64,000 nt of DNA from Spinacia oleracea. Lineage: Eukaryota; Streptophyta; Magnoliopsida; Caryophyllales; Amaranthaceae. The position numbers were made by a program, and so were the translations under genes. The notes below the pieces were generated by a model. The model was not told where the DNA came from. It worked only from the letters and a program-made list of their open reading frames with translations, and ran no database searches. Positions within the stretch are counted from its first letter, which is position 1. Each line of letters opens with the position of its first letter. The stretch is from NCBI RefSeq assembly GCF_020520425.1, contig NC_079487.1, positions 61,357,898 to 61,421,897 on the forward strand, written 5' to 3'. Shown here piece after piece: positions 1 to 64,000 of this stretch.

Positions 1-1873
1 CTTTTCCAATTTCCCTTATTAGGCTTAGAAGCATACTTTGAAAATCTATAAATCCCGACAAGTGTGGGCAGCTAACTATGCAAAGAAACATAGATGAAAA
101 TCCAGACCATATACTTCGTATAAAACCTTTAAAACGTATGCAATAATGATTAGAACATCTGTAATAATGATTAGAACATCTGTAATAATGATTAGAACAT
201 ATTCAATAATAATTAGAACATATGCAATTATAATTAGAACATATGCAATAATAATTAGAACATATGCAATGATACTCTAGTACATAACCAAGATTAGGAC
301 TAGACTCTAAAACTTTAATATCAACTGAGTCCAGAACCAACCTATGGCATGAACCAACTGATTATGAGTTTATCCATTAATTTCCAGAGTTGAACTACCT
401 CGGCTTAGAGGTTAACTGGAAACCGCCCTAACCGGGCTTGTCCCTGTCCCATGGCAACCTCTAAAATCAACATATTATGACAAGCATTTCCTAACATAGA
501 GTAGTAAAAATACTCTGTTCTGAAAAATGAGTTAGTTGTTCAAAGCTGGAACTTTTTGTTCAAAGCTTATAAAAGTGTGTGCTATAGCATACCTACTTTC
601 AAAACAAAGGAACATTCCAACAACTACATTTTCAATTCAACCATATGACACCTTCCTAAACTGAGCTCTTGGAACACCTTCTAGTGTACTGAATATTAGA
701 TGCAGGTCATGAAAGAACTTCTCTTATTCCATTTTACTCTATATGTGTCCCCGAGGCAAGCAATGCACTGTTATAAATCAAAGTAGGAGTTATACTAAGC
801 TAAACTACACAACTACAACCCCAAGGGAGCCTTTTGTGTCTCCAAATTCAATGTAACAAATGGAGAGGAACAAAAGTGAAATCTCTGAATCAACAGTTAC
901 ACTCAAAGCTCGCAATAAGATAAGTTACGAAGCCAGTAGTTACTAAACTATTCAATGAATGTGTAAAATTATAGTTCAGAACACGTGCACTTATTGTTCA
1001 GAACATATGCAAATATAGTTCAGAACATATGCAATTATAGTGAAGATAAAAATTCAGAACATATAACTACTAGTTTTAGAGCATCATAAGATCGAAAAAA
1101 TATCTTATAATTCTCAAATTAATTCAGAAAATCAGAAATTAAATTCTTATAAAAAATACTGGAAATTCATATCGGAACACCCACAATTACAACAAACATC
1201 AAATATAGGGAACATAAATTCGCAAAATCGCTAGAAACATCCACAAATCTGCAGACCAAATAATTACAAATATAAATTCCGAAAAATTCCAAAAATAATT
1301 ACAAAAACTTCGCTAAAATTAAAGCATTGAATACTTACTCTCGTGGATCTTCTGGATATTTTGCTGGTTTTTTAGTATTTGTTTTTGCTGAAAATCAAAA
1401 TTTAACAAAGATAACTTCAATTAATGTATAAAAATAAAGAAAATAGTTCTGATTAGGTTAAAATTTTGAGTATTTTGCTTACCTTTGTCATTCATATTTT
1501 TTTTCTGCTCTATTCATCTTCAATTGAACAAATTAGGTTAAAATTAGGGAGAATTGTAGACGGAGAGAAGAAATATAGAACAATTGTGTCGAGTTTACCT
1601 TACAACGACAACGAAGGAGATTGATCAGCTGTTGTTGGAGATTTGATGGCGGTTTTGTCGAGAGGAGAGAGAAAATGGCGAATCGCGAGGTGTGAGAGAG
1701 AGAAAGTGAGTGGGGTTTAATGAAATAAACGTGGTTTTTAACTGGGAGGGTGGATGGTTTTCTCATCTTTTAATCCTAGCCATTAGATTGAATCTAATCC
1801 TACGGATTAGATTCATTCTCATATATACTAGTATACTCACATAAGGATGTATTTTCACATGATCTCTCCCCTA
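1..1873. mobile_element. right part of a large inverted-repeat element (copy A)
   Basis: The last ~550 bases (about 1318-1873) match the right end of copy B (about 7300-7912) in order and orientation, including the stretch from the CTTACTCT region to the end motif CACATGATCTCTCCCCTATA. Upstream the sequence is AT-rich and carries many degenerate copies of an AGAACATATGCAAT-like motif (for example 130-270 and 960-1080). The left end lies outside the window. No transposase ORF is visible, so it is probably non-autonomous. The superfamily is unassigned; the target is a TA-rich run. Confidence 0.55.
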
Positions 1874-2500
1874 TATATATATATAGAGGAAGGCTCATGT
1901 GAGAACACCTCCTTTATGTGAGAACACTCTCCTATGTGAGAATAAATCTTGACCTTTGGATCATTTCTAATCTAACAGCCGAAAATCAAGGGATTACTAA
2001 TGGCATTTTTGTAAATTTGTTCAAGATATACCCAACCCATATCCTTCACTTTTCACGTTTATTTCTTTCTCTCTCTAACTTATGTTTTCTCGATCTCCCT
2101 GTTTTCTCTCCTCTCTCTTTTCTTTTGCCGCCATTACTGGACCTTAATCAAGGTCAAATTCATCTACAACTTGCTTCAGAATTCAATTATATTCTCGAAT
2201 ACATTCATCAAATTGCTTATTCCAAGGTATTTTATCAATTTTCGTTCAATTTTGCAATTCTGCTTTGTGTATTGTGCTTGATAATTTTTCGATTTCTGAC
2301 CTAGTTTTGGTTGTCGATTTTGATTTCATTATTATCGAATTGCAATTATCTAATTATTGATTACCAAATTTCTTATTCTTGATTTTTTGAATGTGTGACC
2401 TGCTTTTTTTATTTTCAATTTTGCGAGTTGTTTTTTATTACTGGATTGTTGATTTCATAATTGATTTGTTTAGTTTTTGATATTCTGATTTGTTTTCTAT

Positions 2501-2566
2501 TTTGATTTTTGATTTTTGATTTTTGATTTTTGATTTTTGATTTTTGATTTTTGATTTTTGATTTGG
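2501..2566. repeat. 7-bp tandem repeat (TTTTTGA)n
   Basis: About nine near-perfect copies of TTTTTGA lie head to tail. They create a spurious lysine-rich ORF on the minus strand. Confidence 0.9.
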
Positions 2567-3479
2567 ATTTTTTTTGTTTTAGATTTTTTATTATCGAATG
2601 GTTCATGACAATGCGTTTTCTTAATTTATGTGTTCAAATTCGTATTTAATCATGTGTGTGTTTCATGCTTCTTGATTTACCGATCAGTACTCTTTCTCTG
2701 TGAGCAATGTCATCGAAAGTTCATCATAGTTCATCCTCATCATTGACGGAATCAAGTGAGTTTTCTTATTAATGTGTCTGATGTTTAACGTTCTGAATAA
2801 TCGCTTTAAATGTTCTGCATTTTTAACCCTATGTACACATTATACATGTTCTGAATTGTTTATTTTTTAAGTATTTCTCGATTTGTTGTGAATAATGTAC
2901 AATATGCAAGTTGTAAATTGTTTGTGATTTCTGAATTATTGCATTACATCTTATGCATAATCGTTTAAAATGTTCCGAGTAATACTCATGTTTTTTAATA
3001 GTTGTTTCTAGTGTTCTGTATAGTTTTCTCTATTTTCCCGTGACATTGTTTTTGCTGTTCTGAATTATTGCTTTACATGTTCTGCATTTTTAACCCAATG
3101 TTCTATGGAAACGTTATATATGTTCTGAATTTTTTTTTGTTATTCTTTTCTAGATTTTGTTGTGAATAATGAACGATATGCAATTTGTTCTAATTCAAAT
3201 GTAGTTGCTACTACTGAAGTAATTCCTATATTAAGTCCTGGAGTAACTAGAGAATGGATTTCGTGTTGAAATAACAAGAATTAGTGCTTGTGTTGTAGAA
3301 ATGAGCTAGCGAACACACAAACTCAATATGAGCCCATAGTTAATGGCGTACTCCCGACTGCATTTATAAGTCCTACCTATATTACTATCCAGTTCGAAAA
3401 ACCTAAATATCAGCTTCGCAGTGGTCCTTCGTTACATTCCAATTGTAAGGTGTATACTTCTGACTTCCATGTCGAGATT

Positions 3480-3519
3480 GTGTGTGTGTGTTTGTGTGTG
3501 CGCGCGTGTGTGTGTGCGC

Positions 3520-3560
<41 letters not shown>
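3480..3560. repeat. (TG)n microsatellite with CG interruptions
   Basis: An almost pure TG tract of about 80 bases, interrupted by GCGCGC and GCGCGTGA. ORFs through it (Cys-Val or Thr-His repeats) are artefacts of the repeat. Confidence 0.95.
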
Positions 3561-3562
<2 letters not shown>

Positions 3563-4551
3563 CTATTGACTCTCCCATCTTTGAGCTAGTTTTTGGGTTT
3601 GGTTGTATGGGAAGACCTATATCAGTTGGTTTAGTAGCTAGACAACACCTCCTCCAATCTTCATGCTTGGTTGAGGCCAACAAGGTCCAACAGAAGGTCT
3701 ACTCATGAGTGCCCTTGGATGGTAGATTATAGTGGAAGCAACATATGATATTTGAGTCCCCCGCCAATCTTACTTGGAGAGAAGCGTGTGTTTGATGGGG
3801 GTCTTCAATGTACATTTTTTATCAGCAAAATACAAAATGGCGTGAAATAAGAGGAAGAAATTACCCTTGCTTATGTTCTAAATCACCCCTTCTTATGTTC
3901 TAAATCATCCTCGCTTATGTTCTAAACTAGGAACATCGCAAAAACCATCTATTAGATATGTTAAGGTTTGTCCTGAAACCAACATTTTAATATTTCCGGT
4001 AGACGATTTGGATACCTTAACTATTTTCTGATACTGAAATGCGGGGGAATCCTTTAGGTTTGTATTTTTCTTGCATCTTTGTGGCTTCCTCTAGTCTTAC
4101 TAAAGAAGTTATAGTAACTGTGATTGCTCATGTACCATCATAGGTTCGGCTCATGGAGAAGTCTCTTTTCTTGTTAATATTGCTTCTAAAGTAACTGTTG
4201 CTAATCTTGTATCATCACGCGCCTTCATGTGCAACAGTAATGTTTTTTTTTTTTTTTTCTTTTGTATGTATATACTCCGTAGTATACATTAACCGTGTTC
4301 ACCAATTAGTGTTAATACCATACTACTCTGTATATTCTTTTTTCTTGATGAGTTAGGCTAATATTACTTAGTGGCATCAGATCAAAACCCACACAGTCTT
4401 GCCCTTTTCTTATGTTCTAAACTAGCGGTGCATATGTTCTGAATTAATGTTGCTTATGTTCTAAAGGTTTATATTTATTTTGGGATTTCATTTCTATTTC
4501 TTTACATAAGTAGTTGTCAACAATGAATAACTTGTTTGAATATTTTGTTAA

Positions 4552-4622
4552 AACCTATTAGCTCAAATGGTAGAGCAATGTGCCATTGCACATGGATGTA
4601 GGTTCAAATCCTACATAGGTTG
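4552..4622 (+). tRNA. tRNA-like sequence 1 (odd anticodon loop)
   Basis: The 71-base sequence folds as a cloverleaf. The acceptor stem AACCTAT (4552-4558) pairs perfectly with ATAGGTT (4615-4621). The D arm is GCTC/GAGC (4561-4564, 4573-4576). The anticodon stem is ATGTG/CACAT (4578-4582, 4589-4593), and the T arm is GTAGG-TTCAAAT-CCTAC (4598-4614). Box A- and box B-like sequences (TAGCTCAAATGG, GGTTCAAATCC) are intact. The anticodon loop is CCATTG, only 6 nt, without the usual U33 and anticodon geometry, so no amino acid can be assigned. It may be a tRNA pseudogene, a SINE head or a tRNA-mimicking element; function is doubtful. Confidence 0.45.
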
Positions 4623-5186
4623 TTGAGCAAACACCACTTATCTCCGATGTATTTATAGGGATAAGTCCGACGAGAGATTTAACCCCTTTCGCTATGACAT
4701 ATTCATCCAGCCCCCCCCCCCCCCCCCAGCCACTCAGTCAATAAAAACCAGTCATATTTATTTGTTTTTTCCACAGAAGGTTTGCTTAATTTATATTATG
4801 AGATGGGGCACATGTGACCAAAATTAAATAACAGATGCTCAAATGCACCTGTTAAATATCATCGTCCTCATCATCAAAATCATGAAATCCGATATTGTGT
4901 TTTGCGTGCATAGGCATTGGAGATCCTGTCTGCTGAAACCTCGGGGTTCTGCTGCATGAATTAAACCAGGCCCACAAGATGAACTCTAAAATGATAACTT
5001 AAGTTTCACGCCTCCTTCCGTTCAAGTGTAAGATTTCATGTTCTAAAGATCAAGGCTAGTGTTCTAAAAATGTATACATATGTTCTTAAATAAATAGAAC
5101 ATACTAAAAATTAAGTAGAAGTGATTCATAAGTAAAGAATCATCAAATATGAAAATTAATTAATATCATAAACAGAATACAAAGAG

Positions 5187-5257
5187 TTGCCTATGTAGGA
5201 TTCGAACCTACATCATTGTGCAATTGCACAAAGCTCTACCGATTGAGCTAATAGGCA
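5187..5257 (-). tRNA. tRNA-like sequence 2 (inverted partner, odd anticodon loop)
   Basis: On the minus strand the acceptor TGCCTAT pairs perfectly with ATAGGCA. The D arm is GCTC/GAGC, the anticodon stem TTGTG/CACAA and the T arm GTAGG-TTCGAAT-CCTAC. The box B GGTTCGAATCC is canonical. As in the partner at 4552-4622, the anticodon loop has only 6 nt (CAATTG). The two copies have the same length and architecture but differ at paired positions of the acceptor and anticodon stems while keeping pairing. They lie inverted, about 565 bases apart, inside the same mobile element. Pol III transcription is possible; decoding is not supported. Confidence 0.45.
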
Positions 5258-7911
5258 ATGTCTCAAAACAACAAGCATTGAAAACCACTACTTACAACAA
5301 CACCACAGACACAAAACTGCTAGTAGCAGCCAAACATAGCAAAATAGCTGCCCAACAAAAACTACCAAAATAGTTCAAATATTGAATAAATATGCAAAAG
5401 CACATAGAAAATGTTCTAAAAACCCATAGAAAATGTTCTTAAAATCCATAGCATATGTTCTAAAACGCCTATTTTAAGGCAATGTATCCTTCTCTAGTAA
5501 AGACCTCAAACCCTAGTGAAGGCATCATAAAAGTCACGAAGATAGTTAATTATTGAGATGTGAACTCAAGTCATTGTTGTAAAGGAATGCAAAAAAGAAT
5601 ATTTCCAGAGGTGTTTGAAAATATTACCAGAAGTTTAAGTATGATCAAGTACCCAAAATCGTGTTTTGGAACATTGAGGGCTTTAAATGTGGTCCACCCA
5701 CAACCAAGGGCACTTTCTTTAACAGGTTGTTGACAATCAATGGTTTCTCCAGGTGCTTGTTTGCCTTCTGATAACTTTAGAACATCATGTTATATAACTC
5801 AGAACATCAAGTTATATAATTTAGAACATGAAGTTATATAATTTAGAACATCAAGTTATTGTTGACAATAGGCTTATTGTTCCTTAATGGCATCTCTCAC
5901 CTTTCTTTGGATTGTTACCAAAGTACATTATTCCTATATGTTCTAGTCAGTTAAACTTCATGTTCTAAGTAGTTAAGCTATATGTTCTAAGTTCTAACAT
6001 AATGAGAAATAGTAATTTCATCAAATTCAGAACATGTGCACTTATAATTAGAACATATGCAATTATGATGTTCTACACAATAAGCTATGATGTTCTACAC
6101 AGTGAGGTATCATGTTCTACATTCTTAACCCTCATGTTCTATAGTATTGAGAGTATAAAATATTACTCTAAATTGTTCATGAGAGTATAAAATATTATAA
6201 TGCTAAGCTACTTCAAAAAAATATAATTTTTCAGCAATTCCAAATGGTAATAGATGCTCAAAGTTAAACTAAGAAAACAAATAAACAATATGATGTCAGG
6301 CTTCCATCAACGTGAGTGATGGGAGAGAAAAACATATGTGCCAGGAATTCAACTTCTGCCTCGATTCAACAAAGACAACAAAACTACACTTTCTAAGTGC
6401 TAAAGAAATGGTAAAGACGACAGGAAATGAACAAACCAATTCTATGACTGACTACCTAGTTCTAGTATTGAAACTTTATCCAAATGTACACTCTTCCATT
6501 AATTCATGAGCACAAAATCTCGTAGTCAGTCTGAAATGTGAATGCAGTGCAGTTTCATCTAAAATGTGAATGCGTTGACAAACCAAACGTGATCAAAACA
6601 AGCAACAAATCATATTTAATCTACAACCAGCATTCTACAAATACAATTTTGATTGACTTCCAAATTATATATTTTATATAATAAATACCAACATTTTCCA
6701 TACAAAACGCAATTAAACATCATAAATTCTAGTATTAAGTGAAAATCAAATCAAAACAAACTCCCGCTTTGGTGAAAACTCTTTGGAGGGCGAAACTTAT
6801 GGTATATATTGTCCAATCATAAACCTAATAATGAGATTAAAAAACTAATCACAAATACACGATGGAAAGAGTGCACTATGTATCAATAACCAACGACAAA
6901 AATATTGATGACAAATACACAGATGGAAAGATATAAGACTAAAATGATCTAGATTCGTTCTAAACCTTAGTTAATATAAGATCATATATATTCTGTTTCT
7001 GAAATAATTAGGAATTTGATCATAATTCACCACAAAAGCAATAAACTGGGAAAATCTAGTGTAGTTGTTCTACACAGTGAGCTATGATGTTCTACATTCT
7101 GAACTTTCATGTTCTAAAGTATTGAGAGTATAAAATTCGAAACATTCACGATTGTATTAAACATCAAATATAAGGAACATAATAAATCTTAAAAGCGCTA
7201 AAAACATTCAAAACTTTGCAGACCAAATAATCACAAAAATAAATTCTGAAAAATTTCGAAAAAATCAAAAATTAATCAAAAATTAATAAATAAATTTCGC
7301 TAAAATTCAAGCACCGAATTCTTACTCTTGTGTATCTTCTGGATTTTTTTGATGGTTTTTCATGTTAATTTTTTTTTTTTGCTGAAAATCAAAGGTTAAC
7401 GAAAGGTAACTTCGATTAATGTATAAAAACAACGAAAGAAGTTCGAAATTAGGTTACAAATATGCTTACCTTCGTCGTTCGTATTGTTTTTCTTTTCCAT
7501 TCATCTTCAATTGAATAAATTAGGTTAAAATTAGGAAAAATTGTAGAAGGAGAGAAGAAATGTAGAACAATTGAACTCAAATTTACCTTAAATCAACAAT
7601 TGAAGCTGCAACGAAAGAGCGCTTGGCTGTTTTGTAGCTGTGATGGTGGTTTCCTTCAGAGGAGAGAGAAAACTGCGGGGAGAACAGAGAGTAGTCACAA
7701 AATCGCGTGAGAGGGAGAGAGTGAATAGGGAGGGTTTAGAGAGAGAAAGTTACGTGGGTTTAATGAAAGAGTGATTGTGTTTAACTGGGAAGTTGGATGG
7801 TTTTTCTCATATAATCATAGCCATTAGATTGAATCTAATCCTACGGATTAGATTCATTCTCATATATAGTGTATACTCACATAAGGATGTATTTTCACAT
7901 GATCCCTCCCC

Positions 7912-8043
<132 letters not shown>

Positions 8044-8458
8044 ACTTGTTTTTTTAAACGCCGACGTCACTGTCTACTTGGCAGTTGGACTGCCATCAAG
8101 GCGGTCTTTTGTGAAAGAATGCCTTATACAAAAGTTTGTAATATCAAATTCCTCCATTATCACATTGAATGCTCTTTACTTCTCGTTCAAATTGAATGCA
8201 TATAAAAGCTATAAACATTTAATTTTGGCAAGTTAATTTCCACGCATAAGAAGGAAAGAATATGGGCATTAAGAATTATACTTGTACTAATCTTAACTAA
8301 TTTGGTAATAATAAATTACAACTTACAAGTGGATATTTAATTTGAAGTTATAGTACTAGCTAGCTATATACTTGGTATAAAAATCTAATGAAAGAATAAA
8401 ATTGAATGAAATTACACAAGGCAAGATGAATAGTATATGTTGTAAAGTTCAAACAAGT

Positions 8459-9530
8459 CTAGGATGTTGTGGCAGTACACTCCTTAGGAAGGCCTTGAGG
8501 AAACCTTTTCAAGTCTGTGCAGTAATTGTAAATCATGTAGTTGTTCTGCACCCACTTCATCCTAGTCTGACTTGCGTTATCAAGCTCTTGTGTCAACCAC
8601 CCGGCATTGCTAGTAGACGCTTTGGTTGAACGTGAGCTGCAGGATGATCTACCCTTTGCCACAAAACAAGCGTTGGCATTGAAGTTCCTGTATGATGCAG
8701 TAAATGGTGCTTTTGACCAATCTGCCTTCACTCTCCCACCTTGTGTTGCCCAATCATCTGCATTCCACAGACTCGAATATAGCCTCATTGGCTGCTTCTT
8801 GGGGAATGGAACTCCAATTGACTCCCAGTTTTTGAATTCTCTGATGGCTGTACCGTCAACTGAAAATCTGTAAATTGGTAAACACTACCATGAGCCTTTT
8901 GTTCCCTTGAAAGTTTACAAATTTTTTACTTGTCAGAATTAGTGTTTTAAGAATATACACAACTTACATAATTCTTCTCGGATTCCAGAGGATGGAATAA
9001 GTGTGGAATTGGGCAGTTGGGTCAAACCAGAGGTGAAATTGTTGTTCCCTTCCACCTTTCCCCTGGCTGAAGACATTTGTATGAAGTGTGTACGGGTGAC
9101 CAGAAACGTTACCCAAGAACTCGAAGTCTATCTCATCATGCTTTGGTCCTTGTGATGACAACTGCATACCAAAAAAAGATTTAGCCAACTGATATAGTTA
9201 GTTATTGACAGAATATGTAGATAATGCAATGCAAAAACTTACATAATAGGCGGTGACAGTTCCAGCAGAGTTTCCAGGGACGAGTTTAAGCTGCATATCA
9301 ATCTTACCAAATAGATACTCGTTCTTAGACTGAAACCCGGACCCAGAGGTTTTATCAAGTGAAAGAGTAAGCTGTTTTCCATTGTTGAGAACCTTGCCCC
9401 TACCATCACCCCAGGTGATGTCAAAGTCTCGGCCAAGGTTTCCATCCGCGGAGGCAACAACAACAACAACAACAAGGGAAGAAGCAATGATCAAGAGTGA
9501 ATAGCACAAGAAAGCAGGTGTTTGAGCCAT
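8459..9530 (-). CDS. xyloglucan endotransglucosylase/hydrolase (XTH, GH16)
   Basis: Three exons give a 296-aa protein: exon 1 9243-9530, exon 2 8968-9161, exon 3 8459-8867. The introns have GTAAGT donors and CAG acceptors. Residues 1 to about 28 are a hydrophobic signal peptide (run of Val before ASADG). The GH16 active-site motif [11 protein letters not shown] spans residues 104-114, with the expected nucleophile Glu106, Asp108 and acid/base Glu110. It is followed by the family's N-glycosylation sequon NVS (114-116). The C-terminal XET_C region has the paired cysteines and ends in the [10 protein letters not shown] motif. Length and motifs are complete. XTHs cut and religate xyloglucan in the wall during growth. 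From memory the sequence is close to the TCH4/XTH22-25 group, which is often touch- or hormone-induced; the exact subgroup is inference. Confidence 0.93.
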
Positions 9531-9576
9531 ACTGGTAAATGACTTAAAATTGATTGCTATGTTTGGTTACACAACG

Positions 9577-9584
9577 TATAAATA
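9577..9584 (-). promoter_or_regulatory. possible TATA box of the XTH gene
   Basis: The minus strand reads CTATTTATAC about 50 bases before the XTH ATG (at 9530), which would leave a very short 5' UTR. It is the only TATA-like sequence close to the start. Assigned by position only. Confidence 0.35.
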
Positions 9585-9589
9585 GGGTT

Positions 9590-12500
9590 TAAAAAAGACT
9601 AGGATAAATGAAGGTGAAACAGCTGGGGCGGGGCAGTAATAGAGAGGAAGCTAGGTCATGATCTGAACTTCTGTAGGTGAAACAGCTGCAGGTTTAGCTG
9701 GATAGTAATGTATGTATGGTACGTAGCAATAAAGCAGTGGGGGTGATATACTGATATTGATGGGTTTTAAGTTTTAGTTGTTACTCCATACTCCATAGTA
9801 ATACTAGTTGATAGTTATATTTGTGGTTGTGGACCTACACGTTTTTAATTTGATGTTCAAAAAAGGGTATTCATAACTTGTGATTCTTACCCATATTGCC
9901 CAACTTGGGAGGCTGGATGGTTGAGGACTGATGTAAGTTGCTCATCTTATGTTTGTAAGATGTCGGCAGGGAAGTGTGTTTGAAAAAAAGTTGTTAAAAC
10001 AATTTATAGACTACAGCTGGTGTTGAGATGGATAGATATTGAGAATCCAAGCAGTGGCCTCGATTAGATCACCAACGACACTGCGTTGCTGCTTGTATTA
10101 TAATGGGTCTTCTAACACGGTTTTAAACCAGTTGATCAAACATTCATTTACTCTGACAGATTCAGATTCTTTTTAGAGTAACACGATTTTGATTTCAGAG
10201 AAGACTTGCACAAGGTTTCCGGACTAGGTAACAGATGAACAAAGTGATCAACCATCAGGCTACAAAATCAAGTACTATGTACTAATACATGATAATTCGT
10301 TTACAAGTTTCTGATACACATATCTCTTGCATAAAAGCATTCAACTATTACACTGCAATTTCAAGTTATTCAGTTGACGGCGCCACCAAAAGCTTGATTT
10401 TGCAATTCCAAAAAGCTTGTTCCATTATGTGGTGAGGTATTTACAAAAACAACCCATCCCTTCTTTAGCCTCATCCGTATTTAGCTAAACTCTGATACCA
10501 GAGAACTGACAGCATAATGTTGGTTACTGAATCCTCACCAGGCCACTCAACTCGAGCCAAAATCTGCTGCAGCTGAGATTTCAAAAACAATATCAATGTC
10601 TTTAGTTACATTTTTTTAATTTTGATTCAATACGAATTAATTGCTCCATTTCAAACACATAAGCCATTTTTTTTTATTCAATACGTGTATGAAAGAATTT
10701 TTGGTTCATTATTTTCGTTTCGTACATCACATTTCGGTTTAAATCAAGCTGGGAATAATTAGAAAAGGGTAACTAAACAAGAACACAAAGGAATCACCCA
10801 GAAAAAGTCTCCTGAATTTGACAGTCACAAGTCACAACAAGTTAGACTTCAAAGCAAAACTCCAGCAACATATCACAAGAAACTTTTCTATCATACTTGT
10901 TAAGTTTGTTATGACAAACAAATAAACAAAATGTTATCAGGTAGTTCTTCACCAGCTTTCCGAGGCAAAAGGAGAAGTCATACACAATTCAAATGGAAAG
11001 TTTGCTGAAAGAGTCCAAGTGAACGAAACACAGTGGTGTTTCTGACTGCATGTATACTTATAAAGAGAACTAAGGGAGGCACAAATGGATGGGGATCAAA
11101 CATACACAATTACACACCATAAGCAATGCAATACAAATAGGCTGTTTTCAGTTGACCTTGTGGCTTATATTCCGTGCATTATGTTTGTCTCCTACTTTTC
11201 AATTAATAGTAAATAGTTGTAGAATTCAGTAAATAATTGTATTCACATTATGTTTCCTGAATTGTGTATATTTAGGTTCCATTTGTTAGTCATCAAGCAA
11301 CACAAGGTAGTATTTGTAGCCAGCTACACTAAACTGACTGTTATGTCAAATGGGTATAGGTGCTGGACAAAACCGAAAAGGGCAATCATTTGTGTTTTGC
11401 AATTTCAAAGAAGGGACAAAGGTCCCGACGGCAAGTGATCTCCTTAGCACATGTGGCACGTTGATATTTCCGACAAAAACTAAGGACTACACTCACTTTT
11501 CCATTTAAGCAAGCATCAATATGATCATTAAAGGCACTTGTTCTACTTCTGTAGTTACTCTATCCTTTCCAAACCATATGGAAGAAGACTAATTCAGACG
11601 GCGGGTTGAAAATTTTCCAGGTAAAAGGCGAAGAGGAGTTTCCTAAAAGGAAAAGTTTGAAATATTTGATACCCAAATACTATGATCTCGTACGGCCCAA
11701 ACAACAGCCCTATTGCATAAAGTGATAAAAAGAGATAATAAAGGAGGAATGCTAAATGTCAAGGGATATGGACACAAGTTACCCAAATACAACCATTTTT
11801 AGTACCAGCACAAAAGATGTGAGTACCGATAACACAAATGATTTTTAATGGTTTGTACTTCTTAGCAATGATTGGTAATTCCAATACCATACTACTATGG
11901 GTACCAAAACGAGTCACTTGTGTCCATATGGACACATATGGACACAAGACACTTGAGACTTAAAGTTCATCGCCAGTAAAGAGCTACTATTATACCATAA
12001 AACAAAGGCGAACATTAAATGATGTGGATACTTTTTTCTCCAGTCTGTGGCTCATGTAACTCATAGTATTCAGGACTCCGGAGGAGGAAGTTCATGTAAT
12101 ATATGATAAAATATGCCCTGTTCAGGACTTCAGGCATATGCAACCCAGAAAACCTCTTGAAACCACTTAATCTTTCAAATGTATATCCCGTTTCCTGTTC
12201 CCTCTTTTCCAGAAGCCCTCTTAAAATCTTTCCAAGTTTCAATCATCTAATTGCGCATACTACTCATTCCTGTTCAACGGGTAATATGAAGTTTCAATAG
12301 TCACTTCTGCTTAAATTCGGCATCAAAATCTCTTTTGGTTTTTCAGTGTCTAGGTTTTACAGGGGAATAGAGACCAATTGTACGTCACTCCAAGATGCAG
12401 AAATTTGCACTCAGTCTATTATTTTGCTTTCAAAACACAGTACTAAGCAACATATGAAAGAAAAGAGATGAAAATGGAGCACATGTTAATGGGAGGCAAT

Positions 12501-12640
12501 GCAAATGTGATTATGGCAAAGCAGCAATAGAATATGAGATTCATGGCCATTCACTGAGGACTATTGATTTTGATTGGCTTTTACTTAAGTATCAGAAGAA
12601 ACTAAAATAAATCTTCTGGTTGAAAATCAACACATTTTCT
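9590..12640. other. intergenic region without a recognised gene
   Basis: The ORFs here are short and resemble nothing I recognise. The XTH promoter must lie in the first part (about 9540-10000). Apart from a small inverted-repeat element at 11766-11929 I see no RNA gene or transposon. Confidence 0.5.
11766..11929. mobile_element. small MITE-like inverted repeat (164 bp)
   Basis: A 17-base left end (ATATGGACACAAGTTAC, 11766-11782) is matched with one mismatch by the reverse complement of 11913-11929 (ATATGGACACAAGTGAC). The interior is AT-rich. A further half-copy of GGACACATATGGACACAAG follows directly. No target duplication is clear, so the superfamily is unknown. Confidence 0.5.
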
Positions 12641-12723
12641 TATTCAGCAAAGATTTTTGCAGAAATAGTCATCAAGACAGGAAATAACAAAAACTAGATG
12701 GTAACAAGGTATAAAACCTGAAA

Positions 12724-14070
12724 CTAACCTTTGGAAGATGATGGTACAACAAAGACGTGCAGTTTCACATGGTTTGGAGGAAGAGCCAGCCGCATAGGAT
12801 ATAGCTTTCCATTCAAAGGACTGCGTGAGCATAATGTAACCTCTGTTAACCCGGTCTCTTCCTGTAACATCTGAGTGAGCTCCTGCACGCCGCCACTCCC
12901 TTTGAAAAGAAAAGAACATTCCCCATCTTCTTCATCAACAATATTTCCATGATCATCCACGACATTATAATGTATAACACGGCCTTCATTTTTCACAGCT
13001 GATGCACTAAACTCACCAGGCTGAAATTGGAAAGAAAAACAAATTTTCTTAGACATTGTCCCAAGGTCATTTAACTTTTGAAATGCTCCATGAGCATAGT
13101 AATTGATCACATCCACCCATACCATCTAATTAAATTTCTAAATTTATTGGAGCAGGAAACATTCAAAAATTCTACAATGAGCATAGTAATTGATCACATC
13201 CACCCACATATTCCATCTAATTCTATTTCCCATTAGCATTCCATTTTAAATTAGAGAGGTAAAGCACTACTATACTAGGAACAAACTGAACTGGTTTTAG
13301 CAGGAAAATGCAGTAAACAACAACTTATAAAATGTAACATTCATGCCCATGTTAATTATAAAATGTACGAGCACAATCAGTTAAAGTTGATACTCCAATG
13401 GGTTTTTTAAAAAAAATCACCCGATACCCTTAAAACTAACCTACATCAAAATCAATTAACAACAACAGTAAAGTAGAAAGAAAAGAAAAGTTACCCCAGC
13501 ATTAGAATTGGAAACCCTGAGAGAAGAAGCATCAAACTCAGACTCACACCTCTCAAATTTACTCTTCTCCTTCTCTTCCTCCTCTTGAACCTCCACCTTT
13601 TGCACTTTGTCATCATAGACCTCCAAAACCTCAATCTCCCATAGAACCCAATCCTGGGTATGACTCCTACTAGGAACATCATGAGTAATCGAATTTCGCC
13701 ACGGCGGTAACCCACCATTTGCCCTTAAAAAATTACCGTACCTTGTCTTCAGCCTCACCTGCATCCCCTCCCTAGTAGGCTCCCACTCGATCGAGGAATC
13801 AAGCCGCCTCGGCAATGTTTGTTTCACCTTTTTCCCGGTTACCCCTAACAAGAATTCGTCGTCGGTGGCAGTTAAGAATTTGTTGAAGCAACTCTTGAAC
13901 CGGACCAGGTCTACCCCTTCCACGGATTTGACGTACTCCACACTCCATCGCGCGTACTTTGATCCGCCGTGGCGGTCTTGGCACACCGATTCGCCGTCGT
14001 CATCGGCGATCAGGTACTTGTCGTGGTGGCTTCGTAGGCGCACTGTTTTTGCGTTCTGGAATAAATCCAT
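12724..14070 (-). CDS. DUF569 protein, two-domain form (array gene 1)
   Basis: Two exons give 290 aa: exon 1 13495-14070 (192 codons) and exon 2 12724-13020 (98 aa), with donor GGG|GTAACT, acceptor TTTCAG and a phase-0 junction. Exon 1 is a full DUF569 domain (PF04601, proposed fascin-like beta-trefoil) with the signatures MDLFQNAKTVRLRSHHDKYL, ARWSVEYV, FLLGVTGKKV, LRANGGLPPWRNS and TQDWVLW. Exon 2 is the conserved second region of classic plant DUF569 proteins (VIHYNVVDDHGN, SRSPLNGKLYPMRLALPP), ending VVPSSSKG. This is the general form found in Arabidopsis. The biochemical role is unknown; 'actin cross-linking' is annotation by fold. A possible acceptor (ATACCAG) 10 bases before the ATG hints at a 5' UTR intron. 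An ~85-bp tandem duplication (13092-13123 against 13177-13208) lies in the coding intron. Confidence 0.88.
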
Positions 14071-15173
14071 CCCACCACCCTGGTATCCAACAAATAGAGT
14101 GTCAATAATTAATCAACAATCACAATAATATTGAAGCCGTATTCTCAAAAGAATAATATTGAATCACGAACCTATCTAATGCGGCCGTGCTCAGGTAATT
14201 GATTTATTTGTAACTTTGAACAAGAAACTGCAAAATTGGTTCAATTGGGATGTTTTACCGAATTGAGTTGCAGTGTTTTTGGATTGAATTGAATTGAATT
14301 GAATTTCTAGGAATTTGATTGGAAAATTTTAAGATTGGAAGAGTGGGGGGAATTTGATGATGGTTGTACGGTAACAAGACGACATGAACCACAAACTAAT
14401 TAACAATAGTACCAAAGCCGACCCAGAAGGATGGGGCTGGCTGCATGAACCACGAATATATTAGTCGTGTTCTTCGTGTACAAAGAATAAACCAATGAAT
14501 TAGGTGAAATGGGTTTATGATTGTATAATTTTGATGAAGAAACTGCAAAATTTAATCCAATTTAGATGATTGTTGTTTGGGATGTGAGAATATAATCTGT
14601 TGTTTTAACGGTCATAAGATTTTGATTTGGGTAGATTTAGAGAAAGGGGAAATTACTTTTTTTTGTTATTTGTTTTTTGAGTGACAGTCAGAAAACTTAG
14701 AAGTGGATGTAACGTCTGCTTTGCCGTAATTGATAGGATTTTCATATGAATTTGCTGGCCATGTCTTTTTGTATTGTTGACCAACATCCACACGTAAACG
14801 TGTATCATCTTCAATTATTGGATGATTAGATCATCATTACGGTAGAGATTCTAGTCATATTTGGCCGTATTTTCTTGTTTTATTACAGATCGTGTTAGAT
14901 AGACCGTGTTTTTTACTTAAACTCGCTAGTGGGTAAGACACATTTATGTAATTGCATGTTAATCTCAGAAGTAACATTCACATTTGTAATTTATCTTTCT
15001 AATAGAACTATTTGGATCGTTTTTGTTATATGCTAAGTATATCTATACGCACTAAAAAAAAAAAAAACAAAGAAAAAGTAAATTGGTTTTGTCAAGCATT
15101 TGATTAGCATGAAGAAATAAAATATGATAAAAAAAAGTGGGACAAAAGATTTGGATACGAAACAATAGCGCAC

Positions 15174-15845
15174 CTTGTAAGCACCAAGAACAAAAGCAGA
15201 TGTGGATGAGCCTGATGATACTGACTGATTACTTTGGTCCTCAACCGATGAATTAGAACGATTATGGCGAGTTAATTTTTGAGCAAAAGAGAAAGAAGAC
15301 TTATACAAAGAGACAGCTTTATTAGTATGAGATAATGTCTTGGAGTTATTTGGCCAAGAACATGTATCTAATTCTAAGTCACCAATTGCTGCATCATCAT
15401 CTAGAATATCCACCACCCAAAACACCCAATCCTGCGTGGTTTTCCTCTCGGGAACATCCACAGTTACCGTGTCCCTCCAAGGTGGAGTCCCGGCGTTAGC
15501 CCTGAGGAATTTCCCTGTGAGTGGGGCCCGCAGCTTAACGTAAAATTCTTCACCTATAGGCTCCCATTGTACTGATAGGCTGCAGTCAGTCTGCAGAGTC
15601 TGCAGGGCCTTCTTTCCTGTCCAGCCCAACAGGAAGGGCTCATCTGAAGCGGTCAGGTACTTTTCATAGCAACTCCGAAGGCGGACAGTGTTGCGCTTGT
15701 CTTGAACTAACTCCACAGCCCAACGAGCCTGTGGAATTTGACCTTGTTTGCTCTGCTTGACTGACTCACCGTCTGACCCAGCTATCAAGTACCTGTTGTG
15801 ATGGCTTCTGAGCCTGATGAATTTTGCTTTCGTGAAGTACTCCAT
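15174..15845 (-). CDS. DUF569 protein, first exon only recognised (array gene 2, partial)
   Basis: The exon starts at 15845 (MEYFTKAKFIRLRSHHNRYL). It carries a complete DUF569 domain in residues 1 to about 150, including FLLGWTGKKALQTL, LRANAGTPPWRDTVTVDVP and TTQDWVFWVVDIL, then a Ser/Asn-rich linker. The best donor is AAG|GTGCGC (phase 0), ending the exon at 15174 after 224 codons. Reading on gives a Phe-rich, AT-rich tail to 15033 that looks like intron. Unlike its neighbours, I find neither a coiled-coil exon nor the second DUF569-type exon between here and gene 1. It may be a truncated gene, may use a short exon I could not see, or may end in the retained intron. Confidence 0.7.
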
Positions 15846-16594
15846 CAGAAGGTCCTTCTAAATGTTGATGGGGGGCTTCTTTTGTTAATTATGATTTGTT
15901 AATTTAAGTGGTGCCTTGGTGGTGCTGCTTCTTGAGGAAATGGAATGGTTCTTGCTTACTTTCATCAACTTGTCAAACAAAATTGTGCACTTGAACATAT
16001 AAAATTCGGCTTGTTTTTCACTTTTGATTAAGTGAATTCATTGGTGGATTAGTCTTGTAGCACCATTTTAAGATTGTTTCAACGAATATTTTTATAAATA
16101 TGAACTCCTAATTTATTAGGTCAACAAATCATTTAGAAAAGTCATGCATGGTTGGTGCTGGTAATTGGTAAACAGCATTAGCATTATATATTTTTAAAAA
16201 TATTCCCAGTTGCTTACAATTTTGTGCTGACTATTTGTCTTATACAATCTTTTTACCTTGTTATTACTGAGACGTTTTTGATGTAGATCTTCCCCTGTAT
16301 TTGGCACAGTTGAGTTATAATCGAGACATTTTATTTGATGTTATAGTCAGATTGATTTATATGCTTCAAACTTTCAATTAAAACAGAACCGTGTTGGATT
16401 TACAATGTACTCTACCACTCAAGACATAGTTGCATATGAAAATAGAATGAAGTAGTTTGTTATTAACATGTACAAATGGCAGCTATGATACAGAACTGTT
16501 AACAAAGAATGGTGTAATACGTTGAGAACTCAGAAGTATCAAAAAGTTGGGTACATATGCCATTTCCAGAGACTTAGTAGGCCAAAATGCATGA

Positions 16595-18038
16595 TCAATC
16601 ATCAGGAAACATTAATTTAACCTTGATCCAGTCTTCCTCTACTCTTTCCAGCATTCTGTTGGCCTCAGTTTTCCTGAGCTGCCATGTTTCCTCCTCGATT
16701 TTCATCTCCTGAAGTTTCTGGCTCTTCTGTCCCATTCTTGATATCAGGTCTTCAACATCATCCAAATTATCAGCTTGAGCTTTCTGCACATCCTTAATGA
16801 TATTATCAATTTCTTCAAGTTGTTTCAACAACTCCTCTCTTGCGTTTCTTGCAATTTCTAACTCCACTTGAAGAGTCTCTAACTCACGAGCTTCAGCAGC
16901 ATCCTTCTTAAGTTGAGCCATTATCTTCAATTTTCTACTAGAGAAACTGTTATATTCAGTCAAATCCTTGGAGGCCGATTCATGTTCATTCTTCATCACC
17001 TTAAGATGCTCTTGTAAATTGATTAACTCACTAGGGATTATGCCTTGGGATTCTGCATCAGCAATAAGCACCTTTAAGACTTTTTCCAGCTTTTCGCCTC
17101 TTTCTGAAGATAGGATGGCATGGAAATCCAAGTCTTTTAGTTCTTTAAGAGTTTGCTTAGCCATTGCGACTTCAACTGCATGAAAGTGTTTTGAGGTAGA
17201 TTCCAGAGAAATCCCTGAGCTTTTTCCTTCATGTTTGGCGTCATCAAGTTGAACTTCCAACCCAGAATGCTGAAGTTAGGAGGACAAACACATTAACATT
17301 TTAGCCTAACTGAAAACCTGATAAAATAATTTGGTTTTGATGATAATACTTAATTTCTGGGTTAGTTTCCTAACAGAGTAGAGATAAAAGGCAGCTAGGA
17401 ATTGAAGCAATTGACAGAAATAAACATGTGTAAAGTGTATAGTTGATTGACACAGAAGAAGAATGACTGACCATAGGTTTGTGATCTGGTACATCACTTG
17501 ATATGGAAGAAGCAACGCTGATCCTATCCTCTTCCATTAATCCAGTAAAAGCACCAACATCCGGGCCAGGTGACTGATAATCAATCTCAACAATATCAAC
17601 GATCCACAAGATCATGTGATCAGTAACGGCCCAATTTCCCGGCTCATCATGGGTAACAGAATTCCTCCAAGGAGGAACCCTAGGATTGGCTCTTAGAAAA
17701 CTACCTGTATGACTCTTAAGTTTGATATAAGATCCATCTTTGATAGGCTCCCACTCTGATATGGGACCCTGGCTAATGGTCTGTATAACCTTTTTTCCTG
17801 TCATTCCCAGCAAGAATGGATCATCAGTTGCAGTTAAGTACCTGTGGCTCCAGCTGTTCCTGAGACGGAGGACATTGTCTTTTCCCTCAACAGCCTCATA
17901 GACCCAACGGGCTTTTTTGGATGAGTTTTCACGGCTTTGTTTGATTCTTTCATCGTCTTCATCGGCTGTCAGGTACTTGCTATGGTGGCTGCATTTTAGC
18001 CGAAACACCTTGGCTCTTTTGAAAAACTCCATTTTCAT
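16595..18038 (-). CDS. DUF569 + coiled-coil protein (array gene 3)
   Basis: Two exons give about 413 aa: exon 1 17472-18038 (donor ATG|GTCAGT) and exon 2 16595-17269 (acceptor CTTCAG), joined in phase 0. The neighbours begin MEFF, so the second Met (18032) may be the true start. Exon 1 is a DUF569 domain (FFKRAKVFRLKCSHHSKYL, FLLGMTGKKVIQTI, FLRANPRVPPWRNSVTHDEP, LWIVDIVEIDYQS). Exon 2 encodes about 220 residues of Lys/Glu/Leu-rich, proline-poor heptad-like sequence (KQTLKELKDLDFHAIL, then LKKDAAEARELETLQVELEI), a long coiled coil, so the protein probably oligomerises. Function and location are unknown; no signal peptide or transmembrane helix is seen. Confidence 0.85.
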
Positions 18039-18746
18039 ACAAAACCTGATTTACTCTTCATTACTTCTGGGTTTGGTTTTCATTGGAAGGAAAACTTGGT
18101 CAAACTTACATTGTCAATTTTCGCGATCTTACCACACGTTTTGGAACATACAAGGTAATTTTGCTTTCAATTCCGTGGACTTTTTCTTCCTCTTTTTATT
18201 TTATTTTATTATTTTAAATGGGTGGATCTCATTCCAAGTGAGCAAGCTTTTACAATGTATTTCGTACAAGTTGTCTGAGTTGTACAGCCTTAAATAATTG
18301 ATGATAACAGTTGTAATTATTAAACAGAATCGTAACTTGCCCTCAAACAAAATCTCTGTAATTCTAGTACAAGTATATATTTAATCTTTACAGGTGCCAA
18401 ATAAAAACCATAATCAATCATCTTAAGAAAAACACTTCATCTTATTTCCAGTTACATTTGGCTCAACTGGATTCATCCTTTGTCATAGCCTGTCTAATTT
18501 TAATGAGAATAATATTGGATCGGAACTACAGTCTGTTTGCCCCTTCGGCTATGCTGTATGTACAAACATAAATGCATAATAACTATGGAAGATTGACACA
18601 ATGGTAGCCTTTCTTTCTGATTGTCATGTATAAACTGAAAGCATAATGTAAAATGATATTCAAAGGTATGGCCTAATCAATCAATAGTCATTTTGATTAT
18701 TCTAAAAAAAGGTGCAAAATTGTACATGAATAGCCTGATGCAGAAT

Positions 18747-20234
18747 TTACTTGTTAACGGTTAATTCTGAAAATGTGGTTTTAACCTTTCCCCAGTCTTT
18801 CTCAACTCTGTCCACCAATCTTTCTGCCTCAATTTTCCTCGCTCGCCATGATCTCTCCTTGCTTTCCATATCTTTTAACCCCTCGCCCTTCTGCTCTATT
18901 CTCGATATAAGCTTGTCAACTTCCAGCACAATATCAGCCTGAGCTTTCTTAACATCCTTGATGGCATTTTCAGTGTCCTCTAGTTGCTTCATCAGTTGTT
19001 CTCTTTTGGCTCTTACATCTGCAATTGTGTTGTTAACTTTGACCTCAACTTTCTCTACCTCACGAGCCTTAACAGCGTCCTTTTTAAGCTCATCCCTGAT
19101 CTTTAATCTTCTTGTAGAGAATGTTGAATACTCTATTAAAACTTGAGAGGCTGATTCATGGTAATTCTTCATAGACTTGAGCTGCTCTTGAATGTTGACA
19201 AGTTTACTAGTGAATTTACCTTGGCCTATGGATTTTGCATCAGCAATTAGCACAGTAACTACATTCTCTAGCTTCTTGTCCTGTCCCAAGGACAATAAGG
19301 TACGAAATTCTAAGCTCTTCATTTGGTCAAAGGTATGCTTAAACCTCTTAACTTGGAGTGGTTGCACACATCCTGATGTAGATTGGACTGACACAATATC
19401 TGACTTGTTAACATTTGTTGCTTTGAGATTAGCAAAATGCTGAGATTAAGATCATAACCCCAAAAGATGTAACAGTGTTAATAGTCTTCAATTAAGAACA
19501 CAGCCCTGTAAATTTAATCTTCAAATTGATGATCCGTCTAAAACTAACACATAATTTGTTTTTATGAATGTGACTCTATAATCTAATCATGTTTGGTCAT
19601 TATGTAATCGGCTTCAATATTATGCTCTATTGGGAAGTACCTGTATAGAGGAACTTACATATATAGGAGGCCTAGCAGCTGGACATAAAACTTCCTGATT
19701 GGCTACATTGCAGGATGATGAAGCAACATTGACCTCCTCTGTTGATGTAGAATGACCGTTGCCCATCCTGGAGGACTGATAATCGATCTCGACTATATCA
19801 ACTATCCACAGTGTCATGTTTTCAGTGGCTGTCCAATGACCTGGCTCATCATGGGTGACAGAATTTCTCCAAGGGGGAGGTCCTTGGTTAGCCCTTAAGA
19901 AACTACCTGCATGACTCTGAAGTTTGATGTAAGACCCTTCTTTAATAGGCTCCCACTCTACTATAGGACCCTTGCTAATTGTCTGTACAATCTTCTTTCC
20001 TGTCATTCCTAACAGAAATGGATCTTCAGTGGTGGCTAAGTACCTCCAGCTGCAACAGCTTCTGAGTCGGATGAGTTTGGGCTTCCCCTCAACAAGCTCG
20101 TAGGTCCAACGGGAATTGTTTGAAGATTTATCGCGACTTTGCTTGATGGTTTCCTCGTCTTTGTGAGCTATCAGGTACTTGCTTTGCCCACTGCGTTTTA
20201 GCCGAAACACTTTTGCTCTGTGCAAGAATTCCAT
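18747..20234 (-). CDS. DUF569 + coiled-coil protein (array gene 4)
   Basis: Exon 1 is 19641-20234 (198 codons, donor CAG|GTACTT) and exon 2 is 18747-19439 (acceptor ATCTCAG), giving about 428 aa in phase 0. A second in-phase donor, TAT|GTAAGT at 19657-19658, lies 18 bases further upstream in the transcript and would drop six residues. Alignment with gene 5 favours the downstream donor, consensus strength the upstream one. The DUF569 domain has FLLGMTGKKIVQTI and FLRANQGPPPWRNSVTHDEP. The second exon (HFANLKATNVNKSDIVSVQ start, FDQMKSLEFRTLL, LISRIEQKGEGLKDMESKE) is a long charged coiled coil parallel to gene 3. The function is unknown; it is a clear tandem paralogue. Confidence 0.85.
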
Positions 20235-20870
20235 TTTCTGTTAAGAGGGACTTGTTTTGGACTTTGATTACAAGGGAAGGGAGGTAAAGCATAGGAATTG
20301 ATCGATCTGGTCCACTTGACTTTGTAGACTTTTAGTCTTTGTCAACGGGCATGATAAGCTGCTTGTTCAAGGGAGATACAAACAAATATTGAGTTTTGTA
20401 GAAACAAACAAACAACTAACATGTGTAACTTATACGTCGTATATTTTTTTTAATTATCGGGGAAAAATAAGTGACATAGACGAGATATTGTCGAGATGTG
20501 ATCTCATATTAGGGTACGAGTTTCATAAATGTTTTCATCTGAAGTTTTTCAGTACAGGTCGTCTTTCGCGATTGAGATGTCCCACGTCCTATCATAAACA
20601 GTTGGTGGCTTAATGGAGGGTCATGAACTCATTAATTTAGAATTGACATTATGGTTTGTTTCAAGTTGGACACAATACTACGTACTGTACAACTTTTCTG
20701 AGTTGTATGAGTTTGAAAAGTCATAAAACAAACTATGTTCTGTATAAAAATCAGGTTACATGTTCAGAAAAATGATTGAAGAGGTAACATATTAATGTTT
20801 ACAATATTTCAAATAGTATTTAATTTAATCATGAAAAGAATTAGATACAAAATGAAGGCCATTAAATTAA

Positions 20871-22378
20871 TTAAACATCCTGTAACAATGTCTTAATCTC
20901 AACCCACTCTTTCTCAACTCTCTGTAATTTTCTTTCAGCTTCAAGTTTCCTTGCTTGCCATGATTCCTCCTCTGCTTCCATCTCCTCTAGTCTTTCATTT
21001 TTCTTGGCTATTCGTGATCTGAGCACTTCCACAGCCTTGATGCTGCTATCAGTTTCTTCTAGTTCCATTAACAACTCCTCTTTGTTAGCTCTTGCATTTA
21101 CAAACTCATCACTGAACCATTTTTCAAGAGTGGCCTCTAACACACAAGCCTTGGTCACATCTTTATCAACCTCGGCCTTCATCTCCACTGTTTTACTAGC
21201 AAATGTAGCATATTCAACTAAATCCTGAGTGGCCAAATCATGGTCAGTTTTCATGGTCTTGAGTTGCTTTTGTAGTGTTTCTTGGCGCGATGTTTTTGCA
21301 TCAACAGAAACAACATTTACTGCCTTTTCTAGCTCCTTGTATAGTCCTAAAGATAAGATGCCATGAAAATCCATGTCCTTTAGTTCTTTGAGGGATTGCT
21401 TAGCCATCTTGACTTCTGATTGGTTAACGCGTTCTGTATCTAATGTTGCTCGTTCTTTTACACCATAAACTTTGTCTTCTAGGCCATCTAACATAGCTTT
21501 TAGGTTGCTGAAGGAGTCAGACTTCTGGGTTTAGGAACATAACATAGCCCGAGTCCAAGCCCAACAAAAGGTAAAAATGTTTGTTAGGAGTATTCTGAAT
21601 CGGAATGAGAAAAAATAAAAACACATTGGTGTAATTTTTCTGATTCTTTTAATGGTGTAATATTTTATCACATGGTTTTGAGTTGATTAGATGATTTAAA
21701 TCCAGAAAATGAAACAATTTTGGAAAGAGCAGAAGAAACATTTAAAGAAAAACATGAGAGTTATGGTCATACCTCGACGGAGGAAGACGAATACATAGCA
21801 GGGCCATCATCCTCAATTGACAAAGAAGAGCAATTTGACAAAGGTGTCTGATCCTTTACATTACTGAAGCGTGGAGGAACAACATTACCCTTAACCTTGT
21901 CCAATGATTTAGGAGTTGAATTATGATCAATTTCAACTATATCAACGATCCACAGAATCATACTCTCAGAAGCTGTCCAATGACCAGGAAGATCATGTGT
22001 AATGGTATTCCTCCAAGGGGGAAGGCCTCTGTTGGCTCTTAAGAAAGTTCCGGTATGACTTTTGAGTTTGATGTAAGGCCCTTCATTGATCGGCTCCCAT
22101 TCGACTGTAGGACCGAGCCAAGGTCTTTGTGCAACTCTCTTTCCTGTCATTCCAAGCAGGAAATGCTCTTCAGACGCGGCTAAGTACTTCCAACTGTTGC
22201 AGCTTCTGATACGGATCACATTGTTCTTTCCCTCAACAGGCTCAAAGGACCAACGTGTGTATGTTGAGGAATTGTCGCGGGTTTGTTTAACTGTATCTCC
22301 ATCTTGATCTGCTATCAGGTACTTGCTTTGGTTGCTGCTTTTCAGCCGGAAGACCTTTGCTCTTTGGAAGAATTCCAT
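20871..22378 (-). CDS. DUF569 + coiled-coil protein (array gene 5)
   Basis: Exon 1 is 21773-22378 (202 codons, donor GAG|GTATGA) and exon 2 is 20871-21524 (acceptor AACCCAG), giving about 419 aa, phase 0. The N terminus MEFFQRAKVFRLKSSNQSKY and the motifs FLLGMTGKRVAQRPWLGPT and FLRANRGLPPWRNTITHDLP mark a DUF569 domain. The linker is Ser-rich. The second exon starts KSDSFSNLKAMLDGLEDKVY and continues as about 200 residues of coiled coil (KQSLKELKDMDFHGILSLG, LEEMEAEEESWQARKLEAER). That exon is slightly shorter than in genes 3 and 4, mainly through a gap before the RIAKKNERLEEME segment. Function is not known. Confidence 0.85.
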
Positions 22379-23234
22379 TTTTCAGATAGCTGGGCAAGGG
22401 TTAAGGAATCAGTCTTTTCTTCTCATCATGGTTTTTAGGCTTAGTTTGTAAGGAAAAGGGAGAAAATTCATGGGAAAGTTCTGTTGAAAATGACTTGCTT
22501 CATATTGTCAAAATTGAGGACAATAATATACTATGCATTAATAATTCTAGATTATGGATTATTGCATCATACCGTGGCATACTAATCTTTGTCAAAAGGT
22601 GAAACTTTTTTCTGTCTTCCCTTGTGTAAATTGCAATAGTTAATTAAATATTCAGGGGTGGTACCCAACACCTAAATCGAATTTCGTCTACATCATTGAC
22701 CTCATAGTAGGCAGTAGCTAACGAATGGTAACTACAAAACTTTGAATAACGATTGGAACTTTTCAATCATATGTATAAATAAATATGTTTGAAGCAGGCA
22801 CGATTGCAACTTTTCTGAGTTGTGTGATTTTTTAAGTCATAAAGAATGTAATAGTATAGTACTGTAATTGACTAACTGTTGGCTGTCTATCTTCAATTTT
22901 AAGCTATTTTGCCTAATTATTTAGGAAGATTGGGATACTACGTTATCTTGTACATATCTTATACGGAGTTATGGAGTATCTTGATTTCATGCTGATAGCA
23001 TACTATCCTCCTAGGACATGTCATCACTGATGGTATAATTTGGTGTATTCCTTGTATTTATATTCCTTGCATCATACGTAGTACTCTGTAATATACAACT
23101 AAGAAATTTGTCTACGAATTTTGAGTAATAATATGTAGTACTTACGAAAGAAGCATAAGATGAATGAAGTTTGACAAAATTGCATACATATATAATGATA
23201 TAACTTGTTAGTTTTACATGAATTGGAACCACAA

Positions 23235-26194
23235 TCAAATGTCTTGAAGCAAACCCTTGAGCTGAAGCCATTGTTCCTCTACGCTCTCCAACGTGTTTTC
23301 GGCTTCAACTTTCTTAGCCTGCAATGATTTCTCATTCCTGTCCATTTCCCTAAGGCATTGACTGTTATCCCCCATTCTGGAAATAAGTTGTTCAATCTCC
23401 ACAGCGTTATCAGCTTGAGTTCTTTCGGCTGCCTTGATTCTACTGTCAACTTCCTCGATTTGCTTCAATAAAATATCCCTTTTGGCTATTGCTGTTGCAA
23501 GCGTATTGCTGAATCCGTCCTCTAAAGTCTCCAACTCGTGAGCCTTAGCAGCGTCCTTTTTAAGTTGAGCCTTAACCTCTAATTTCCTAGTGCAGAATGT
23601 TTTGTAGTCATTCAATTCTTGGTAGGCAAAGATACGGTCATTTCTCATAGACTTAAGCTGGTTTTTGAGGTTGATGAGGTCTTTAAGGGTGTCTTGGCCG
23701 TGGGATGAGAGTTTTGCATCAGCAATAAGGACATTAATGGACTTGTACATCCTCTTGTCTCTTCCAGAGGATAACATAGTTTCAAAGTTCATGTTCTTTA
23801 ATCCTAAAAGTGTTTGTTTTACCATCCTAACATCTAATTGATGAGGCTGGTGACTGCTAAATTCTGCTGAAGTCTCATCATCATCATCATCATCATCATC
23901 TGCTTTTGTATCTTCTTCTTCTGTGCCATCAAGTAAGTCTTGTAGACCATCTAACATGGATTTGAGTTTGTTGAATGAACCAGAATGCTTAGTTTGCGGC
24001 CAATCTTGGGTGGATTTCTCTGATGCTGTAGGACTTGCCCTTGGACTTGGAGTTGTAGGAACCTGTCAACATATCATAAACTAAATATATCAATCTCCAT
24101 GTTATAACTTACTCGTATATCATTGCTGCTCAATATAGCACCTATACTTGGTTTTAACTACTTTTTTATGTTATCTTCACATCGGTTTTAATAAGGTTCC
24201 TTACTAAAACCGCCAATGATACTAACAAATTATAACACTAGTTACTAAAGTGGCTCAGGATCTACCCTTCATATTGAATTATTATTCATGCTTACCAACA
24301 ACAATGTCACATTACCATTATTATTTGGTATGTAACTATATACATATTATTTTCCTTTCTTAATTGATTAGTAGCATCCCACATACGATTAATTCGTACA
24401 TATGCACAATGCAACTACTGCAGAATTTATTTGACTATGATTCCAACTGCCACCTCATCAAAATATCCCATTTAGACTTTAGAGTGGTCAAATCGATCGT
24501 GAGTCAGAGTGACACACAACTAGTTGTTTTTATTTTGATCTATTCCTTATTATTGTATGTTTGACAAATTCTACCTTAAGCTAATAATCCAAAATGTCAA
24601 TGGCTTGTAAGGTTAGGGACAATATTGACATGTTTAAAATACGAGAGGAAAATAATATGGAGTACTCCGTAGTAAAATTTTAGGGACCATTATGTTTTTA
24701 TATTTCTTCCATTATCTTTATCGATTGCACCATTTAATCTGGATCACACACTCCAAGTTATTTTGACAAGTTTAAAATACGAGAGGAAAATAATACTCCG
24801 TAGTAAAATTTTAGGGACCTACGTTATTATATTTATTTTATTATCTTTATCGATTGCACCATTTAATCTGAATCGATATAAAAATTTTAAAAATGTTCAT
24901 ACAAGTACAAACAAAAGAGAGAAGGTTATGTATCAAAGGTAAATATAAAATGTGCTTAGGAGTAGAATGAGTATTAGGGGTGAAAATATATCATGAGACT
25001 ACGAGAGATTGAGAGCAAATAGTCCAAACAATATGCAACTTCCAAAAAAAGTAAAAGGGTGCAATTAAAAATAAACACATAGGTGTACAAGTTATAGTTT
25101 GGTCCCGCAATGCCACGATATAATTCGTATCTAGTACATACACCTAATTTCCTCACCCTGTTATCCCCCATTATTTCTTATTTCTTAACTACCTTTCGAT
25201 CAGAGTCTCCATCAACTTACCTAATTGGTTCTTGCAACAGTACAATACGATCCTTACTCCTAATTCCTAAAGCTTTCAGTTAATAATATTGATATTCTCC
25301 ACATTTGTGAATGAGTATAATTTATCATTAAAATCATGAAACTATGTTTTAATGAAGTAAAACTGAAATTATGGAAATAAATAGTAATAATCGTTTAGAT
25401 GATGACGTAAAATGTGGGTGAATTTGTAAAACATGTGACAGTTGTCCTTCCCAAATGCACAAAGCACAATAAACCTTAGAAAGAGGTAACAATAATGCAC
25501 ACCGTTGAAAATAATAATAATAAAAAAAGAATGTGGATCCACTAACCTCAGAATTAGAACGAGCAGACGTAGGTGTAGAACTGGAAACAGGGGATCCAAC
25601 CTGATAACTATGTTTAGCCTCCTCCATTGTTGTAACAGATGAAAAAGAGCCATGAATATGATCCTCTACATTACACCCTATTGACTCTTCAACAACACTG
25701 TTTTTATCTTCAACATCATCCGTTGATTGATAGTCAACCTCAATAATATCAACGTTCCACAAAATCCAATCTTGGGTAGTATTCCTAGAAGGAACATCAT
25801 GTGTAACGGAATTGTTCCATGGAGGAACCCCAGCGTTACCTCTAAGGAAGTTACCGTTACGGGTCATTAGTTTGACTAGAGAGCCGGAGCCGTGTTTTAT
25901 AGGCTCCCATTCAACCGTTGAGTCGAGTCGGAGCCTAGGGGATGATTGGAAGACTCGCTTTCCTGTCCATCCAAGGAGAAAAGGCTCCTCAGATGCGGAT
26001 AAGTATTTCCAGCTATAGCAACTTTTTAGACGGATGACATTTGGTTTACCTTCAATTGGCTCAATTGTCCAACGTGCATTCTTTGATGACCCGTTTCGGC
26101 TTTGCTTGACGGAATCTTCGTCTTCTGAGGCCGTCAAGTATTTTTGGTGTTGGCTTCGGAGACGAACCACTTTGGCTTTCTTGAAGGAATCCAT
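23235..26194 (-). CDS. DUF569 + coiled-coil protein with Asp run (array gene 6)
   Basis: Exon 1 is 25547-26194 (216 codons, donor GAG|GTTAGT) and exon 2 is 23235-24062 (acceptor TTGACAG), giving about 491 aa, phase 0. The 1,484-bp intron is far longer than the ~200-250 bp introns of genes 3-5. The DUF569 domain reads MDSFKKAKVVRLRSQHQKYL, FLLGWTGKRVFQS, LRGNAGVPPWNNSVTHDVP, TTQDWILWNVDIIEVDYQS. It is closer in these blocks to genes 1 and 2 than to genes 3-5. Exon 2 opens with a Pro/Ser-rich linker (VPTTPSPRASPTASEKST), then SFNKLKSMLDGLQDLLDG, an eight-Asp run encoded by a GAT microsatellite, and about 190 residues of coiled coil. A TTTACAG acceptor-like site 19 bases before the ATG suggests a 5' UTR intron. 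Confidence 0.85.
24626..24873. repeat. tandem duplication inside the gene 6 intron
   Basis: Two diverged copies (about 24626-24745 and 24768-24873) share the order TAAAATACGAGAGGAAAATA, ACTCCGTAGTAAAATTTTAG and TTATCTTTATCGATTGCACC. The spacing is about 140 bases. Each carries one TACTCCGTAGTA motif. Confidence 0.8.
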
Positions 26195-26785
26195 TCATCC
26201 AATTTGGTTCTGTAAATGTAAAATTAAAATGTGATTCATTGTACAAGTAGAATATCCAAGGTAGGTTGGATGGTTTTATATCAAACGATTTCCCCTCTAT
26301 TTGGGGTGGGCCCTTTATTGCTTGGACTTGGAAACTTGGAAACTTGGAAGGAAGGAGGGAAAGGAAAAGGACCGTTTATTTAATGTCTAAAAGGGTAATA
26401 ATAATATAGTTTACTCACTAAATGGTTTTACTCGGTTTTGTCTCTATTTTTCTTGGTGGTTAAGATTTTGGATCTAAATTTAGTCCACGAAGTTTATATA
26501 GCCCATGCCTTGCCTCCTAAGTATTTTCGTTCCGACTTTTAAAATATCTTTCAAGTATAAGGTGTGTTTCGGAGTTGAAACGATGGTATGAGCGTCCTTA
26601 GATCATGTTTGGCAATCATTTTCAGCCATCTTAAATGATTATCTCTATTATATAAGCCAGCTTCTGAGGACATTTTAGTAACTTAACTTTTCGTGTCCAC
26701 CTGCAAAAAGACAAAAATAGCCTCACACCCTCCCATTTCGTTGGTTAACGCTGAGTCTCTTTCTCCCGCTCGAGAATTGGAATTT

Positions 26786-26945
26786 GTATTATTTTAGGGG
26801 AGTTTCAACCCGCTGGAAGATTGAACTTGTATTATTTTAGGGGAGTTTCAACCCGTGGATAGAATTTGAACTTGTATTATTTCAGGGGATTTTCAAACCG
26901 TTGAATGAAATCTCGAACTTGTATTATTTCTGGGGAGTTTCAACC
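26786..26945. repeat. four tandem ~45-bp repeats
   Basis: The core TTGTATTATTT(T/C)(A/T)GGGGA(G/T)TTTCAA recurs four times at roughly 45-base spacing. It lies at the far edge of the minus-strand LTR-element interior, next to array gene 6. Confidence 0.85.
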
Positions 26946-27092
26946 CGTTGGAAATGTTTTGAATTTTGTATTGGGGAGCAATGGTAAGCAAGATTTCTTT
27001 GTAGCTTGAAGATGAATTTGGAATTTGAATTTGGCTTGAAATTTGAACTTTGAAATGGAAAGGACGCACTTTTGTATGAGGCTTTGTATTTG

Positions 27093-27850
27093 AAAAATCC
27101 GGCATTATGCCGCCGTAGATTTGAAACATTGAATTTAGGAACTTGAAAGTCTGGCATTATGCCGCCGTGGACTTGGAATCTTGAAGTATAGGATTTGAGG
27201 TTTGAAATATAGAATAGAAAAGTCGGCATTACGACGGTATGAATTTGGAATTTGACCCTTGAAGCTTGAAATTTTGAAAGGTCGAGTTGGAAAGTCGGCA
27301 TTATGCCGGTATGGGCTCGGATATTTGAACTTGAGTTTGAGGTTTGAAGACTTGAATGTTTGAAATAGGAAATCCGGCATGACGCCGTTGGATTTGAACT
27401 TGAAATTTGAAACTCGAAATTTGAACTAGAAAATCCGGCATTATGGCGCCGTTGGATTTGAGGTTTGACTTGAAACTTGAAACTCGAAATTTGAATTTAG
27501 AAAGTCCGGCATTATGGCGTCGTTGGACTTGGATTTGAAAATTGAGGTTTTGGACTAGAAAATTCGGATTTGAACTTGAAACTCGAAATTTGGACTAGAA
27601 AATCCGGCGTTATGACGCCGTTGGATTTGAACTATGAAAATTGAGGTTTGGATTTGAAATTTTGGATTGAACTTGAAACTCGAAATTTGGACTAGAAAAT
27701 CCGGCATTATGACGCCGTTGGATTGAATTTTGAATTTGGAACTTGGAATTTGGACTCGAGAATCCGGCATTATGACGCCGTTAGATTTAATTTTGAACTT
27801 GGAACTTGGAATTTGGACTCGAGAATCCGGCATTATGACGCCGTAGGATT
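27093..27850. repeat. array of ~11 palindrome-centred repeats
   Basis: Eleven degenerate units spaced about 55-100 bases each contain a palindromic core such as CCGGCATTATGCCGCCG, CCGGCATTATGACGCCG or CCGGCGTTATGACGCCG. They alternate with GAATTTGAACTTGAAA-type filler. The repeat ORFs on the minus strand (starting MPDF or MPDS) are by-products. The array lies in the interior of the minus-strand LTR element. Confidence 0.8.
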
Positions 27851-27860
27851 GAATTTTGAA

Positions 27861-28742
27861 TTTGGCATTTGTGCGTGAGGCGTGTTTTAGGGGTTTGGAA
27901 TCAAATGGAGTGACACTCCTAAAGACCCTAAAATCGGCGATTTAGATGCATGAGGTTTGAATGATGCTCCTAGGGGTTTGGTTTCCTAGTTGGAGGCTAA
28001 TTGGTTTTGGCAAGTTAGAACTCGAGGTTAGCCATTCATGCGTGCAAAGACACCCACACAATGCACAAGTAGCACGTTGTCACACTAATCATGAATATGA
28101 ATGCGACATGCAAAGTTCTCAACCTAAGGTCGGTCTAAGTTTTGTATGATGCAAGTGGTCGGCTTTGGGTGTCAAAAGGTACTCGGCTAAGAGACGGATC
28201 CGGCGACAAGCTGTCACATCCGCCTAAGGGAAGTGCGTGTCGGAAGACGGCCTCCATACTTGACATAGGGAATGTCAAGTAAATTCCAAGCTTCGGTAGG
28301 CGCGGAAATGGTCACACACTTTGGTCGGGAACCGTATGGAGAGTCACCATTTCGTTGCCCCCGGGGCTAGCCCGAATGTAGAACACATCCGTTTGGGCAA
28401 AGGTAGAAATTCATTTTGCACAATATGGTTTTCGAAAAATGCATGAAATGCCTAAAAATTGAAATTGAAATCGTACTTGAATTTGTATTTGTAAAGCTCT
28501 TTTTTCGGCACTTGTTCACGAGGTTTGGGAGCGTCCTTCCAGATTCAAAAATAGACTAACTCCCAACACGAAAAGTTGAGCAAAAGTGGGCAACTAGCCA
28601 CTGTGAGCCACTGTCCTGGATGCAGGCAGTGGCGTTGGGCGCAGGGGCTGCGCCTGGCGCCATTGCTGGCATCCAGTACTTAAGAAGATCAGTGGCTTGT
28701 TGCTCGAAATCTGCCCGCATTTTCGAATTGAAATTAGTAGAA
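27861..28742 (-). other. leader/interior of the minus-strand LTR element
   Basis: This stretch follows the primer-binding site on the minus strand. It contains a GC-rich patch with inverted GGCGC/GCGCC segments (28618-28668) and no ORF with recognisable gag or pol motifs. The minus-strand ORF across the PBS (28556-28789) has no family resemblance I recognise. Confidence 0.45.
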
Positions 28743-28760
28743 TCCCCAGCGGAGTCGCCA
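28743..28760 (-). other. primer-binding site, tRNA-Arg type
   Basis: The minus strand reads TGGCGACTCCGCTGGGGA, four bases after the LTR end TTACA. It matches in type the PBS at 61126-61143 and begins with the TGG expected opposite a tRNA CCA end. The Arg assignment is from memory of Ogre-like gypsy elements. Confidence 0.65.
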
Positions 28761-28764
28761 GAAT

Positions 28765-30695
28765 TGTAAGGGGTTTTTTTTTGTGTCAAAACTTGTTTCC
28801 CGTTCTACAAGAGCGGCGGTTCTTTAGAAAACCGTAGAATTTTTGTACCTCGAAGGAGTCGCCACCAAACATTGTTTAAAGTCTCGTTTGGAAAGACCGC
28901 AAGTGACTCTATTTTGGATAAGGCCTTGAATCCTTGAAACGGATGGGTGAGATCCGGGCACGGGAACAAAAATGATTATTCGGCGAGCTTTAGAAATATT
29001 CAAGTACGTTGGCACAACATTTTTTCGAAAATATACCCTAGATTAGACTATGTGGGTTTGAATTTAGAGCAAATTGAATCTCTAATTGTATGGTGGTCAC
29101 TTTGCTTTAAAGATTGATTTAAGGAACCTAAGGCCGGTTTGTCCAAAAATATCTTTGTTAAGCGTGATGTAACCTTTGTATTTTGTTGTATTTAGCATGT
29201 TGGTGATGAAAGCAATAAAGCAAATAAAGCAACATCACAATACTAAATAAAGTGCGGAATTGGTAAATACAAGACCCCCTAGAAAAGGACTAGGGAGTAG
29301 GTCCACATTGCCTAGAAATGGACTAGGCAAGTAAAGATGCGGAATTGAAAGTGCGAAATTGAAATTGCGGTATTGAAATTGCGGTATTGAAAGTGCGATA
29401 TTGAAATTGCAATATTGAAAGGTGCATAATTGAAATTTGTACTTGGGCACATGAGATTCGAACGCCAAGCGGCTCCTTAAAAATAAGTGCGCCCGACACT
29501 AATTCAAAGCCAAAAATCTCAACTTGGGAGAGGTTGCTCAACCCAAATATCCTAGATTTTGCATGTTAAACTTGAACTTGAAAGCTTGAATATTGAAGTT
29601 TTGAACTTGAAATGATTGAAATTTGAACTTGAAATGATCCTAGCTTAGGGAAATAAGTATGAACAACCCTAAACATGGTAGGATCTTGAAAATTAAAAAC
29701 TTGAACTTGTATATTGAGAATGGAGTTTTGACTCTCAAAACACTAAACCTTTAAATGTTAAAAGGTGTCATCTTTGATTACCCCATGTTTGAAGGTGATT
29801 CTAGTCCAAGAGGTGATTGTAAACAACTTGGACATCCTTGAATCTTGAAAATTTGTATTTTGTATTTTGAAAAAGTTTGTATTTTTGGAAAACATGTATG
29901 ATTGTTGCAAGTGGTGTTTTTTAATGATTAAAAACACCAACTTTCTAATCATTTAGAAATCAAAGCAACATAGTTGATTAGAATGGGATTCGGATTTACC
30001 TAGTTAGGTTTAGGCAAGAGCTCCCAATTGCTTTTGAATTTAGGAATTTTGTATGTGTTTTTGAGGAGTTTTTGAGTTGTATTTTGAGGCGTAATGTCAA
30101 AATTACGACGTTGTATTGTTGTTCTCCTCCTCATCATGCTGAAAATGAGGGGTATTTATAGAAGGAATGGGTGCAAGGCACCAGCACACGTCAGCGCTGG
30201 GCGCTGGTGACGTGGCTTGAATGCCGCCAAAGCAAGGACGGGGAATCGTCCTTGTTTTGTCTTGTAGTGTTGTATCTATTGTACGACTAGTACTTTCTAT
30301 TTTCTTGGAGGTTAAGGCATCTTTTAGCGTCTAAAAACAAGCCTTTCTCGGGTTTTTGAATTCCGGTTTTACAGGACGGGGCCCGGCATGCTCGGTTTTG
30401 TGGGTCGGCGCCCGAATTTGACTTGCCTTATATGATTTTGAGTGGAAAAGGCCTAGTAAAACCAATGGGATGCTATACTAGATGAGATTGTACTTGGATT
30501 TTGAAATTGGATTTGGAAAGTTGTATTTTGTACCGAGAACCGATAGGGGAACGGTCTCGGGGGTTGGATTTTGGATCTTGAATTTTGGAAGCATTCTTAG
30601 CAATTGGGATTTCCGCCTGGAGTTATTCCAATCACCTAGTAAGGATAATGGTATCGTCATCATCCCAAAGGGGAGACACAAATTAGGTGTCTACA
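28765..30695 (-). mobile_element. 5' LTR of a minus-strand retrotransposon
   Basis: The 1,931-bp LTR starts with TGTAGACACCTAATTTGTGT (minus strand, 30695) and ends CCCCTTACA (28765), followed by a PBS. TGTAGACACCTA is also the start of the LTRs at 38902 and 56639, so the three are related. A TATA box (TATAAATA, 30153-30160) lies inside, with GC-rich inverted repeats just upstream of it on the minus strand. The interior has many GAAATTGCGGTATT-like simple repeats (29335-29430). The second LTR is not recognised in the window, so the element is truncated or rearranged. Confidence 0.75.
30153..30160 (-). promoter_or_regulatory. LTR TATA box
   Basis: TATAAATA on the minus strand in CTTCTATAAATACCCC, in mid-LTR, is the probable core promoter of the minus-strand retrotransposon. 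A CACCAGC...GCTGGTG inverted repeat lies about 20 bases upstream. Confidence 0.55.
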
Positions 30696-31015
30696 TTGTG
30701 ATATGAAGATTCATCCAAGAACTTGCCTATTTATCCAAATTCTTGTGATATGAAGATTCATCCAAGAACTTGCCTATTTATCCAAATTCTTGTGATCCGA
30801 AGATTCATCCAAGAACTTGCTTGTTTATCCAAATTCTTGTGATCTGGAGATACATCCAAGAACTTTCTTGTTCATCCAAATTCTTGTGATCCGAAGATTC
30901 ATCCAAGAACTTGCTTGTTTATCCAAATTCTTGTGATCCGAAGATTCATCCAAGAACTTGATTGTTTATCCAAATTCTTGTGATCCGAAGATACATCCAA
31001 GAACTTGCAGGTTAT
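30696..31015. repeat. ~47-bp tandem repeat, about seven copies
   Basis: The unit ATTCTTGTGATCCGAAGATT continues into CATCCAAGAACTTGCTTGTT and TATCCAA. It repeats about seven times with few changes and abuts the LTR start at 30695 exactly. The last copy degenerates at AACTTGCAGGTTATCC. Confidence 0.92.
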
Positions 31016-32582
31016 CCGAGTGGATAAAATTCGGCTGTCCGGGGGGAAATTCTCGATGCTAAGGTTTCCAAACTCTTGTGATTCGGGGATCTGGGCAAGA
31101 GTTTGTTGAATATTCGAGCGCATGAACCTTGGTTAACTGAGATGCTCTACCATAAAAAGAAATTTTGATATTAGTCTTTGTTCATTTTGCTGTTATAAAG
31201 TTGACTTGCAAATTTGATAGTGTAATACATCAACAGATAAGTATATTCTCTGTTGACTCCTCGCGCAACCACGGCCCGGCCCGCGCGCGCGTGTGTGCGT
31301 TGTGTGTCCACTCATGCCACTCACATGCTTTCTTAAACAAATGTTTCCCTCAAGTCCCCAATTATAAACATTGAAAGTAGTTGGTGTTTTTCCCATGTGG
31401 GACTTTTCACATTCCCTTTTCCCCACTCATTTTTCTTTTGTTTTCTCACTAGGATTTCCAACAGATTCTTCATCTTCTTCACAAACCACTGCTACTTCTC
31501 ATCATTCAAGTAACAAACTTACTGCTCGGCTGTACCTCGGGAGCTTCTATGCTCGACATTGAGCTTCGACATTGGTCTTCGGTACTAGCTCGGGAGCTGC
31601 TATGCTCGGAATTGACCTCGGCACCAATCTTCGACACCAAGGTTTGATCTCGGGGGTTCTTCACTTCTGGAGATCAGCTTCGGAGCTTTGCCTTGATTCG
31701 GCATTTTAGCTCGGAGCTGCTTCCGATGTTGGAGATATAAGCAGCTCTTATATTAAACCTCTCGTATTGATTTTCTCTTGTGTCGGAGATATTGACATCG
31801 TATTAGTTATTTACTCGAAAAACTAATTGATGATGGCATGACCTGGATCTCCAAACGTTGAAGAACTGAAGATTGTAGTTCAATTTCCATGCTCGGCATT
31901 GAGCTTCTATGCCCGGCACTGAGCTTCCGTTCCCCGCACGGAGCTCGGCTCTGTGCTTCGGGAAGCTATTTTCTACTTCGGGAGGTCAACTATGTCCTCT
32001 CTCTGAAGAATAGTAGCCTGAATGCGAATCCGACTTCATTGAAGAATTTTATCAAACACCTAGTAGGCGGTTTTTCAAGTGACTTTGTATGGACTATGGT
32101 TTGAATGAGCTCTTTTACAAGGTCCAGAAAGTCAGTCAAACAGTTGATAAGCAAGATTCACCAATTTTTTACCAAGCTATCATGCCAAACTAGTTATGGT
32201 AGGATGAAGTAAAGCATCAAATATAATGGAGGGGACTTAGCTTGGAGATCACAAATGAGCAATGCGAATTTTATCGGGCTGACGTTTTGGACCACCTATG
32301 ATTCGACGTTGGCCTCCTTACTTGGCCCCTGGTTAATCTTAGCCGTGACTTCGGCTCAACCTTGGATTGCATCGGGTCGGCGCTTTTGGTTACCTTCGGC
32401 TTGGGTCTCACTATACGTCTTAGGCTCTGAAGTTGGAGATATAAGAAGCTTATTCAAACCTCTTGTGTTGCTTTGTTGATGTTGGGTATATGCTACCAAT
32501 GTAATTGAAAAGTGGAAGCCCAACACAAATTTTCCAAGTAATCGTTTGATCTCCAAATATAAGAAGCTTATACATAAGAATG
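31016..32582. other. repeat-derived region, no gene recognised
   Basis: It contains a CG-rich patch (31262-31310) and CTCGG-rich diverged repeats (31525-31720, 31885-31985). A direct repeat (TTGGAGATATAA followed by CAAACCTCT or TAAACCTCT) occurs near 31730 and 32433. The short ORFs do not resemble a known family. Decayed LTR sequence is likely. Confidence 0.4.
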
Positions 32583-32834
32583 ATTTGAAATTATTAAAAA
32601 TCCGAAATCTATTACGAAATAACTAATATTTAAAAAGTAGCTTAAGCTCGTAAATTTGAAATTAAATCATAGAACTTGAAAATTAATAAATAGTGTAACA
32701 ATATTTAGAAATTCAAGCGAAATAAAAACGTCGTTAAAAAAAAAAGTTCGAATTTTAGGATTTAAAACGATTTTAAGCTAAATAAAAATAATTAAGCATA
32801 ATTAATCGAGTTTTAAAAATTCGGGGTATTACAA
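32583..32834 (-). mobile_element. truncated LTR fragment (TGTAATACCCCG family)
   Basis: On the minus strand it begins TGTAATACCCCGAATTTTTA at 32834. It runs parallel to the first ~250 bases of the LTR at 56921-59892, sharing GTAACAATATT, AAGCTCGTAAA and GCTAAATAAAAATAATT. The rest of the LTR is missing. Confidence 0.8.
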
Positions 32835-32876
32835 GTACTATGTAGTTTTAATTGTATGAGGGGTTTGAGAAAGATG

Positions 32877-32877
32877 A

Positions 32878-32950
<73 letters not shown>
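32877..32950. repeat. (ATT)n microsatellite
   Basis: About 24 uninterrupted ATT units, immediately beyond the truncated LTR. Confidence 0.97.
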
Positions 32951-32951
<1 letters not shown>

Positions 32952-33037
32952 GTCGAATGCTAATTTATTTATTTAATTTTTTTTTTGGTAAATATTGTTG
33001 GTATGCGAAAAAATGGGAATGAGATCCCAAAAGGTGA

Positions 33038-33255
33038 AAAAAATATCCGGGTCCTGAAAGGTGAAAAAAACAAAAGGTTGAACCCTAACCTTTGGCTTAA
33101 CTTATTATTTGAGTAATAGTATGGTTACTGGTGGGTTAAACTATATTTAACTGGCCAGAAAATTAAAACGAGGTACCAAAAGCCGAAAGAAAAAATTATA
33201 GTCCTAAAAGGTGAAAAAAACCTAAAGGTTGGACCCCCAACCTTTAGCTTAACTC
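33038..33255. repeat. two direct repeats with hairpin
   Basis: AGGTGAAAAAAAC followed by AAAGGTTGGACC and AACCTTTAGCTTAAC (or close variants) occurs near 33058-33105 and 33206-33253. Each copy forms a small AAAGGTT/AACCTTT hairpin. It is probably MITE-derived. Confidence 0.5.
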
Positions 33256-33579
33256 TCCATTTGTGCTTAAATTCGTAATGCACGTGTGTCTCAAATGGAG
33301 GTTGGCATAGCACACACTATTATGTGCTGGGAGCAAATGTAAAAGACAAAAACAACAGTATAGAAGGATAAAGTGAAAGTGACATTAGAAAGAAGTGGAG
33401 CAAACAATTAAAATACCATTATTTTAGTTTTTTATACCATTGTTTCATTTTTTATACAATTATTTCTTCTTTTTTGTACCATTGTTTATTTTTGGTATCC
33501 AAAATCAATATAAAAATATAACATAAAAATATTATTAAATAAAAAAGTAGGCAATAAAAATATTTACGAAATCACCATA

Positions 33580-33850
33580 TTATGTAATTCCTTTGTTCTT
33601 ATATACAAGATACAATTGAATTTTTTACACTATTCACAAAAGCTCATTTGACTTTCTTTTGTGATTTATAATTAATAAAAAACATAGTCGTGTGGAGTCT
33701 TGTTAGATTTGTTGCAATAAATATTTTCTATATATCAACTTTTTATAATTCTTTCTTAGCCATAATTGAAGATATTATATAATATTTGAATCGTGCATTG
33801 ATAAACGTGACTAAATAATTGTGTCATTTAAATAAGAACATAATGACATA
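33580..33850. mobile_element. Stowaway-like MITE remnant
   Basis: The segment AATTCCTTTGTTCTTATATA, the internal GACTTTCTTTTGTGATTTAT and GTGTGGAGTCTTGTTAGATT resemble internal parts of plant Stowaway-type MITEs as I remember them. Clear terminal repeats and a TA duplication were not resolved. Confidence 0.3.
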
Positions 33851-34271
33851 TTTTTTTTGACGAAGCCCATTCGGGGAGCTTATATTAATAAATCAGCACT
33901 AGCCGTAGCCAAAATAAAACTCGAAAAATCGTCTGCCCATATCCGGAGGTTGGAGAGGTGGCATGTTGTGATGTGTGAGCAAACATATCACATGGGTATT
34001 TTCGTGAATTTACACCAACATCAAACAAATTAGGAATAGGACAACCGGAAAAGGACAAAATTAATAAATAAAAGAGAAGAAAATGACAGAAAAATAGGAG
34101 AGAGAAAGTGACATGAAGTACCATTTTTCTTTTACAAAGTGTCATTTTCTTAAAAAACTGTTCCATTTTCTTTTAAAATGTTCCATTTCTTTAAAAAAAC
34201 AAGTATACAATAATACATCATCGTCTCAATTCTCAAATGGGGGAAAACTAAGAAAATCAATATAATTTGAA

Positions 34272-34824
34272 GGCAAATTTGCCAAAAAGGACATTTTATA
34301 ACCCAAATTTTGCGAGAAAGGACCTTATATAATTTTTTTTGTGAAAACACACCTTAAAGTAATTTTTTTTGTGAGAAAGGACCTAAGGGAACTTTCCGGC
34401 ATTGACTGAGCTTTTCCGGCCATTAATTTGCACGTGAGCAGCACGTGTGGCTTACATTGGCTAAAGACACTGATTTTCCCGACTCTTGAATTTTCAAACT
34501 TGATTTTATTTCGGGTTTTTTTTCAACTTTAGGTTTTAAAGCTTAGATTTTTGGAGGAAAATTGTGTTTGATTAGCAAAATAAAGCCACACATGCTTCTC
34601 ACGTGCAAGTCAATGGCCGAAAAAGCTCAGTCAATGCCGGAAATTTACTTTTGGTTGTCTTTCGCAATAAAAAATTACATTATTGTGTGATTTCACAAAA
34701 AAAATTATATAAGGTCCTTTCTTGCAAAAAAATTTAAATTAAGGTGTTATTTCACAAAAAAAATTATATAAGGTCCTTTCTCGCAAAATTTAGGTTATAA
34801 AAAGTCCTTTTTAACAAATTTGCC
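34272..34824. mobile_element. MULE-type MITE with 9-bp target duplication
   Basis: The 553-bp element begins GGCAAATTTGCCAAAAAGGA and ends with the inverted counterpart (TCCTTTTTAACAAATTTGCC). Long inverted arms share AAGGACCTTATATAATTTTT, GCATTGACTGAGC and GGCCATT motifs. Perfect 9-bp flanking copies of TAATTTGAA lie at 34263-34271 and 34825-34833. A 9-bp duplication with long TIRs fits Mutator-like elements. It inserted about 30 bases before the apparent 5' UTR of the PPR gene. Confidence 0.88.
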
Positions 34825-34854
34825 TAATTTGAAAGACAGCGACAGCAACCAAAC

Positions 34855-36077
34855 AAAACACCCTCTCGGCGGAGCTTTGTCTACGAACGAGGCAGCGACA
34901 CTCTCTTCTCCAGTTCTTCCATTCTTCCTGCTGCTTCTTTTTCTCTCTCCTCTCTATTCCTCCCCAAAACGTCGGTAACTGTTCTTTTTCTTTCTCTCAA
35001 TATTTATGATATTGTCAATTTTAATAGTCTTTTTATCAATTGAATTCCTTTTCTAGTATTGTGGTTGAAAATCCTTTTGTTCATTTTCTAAGTATGCCAT
35101 TTGGGAAGAAATTTCTTAATTTTGTTAATTTCAACTCATACCCAATGCACTTTAAAGCATATTTTTTCTTCAAATTATTGGATATAATTTTATTTTTTTG
35201 AAATTATGATTATTACGGATTAGTTTAATTCTATTCAGAGAAATTGTTGATTAGTTGAAATTTTATGGATGATTATACGGGATAAAACCTATTTTAACTG
35301 TTCTCGGGTTCCCTTGAGTAAAAATGAGGGATTATTGAAGGGTTTAGTTAGTTGTGTAAAGGCATTGCTTGTGTGTATGAATTCTAGCTTATTTGTTGAA
35401 AGTTGTGTGTTATGATTTTGTTATTCTTCCAAGGAAAGAAGCTAGGTTAGCTCGTCGTGTTTATTTGTGTATCGTTGTGTCTTTTTACACTTTTTTGGTT
35501 ATGTAGCGGAAATCATTTTGTTGAATTGTGCTTAAAAGAGAGGGGAGAGTGGATCCCTCAATGTGGTTTGGAGATTATTTTATTGCCTGTTACATCAAAT
35601 GGTTGAGAAATATGAATTACCTAGGAGGCTAGGATGTCTGTTTTAAGTCTGAAAAGGCTGTAATTAGATATTTAGATGAGCCTATTGGATTACTAATACA
35701 TGATACAATAAAAATTTGGTGCCGAAACCAATCAAGTACCGCTTAAAAGCTCCTTTTTGTTGTCTTTAGAAAGAACAGATCATTGTCTATGTTACTCTGG
35801 CTCGGTTAGAACTTAGAAGTACCAGACTTGGATATTTGTCTTTACTCTTGAGTGTTAGACACGGCCATTTTTTTAGTACAAAATGGAGTGTTTAGAGTGT
35901 CATACCGATGTTTGAGTGTCAAGTAACTGACACCGGTACTTAGGCGAAATAAAGAGTTAGAGTAGTACGCTGAGTAACATAGATTATTGATATGTTTGTA
36001 AGTGGATTGTCATGATGAAGGTCAAGCTCTTATCCCATAATATGCATCCTAAAACTGTATATGTTAAGTTTGTGTAG
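34855..36077 (+). other. probable 5' UTR exon and 5' UTR intron of the PPR gene
   Basis: A CT-rich, UTR-like segment (34855-34974) ends in CGTCG|GTAACT (donor GT 34975-34976). The next good acceptor before the coding region is TTTGTGTAG at 36077, just before an in-frame ATG (36079). The intervening ~1.1 kb is T-rich, intron-like DNA without coding potential. Confidence 0.5.
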
Positions 36078-38088
36078 GATGCTTGACAGTATCTTGTTCA
36101 TGGTGGATGGTGGCGTTCTTGCAGTAACACACATTCAACGAATTTCAGCTGCTAAGAATAAGATTCATGGACATAGAACTCGACGTATCATCACAAAAGC
36201 CTCATCATCTTCAACCAAAGATGTTTGGTCCAGATTACCATCACAATCTGCTGCTTCTTCATTGTCTACTTCTTTTTCACAGCAACCACCTCGAACACAC
36301 CGCCAAAATCCACCACAAAGAAACACTTTCTTAGACCACAGCATTGACATGGATGATTTGCTGAAATCTATAGCCCAAACCGAGGATGAGGGAGAGTTGT
36401 TTGCTTTATTGTCACCTTATAAAGGCAGGCAACTATCTGTTAGGTTCATGGTCTCTCTTCTTTCTCGGGAATCAGATTGGCAACGTTCTATTGCATTGCT
36501 TGATTGGATAAATGATGTTGCTTTATATGCCCCATCAGTGTTTGTATACAATGTTGTTATCCGTAATGTGCTTCGGGCGAAGCAGTGGGTGGTTGCACAT
36601 GGCCTGTTCGACGAAATGCGGCAGAGAGCTCTGGCCCCTGATAGGTATACTTATTCGATGCTTATTACTCAATTTGGGAAAGAGGGCATGTTTGATTCTG
36701 CACTTTCTTGGCTGCAGAAGCTGGAGCAGGATCGTGTGTCGGGGGATCTTGTTTTGTACAGTAACTTGATTGAGTTGTCTCGTAAATTAAGTGATTATTC
36801 CAAAGCGATATCTTTGTTTTCGAGGTTGAAGAGGTCTGGTATTAGGCCTGACCTTGTAGCTTATAATACAATGATTAATGTCTTTGGGAAAGCTAAGCTG
36901 TTTTGCGAGGCTCGAGATCTGTTGAAAGAGATGAGAGAAGATGGAGTAAATCCAGATACTGTTAGTTACTCGACGCTTTTGAATATGTATGTGGAGAATC
37001 ATAAGTTTGTTGAGGCTTTATCTGTCTTTTGTGAGATGAATGAGGCAAAATGTGTTCTTGATCTTACTACCTGCAACATCATGATAGATGTTTATGGACA
37101 GCTTGATATGGCCAAGGAAGCTGATCAGCTTTTCTGGGGCATGAGAAAGATGGGTATTGAACCTAATGTTGTAAGTTATAATACTCTTTTGAAAGTGTAT
37201 GGAGAAGCGGAGCTTTTTGGTGAAGCTATACATCTTTTTCGCTTGATGCAGAAAAAAAATATTGAACAGAATATTGTTACCTACAATACCATGATAAAAA
37301 TATATGGGAAATCTCTTGAGCATGAGAAAGCTGGAAACTTGGTGCAAGAGATGCAAAAAAGAGGGATTCAGCCTAATGCAATTACGTATTCAACAATAAT
37401 ATCTATATGGAGCAGGGCTGGGAAATTGGATCGTGCTGCCAAGTTGTTTCAAAAGCTTAGGAGTTCTGGTGTTGAGATTGATCAGGTTCTATATCAGACA
37501 ATGATAGTGGCTTATGAGAGAGCAGGATTAGTTGCTCATGCAAAACGGCTGCTTCATGAGCTTAAGTGTCCAGACAATATCCCTAGAGACATTGCCATCA
37601 CTATTCTTTGCAGAGCTGGAAGGATTGAAGAGGCCACATGGGTTTTTCGACAGGCATTTGATGCTGGTGAAGTGAAGGATATTTGTGTATTTGAGTGTAT
37701 GATTGAACTTTATTCAAGAAACAGGAAATATAGAAATGTCATAGAGGTGTTTGAGAAGATGAGAGCAGCAAGATACTTCCCGAATTCAAATGTTATTTCT
37801 CTCGCCTTGAATGCTTATGGAAAAGTCAGAGATTTTGAAAGGGCTGATTTAGTGTATAGAGAGATGCGAGAAGAGGGCTGTATTTTCCCTGATGAAGTTC
37901 ATTTCCAAATGTTAAGTCTGCATGGGGCAAGAGGTGACTTTGAGACTGTGGAATTACTTTTCAAGGCGCTTGATTCTGACCCCAACATAAACAAGAAGGA
38001 ATTGCATCTAGTTGTTCGTAACGCATATAAATCAGCTAAAAGACTCAGTGATGCTGCTACAGTCATCAATGATATGCCTGACAAATGA
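36061..38088 (+). CDS. P-class pentatricopeptide repeat protein, probably chloroplast
   Basis: A single uninterrupted 675-codon ORF. From about residue 150 to 640 it consists of back-to-back 35-aa PPR motifs (about 13), such as PDLVAYNTMINVFGKAKLF, PDTVSYSTLLNMYVENHKF, PNVVSYNTLLKVYGEAELF and PNAITYSTIISIWSRAGKL. No E or DYW extension follows, so it is P-class, typically for organelle RNA stability, translation or splicing. The first ~70 residues are rich in Arg, Ser and Lys without acidic clusters, like a transit peptide. From memory the C-terminal half closely resembles Arabidopsis At5g39980 (EMB3140), also about 680 aa. If the 5' UTR intron ends at 36077, translation starts at the Met at 36079 and the first six codons are not used. 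The stop is followed by a CT repeat (38225-38244) in the probable 3' UTR. Confidence 0.92.
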   Translation: MLSLCRMLDSILFMVDGGVLAVTHIQRISAAKNKIHGHRTRRIITKASSSSTKDVWSRLPSQSAASSLSTSFSQQPPRTHRQNPPQRNTFLDHSIDMDDLLKSIAQTEDEGELFALLSPYKGRQLSVRFMVSLLSRESDWQRSIALLDWINDVALYAPSVFVYNVVIRNVLRAKQWVVAHGLFDEMRQRALAPDRYTYSMLITQFGKEGMFDSALSWLQKLEQDRVSGDLVLYSNLIELSRKLSDYSKAISLFSRLKRSGIRPDLVAYNTMINVFGKAKLFCEARDLLKEMREDGVNPDTVSYSTLLNMYVENHKFVEALSVFCEMNEAKCVLDLTTCNIMIDVYGQLDMAKEADQLFWGMRKMGIEPNVVSYNTLLKVYGEAELFGEAIHLFRLMQKKNIEQNIVTYNTMIKIYGKSLEHEKAGNLVQEMQKRGIQPNAITYSTIISIWSRAGKLDRAAKLFQKLRSSGVEIDQVLYQTMIVAYERAGLVAHAKRLLHELKCPDNIPRDIAITILCRAGRIEEATWVFRQAFDAGEVKDICVFECMIELYSRNRKYRNVIEVFEKMRAARYFPNSNVISLALNAYGKVRDFERADLVYREMREEGCIFPDEVHFQMLSLHGARGDFETVELLFKALDSDPNINKKELHLVVRNAYKSAKRLSDAATVINDMPDK

Positions 38089-38591
38089 GATCTTGAACAC
38101 AAAAAAACAAGTGTATATGCTCAGTTTTGTACATTACCTTGGCCTTGCTTTAATTCAACACTTGTGTTGTACTTGTATTACTGTGAATGGTGTAAACGCT
38201 CTCCACAATCCACGGTTCACACATCTCTCTCTCTCTCTCTCTCTGCAAATTTTGGAGTTGCAATTATGTTTGATTGAAAAATTATCGTGAATATTATACC
38301 ATATTTTAGTAGGTAATTTTTTTTCTGAAATATTATCCTCCTCCCCACCCTTTCCTAGCAGGTAATTGCTCTGGCAGAGGGATCACTCTTGAAGATTTAA
38401 AACATGGCTATGGTCTCCAATGGGCGATGACCCTACTAGCATCTGAAGCTACCGGTAATTTCCCTCTGTATTACTCTGACAATTTTTATGATTAATCAAA
38501 TTAGTCCATTGATTATTTAGGGAATTTAGTTATCTTTGTTACTACTGCAAGAACAAAGAAGCATGCCGTTCTTTCTTTTGCTTCTTCTTTC

Positions 38592-38901
38592 CACTACAAA
38601 AAAATGGCAAAACTTCGACCGTCAAAAGTAGTCGGAAAAGAGTGATTTTAGTCGCTAAAACTTTTACCGACTACTTCTAGTTGGTAAAAGGTTGTCAGTG
38701 ATACCTTGGTTGTAGTTTGGCTAAATTGGCTAAATTACGACTGAAAAGTAGTCAGTAAAAATTACCGACTACTTTAACGACTACTAGTAGTCGGAAAATC
38801 ACCGACCACTGTGGCAGTTGGAAAAAATCCGACTACCACAACAATCATTATTTATTGACTACCCTTTTGGTCGGTAAAATTTCGACTACTTTGTTAGTCG
38901 G
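38592..38901. mobile_element. 5' end of a CACTA-type transposon, truncated
   Basis: It begins with the CACTA terminus CACTACAAAAAAATGG, followed by about 300 bases packed with both orientations of an AGTCGGTAAAA/CGACTACTTTT motif, the expected subterminal transposase-binding repeats. At 38902 it is cut by an LTR start (TGTAGACACC). No TNP1/TNP2 ORF or 3' end is seen. Confidence 0.7.
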
Positions 38902-40953
38902 TGTAGACACCTACATTTGTCCATATGCTCGAAGCGGAGTGTTCGATGATGAAACCAAACACTGCTTGTCTATACCTTCCTAAGTATGCGACGAACGACC
39001 TGTGATTGACTGACAATCCCGAAAATCATATTTCCATTTTTAGTAACTATTATTCAAATGGTAATGACTTAGATTTGAAATTATTTATCAATGTTGGACC
39101 AACGCCAAACTTAGTACATATTGGGTATTAAGATCTATTACGAGATCGTAATTTATTATTTTGGATTAAGTAATATCATTTACCAAATCAAACACGAAAG
39201 ACTCTGTAGGAGATATTCGACCCATGTGAATACATCCAAGTAAATGAATGTTTGAATTGTGTATAAGCATTTACTAAGTTAAACATCAATGAATGTGTAT
39301 GATATTTTTCAACTACATTATATATCAAAAGTTACATGGATATAATTCAATTGAGAATTATTCTGCAAAAGAATTTATCATGTATGATATAATATTAGGA
39401 TCGCCAAAATTCATCGTATGGCTTTAAGCATGACGAGCATATACCAATCTCTATTGATCTAAGTAAAGATCAACTAGATTGAGATCAAGGAAATTGTATG
39501 GTACTCAAAAAGGTAAATAGGAATAGTTCTTGATTCAAGGAAATGAAGATATGTTAAATATTGATGCTACACGCATAAACACTAGAAACGGATCAAGCAA
39601 GATACCTTTGGAGTTAACCATTAGCAAGGACGAGCTATAATGCATCGTGTTTTGAAATGGCAACATGGGTTGAAGACCATGAGTTGTTGCGTGGGAAATT
39701 AAATATAGATGGAAAGTCTGTCACATGTCAGTGAACTACTTGGATAAGTAAAATCCAAACAAAGCATCACAAGGAACCTATACAATTGAAGTAAAGTATT
39801 TATTTTCTAAGAAGCAATGAAACATAGTTGTTTATGTTAAAGAGTTTCACTGAACTTAAGTAGATCACATGTCAATTGACTTGATGGTTCTTCATTGCAA
39901 AATGCGTAAAACCACTATTGAAGCAAGAAAGACTCGATCACGTAATAAACATACTCAAAAGATCTTATCATCCTATCTCGAAAGGCATTCGATGAAAACG
40001 ATGTTAAGATTGCCAAAGCATGATAACTAAACCTATGCAACAAGGGAGATACAACACTCACATTGTGGCACGGGAAATTAAAATTGGCTTAGAATTCCAT
40101 TAATTGTTTTAATGATGGATTAGAGGCCCATGGTTGTAAAACATTTGGGTTGAACATTTATCACGTATGAAATGTATTTTCATATTCCATTTAATCTTTG
40201 TTTAGTATTAAATGTTGAGTCATTTCAATTTGACAATATATTCAAGATAGAATGCCAGGACCAGTCCTGTGACTAAGAAACGTCTATCAAATGAATTTGA
40301 ATGTCAAAAATTTAAAATGGTCCTTAGTCGGAGGTTTTTTTTATAAAGGTGGACGCATAGAAAACACTAGACGACTAGAATGCAAGATGACTAGTAGTTC
40401 TGTTTCTTGAACTATGTGGACATGAAAATTTCGCAATCATTTGCATAGATATTTACTTGATAAGATTAGTATCGAACAGACTTATGAAACTTTACATAAG
40501 AGATGAAAATCTGTCATAAGTATATTTCATTATCTTATTAGAAACTAATCCTTAATATCTGAGTGATTTGAGATTACTTGTTTGAGAACTGGTTACTTTG
40601 ACGTTGTGAAACGTCGCACCGTAAAAGGAGACTATAACGGCAACGCTCGGGTAATCACCTATCAAACGAAGTCTAATCTCAAGATCGCAAGATTGGGATT
40701 GTCCTCCCACAAATCGGAATGAGATGCCAAAAGTTGTATAAGGCCACTCGGAGTGCTAGAAACTGTAAAATACATGGTCGTGCTCAGATGAATCACAGGC
40801 TATGATTATCTGTTTATTTAATCAGTTGAACTCTGACACCGAGAAATACCTCTAGATATAATAAGGATGACCAGTCTTACCTTATGTTCATGAGCAAGCA
40901 TCAGGCGACAAAGGAATTAGGAAATGCACACTTGTCCCTAAGGACAAGTGGGA
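38902..40953 (+). mobile_element. retroelement-derived sequence starting with an LTR end
   Basis: TGTAGACACCTACATTTGTC at 38902, then GTTCGATGATGA, match the start of the LTR at 56639. Beyond the first few hundred bases the similarity is lost and the sequence looks like non-coding or heavily decayed copia-like interior. It ends in GGACAAGTGGGA (about 40944-40953), which resembles the polypurine tract that precedes copia 3' LTRs. No intact pol motif was found. It may be two joined fragments. Confidence 0.4.
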
Positions 40954-42360
40954 TACTGGAGGAAATAATGCCATTGGTTCAAATTTGCATTTAATGCTAA
41001 ATCTAGTGAATGCGGTTCAGTATTTATTAAATAAGTTAATTTTTCAGTGAGATCAATTAATCTAAAAGCCTAGCTAAAGACCGCTTCAGTTCAAGTGGAA
41101 TTAATAATATTAATACCACATTTTACTCTTGATTGAACCTGTAGGGTCTCACAAATAGTACGTGAACAGATTAAGTATTTAGGTGAATATATTATTCATT
41201 GAATACTCTAAATATGGACATTCGAAAATGATGGATGTTGGTTTCAGTGGGAGTTAAACAAACCATCAAAAGGCAAAGACGATAATATTTGTCTGAAACG
41301 AGGATATTGCCCGAAACAGAAATATGGTTCGTAGCGGAAATATTATCGAAATTGGAAATATTACCATAAACGGAAATATTACCGAAAACAAAAATATTGT
41401 TCGGAAATGGAAATATTATTGGAAAGGGAAATATTACCGGAATCGGAAATATTGCCGGATACGGAAATATTGTTCGAATATGAAATATTGCCGAAATCGG
41501 GAATATTATCGGAATCGGAAAATTTGCCGGAAACGGAAATATTTTCCGAATCAGAAATATTTTCGGAAGCGGAAAACAAATTGGAAACACGAAGGCCAGC
41601 CAAAGCGCCAGCACGTGGGCCAGCGCAAGCTGATCCAGCGCCAGCGCCCATGGGCCAGACCACGATGGCAGCACAACAGCACAGCACCATCCCAGAGGCC
41701 AGCCCGCGCCAGGCTAGGTCGCGCCCATAGGCCTTGCGCCTATGTGGGTTGCGTGCTTGGCCATGCCTTGTTTTCTTGCGCGCCAAGCAAACTTGTTGTG
41801 CAAGTTGTTTGGGCCATGAGTACACAAATTTATGTTAGGATTAGAATTAGATTTCTAATCTAACTAAAATTGCTAGTTTTCTAAGTCATCCCTAATTCTA
41901 GTATCCTAATCCTAATAAGCTTAAGTTTTGTGATATTCTATGCTACTCCATCTACTATAAATATGACCCTAGGGTGACATATTTTAATAGACTTGAATAA
42001 TCATTAAATTCAATACTTTTGTCTATCACTCAAAGTGAGATCCCGAGTTCATAATACATTAGATAATATTCTAGTTGGTTGAACCTAAAGCGGATTCGAA
42101 TGTGTTGTGGACTATCTACGGAGATGCGACATTTGGAGCTCTATACTTGTTCTTGTTCGGTTCGGAAGCAGTTTGACAAGGCACGCATCACATAATATGT
42201 ATTCTGAATTATGCTAATTGATTATGTGTCATTAATTTGAATTCTGACAATTTATGATTTTTCCGCATGCAATTAGATTATTTATAAACTTATATTTATT
42301 AATGATTTGAAATCATTATCGAAAAAAGTGCCTAAATAATTGTGTCCATCACTTGAAAAT
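40954..42360 (+). mobile_element. probable copia-like LTR
   Basis: It follows a polypurine-like AAGTGGGA. It includes an array of GGAAATATT-type short repeats (41287-41580), a GC-rich block (41590-41720) and a TATA box (TATAAATA, 41956-41963). The conserved tail contains TTCTTGTT, CACGCATCACA, TGCTAATTGATTATGTG and TTTCCGCATG. The tail recurs on the minus strand at 48240-48421, so it is a repeat. The exact borders are uncertain. Confidence 0.45.
41287..41580. repeat. array of short GGAAATATT-type repeats
   Basis: About 18 units of 12-18 bases, each close to CGGAAATATTRCCG, with palindromic cores such as GGAAATATT...TTTCC. Overlapping ORFs on both strands (Asn/Ile/Lys-rich, or Phe/Pro-rich) are products of the repeat. 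Confidence 0.85.
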
Positions 42361-42798
42361 AAGTGAGGGATTATGAACTAAAGAACTTTAACTCTCTATT
42401 GGGCAGGGTATAAAAAAAGTTATTTTCATATTTAGAAAGGGTAACGTGTTAGTATACAACGAGAAGGAAGCTTCTTTTTACACGTAAAGTGATCCTTATT
42501 CATACTTACTCGATCTCAAAACTATATACTTCGTATTTATTAGCAAATTAATTTAAGGAGAGTATTATTAAATTTAGTAGTTAATCTTACATTTTGACTG
42601 TCAATATCCATGACTTTGACTGTAAGTTAGGTATTGAACTAGACTTTTAATTTGGACATACCCATACTTTTCAAGGGTCTCATGTGAAGATTGATGCATC
42701 CTTAATCTTCGTTTACCGTTACAATTACAATAAATTAATCTACACTTTTTTTTTTTTTTAATAATTGGAGTACTTTTATGACTTTGCATATTTTTTAG

Positions 42799-42963
42799 GC
42801 AAATTTGTTAAAATTGACCTTTTAAAAAATACATTTTGGGAGAAACCACCTTATAAAAATAGACTTATGAAATGAAACCTGATTTGTAATTTTTTTGCGA
42901 GAGATCACCTTTAGCCGATTTCCGATGGTTGACTTGAATTTCCGGCATTGACTGCACGTGACC
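42799..42963. mobile_element. single arm of the MULE-type MITE family
   Basis: It starts AGGCAAATTTGTTAAAA, then has ACC-TT-TA tracts, GCGAGAGATCACC, TTTCCGGCATTGACTGCACG. This is the same order as the left arm of the 553-bp MITE at 34272-34824. The opposite arm is missing. Confidence 0.65.
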
Positions 42964-43052
42964 TTTAAACACAATTTTTTTTTTTTTTTTTTTTTCCGTT
43001 TTTTCTTTTTGTCTTTCTCTCTCCTCTGTTGGCTTTGTTATTTTCTGCCAAT

Positions 43053-43289
43053 TACTCCCTCCGTATTTAATTAAAGGATACACTTTGGCCCGCACGTAAT
43101 TTGGGTCTTGATGGTTCCGAGTTGTACGATGGCCATTAACTATTTATTATGTTTGAAAGTTAGTTAAATTCCGCTGCGTAATTCTGGTAAATAGCCTTAG
43201 TCGTTATCACGGTGGCGGTAATATCTTGGTAATTCCTGTATTTACGTTGGAAAATGGTTTTATAAAAATAAGGAATTATTGGGGTGTTA
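43053..43289. mobile_element. broken Stowaway end fused to an LTR fragment
   Basis: TACTCCCTCCGTATTTAATT (from about 43053) is a Stowaway-type terminus. It runs for about 40 bases and then gives way to a 3' LTR fragment ending TATTGGGGTGTTACA (43289). That fragment matches the last ~190 bases of the LTR at 48422-51371 (CGCTGCGTAATTCTGGTAA, CGTTATCAC, GTGGCGGTAAT). A nested or recombined junction. Confidence 0.65.
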
Positions 43290-44333
43290 CATCAAGGTTA
43301 ATGACACACCAACGGTCTCCAAACGACTGCGAGTCTACCTAGGTAGAAACCTGCTCAAGACCCTCGGGAGTCAAAGTTGAGTTATCCTGGAAAATAGCTC
43401 CAGTAAAAAAACAATCAAGGAATAAAATCTCCTTATTTATTTACCGCGGGTTCTCGCGTAATTTTCTTGAAAATATATTATATCGTCGTGGCCCAGTGAA
43501 GTTTGCTTCAGAGTTCGGGAAAGTATAAATACATTGAGGTCGAAGAGAGATGGTTTACCGAACTGGAGAAGTTGCCAAGTTTCGAATCCACTTCCAAAGC
43601 CTTCAAGACAGCCGCATTTGAAACAGGTTTCCTCTCCTTGAGGAACTCCCAAACAATAACTTCTTTCTCCTTCGGCTCTTGCAATTTCCTTTTCTTAGCC
43701 TCGGGATCAGATGGCCTCTTCTTCTCTTGCTCGAGAGAAGAGTGAAACCACTTCTTCTTCTGCTTCGAGGGCTCAGGAAACTTCCTCTTCTTCTTCTCTC
43801 GCTCGGGAGAAGATGAAGATCGTCTTTTTTTCGCCTTCGAATGCTGAGAAGACTTCCTTCGCCTCTGGTCGGTCTTCTTTCTCCTTTGTGGGAGAGAAGA
43901 GGATAGATGTCATAGCAAGGACATCAACTTAAGGGAAAGAAGAGAAATAGAACCAAAGAGTCGTCATTACCTGAGCCTCGGGAGCCGGAGCTGCCAACAC
44001 AGCAGGTGAAGATGATGCTTGAACCGGAAGAACAACAACAACTACTTTGGGACCCTGATGACAGGAGCAGAGACTTCAGTCTCTGACTCGTATGTTAAAA
44101 AACAATGCAACGACTAAGAGCTTGAGCTTGAAAAAGAGCTCACCGGATCCGAAGTGGTGACCAACTGACGAATCAAAGTTGTCACATGCAAGGGGTCCAA
44201 AGGACCGTCAGTTCGCCACTGGTCGTAACGAGCTTCGTTCACCCGAGCAAGAAGATCATCAGACAATTGGTGTTGATCAAGCTTCGGATTCCGAGGATGT
44301 TCTCTATGGAACTTGTACCTGGGGGCATGGAAA
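43290..44333 (-). pseudogene. decayed downstream part of a gypsy-type transposon ORF
   Basis: The minus strand is Lys/Glu/Ser-rich with stops and frameshifts, next to the better preserved segment at 45787-46587. The GAAG/CTTC-rich block (43700-43900) gives low-complexity ORFs on the plus strand. No motif is recognised here; assigned by context. Confidence 0.3.
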
Positions 44334-45351
44334 TAGGGCTGAGCACGGGTCGGATATCCGATCCGAAATCCGACTTCGGATCGATATCCGTATCCGAAAA
44401 TTTTAATATTTCATATTCGTATCCGATCCGAACATTTTCGGATATCTGATATCCGAAAGTTCTCGGATCGGGTATAACGGATATCCGATATCCAAACTTC
44501 AGTGTCACTGTTTCATATTTCCAGTTCGTGGAGATTTTTATGGGCTTAACAAACAAAGGAGAAGCAAGAAAAAAAAACAGAATTAACAAAATATTTAAAT
44601 GACTAAAAATTGAGATAATTTATGGTATTGAAAATTGATCTAGAGATAGAAAACAAGGAGTATATACATACATATATCTAAAAGATAAAAAATCTTTAAC
44701 TACCTAATAAATTTTACTAGCAAAAATTTACAACAAAATATATGTAAAAAGGGAAAACCAGCTCTATAGAACACTAGAACTCACAAGTTCATAAATCATA
44801 ACACCATCTTTTAGTTTTAGTTTAATGGCGTTGTGACTTAACCTTGGCTAGCATAATCTCTCCAAAATATATAAGCATTTTCTATAGATAAATATTCTGA
44901 TTGTAGCAGATGAATTGAGAAAGCACATGTGGTGATTAGGTTTTGGGATTTGAGGGAGGAAGAAGATGATTAGGTTTTGGATTTGAGGAGAGAGAAAAGG
45001 AATAAAAGGTGGGGCAATTGAGAAAATGGGTAAGAATAGTTTATGCTGATTATGTGCGTGAAATAATAAGTCCGTTTAAGCCTTTAAGGAATTAAGGGGC
45101 TAGTGGGATGGTGAGTAATATACCCATATTTCAAACTCCGTATTTATAAAATCCTATATTTCGGATATTTTTTCGGATATCGGATATCCAAAAATGTTGA
45201 ATTACATATCCGAATGGGTATCCGATATCCGAATTTTCGGATCGGATATCTGATCCGAAATCAATTTTCGGATCGAATATCTAAAAATTCGGATCAAATA
45301 CGGATCGAATTTTCGGATATTCGGATTTTCAGATAGTTTTGCTCAGCCCTA
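44334..45351. mobile_element. non-autonomous hAT element with 8-bp target duplication
   Basis: The 1,018-bp element begins TAGGGCTGAGCACGGG and ends with the inverted TAGGGCTGAGCAAAAC. Perfect 8-bp flanking copies of CATGGAAA lie at 44326-44333 and 45352-45359. Both inner ends (44345-44490 and 45165-45335) are made of overlapping CGGATATCCGA-type motifs, probable transposase-binding sites. The AT-rich middle has no transposase. The TAGGG-type TIR and 8-bp duplication are hAT hallmarks. Confidence 0.92.
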
Positions 45352-45786
45352 CATGGAAATAGATCTTCGAAAGATTGTGCGCCATCCCAAGCGTCAGGTA
45401 GTCAATCTCCAACAGCCTAGTCTGCATACAAACAAAGAAAAATCAATCAGATAAAGGAGATTAAAGGAGATCAAACCGCTAGAGCATGGTCTCGGCCCAT
45501 GAAAATCTCACCCATGTCAAAAATGCGACTGAGACCGGCAGCGGCAAGAATGATCTCTTGGCATATGTAGTGCATGTTCGGTTGCCATTATTCGGGAGTA
45601 GGTTCTTTCCCTATAACCCTTGCCGCAACTAAGAGCCACGCTACGTGTTTGACATAATTATCTAAGGTTCATTCGAGGGCTCTCTGAGCTGAACTCATCT
45701 CAAGGTCGGGACTAACAAACCACTTCGGGGTAATAATAGAGATGCCTATGATCCACAAGCACCCTTATATTCAACCAACCCTTCTT

Positions 45787-46587
45787 CTAGTCTTTATTCG
45801 AGGATGCATAAGGATGCGCAGTGATGTTTCCCCGTTGACCTTTTTTCGATCTCATGTTCACGATGGACCACCAGTCAGGGACCATATTTAAAACAGCAGT
45901 CGCATTCCTCTGCAGCTCAAGAAGATCCCTAAAGATGGCCACATTAAGAGGGAAGTTCAAGAAATAGGAGACCCAACGAAAACCGATGATGTGGCACATT
46001 GACTTCAGAGTCAACTGCGCCAGAGAAATGTTGTACCCTATCAGAATGTTAGAGACGAACTCTTCCAAAGGAAATAGTCCATAATCAAATTAGCGAGTAT
46101 ACACCGCGATATGCTTCCTCGGAGGCGCAGTTACTCTGGATGCCAGCGACACCGGTAGCTCGCACCAGTACCCCATAGATTTTCTAATACCATAGAGGTC
46201 TTCGATTGCCCGATGATAGTGCCCCGCAACAGCCAACCTGAACCATTTGGGATCGGGGGATAACTTTAACGGTCTCCCGGCATCATCTGTCCGATGCACA
46301 TAAGGTGCCAAATCAGAGGTCGGGTCGGCTTCCTCCTGGAATCAAGGGTGAAAGCGACGGATCGACACAGGTACAACCACCAATCGATCAGAGGAGTTGG
46401 CCCATTGGCCAGAGTAAGTACGGTCATCCTGTTGCGAAGGAACTCCTTCGGCAACCCTACTCCCTGAAGCCTCGAGGGCATCGGACTCAGAAACTCTTGG
46501 AGGACACATCAGTGGAGCCTCCATCTCCTCCTCACTAGAGTCGGTCACAACAACCTTTGATTTTCCTTTGTCTCGAGCCATCCACAA
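45787..46587 (-). pseudogene. decayed 'putative gypsy type transposon' ORF (Transposase_28-like)
   Basis: Minus-strand reading frames in three phases together resemble this plant transposon family. An N-terminal acidic segment (MARDKGKSKVVVTDSSEEEM, 46587 side) is followed after a frameshift by HRTDDAGRPLKLSPDPKWFR, then by ILIGYNISLAQLTLKSMCHI, IIGFRWVSYFLNFPLNVAIF and DWWSIVNMRSKKG. Stops and frame changes show that it is non-functional. The family match is from memory. The hAT element at 44334-45351 inserted in its downstream part. Confidence 0.55.
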
Positions 46588-46599
46588 AATACTAAATCT

Positions 46600-48239
46600 A
46601 GGGTTTAGAGGGTGGAGTAGAAGGTAAAAGAAGGAAAAGCGAACAAGAAATAAATCAAATACCTTCTCCTGATGCGGAATTTGCCGGAAAAATGAACGTA
46701 ATCAAAGTAAGAGACAAATCTGAAGAAATAAAGTCGCAACACAGAAAAACCGAATTGCGGAATTTGGGAGATTTTTGGAGAAATTACGGATAAAACAAAA
46801 GTTTGAAGGAAATGGATACTTTCCGTATTTATAGAGGTCTAGCCTCAAAACTCTTCAAATTCCACACTTAACCGTTTACCACTTGGTAACCGAAGTTGAA
46901 AAGACGATCCCATCAGAGCGACCCACGTAACCGGATACGTGTGGTTCTCGAATTCGTAATTCAAATAAATCAGCAAGAAGCGGGACTTTTTGGCTCCAAA
47001 TTTCGCCAGCTGTACCCAAATACACATTCATTTAATCTAAATGAAATTGTTTTGGTGGGCATGTTGTTTGGGTGCTCAATTGGATCCCAATTGGGCCTGT
47101 AGCCCAAAAGCCCACTTGGCTAACACAACATAACTCAGCTCCCTCTAAAGGTTCCACATGACCTATCAAAGCGGCCCAAGGCCAACTATAATAAAAGCCC
47201 AACATCATTTATTACACAAACACTAAAAATATGTCTCTCTAATGCACATACTAACGTACGTTCATTTTTTGCCTTAATTTACACACACTTTAACTTAGAG
47301 AGCTTTCTCTACTCCTGATCCTAGTACTTACTTAGGCATCGGAGGGCCTTTCCTCGTAACACCCTCGAGACCAGTTAATCTACTTGTTTGCGGGCATTCT
47401 CGAACTACAACATTTTCAAGACCAAGTTAGATCTTCCACTACTACAAAAGGCTTCCATCTAAAGCCCATTGTCTCATACCTGGAACAAATGGTAGTTTAA
47501 ATAAGTACAAGTTTTGAGTGAACTTTTTCTTTCCGATTTGTTTATATATTATCAGGACAAAAAAGGTAATTATTATGGTCCATTCGGTATCATTTTTGTT
47601 TCAAATTTTTGTTTTATACAAAAACTAAAACCTAAATATTTAGAAGCACAAAAAGTAGCTTTTAGTTTTTTATTATTAGTTTTCATAATCAACATGATTA
47701 CTATAGGTATAACGTATGTGGTAGAGCTAGTTATGTTATTACTGAGATAAAAGTCTATATGACTTAGGAAACCTACGAAGCGTAAGATATCTAGTTTGTA
47801 TTATAAATAGAGGCGTATAGTATGCCCACGAATAATACAATACAACAAAATCTTTCCTCCTCAATAAATATATCAAAGTATGCTACTTTTTGGGTTAATG
47901 ATTCAATCTAAATCATACGGCTTTCAAAACCAAAAAAAATTGAAAAATAACAGCGATGCCGAACGAGCCCTTGGTTATTGAGAGGCTTTATTTTGTCTGA
48001 CCAAATAATATTTTAACAAAAAAAAAAACAGAATTAATCAAGGTAAATTTTTAATACGGTTTTTTCATGAAATTCCCTCGAGGTTTCGCAGAACACACCA
48101 AATACCCCTCATGTTTTCAAAAAACATAATACACCCCTATTTTTTCAAAAATGCACCAAATGCCCTTACTACTAACGAAAACCTAAAGTCGTTAGCTCAT
48201 TAACTCAAATCTGTTAGTTAACCCTAATTAATTAATAAC
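46600..48239. other. region without a recognised gene
   Basis: The first part (to about 47350) is probably the upstream flank of the minus-strand transposon ORF. Around 48060-48180 a tract with CACCAAATACCCCTC/CACCAAATGCCC half-repeats looks MITE-like. The ORF at 47514-47750 is AT-rich and hydrophobic with no sign of coding. Confidence 0.4.
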
Positions 48240-48421
48240 TAAATACTAATTTGTGAGGTTATGACAAATATAAAACATATATTTCATGCGGAAAAACCAT
48301 AAAGCCAGGAATCGAAATTAATTGCCACATAGTCAATTAGCATAATTTAGGATACATACATGTGACGCGTGCCTACCATAGCTGCTCCCGAACCAAACAA
48401 GAACAAGTTTAGGACTCCAAG
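48240..48421 (-). mobile_element. minus-strand fragment of the copia-like LTR tail
   Basis: The reverse complement follows 42139-42300 (TTGTTCTTGTTYGGTTCGG, CACGCRTCACA, TATGCTAATTGA, TTTCCGCATG). It is cut at 48421/48422 by the insertion of another LTR. Confidence 0.7.
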
Positions 48422-49195
48422 TGTAATACCTCGTATTTTTATAATATTTATAAATATATTTTATTATATTAATAAAGCATTTTACGATTTATTAGCATTT
48501 AAATAATATTTAAATGTATTTAATGTATTTTAATTAATTAGAATATTTATTATTTTAATTAATTATGAAACGAATTTAATTCTTGAGTCGGGAAATTAAA
48601 TGAGTTGCAAATGATTTTTAAAGCTTCGGGTTTTAAATAAAAAGTCCAGTTCGTTTTATTAATCAAGCCCAATCCAAACAGTTTAATTTAATCCTAAGCT
48701 AGCCCAATTCATTTAATTCCTAAGCTCAACTCAAATATCCTAAGCCTAGCCCATCAAGGGATTAGGGAGCCTATAAATAGGACTCCCCATCATCAAATAA
48801 ACCCCTAAAATTTCATAAAGCCCCTTTTTGATTTCTTGCCCAACACTCCTCTCTCTCTCTCTCTCCTCTTTGGTTCGGTCCGCCCGCACGCACAGCATGA
48901 GCACGGTCGTGCCTCGTGTGCTGCTCGTGTGTTGCTCGCCCCTTGTTGCTCGCCCCTCCCTCTTGCTCGAGCCCAGCCAGCGCGCCCTCGTGTGCTGCTG
49001 TGCTGTTGTTGTTGCTGTTGTGTGCGTTGCTCGCGCCAGCCACACCACACTCCCTCTCTCTCGCCTCGCGCGCCAGCGCCCACACTCGCACTCTCTCGCT
49101 CTCTCCTCGCGCACAGCGCGCCTGCAGCCCTCGTGCCCAGCCCCTGTGCGCAGCCCCTGCTCGTCGCCCCTCTCGCCCGCGCGCGCGCACACACT

Positions 49196-49234
<39 letters not shown>

Positions 49235-51371
49235 GTGTGTGTTCGTATTCGATTTCTTTTTCGCCCAATCACCCTAATTCGTGATTGTTCCGTGCTATAG
49301 GCCGGATTGGTATAATTCTCTTCTTCCTTACCTATTCTATTTAAATTCCGTATTTTAAATTATTATATTAATATTGTTTTGAGTAATTAAAATGCTGGAA
49401 ACCGGTTATGAATACCGTGGTTTGAGGATTTGTGTGTTGTGATTCATTAGGTTTGTTTTAATTATTAAAGAATGAATTTTCAGATTTGTTTATTTAATAA
49501 AGCATGGATTTTTATGATATTAAACTAGTGTTATTGGGATTTTCAAGTTAGGGTTTTAACCTAGACCTAACGAGTCAATTGATTAGCATAATTAGGTGAT
49601 GATTTTAATTATGATAATCAATTATATTTTCAGATTTGAATAAAGGTTTAAAGTGTTGATTTTTATTGATTTTAAATGCGGAAAAAGTATGTTTTTGTAC
49701 TAGGGATTGATTTTGCAAATTGAGACGACTTTATTATTGAAAAACGATTGAATTCTAAAGTCTAAAGGAAGTTTTAATTTTTATAAAGTTGCTGGAAATT
49801 TAATGAACATGGAAATAATTTAAGTTTCATTATTTTGATGATAGGAGGTGATTTCTAGTTGAGTGCTCGTTATTGCAAAGTGGCCCCTACGCTTAGGTAT
49901 TCAAGGTACGTACAAGTCTAGGGCGACCACACCTTTTTGTCAATGATATTTCATGATTGTTGATGATGTGAATTACATTATGTGGAATCATGTTTATTTT
50001 GGTGAACGAGCATGTGATTGGTGATGTTAGATTTATTGAATTAATTGTTGAACAAGCATGTTGAAATTATTATGAGTATGGATTTCATTGTCAATCATGT
50101 TGTTCAATATTTATGCATGTATGGTTCAATTCACATGCAAGGGATGGATTAATTATTTGTATGCTATTGTACGGGATGTCTAGCATACTTTGAGCCATTT
50201 ATTTGTACCTCGTCGTACTATTTATTTTACCACATGTGAAGGGTTAGCTCACGTAAGCCACCGCACATGTAGGGTTCAGTTGGGAATGTTATGTATGAAA
50301 TGAATTAGGATTTGTCGTGCAAGGGCACAACCCTCATGTTAATATGCATGATGTGGAGTCTCACTTTGGTGAGGAGGAACATGGTAGTAATATCACAAGT
50401 GTCTTGCTTGGTTGATCACAAGTCTTAAAGCATTAAAATAAGATTTGTTTTGGTTGTTGTTTAGTAATTGTATGTATGCATGTTGTCGAGTCTTGAGTTC
50501 GCCTTTAATAAAACATTAATAAACGTAAAGTGCAACCAGAACAAGCTTCAAAATTCTTGGAACGTATATACCTTAAGTATGAACAATGGGGGGAGTCTTG
50601 CCGGAAAGCTCGTACTCCTACTAATGATACAAGACGTTGTTTCATTTATATTATGCGCAGGAATTCCGTCGGTATGACCCGATTTTATTATTATTATTAT
50701 ATTTGGTGTATGGTTGGCTCCCATCACCTTTTTTCCTTTGTGGATTGTCCTTTTGGCCCGTTCGAAGCTTATTCTAATTAAATTGTGAGTCAAAGTCGAG
50801 TCAAGAATCGAGTCTTGTATCTCGTGAATGTTTGCTAATTATTATATGGATTTTGCATGTTGATTAGTACTTAGTGAGTGATGCATGTTTTGGTTTCATT
50901 TACTCTATGATTGTAAGTACTCAGCTTTTGCTGACTACGTGCTTTGTGTGTTTCTGGTCATGGCCTTTGCCTTAATGACCCTATGATGATCCATCATTTG
51001 CACTTGCATTGTTGGGGAGTAGAATAATATAGCAGGTTGGTAGATCAAGTACGATCGAAATCATGTGGCTTGGGATGATTGAGAGAGTTGCATGCTTTCG
51101 TTCTTTGAAACTATTTTATTTAATATTTTAATTATGTTTGAAATGTTTGAATTATTTATACTTTGGGTTTTGGGCCATTATGGTTCCAAATTGTAGGAGG
51201 CCTCGATATTTTATTAATTATGGTTTTTAAAAGTTAGTTGACATTTAATTCCGCTGCGTAATTCTGGTAATAGCCTTAGCCGTTATCACAGTGGCGGTAA
51301 TACTTTAGTAATTCCTTCATTTTAAGTTGGAAAATGGTTTTATAAAAGCAAGGAATTATTAGCGTGTTACA
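48422..51371 (+). mobile_element. 5' LTR of a Ty3/gypsy retrotransposon (element A)
   Basis: The 2,950-bp LTR starts TGTAATACCTCGTATTTTTA and ends AGCGTGTTACA, directly followed by a primer-binding-like sequence. It carries a TATA box (CTATAAATAG, 48771-48780), then a CG-rich transcribed-leader-like block (48880-49200) and a GT microsatellite. The long overlapping Arg/Ala/Cys ORFs at 48746-49300 arise from that CG-rich block and are not genes. A 3' fragment of the same LTR lies at about 43100-43289. Confidence 0.82.
49199..49242. repeat. (GT)n microsatellite
   Basis: About 20 GT units with a single TTG interruption, in the LTR leader block. Confidence 0.95.
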
Positions 51372-51374
51372 AAG

Positions 51375-51390
51375 TGGTATTTGCAGAGCT
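51375..51390 (+). other. primer-binding site, tRNA-iMet type (altered)
   Basis: TGGTATTTGCAGAGCT begins three bases after the LTR end. It equals the common TGGTATCAGAGC initiator-Met PBS except for a three-base insertion in the middle. This marks 48422-51371 as a 5' LTR. Confidence 0.7.
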
Positions 51391-52165
51391 CTAGTTTGAG
51401 AGCTGCTTTGCATTAATTAATAGTGCAAAGTGGTAAATCCTTAAACTACGATTGCGGAACTTTAGGATTTTCGAAAATTATTTTCCTAAAGTCAAAACGT
51501 ATTATTTTGAGTACTCAATATTTTAAAGGTCAAATAGCAATTATTTTGGGTCGTTTGAAATAAGTTGAAAAGTTGGATTATTATTTAATTTAATTATTTT
51601 TCCGAATTTTTTTTTATTATTTATTCGAAAATTTCGAATCAAATTCGAATTTATTTTCTTAATTTCGGAAATTATTTTATTTAATTATCCGAATTATTTT
51701 AATTATTTATTATTCTATTTATTTTATTCGAATATTCTTTTTTCGAATTTATATTTTAAATTTTTTTCGGATTTCTTTTTATTTTTAATTATCCGAAAAT
51801 TATTCATTTATTTATTTAATTAATCGATAATTTTCATTAATTTTTGATTTTAATTTAAATAATTTCAACAAAGTTAGGAGTTATTTCTTAATTAATTTCG
51901 AAAATTAATATTATTTTCAAGTGAGAAATGGTTAGATTAAGAAAGGGCATATTAGTTTAAGTATGCATTTTATGTGATTATGTGGATTATTAATTGCCAT
52001 GTATATGTTCTAAGCATGTTTTATCTTGCTTTATGTGATTAATTGCATCATATTTCATGTTGAGCATATATTTGTGCATTGAAATTGTATGGCTCCACGA
52101 ACTATTTATTGTATCCTTTTGGGGTTGGAATTTCTATGGAAACGCGTTAGTAAGACTTTTGAGTT
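51391..52165 (+). other. untranslated leader of element A
   Basis: A very AT-rich stretch (TTATTT/CGAATT-rich, 51560-51900) between the PBS and the first ORF. No gene is seen. Confidence 0.5.
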
Positions 52166-55100
52166 GTGAATTTTCAGGAATTAAGGATGCTACCTTCTAA
52201 GTTCACCAGTTTAGGATACTTAGAGAAGATGGATAATGAGACTCCTCTCACGTATGTTCAGAAGATCGTGTTTGCTTGTGACTATTTGGCTTCGACCAAG
52301 AACATGCCCCACCTTAGGCACAAAGATATGATGGCTAGTATGATTATACATTGTTTACCCCATAAGAACCCTTACAAAGACCTCAAGAATAGGTTCAGTG
52401 ACATGCATTATGGTGATGGTACCCCTAATTGGTACAAATATGGGACTAGTGATGGTAGGTGGAAGTATGATTCCGAGGTTCTTGCTACTATACTAGAGGT
52501 TGCAGAAATTAGCTATGAGGATGGAAAGTATTCTGCGGGTTTTGGTATGGGCTATGGAGGAATAGAAAGTGATGGTGAGGATGATATGATCCATGATGAG
52601 CAAGCTAGTGATGTTGAGGAGGATAGTGATGATGATGCGGTAGAGATTGAGAATCCTAACCCTATAGTTCCTGAACCAACCATTGAGATATCCAGTGGAT
52701 CTGAAGATGAGCTTGAAGAGAATAATGTGGTTGATAGTGAGCCACAGCAAAATGATGAGGCTATGGATGTGTAATACCCCGAAATTTTTAAACTCGATTT
52801 ATTAAAATTAATAATATTTTATTAACGTAATTTCGTTTTAATTATTAGAAATAATTTAAAAATTTCGTTATTTTAAACGTTTTTACGATTTATTTTAAAC
52901 GATAAATTTATAAACGAAAATTTATTTATTTTTCGTTAACGATATTTTTATAAAGAATTATTTTAGCTTAACATTTCTATTTTTAGTAGTTTCCAAAAAT
53001 GGCAACCCAATTTCTGAATTTATTCCAACTGTGTAAAATTACAAAAATGCCCTTAGAAAATCAAAAATTCCATTTTTCCTCTTCTCTTTGCTTTCCACGT
53101 ACATTGCAAGAATGAAGAAAATTCTTCATTCCTCTCCTTCCCTCAATTCAGTCTTGATTCATGCCTTGCTCCTCAAGGATTTCAGCTTCTCTTTCACTCT
53201 TCTTGACTATACAAATCAGTCTTAATTCCAATTGGAATTCAACATCAGAAAATCAAAACCAAAACCAAATTCAAGTTTTCATTCCCTTCTCTGCTTCGAA
53301 CCACCACCACCATCGGTGGCTGCCACCACCAAAACCACCTTCAATCACCACTACCCCTGCTGCCTAGCACCACCTCGATCACCCACCACCGTCACAGCCA
53401 CCCCTATTTCCCTCCTCTCCTCGCAGCTCCACAACTCCCTTCCCTTGCCTCACTCTTTCTTTGTTCCTTGCGGCACCACCAACGTCGCGCCACCACTCCC
53501 AACCTCCCCCACCACCTTGTAAACCAACTCCCGCCCCCACATACTCCGGCGAGCTATATAGTCGCCGCCCAGAACCGCTCCAAGTCACCCCCACCAATTC
53601 CCCTGTTTCTCTCCCCTGTCCCGCCCTGCTCGTGCTCCCCCTTCCTTTCTCTCACCGTCGCACTGCCCTCAACCACCATCGTCGGAGCGCTTTAGCGCCG
53701 CCGTACCGCCCAGGCTTCAGCCGCCACCTTCTCTTCCCTTCCTCTCTTTCGTGCCTGTTGCTTGCCCCTCCCCTCTGCTCGACATTCACAAAGTCAGGAA
53801 ACCAATTTCCTGACTTGTGAATTGTTCCCTTTAACCCAAAATAAAAAGGGATGGGCCCAAGTTCTAATGGGTTTTGGTAAGCTCATTCTCCATTACTATT
53901 TTCAGATTTATAAACTTATCCTTCATGTTTTTTTTTTTTTTTTTTATCTAAATAAATTTGATAATATGTTTCAATATATGTTTATATAATAAATTACTAA
54001 TAAATTTTTCAGGTAGGAAAACATATTTAAATTACCGATTTTACTAAAATTAAGTTACTAGCTAGTATTAACAAAAATAAATATGTTTCATGTAAATCGA
54101 TTTATAAAATAAAAATTTAGTTTTTAATTGAAATTTTGATTAATAATAATATTAACGATAAAACTATGAAATTATAATTTTTATTATTACAATTCGTTAT
54201 TTATAATTATTTATAAACTTACTATAAAGTATTAATATTAATCGTTAATAACTAATTGGATGGTTTAATATTTTGAAAGAAATCGAACTCGGAGCTCAGG
54301 AAGAACGGTCCATCGAACAGGAAATATTAACTACGGTTGAGGTAACATCTATTGCTAACACCCACAATCCCTTTATGAAATGTGTTTTATGAGATTATGA
54401 AATGTGTTTATAATGATATGTTTTTATTGGATTGTGGGATATGAAATGTATTTATAAAGTTTGTTTTATGCATGATGATATTTAAATATGTTTAATGAAT
54501 GATTTTATAAGAATGATGTTTATGAGTTACAAATAAGATACGAAACATGATAAATAAAAGTGTAACCGGTTCTGGCAGTTAGTGGGGTTACTATTTCTAG
54601 GTCGTGCACGTACCGCCGTACCGCGGGACACCCAACAAGGGAGAGTGCTCCTTGAGGGTTACCGCAAGCTAAAAGAGAAACTATTTAGGTACGGGCGTAT
54701 GTCCAACAAGGGAGAGTGCTCCTTGAGGACTATCGCAAGGTGGGAGACGTCCCGCAAGGCTAACTTGTCAGTTACCAAGTAAAAAGAAGGTTTTAAGAAA
54801 GATAATGGGAACTATCAAAGTTTCAAGTTATAAATGATGTCTTATTGCATTTATGAAAATGTTTTACTAGTTCTATTCTCCCTGATTGCAAAGTAAATAA
54901 AATGAATTGAAATGAGTTTACGCTGTTAGGGTAGTATGTTACTGGGCCTCGGCTCACGATGTTGCTTTTGTTTTAGGTACGAAGAAGATCATGGGATGCC
55001 TTAGAGTGAGGATGCAACCATCAAATTCACGATCAATGTTTAGTAGAGACAATTATGTCATTAGTAATAAAGGGATGTATTAATTAAACTCTAAGTTTGA

Positions 55101-55420
55101 TCTCATGATTTGAGTTAGATTTTAATACTAATATTAACCAAATGCTAAAAGTATTTATTATTAAAGTTTATTTAGTAATTTAAAAAGGTTATGTCGCCTT
55201 GTATTTTCCACGAGGGAAATACGGCAAGTGACGCTCCGACTAAATTAGGGTTTCCGCTGCTAATTAAAGATAATTAACCTAATTAATGGTGTTTAGAAGT
55301 CGGGGTGTTACAGTTGAAGACTCGGATCCGGAAGAAGAGTTGGATGATCCTAATGATCAAGAATTTACTCCAGAGCAATACAAGGAAAGAGATGATCGTC
55401 GTGATGACGTTAGTCTCTAG
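52166..55420 (+). pseudogene. acidic ORF upstream of gag, split by an LTR insertion
   Basis: The ORF runs from 52166 (or the Met at 52187) to 52769, is interrupted by a 2.5-kb LTR (52770-55312), and continues in frame from 55313 to a TAG at 55418-55420. The N-terminal ~115 residues look globular (YVQKIVFACDYLAST, MIIHCLPHKNPYKDLKNRF, NWYKYGTSDGRW). The C-terminal ~120 are strongly acidic (EEDSDDDAVEIE, SSGSEDELEEN, then EDSDPEEELDDPND after the gap). I do not recognise the family. It lies between PBS and gag, where gypsy elements normally have no ORF. It is either an extra element protein or captured host sequence. Confidence 0.6.
52770..55312 (+). mobile_element. inserted LTR (family B, plus orientation, 2,543 bp)
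   Basis: It starts TGTAATACCCCGAAATTTTT and ends GAAGTCGGGGTGTTACA. The ends are near-inverse copies of each other (TGTAATACCCCGA/TCGGGGTGTTACA). Internally it matches the minus-strand LTR at 56921-59892, for example TTGACTATACAAATCAGTC and CCAATTGGAATTCAACATC. No PBS or second LTR adjoins, so it behaves as a solo LTR, although the flanks do not show a clean 5-bp duplication. The proline-rich ORFs at 53161-53820 belong to its CCACC-rich block and are not genes. Confidence 0.82.
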
Positions 55421-55882
55421 AGAAATGTAATCCTTAGTTTTTTTTTTTTTTTTTCTTTCATTGATTAATAAAGTGGCAAAGCTACTATTTATGGTTTTAG
55501 TTTATTATAGTTGGAGAATAAATGTTATGGCATTAGTGGATGTAAGACTTATTCATTGGAGTTTTAATAAAAGAATAGAATTTCCTTTTTGTTATCCTTT
55601 AAGTTTAATTCTCAATTCTAAGTCGTGTGGGTATCGCAAAGGGATTATTTGTTATTTCTTTAATGAAATTTTATGTGCAAGGTGGTTTAGTAGCAACCAT
55701 CTAAATTTACTTGCATCGAATAGTGGGGCGAGAAGGCCCGAAAGTGGCGCCAACTCTTCCCCTAGGTGGCGCCTAAGTGTGTGTTCTTGTTGTGAGTAGG
55801 TTCGTTGTAGAACCAGTACCTTAGTAATGTCGTGTCCAACCAATATTAAAGCTAGCCTTTTTATTTATTCAGGAGAAGGGAT
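55421..55882 (+). other. spacer between the acidic ORF and gag of element A
   Basis: It contains a T run (55440-55455) and a GGTGGCGCC-rich patch (55720-55770). No coding sequence is seen apart from a chance 112-codon ORF. Confidence 0.4.
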
Positions 55883-56638
55883 ATGGCTAGCCAAGAGATT
55901 TCTGAAGTGGTTAGACAACTAGCTGAGGTAGTTCGAGACCTAGCTCAAACCAGAGCAAACCCAATGCATTACCCGGCTGGGGAAATGTTTAAGAAAATAG
56001 CTCAAAGCAAGCCTCCACTCTATAGCGGAGAGATTGAACCAAGTGTGTTGGAGAACTGGTTGAGAGAGTTTGATAAACTCATTGTAGCGGTGAATTGCCC
56101 CGAAAACCTTAGGGTGAATAGTGCTGTGTACTACCTGAGAGGTGAAGCTGATCTGTGGTGGCAACGATGTGAAAATACCCTTAGAGCCAAACCTAACTTT
56201 GGATGGGAAGCATTCAAAACTGCACTAAGGAACAAGTTTTACCCACCCTACCTGAAGAAGCAAAAGGCGTAGGAGTTCATTGAACTCAAAATGGGAAGTC
56301 TGTCTGTGACGGAATACTATTCTAAGTTTATAGAGCTGTCTAGGTTTGCACTTGAAGTGGTGGCAACGGAAGAGCTTAGGGCTCAAAGATTTGAGAATGG
56401 TTTGACCATGGACTTACAGTTGTTGTTGTCTGGAGAGACCTTTACCTCATTACACACCTTGTACGGAAAAGCTGCTCACCTGTATGGGCTACAGCAAAGG
56501 AAGAATGGTAGTGCTGAAAAGAGAAAGGATAGTGGAAACTCGAATCAAGGGAATAACCATCAGAATCAGGGGAATTTTAAGAAGCACAAAGGAAATGGGA
56601 ATTTCCAGTTTAGGGCTAACAATGGTGGTGTAGACACC
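55883..56638 (+). pseudogene. gag: Ty3/gypsy gag, nonsense-mutated and truncated
   Basis: The frame starts MASQEISEVVRQLAEVVRDL and contains the Retrotrans_gag core (PPLYSGEIEPSVLENWLREF, AVYYLRGEADLWWQRCENTL, FKTALRNKFYPPYLKKQK). A TAG at 56270-56272 interrupts it, and the same frame continues (EFIELKMGSLSVTEYYSKF, RFENGLTMDLQLLLSGETF). The expected residue is Gln (CAG), so a C-to-T change explains the stop. A basic Asn/Gln/Lys-rich tail follows. The frame is cut at 56639 by another LTR before the zinc knuckle. The motifs fit a chromovirus-like gypsy gag. Confidence 0.88.
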
Positions 56639-56920
56639 TACTTTTGTCCCCATTCCCGAAAGGGAAGGTTCGATGATGAGAACATAAATCTCCACTTGAC
56701 AACGCATCTCCTATAAAATAACGAATCTCAATCACCCTCTTCATTTCACCTGAAACCTGCTATTTATAGAAACCTGCTATTTATGGAAACCTGCTAAAAA
56801 TAGTAACTGCCGTAATGGGTAGTTGTTAAAAGTGGCAAGTCATAAAAGATAGAAACCTGTCAGAATTAGGTGTTGCACTCCAACATAAATCCTAAATGAG
56901 ATAGAAATTGCGAGAGAATC

Positions 56921-59892
56921 TGTAACGCCCCGACCTCTAAATCACTTATTAAGGCATACTTAGCAGCGGAATTAACCTAATTCGGTCGGGACATTACTGC
57001 CGTAATCTCCCCTTTGGGAATTACAAGGCAACCATCAATCATAAGCTATTAAACTCCAAAATTAAGATAATAGTCCTTACTTAAACTTGTTACACCTTAA
57101 CATTAACTTAGGTGAACTTTGTAATAGTGAAATCCTCGCCACTACTCGTTTCCGTGGTCCCCAGCAGTACCTAAAACAGAAAACAAAACGGTGAGCCGAA
57201 GACTCAGTAACGAGTTACCCTAGCATCGTAACATCATTTCAATTCATTTTATTTAATAAACAGGGAGAATAGAATATAGTAAAACATTTAATAAATCATC
57301 ATTTCAAAAGCATCATATCAAAAACATCATTTCAGAAACATTAATTTCGGGAACATCGTTTCAGGAACATCGTTTCAGGAACGTCATTTCATTAATCTTT
57401 TTCCTTTTAACAGTATTATTCTGGTCGTCAGGACTTTACAGGAAAACATGGTAGGACGTCTCCTACGAACAGGGGAAGCCAGTGCTTCATAACAGGGGGA
57501 GTCAATGCTCCATAACAGGGGAAGCTAGTGCTTCATTTCAGGGGGAACCTTGGTTCCATATCAGGGGAAGCCAGTGCTTCTTATCAGGGGGAGCCTGGAC
57601 TCCATATCAGGGGAAGCCAGTGCTTCTTATCAGGGGGAGCCTAGGCTCCATAACAGGGGAACTTGACCAGTTCTTACACTTTCATTTATCATGTTTACAT
57701 TTCTTTTAATAGAACATCAATCAGGAAAATCTCATTCATTCAGGATATTTCAGTAAAATCATTAAATTTCGTTATTTCGTAAAATCATTTCTTTCAAGAA
57801 TAATAATTCATGAAATCAATACTTTGCATAAAGCTGCATTATCATAAAATAATTCAATCAAATCATACTTGTAATCCCGCAAATCATAAAGCATCATTAT
57901 AAAACATCAATCATTCATAACATCATTCATAAATACATTTCGAAGGGATTGCGGGTACTAGCAATAACCGTTACCTCAATTCCACGATTTGACAGGCCTT
58001 TTTCCTTGGTCGTTCGTCCTGAGCTCCGAGTCCGATTTCTTTCAAAGTATCAAATTACTGAATTAATTACTAAAACGATAAATTTCTTTAAAACTAATAT
58101 GATTTTAATATGTATTTTATAATTTCGGAATTAATGAAATATTATTTATTCCCAAAAATCTGTCAAATTATATTTTAAATCATTATTAATAATTTATTTT
58201 ATTGAAATGTTTAAGTAACTATTTATTTTCATAAAACATTTAGATTGCCAAATTTATAAATAATAATTTTATAAATTGTGAATATTGAAATGATGAATTT
58301 AATAAAAAAAATATGAATGTTTATAATTTCTTGAAAATATTATTAAACGAAATTTCAATCAAAATTTCATAAATCGATTTACATGAATATTATTTAATTT
58401 CATTAATTAACGAAAATATTATTTAAATTCCATATTTGATAAATAAAGATAGTAACTTATTTCTAGTAAAATCGATAATTAAACCCAAAAGTCCAAACAA
58501 TTAAAATGGGCCAATTCAAGTTGGGCTTGGGAGAATAAATCAAGTTTCAAATTGAAACTTGATTTATTTGGATTTCTGGAAAGGGGAGGCACGAGCAGGG
58601 GAAACAGGGGAGGGGCACGAGGGAGGAGAGGGGAAGGAAGAAGGAGGTTGGGTGGCGGCCGGATTTATGGGCGGCGCATCAGCACGGAACCGCGCCGGTG
58701 AGGCGGCGGTGGGGGTGGGTGGTTCACGGCGGAGAAGCAACGAGGAAGGGGTGAGTTTGCGCAAAACACGGGAATTACAGGGGAGTATTTATTTTTGGTT
58801 CTGGGCGGCGGCGCGACGGTTATTGGGGACGGAGGTGGGTTCACATAGTGGAGAGGATGGCTGGGAGTGGTGGTGCGACGCTGGTGGTTGCGGGTGTGGT
58901 ACAGCGAAGAGAAAAGAGGGAGAGGCAGGGGAGTTGCGAGAGAGGGGAAACAGGGGACGGTGGGGTGAGTGCGGTGGTGGTGGCCTGCGCACAGAGGAGA
59001 TGGAGGGTGGTGCGCGGCCTAACTGCGGTGCCGGCGGCTGGGTGTGAAGAAGAGAAAAGTCAGGGGAGGTGAGTTGAACTGAAAAGCAGGGTAGGGGCAG
59101 GGAAGTTCACGACGAAGGAGGAGGAGAAATAAGGGAGGTGTTTGGGTCGGGTGTTGCGCCGGAGATGGTGGTGAGGGTGGCTGTGAATGGGGCTGCGTGG
59201 TTGGGTGGTTGCAGTACGGTGGTGCCGTGAAACGAAGGAGGGAAGCTTGGTGGTGATGGTTCGAAACAGAGAGGAGACTTAGAATTGAAAATTGGTTTTG
59301 ATTTTCTGATGTTGAATTCCAATTGGTACCATGACTGATTTGTATAGTCAAGAAGATTGAATGGGAAGGAAAAGTCCTTGGTCTCCAAGGCATGAATGTA
59401 GACAGAATTCAAGGAAAGGAGTGGGAACATACGTGGAGAGGGAGGAAGAAGAAGAAAATTGCCATTTTTGCTCTTGGGGGTATTTTGGTCATTTCACAAA
59501 GTTAGGCCAAAATTCAGAAATATGTTGCTATAATTAGAAATTGACAAAAATAGAAATCCCTAATTAAAATAAGTTTTGTACTAATTCTTTTAGAAAATAT
59601 ATCGTTAACGAAAAATAAATAAATTTAGTTTTCGAATAAAAATAAGAACGTCCTGAAATTATTTAAAAATTCGAAATAAATTACGAAATGATTTAAAAAG
59701 TAGGTTAAGCTCGTAAAATTTGAAATTAAATTATAAAATCCTAAAATAAAGCGTGTAACAATATTAAAATTTAATCGCAATAAAACTTCGTTAATTTAAA
59801 ATAAAATTCAAAATTAATATCTAAAACGATTTTAGGCTAAATAAAAATAATTTAGCATGATTAATCAAATTTAAAAAATTCGGGGTATTACA
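56921..59892 (-). mobile_element. solo LTR (family B, minus orientation, 2,972 bp) with 5-bp duplication
   Basis: On the minus strand it starts TGTAATACCCCGAATTTTTT (59892) and ends GGTCGGGGCGTTACA (56921). Perfect GAATC copies flank it at 56916-56920 and 59893-59897. It is the same family as 52770-55312 in the opposite orientation. The GC-rich block at 58560-59100 (CCACC/GGTGG-rich) generates long proline- or glycine-rich ORFs on both strands that are not genes. No PBS or internal region is present, so it is a solo LTR left by recombination. Confidence 0.92.
57451..57673. repeat. array of about ten small hairpins in the solo LTR
   Basis: Successive 14-16-base inverted repeats sit about 23 bases apart, joined by A(A/T)CAGGGG-type spacers. 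They include GTAGGA-cgtc-TCCTAC (57451), GAAGC-cagt-GCTTC (57475, 57567, 57613), GAAGC-tagt-GCTTC (57521), GGAAC-cttg-GTTCC (57544), GGAGC-ctag-GCTCC (57636) and GAACT-tgacc-AGTTC (57659). Two more, at 57498 and 57590, have one wobble or mismatch. Stems differ but pairing is kept. The plus copy at 52770-55312 has only two or three related hairpins (around 54630-54760). Confidence 0.85.
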
Positions 59893-60080
59893 GAATCCTA
59901 TTCCTAATACGATTCGAAAATAAGAGTTACATATTAATTAAAATCCTAACGAGCCTAGAGTTCGTAACGGGCCCAGACGCATTCCGTCATAAAATTAATA
60001 CGCACTAAAAGACTCGATTAAGTCTCATACACTCCGGATTCTAAGAGTCTGAATCTGACAAAGAAACGGCGTAAACATCA

Positions 60081-60183
60081 ATTTCAACGCCCAGACCTGG
60101 GCGCTGAAATTGCCTGGATCCTATTTTCAACGCCCAGAGCTGGGCGCCGAAATCTTTGACGCCCAGCCCTGGGCGCTGAAAAT
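60081..60183. repeat. three CTGGGC-centred palindromes beside the LTR TATA box
   Basis: Three near-perfect 28-30-base inverted repeats follow each other at 60081-60110, about 60124-60152 and about 60155-60183. The first reads CAACGCCCAG-AC-CTGGGCGCTG between ATTT and AAAT. They end about 75 bases before TATAAATA (60257-60264). Two weaker copies lie beyond the PBS at about 61911-61975. Confidence 0.8.
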
Positions 60184-60256
60184 ACCTGGGACGTATTCTT
60201 TCCTAATTCCTCGTGGATTATAGCTCTACAATTCTATCTTTCCACGAACTCTTTTC

Positions 60257-60264
60257 TATAAATA
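60257..60264 (+). promoter_or_regulatory. LTR TATA box of element C
   Basis: TATAAATA in TTTTCTATAAATATAGCCC, the expected core promoter position inside the LTR. Transcription would run rightwards through the PBS at 61126. Confidence 0.6.
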
Positions 60265-61125
60265 TAGCCCAAGTTCGACGTGAAAAAAAGGACACACAAC
60301 ACACAATTATTATTCTGAGTATTGACTCTAAACCCCTAAGCCTAAGCCTCACGCTGCAAAACTGATCACGCGTTCTGTCGCAATCGATCCATAAATCGAA
60401 CAGAACATATTCAGTCCCATAATTTGAGATTCGTTAAATAAAAGGAGAAATAGCAAAGTCAAAGTGGTTAGTTTTCTGAGAACCGTGACGCACCTCTCAA
60501 GGGTGCGTCGTAATGTGTCCCTTTTCCATGATTTAATTGCTTTCCTCGCCCGTTTATGAACTGTTAAACTAACTAAATCTGATTGTTCGATCACGCCTAA
60601 TGAATATGATATTTTTGGGAAATTGGATTATCATGCTAGGTCCCTTAAAACAATCTAAATCAGATAATCGCGCTCGATCTAGTACTATATGTTGCATATT
60701 GTTAAAATCAACTCAAATTAGTTTAATAGTTAACACATGTCCCTTCAATTATTTATGCTGAGCTAGTAAGGATATCCTGCCTCTGGAGTTATCGAAGAGC
60801 GAGTACTCCTCTCGGTAGTTACAGTCCCCCGAACCCTCAATCTCTACCTTGCTGGTGTATGTTGAGAGATCCCCACACCAGGGATCACAAGGGAACCTAC
60901 GGCCGTCGTGGTCAAACATAATTGCACTCCCTTTATGTCACGATAACCGGGTTTTGTCAGTTTTTCTCATTGTCGTTAAAAACTGAATGGCGACTCCTAT
61001 ATTACTAGTCAATTGGGTGTAAACTCACAGGAAATCCAATTACACTTGATTTGACAAAAAGAAACGTCACACCCACGAGGGACAAGGTCACGCATTAGCC
61101 TCGTGCTTTTTCGACCCCCTCACAG

Positions 61126-61143
61126 TGGCGACTCCACTGGGGA
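61126..61143 (+). other. primer-binding site of element C, tRNA-Arg type
   Basis: TGGCGACTCCACTGGGGA begins two bases after the LTR end TCACA. It differs at one position from the PBS of the minus-strand element (28743-28760). It defines the start of the element C interior. Confidence 0.75.
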
Positions 61144-63608
61144 TAGTGAAGGAAATACTCGTGCTTGTAGGTAATCAAAATAGCCGAATGGTGAAACGAT
61201 CCTACCCCGCGTTTATTTCCCCATCAAGTTGGGACGACCTGAAACTCAGCATATTAATGTGAACGGGCAGAACCGCATAATGACTCTTGGCTCCCTCAGG
61301 GAGTTTGGACTAAGGATACCCATCGCCAACCGGGGGGTGCATACGCTTCGAATGTTGTCCACTCGGCACTTTCGCTAGTAGTACACCCGTCCCAAATCCA
61401 ATCGCTCGCCCATTAGGTCCCTCTCATTGGTGCATGCCCCCTTGGCTTACATCGTGATGGGCCTCTTGGGCGAAATTCGTCTGTTGAAGGCACTACCTCG
61501 ACCGGGGCATGTGTTGGATCTGCGATAGAAGCGGTACCAAGCCAGGCGCAAATACTACCCATAGAAGCCTATCATAAACTACATGACATATTATTATTGC
61601 CTCATGATGTAAGTCTAGTTATGTGTAGCGAAATATATGATTATGTGTGACAAACCATGCTAGGAAACCAACGACCTTAAAAATTGCCCAAACATTCATA
61701 AACCAATTGGCCAAAGAGTTATACTAAAATACGTGTTCCGCAAACCCGAACGATCGCCACGAAAATAAGCGACGCTCGGGATGGCCCGTAACGAATCCCA
61801 CAAACGCTGCACAACGCGTAAAGGACGTTATTAGGAAAGCACGCAAAATTAAGTCGCATAAACAAAAGAATATACGCGAACAGAAAACGAGTACCAGCCA
61901 GGGACGCATTTTCAACGCCCCTGGCTGGGCGCCAATATTTCTCACGCCCGACGCTGGGCGCTGAAGTTGCTGCCTGGCCTTTTGGTCAGGCACAGCATCC
62001 TCGGTGCCCGCGCATAAAAATATACGTAGCAGTAAAAAATTCAGAAAATTGCTACGAGGGCGTAAGAAAAGCACTCGATTCAAAAAGCGACTAAAAAAAT
62101 AAATAAATAACTCTTTGTGTCGTTGTTAGGCCTCCTACGACGACAATATTCGGCACCAAAACCGAGCATGCTAATTTAAATAATTTTGAATGTCACATGG
62201 GCAAAATATTAAAAAAAATAATGTTCGAATAGAGTCTTTAAAGAAAAATAATGTTCAAATGAAAAATTAGTAAATCCGAGTCTAGACTAGGCTATGCCAA
62301 AGTACAATCTAAATCCTAAGTCTTAGTTGTCTTATCCATAGAATCGGTCCTAATGCTCGGTGTCGTTCTGCAAGTTAAAAGGTTAAACCATATTGAGTCT
62401 CCCCTCCTAACATTTAAATCAATAAGCACCCATATGTAATTGTCATCCCTTGCTAAGAGTCTACGGCCTCAATACTCTCTCTCACCAATAAAAAGAATAT
62501 ACTATAGTATATGCAAAATGGAAACAGTCACATTCTGAAAATCATTCCCCATGGTCGCACAACCCCCAAAGTGAACCTAAGGTGTCAATACCATTAGCAA
62601 AAATTAATGGTCTCAAGGCTTATGATCACATTGGGTCACGACTATCATAGTCCTCTCGAGCCACTCGCTCCTTTAAATACTCCTAAGTACGGACTAAAAG
62701 ATTTTCCATGAATGCAACATGACCAACCATGAAAATTCCCAAATCGGCATACCATAAGGCTACCATTGGGGTAAAGCAATACACACTAAGAGGGAAGCCG
62801 CACTAATGATTCTAGTCTTGCAAAAATGAAAATAAATTCGATCTCCCCAATTAACTACCTTGCCAACATTAAGCAAAATGGCGCATGACAAATGAACACC
62901 CAAGGGTTAAAATCTAAAGTGTCAACCAACGAAAGTTATGGTCCAATTACCCTAAGTCTGAGAGTTGCTTGGTCAAGTATTATACGCTTATGCCACGTCA
63001 CTATTTTGAGTCTAGGCCACCTCCTTGTATTCATACACAGGTTATAATCAGAAAGATTAATGAAAGTTCGAGTCTAAATCACAACTTCCAATTAAATCCC
63101 AGAAACTGGAGTCTGAAAAGAAGCAAAAAAATTATTTTCAATGTAATTCTTTCGTTAAATTTCAATAAGGTAAAAATAACGTTTTGAATCTACGCTATTT
63201 GAACATTTTAAGAAACGACTAAATACGCTTGCAAAGTAAGACAATTTAAAGGTCCACCCTAGGCCTGCTAAAATTAAAGGTCCACCATAGGCCCGCTAAA
63301 ATTAAAGGTCCACTATAGGCCTACCAAACGAGGCTCACTCAGTCTCGCCTCGTGACTCAAAGACCACAAATATCTACCTCTTAGCCCAAATAAAAAATTT
63401 TGAAGGATTTATGTTGGGGAGAAATCCCAAGCAAAAGAAAAAATAGAATGAGAAAAGGGAAGCGAAAAGAGCAAGCCATGAAATACTTAAAAAGAAAGAG
63501 AAAAGGGAGAGCGAAAAGAGCGAGCCATGAAATACTTAGCCCGTACCTCCCAAAGTGCGAAATTTACCCAAGTAAACGAAGGAAAAGAATTGAGTCAACC
63601 AATCCAAA
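61144..63608 (+). other. long non-coding leader/interior of element C
   Basis: About 2.5 kb after the PBS without a gag- or pol-like ORF. It includes two CTGGGC-type inverted repeats (about 61911-61975). Three 28-bp direct repeats of a TTAAAGGTCCACC(A/C)TAGGC-type unit lie at 63246-63327. A 47-bp tandem duplication centred on GCGAAAAGAGC(A/G)AGCCATG lies at 63454-63538. Short ORFs on either strand (for example 61724-62083) have no family match I recognise. Confidence 0.5.
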
Positions 63609-63989
63609 TCATAAAATTCTACGATGTCTACCCTTTCCAATCCTTATGTTCTTAGACGCCTTCGCTCTGGGGCCCCTGTTCAGCTCATTTAACCCATCCA
63701 TGTTCTCATTACCATAACCCAAGAAACCATTACCTCGACTCTTGTTCTTGAACTTGTTGTCAACCGCAAACCACGCACGGTCATTGACACGTGCGTCATA
63801 CCCATTATTTCCAAAGCCCAAACCTGTTCTTACACCACCATTAGCATAATAACCATATAACTTGTGTAGATACATCCTGTTGATATACCCTTGAGCCGTC
63901 CCCATGCTACTCATTGGCCTTGGTTGATGTAAACTCGTGACACTAGCTCGAGGCTGCAAATTGTGAGTCCTAGTAGATGTGATCCTCAT
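63609..63989 (-). pseudogene. orphan fragment of a YTHDF (ECT-type) m6A-reader gene
   Basis: The minus-strand frame contains LHKLYGYYANGGVRTGLGFG, NNGYDARVNDRAWFAVDNKF and GFLGYGNENMDGLNELNRGP, then RAKASKN. This is the segment just N-terminal to the YTH domain in plant ECT proteins, whose usual form is GYGNEN-(V/M)DGLNELNRGPRAKG. No YTH-domain exon follows on the minus strand below 63609, and an in-frame stop (TAG) lies just upstream of the first ATG. Substitutions at normally constant positions (KASKN for KGFKN) suggest decay. It lies antisense inside the element C interior, so a captured or inserted gene fragment is likelier than a live gene. It could still be an internal exon of a gene beyond the window edge. 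Confidence 0.6.
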
Positions 63990-64000
63990 GCTTGACTAAT

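Follow-up and report, generated by a model that had tools for sequence, protein, structure and literature searches.

The closest described relatives of the genes considered here are the DUF569 proteins of Arabidopsis, among which we assume ACLP1 also belongs. AT1G27100, labelled an 'actin cross-linking protein', is presumably a tandem trefoil followed by a ubiquitin-like domain (UBL), 519 amino acids long and similar to the product of 517 amino acids predicted below for one gene of our array (G5+G6); the other genes (G1 to G4) differ from it in having one trefoil and a helical tail, not trefoil and UBL. Plant MATH and coiled-coil proteins also combine a small beta head with a coiled-coil tail, but their head fold differs, and the parallel to G1 to G4 is one of how the proteins might work only.

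According to the respective papers, AT1G69890 encodes a nitric-oxide-responsive DUF569 protein that is a negative regulator of biotic stress responses, with published mutant phenotypes and AT1G27100 as its best Arabidopsis match (PMC7378322), while the aclp1 mutant is more susceptible to Pseudomonas and produces less ethylene, and ACLP1 is flg22-responsive (PMC11149889). With respect to biotic stress, AT1G69890 and ACLP1 are reported there in opposite senses (PMC7378322; PMC11149889). Like G1 to G4, ACLP1 (AT1G69900) is given two exons and trefoil-type (fascin-like) domains, but it differs in its 397 amino acids and two such domains, and neither 'DUF569' nor 'coiled' occurs in its paper (PMC11149889). 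Phosphopeptides of AT1G27100 and AT1G59710 are listed from MAP-kinase experiments in two further papers (PMC5727051; PMC4202796). The sequence-only reading of this locus held that the function appears undescribed, which is too strong for the DUF569 family, because mutant phenotypes of AT1G69890 and ACLP1 have been published. These accessible texts give stress responses and mutant phenotypes for the Arabidopsis genes, but no biochemical action. The family itself is already known, and the variant with a single trefoil and a helical tail may be new; no DUF569-coiled-coil protein was found named in the titles and abstract openings searched.

Organization of the DUF569 array

The window analyzed here is a stretch of 64,000 nucleotides of Spinacia oleracea (contig NC_079487.1). 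It contains six DUF569 (PF04601) exons in head-to-tail order between 12,724 and 26,194, all on the minus strand, as originally read. A Pfam scan of five of the exons gave E values of 6e-66 to 2e-44, and a PF04601 search of the whole 894-Mb genome recovered all six, including that of G1, each above the cut-off (151–222 bits against the curated 23 bits). The genome search, with 10 candidates scored, returned eight matches, six in the array and two at a second locus (L009); counts of this kind are minimum values where repeats or large families are concerned. The exons and the gene units that we propose are as follows.

25547..26194, minus strand: G1 exon 1, DUF569 trefoil and linker, 216 aa; donor GAG/GTTAGT, phase 0
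23235..24062, minus strand: G1 exon 2, linker and helical, coiled-coil-like tail, 275 aa; preceding intron 1,484 bp
21773..22378, minus strand: G2 exon 1, DUF569, 202 aa
20871..21524, minus strand: G2 exon 2, helical tail, 217 aa; intron 248 bp
19641..20234, minus strand: G3 exon 1, DUF569, 198 aa
18747..19439, minus strand: G3 exon 2, helical tail, 230 aa; intron 201 bp
17472..18032, minus strand: G4 exon 1, DUF569, 187 aa
16595..17269, minus strand: G4 exon 2, helical tail, 224 aa; intron 202 bp
15174..15845, minus strand: first DUF569 exon of the putative tandem-trefoil gene (G5, earlier read as 'DUF569-only'), 224 aa
13495..14079, minus strand: second DUF569 exon of the same putative gene (G6); proposed acceptor CAG/GGTGGTGGG-ATG, exon from 14,079, in-frame phase 0
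12724..13020, minus strand: ubiquitin-like exon (PF22932) at the end of the putative tandem-trefoil gene, Pfam 27.3 bits

In each of the five exon pairs read, donor and acceptor are both phase 0, as is the G5 donor, which bears out the phase-0 junctions noted before. In G1 to G4, a DUF569 exon, preceded in G1 by an in-frame stop immediately 5' of the ATG, seems to be joined through a phase-0 intron to a charged helical exon with heptad periodicity, giving predicted products of 411–491 amino acids. The helical exon would thus stand where the ordinary gene has its second trefoil and UBL. Introns within G2 to G4 are 201–248 bp long, whereas 636–856 bp separate the end of a unit from the next start codon (from the coordinates), and this difference supports the proposed gene units.

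The most likely count is five genes instead of six, because G5 and G6 are very probably one gene of the order DUF569-DUF569-UBL, with a product of 517 amino acids. The last exon of G6 passes the cut-off of PF22932, the DUF569-associated ubiquitin-like domain (27.3 against 24.3 bits), so the 'classic' gene of the sequence-only reading keeps its second exon, now named as ubiquitin-like, but not its standing as a separate gene, and the 'DUF569-only' gene becomes the first part of the same unit. This model draws on L009, the one further DUF569 locus that the genome search returned, which has the identical layout and phase-0 junctions: a DUF569 exon, a gap of 4,957 bp, an acceptor (CAG/CGGTCAGGG-ATG, matching that of G6) nine bases 5' of the second DUF569 ATG, and a UBL exon 54% identical to that of G6 over 93 amino acids. 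Neither the L009 gap nor, at E 0.01, the interval from G5 to the next DUF569 exon contains a tail or UBL match. Exon order and phases in the array fit the same joined gene.

That there are instead six separate genes, in which G5 would be a pseudogene or a truncated gene with DUF569 only, and G6 would stand alone as a DUF569-UBL gene, is quite improbable. The open frame of G5 does end 141 bp past the proposed donor, this donor (AAG/GTGCGC) is weak, the G6 exon contains its own start codon, and plants may also have proteins with one DUF569 domain and a UBL; however, the repetition of donor phase, empty gap, acceptor position and frame at L009 argues against it, as does the read-through tail of G5, which looks intron-like (hydrophobic and T-rich). 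For G1 to G4, the corresponding suggestion that the helical exons are independent genes lying behind DUF569 exons by chance has very little in its favor. The array was searched exon by exon and the gene models are built from sequence, but all four heads of this group have a helical exon next, in the same phase. The first in-frame Met of these exons comes late (residues 36, 11, 40, and 36 in G1 to G4), in-frame stops lie just 5' of the acceptor in each of the four, and the likeness of G1 and G2 extends upstream of the first Met of the G2 tail, in 5 of the 10 preceding residues and in 74% of the DNA over 70 bp. On these grounds, separate helical genes are unlikely, and we infer that trefoil and tail are spliced into one product.

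The helical tail

The four second exons are mutually homologous (36–49% identity, E 3e-57 to 5e-26), with 33–39% charged residues and few Pro or Gly throughout. Heptad contrast, a score of our own making compared with 500 shuffles and not a standard coiled-coil predictor, gave z = 4.0, 2.3, 4.7, and 4.0 for the tails of G1 to G4, with 0, 9, 0, and 0 of 500 shuffles reaching the real score; four control heads gave z = 2.3, −0.6, −0.9, and 1.1. The signal of the G2 tail is weak, its z of 2.27 being level with the 2.26 of one control head. In all four tails the signal is stronger in the C-terminal half (0, 37, 0, and 1 of 500 shuffles reaching the score in G1 to G4) than in the N-terminal half (46, 42, 9, and 6), where it is marginal in G1 and G2, although the two halves of G2 are nearly equal. 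The tail is therefore probably a helical coiled coil. Of the earlier claim that four members carry a coiled-coil exon, homology, charge, and heptad periodicity hold up, while G2 and the N-terminal halves of G1 and G2 are less clear; the broader picture, a tandemly amplified trefoil head with a coiled-coil-like helical tail, is supported.

None of the four tails passed a cut-off in the Pfam scan, and the PDB search (one tail, and head and tail profiles) returned no credible relative of the tail; a match to ApoE (E 0.009) was taken as a generic helix match. Searching the genome with the G4 tail (28 candidates scored) recovered the four exons of the array together with a weak fifth match (E 8.9e-4), a broken fragment resembling the G2 tail that includes intron sequence, and the G1 tail (7 candidates scored) gave the four array exons and one chance match (E 6.7). 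Because the match of the G1 tail to G2 continues beyond the acceptor, one stop is counted in it. The intact helical exon was thus found in this genome only in the four array genes, with one broken fragment elsewhere, and at this sensitivity these searches rule out a tail common to other gene families of the genome. Among viral contigs, the tail alignment gave 563 pattern matches, and among bacterial and archaeal contigs the head alignment gave 36, none confirmed in either case.

Age and selection

Between the heads of G2 to G4, dN/dS is 0.17–0.24, between the six tail pairs it is 0.30–0.50, and dS between paralogues is about 1 or more. Of the 28 pairs of heads compared, 16 yield no ratio because dS is saturated; the other 12 have dN/dS of 0.12–0.24, several with dS near saturation. 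Because dS is this high and dN/dS well below 1, G1 to G4 are old, conserved duplicates under purifying selection; the low ratios in heads and tails alike speak against diversifying selection on the array, contrary to the view of a family under diversification. The shared phase would allow mixing of first and second exons, as had also been proposed, but G3 and G4 are the closest pair in heads and tails alike, and the tail tree, whose only split (G1+G2 against G3+G4) is weak (72/81), is compatible with the head tree. With four tails and a single weak split, head and tail relationships give no sign of mixing.

Putative function

Taken together, we hypothesize, with a probability of roughly 60%, that the array comprises one normal DUF569-DUF569-UBL gene and four old tandem paralogues of a trefoil and a probable coiled coil, the latter acting by oligomeric display. 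The helical exon would form dimers or higher oligomers, so that several single trefoils are displayed together, a multivalency that would be the counterpart of the covalent tandem trefoils of the ordinary gene. The trefoil might then bind a target, which could be an actin filament, a glycan, or a partner protein, and so serve as a scaffold for stress and immune signaling, a role modeled on suggestions for the Arabidopsis members, and our best reading of G1 to G4 is as oligomeric versions of these stress and immunity proteins. A natural variant with an oligomerizing tail would reveal whether multivalent trefoils are the part that matters, and poses a simple question: can forced oligomerization stand in for a tandem trefoil?

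The nature of head and tail bears on how far this mechanism may hold. It is somewhat unlikely, but deserves weight, that the first half of the tail is a compact helical-bundle interaction domain and the second a short coiled coil, the proteins being monomeric adaptors. The weaker heptad signal of the N-terminal half is in keeping with this, whereas the high charge and scarcity of Pro and Gly along the whole tail, and the failure of the Pfam and PDB searches to recognize a compact family, speak against it. As for the head, 'actin cross-linking' is a suggestion from the fold superfamily only, because the fascin resemblance is very faint: E values for fascin (PF06268) were 0.01–0.08 in four of the five heads scanned, the best score of 16.3 bits fell short of the 23.1-bit cut-off, and the head profile matched fascin in the PDB at E about 0.5. 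The label thus has almost no sequence support in this array, and fascin, an animal actin bundler, has four beta-trefoils, whereas the array genes have one, or two, with a helical tail or UBL. The head of G2 passes the cut-off of a lectin family (RicinB_lectin_2, PF14200; 27.2 against 25.6 bits), but it is the only one of the five scanned heads to do so and DUF569 is the far better match in all five, and a lectin function of the trefoils, in place of actin or protein binding, is rather unlikely. A more far-reaching and distinctly speculative idea is that the DUF569-stalk proteins of plants constitute a class of their own, so far undescribed, of multivalent trefoil scaffolds, the unique helical exon having long ago taken the place of the second trefoil and UBL; if so, different paralogues could assemble into mixed oligomers and offer combinations of heads to a ligand of immunity or stress.

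The promoters lend no clear support to an immune role of the array genes. Over a total of 3,756 bases preceding five start codons, the W-box occurs 5 times against 4.3 expected and its core 13 times against 8.5, while four other promoter motifs fall below expectation. By eye, a Ser-Pro phosphopeptide of AT1G27100 (PMC5727051) resembles the Ser-Pro linker of L009.

DUF569 exons in the array and the genome

At 12,724-26,194, the minus strand of the window carries six exons encoding DUF569, together with five second exons. A Pfam scan of five of the six heads, as we call these trefoil exons, recognized DUF569 (PF04601) in each (E 6e-66 to 2e-44), and a whole-genome PF04601 search recovered all six, including the sixth, that of G1. 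Across 894,210,420 bases in 242 contigs, this search gave eight matches among 10 scored candidates, all on contig C1, of which six fall inside the window and the remaining pair at a distance of about 64 Mb; counts from the genome searches are lower bounds where repeats or large families are concerned. The finding is real, with its gene number corrected: the six genes of the sequence-only reading are very probably five, and the array represents a new form within an already known plant family.

Probable head-tail genes G1-G4

In four of these genes, G1-G4, the head ends at a GT donor and a helical, coiled-coil-like tail exon starts past an AG acceptor, both in phase 0, with introns of 1,484, 248, 201, and 202 bp, respectively. 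No tail exon opens with a start codon, the first Met being residue 36, 11, 40, and 36, and every one has in-frame stops just upstream of its acceptor. Five of the 10 residues ahead of the first Met of the G2 tail are common to G1 and G2, and the DNA match between these genes crosses that stretch (74% over 70 bp). A homologous tail comes after the head in all four genes. Judged from these gene models, a head-tail fusion in G1-G4 is very likely.

The tails are mutually 36-49% identical, with 33-39% charged residues and scarce Pro and Gly. Their heptad contrast against shuffled sequences gave z = 4.0, 2.3, 4.7, and 4.0 (G1-G4), values matched or beaten by 0, 9, 0, and 0 of 500 shuffles. Control heads scored in the same way reached 2.3, -0.6, -0.9, and 1.1, and therefore the G2 value, taken alone, is unconvincing. 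The signal is stronger in the C-terminal half (reached by 0, 37, 0, and 1 of 500 shuffles) than in the N-terminal half (46, 42, 9, and 6). Searches with the tails found no Pfam family above its cut-off and no credible relative in the PDB. In our preferred, inferred mechanism, such a helical tail would oligomerise and so display a single trefoil multivalently, as a substitute for tandem trefoils.

Genome-wide, the G4 tail (28 scored candidates) matched the array to which it belongs plus a single broken piece on contig C2; the G1 tail (7 scored candidates) matched the array and, by chance, one other sequence, nothing more. DNA comparison traced the broken C2 piece to the G2 tail:

C2:86163500-86173499 (locus L015), 4645-5186: damaged, dispersed duplicate of the G2 tail exon with some of the intron before it

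This piece, 83-90% identical in DNA to the G2 tail exon and intron, carries stops and a deletion and has no DUF569 match beside it; it is a fragment copied at the DNA level.

G5 and G6 as a probable single gene

The G5 donor is phase 0, and tblastn of all exons against the window (E 0.01) placed no tail or ubiquitin-like (UBL) exon between G5 and G6. CAG|GGTGGTGGG lies nine bases ahead of the G6 ATG, in frame and in phase 0. At L009, the second DUF569 locus, the first DUF569 exon has the donor AAG|GTACGT, the 4,957-bp gap that follows lacks any match to a tail or UBL exon at E 0.1, and the acceptor CAG|CGGTCAGGG directly precedes the ATG of the second DUF569, after which the UBL exon comes; reading the outputs by eye, we found these junctions to be phase 0. 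Because L009 repeats the layout, its second head groups with G6 in the tree (95/91), and the UBL exons of the two loci are 54% identical over 93 amino acids, G5 and G6 very probably constitute a single DUF569-DUF569-UBL gene, with a predicted product of 517 amino acids (224+3+192+98). Arabidopsis AT1G27100 is 519 amino acids long. At 13081-13229 of the window, the intron that precedes the UBL exon contains a duplicated segment of about 60 bp, with 84% identity.

Evolution of heads and tails

The heads of G2-G4 form one clade (100/100), and all three pairs among them have dS of 0.99-1.11 and dN/dS of 0.17-0.24. Across all heads, dN/dS is 0.12-0.24 in the 12 of 28 pairs with finite dS, the other 16 being saturated; the six tail pairs have dS of 1.0-1.4 and dN/dS of 0.30-0.50. 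Therefore, the duplicates are old and kept, and the tail is less constrained than the head, values that do not bear out the diversification suggested earlier. Nor is there any sign of the proposed mixing of first and second exons, with four tails being too few for a strong test: G3 and G4 have both the closest heads (71%) and the closest tails (49%), and the single, weak split of the tail tree (G1+G2 vs. G3+G4, 72/81) agrees with the head tree.

Function and regulation

We take ACLP1/AT1G69900 to be a DUF569 gene. In the report on it, flg22 and AtPep1 induce its expression, and the aclp1 mutant shows increased Pseudomonas susceptibility, decreased ethylene and wild-type ROS (PMC11149889). Other papers assign Arabidopsis AT1G69890 (DUF569) a role in drought and nitric-oxide responses and describe it as negatively regulating biotic stress responses (PMC8158135, PMC7378322), list DUF569 among domains of Fabaceae NLR proteins (PMC11734081), name AT1G59710 as a DUF569 protein (PMC3433687), and record, from MAP-kinase experiments, phosphopeptides assigned to AT1G27100 and AT1G59710 (PMC5727051, PMC4202796).

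MAP-kinase control common to the array is not supported, since linker Ser/Thr-Pro sites are uneven: from residue 156 onward they number 5, 1, 0, 0, and 0 in G1-G5, with one further site each in G2 and G4 right at this cut; at L009, the first exon has 2. Promoter W-boxes showed no clear enrichment (5 vs. 4.3 expected; core, 13 vs. 8.5 expected). Compared with fascin, the heads gave a Pfam match below cut-off and a PDB profile match at E of about 0.5; the "actin cross-linking" name for DUF569 proteins is based on the fold superfamily.

Neighbouring features

The window also contains a pair of oppositely oriented tRNA-like sequences separated by about 560 bp, to neither of which ARAGORN assigned an anticodon; open frames at three places, their resemblances judged by eye; and, just upstream of G1, dense repeats.

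4552-4622, plus strand: tRNA-like sequence
5186-5257, minus strand: tRNA-like sequence
8462-9566, minus strand: xyloglucan endotransglucosylase-like open frames
26765-27865: densely packed, imperfect tandem repeats with periods of 13-97 bp
36019-38085, plus strand: long open frame, 689 amino acids, pentatricopeptide-repeat-like
55856-56713, plus strand: Gag-like retrotransposon open frames

Open frames arising from the repeats overlap and carry a motif resembling RRHNAGF.
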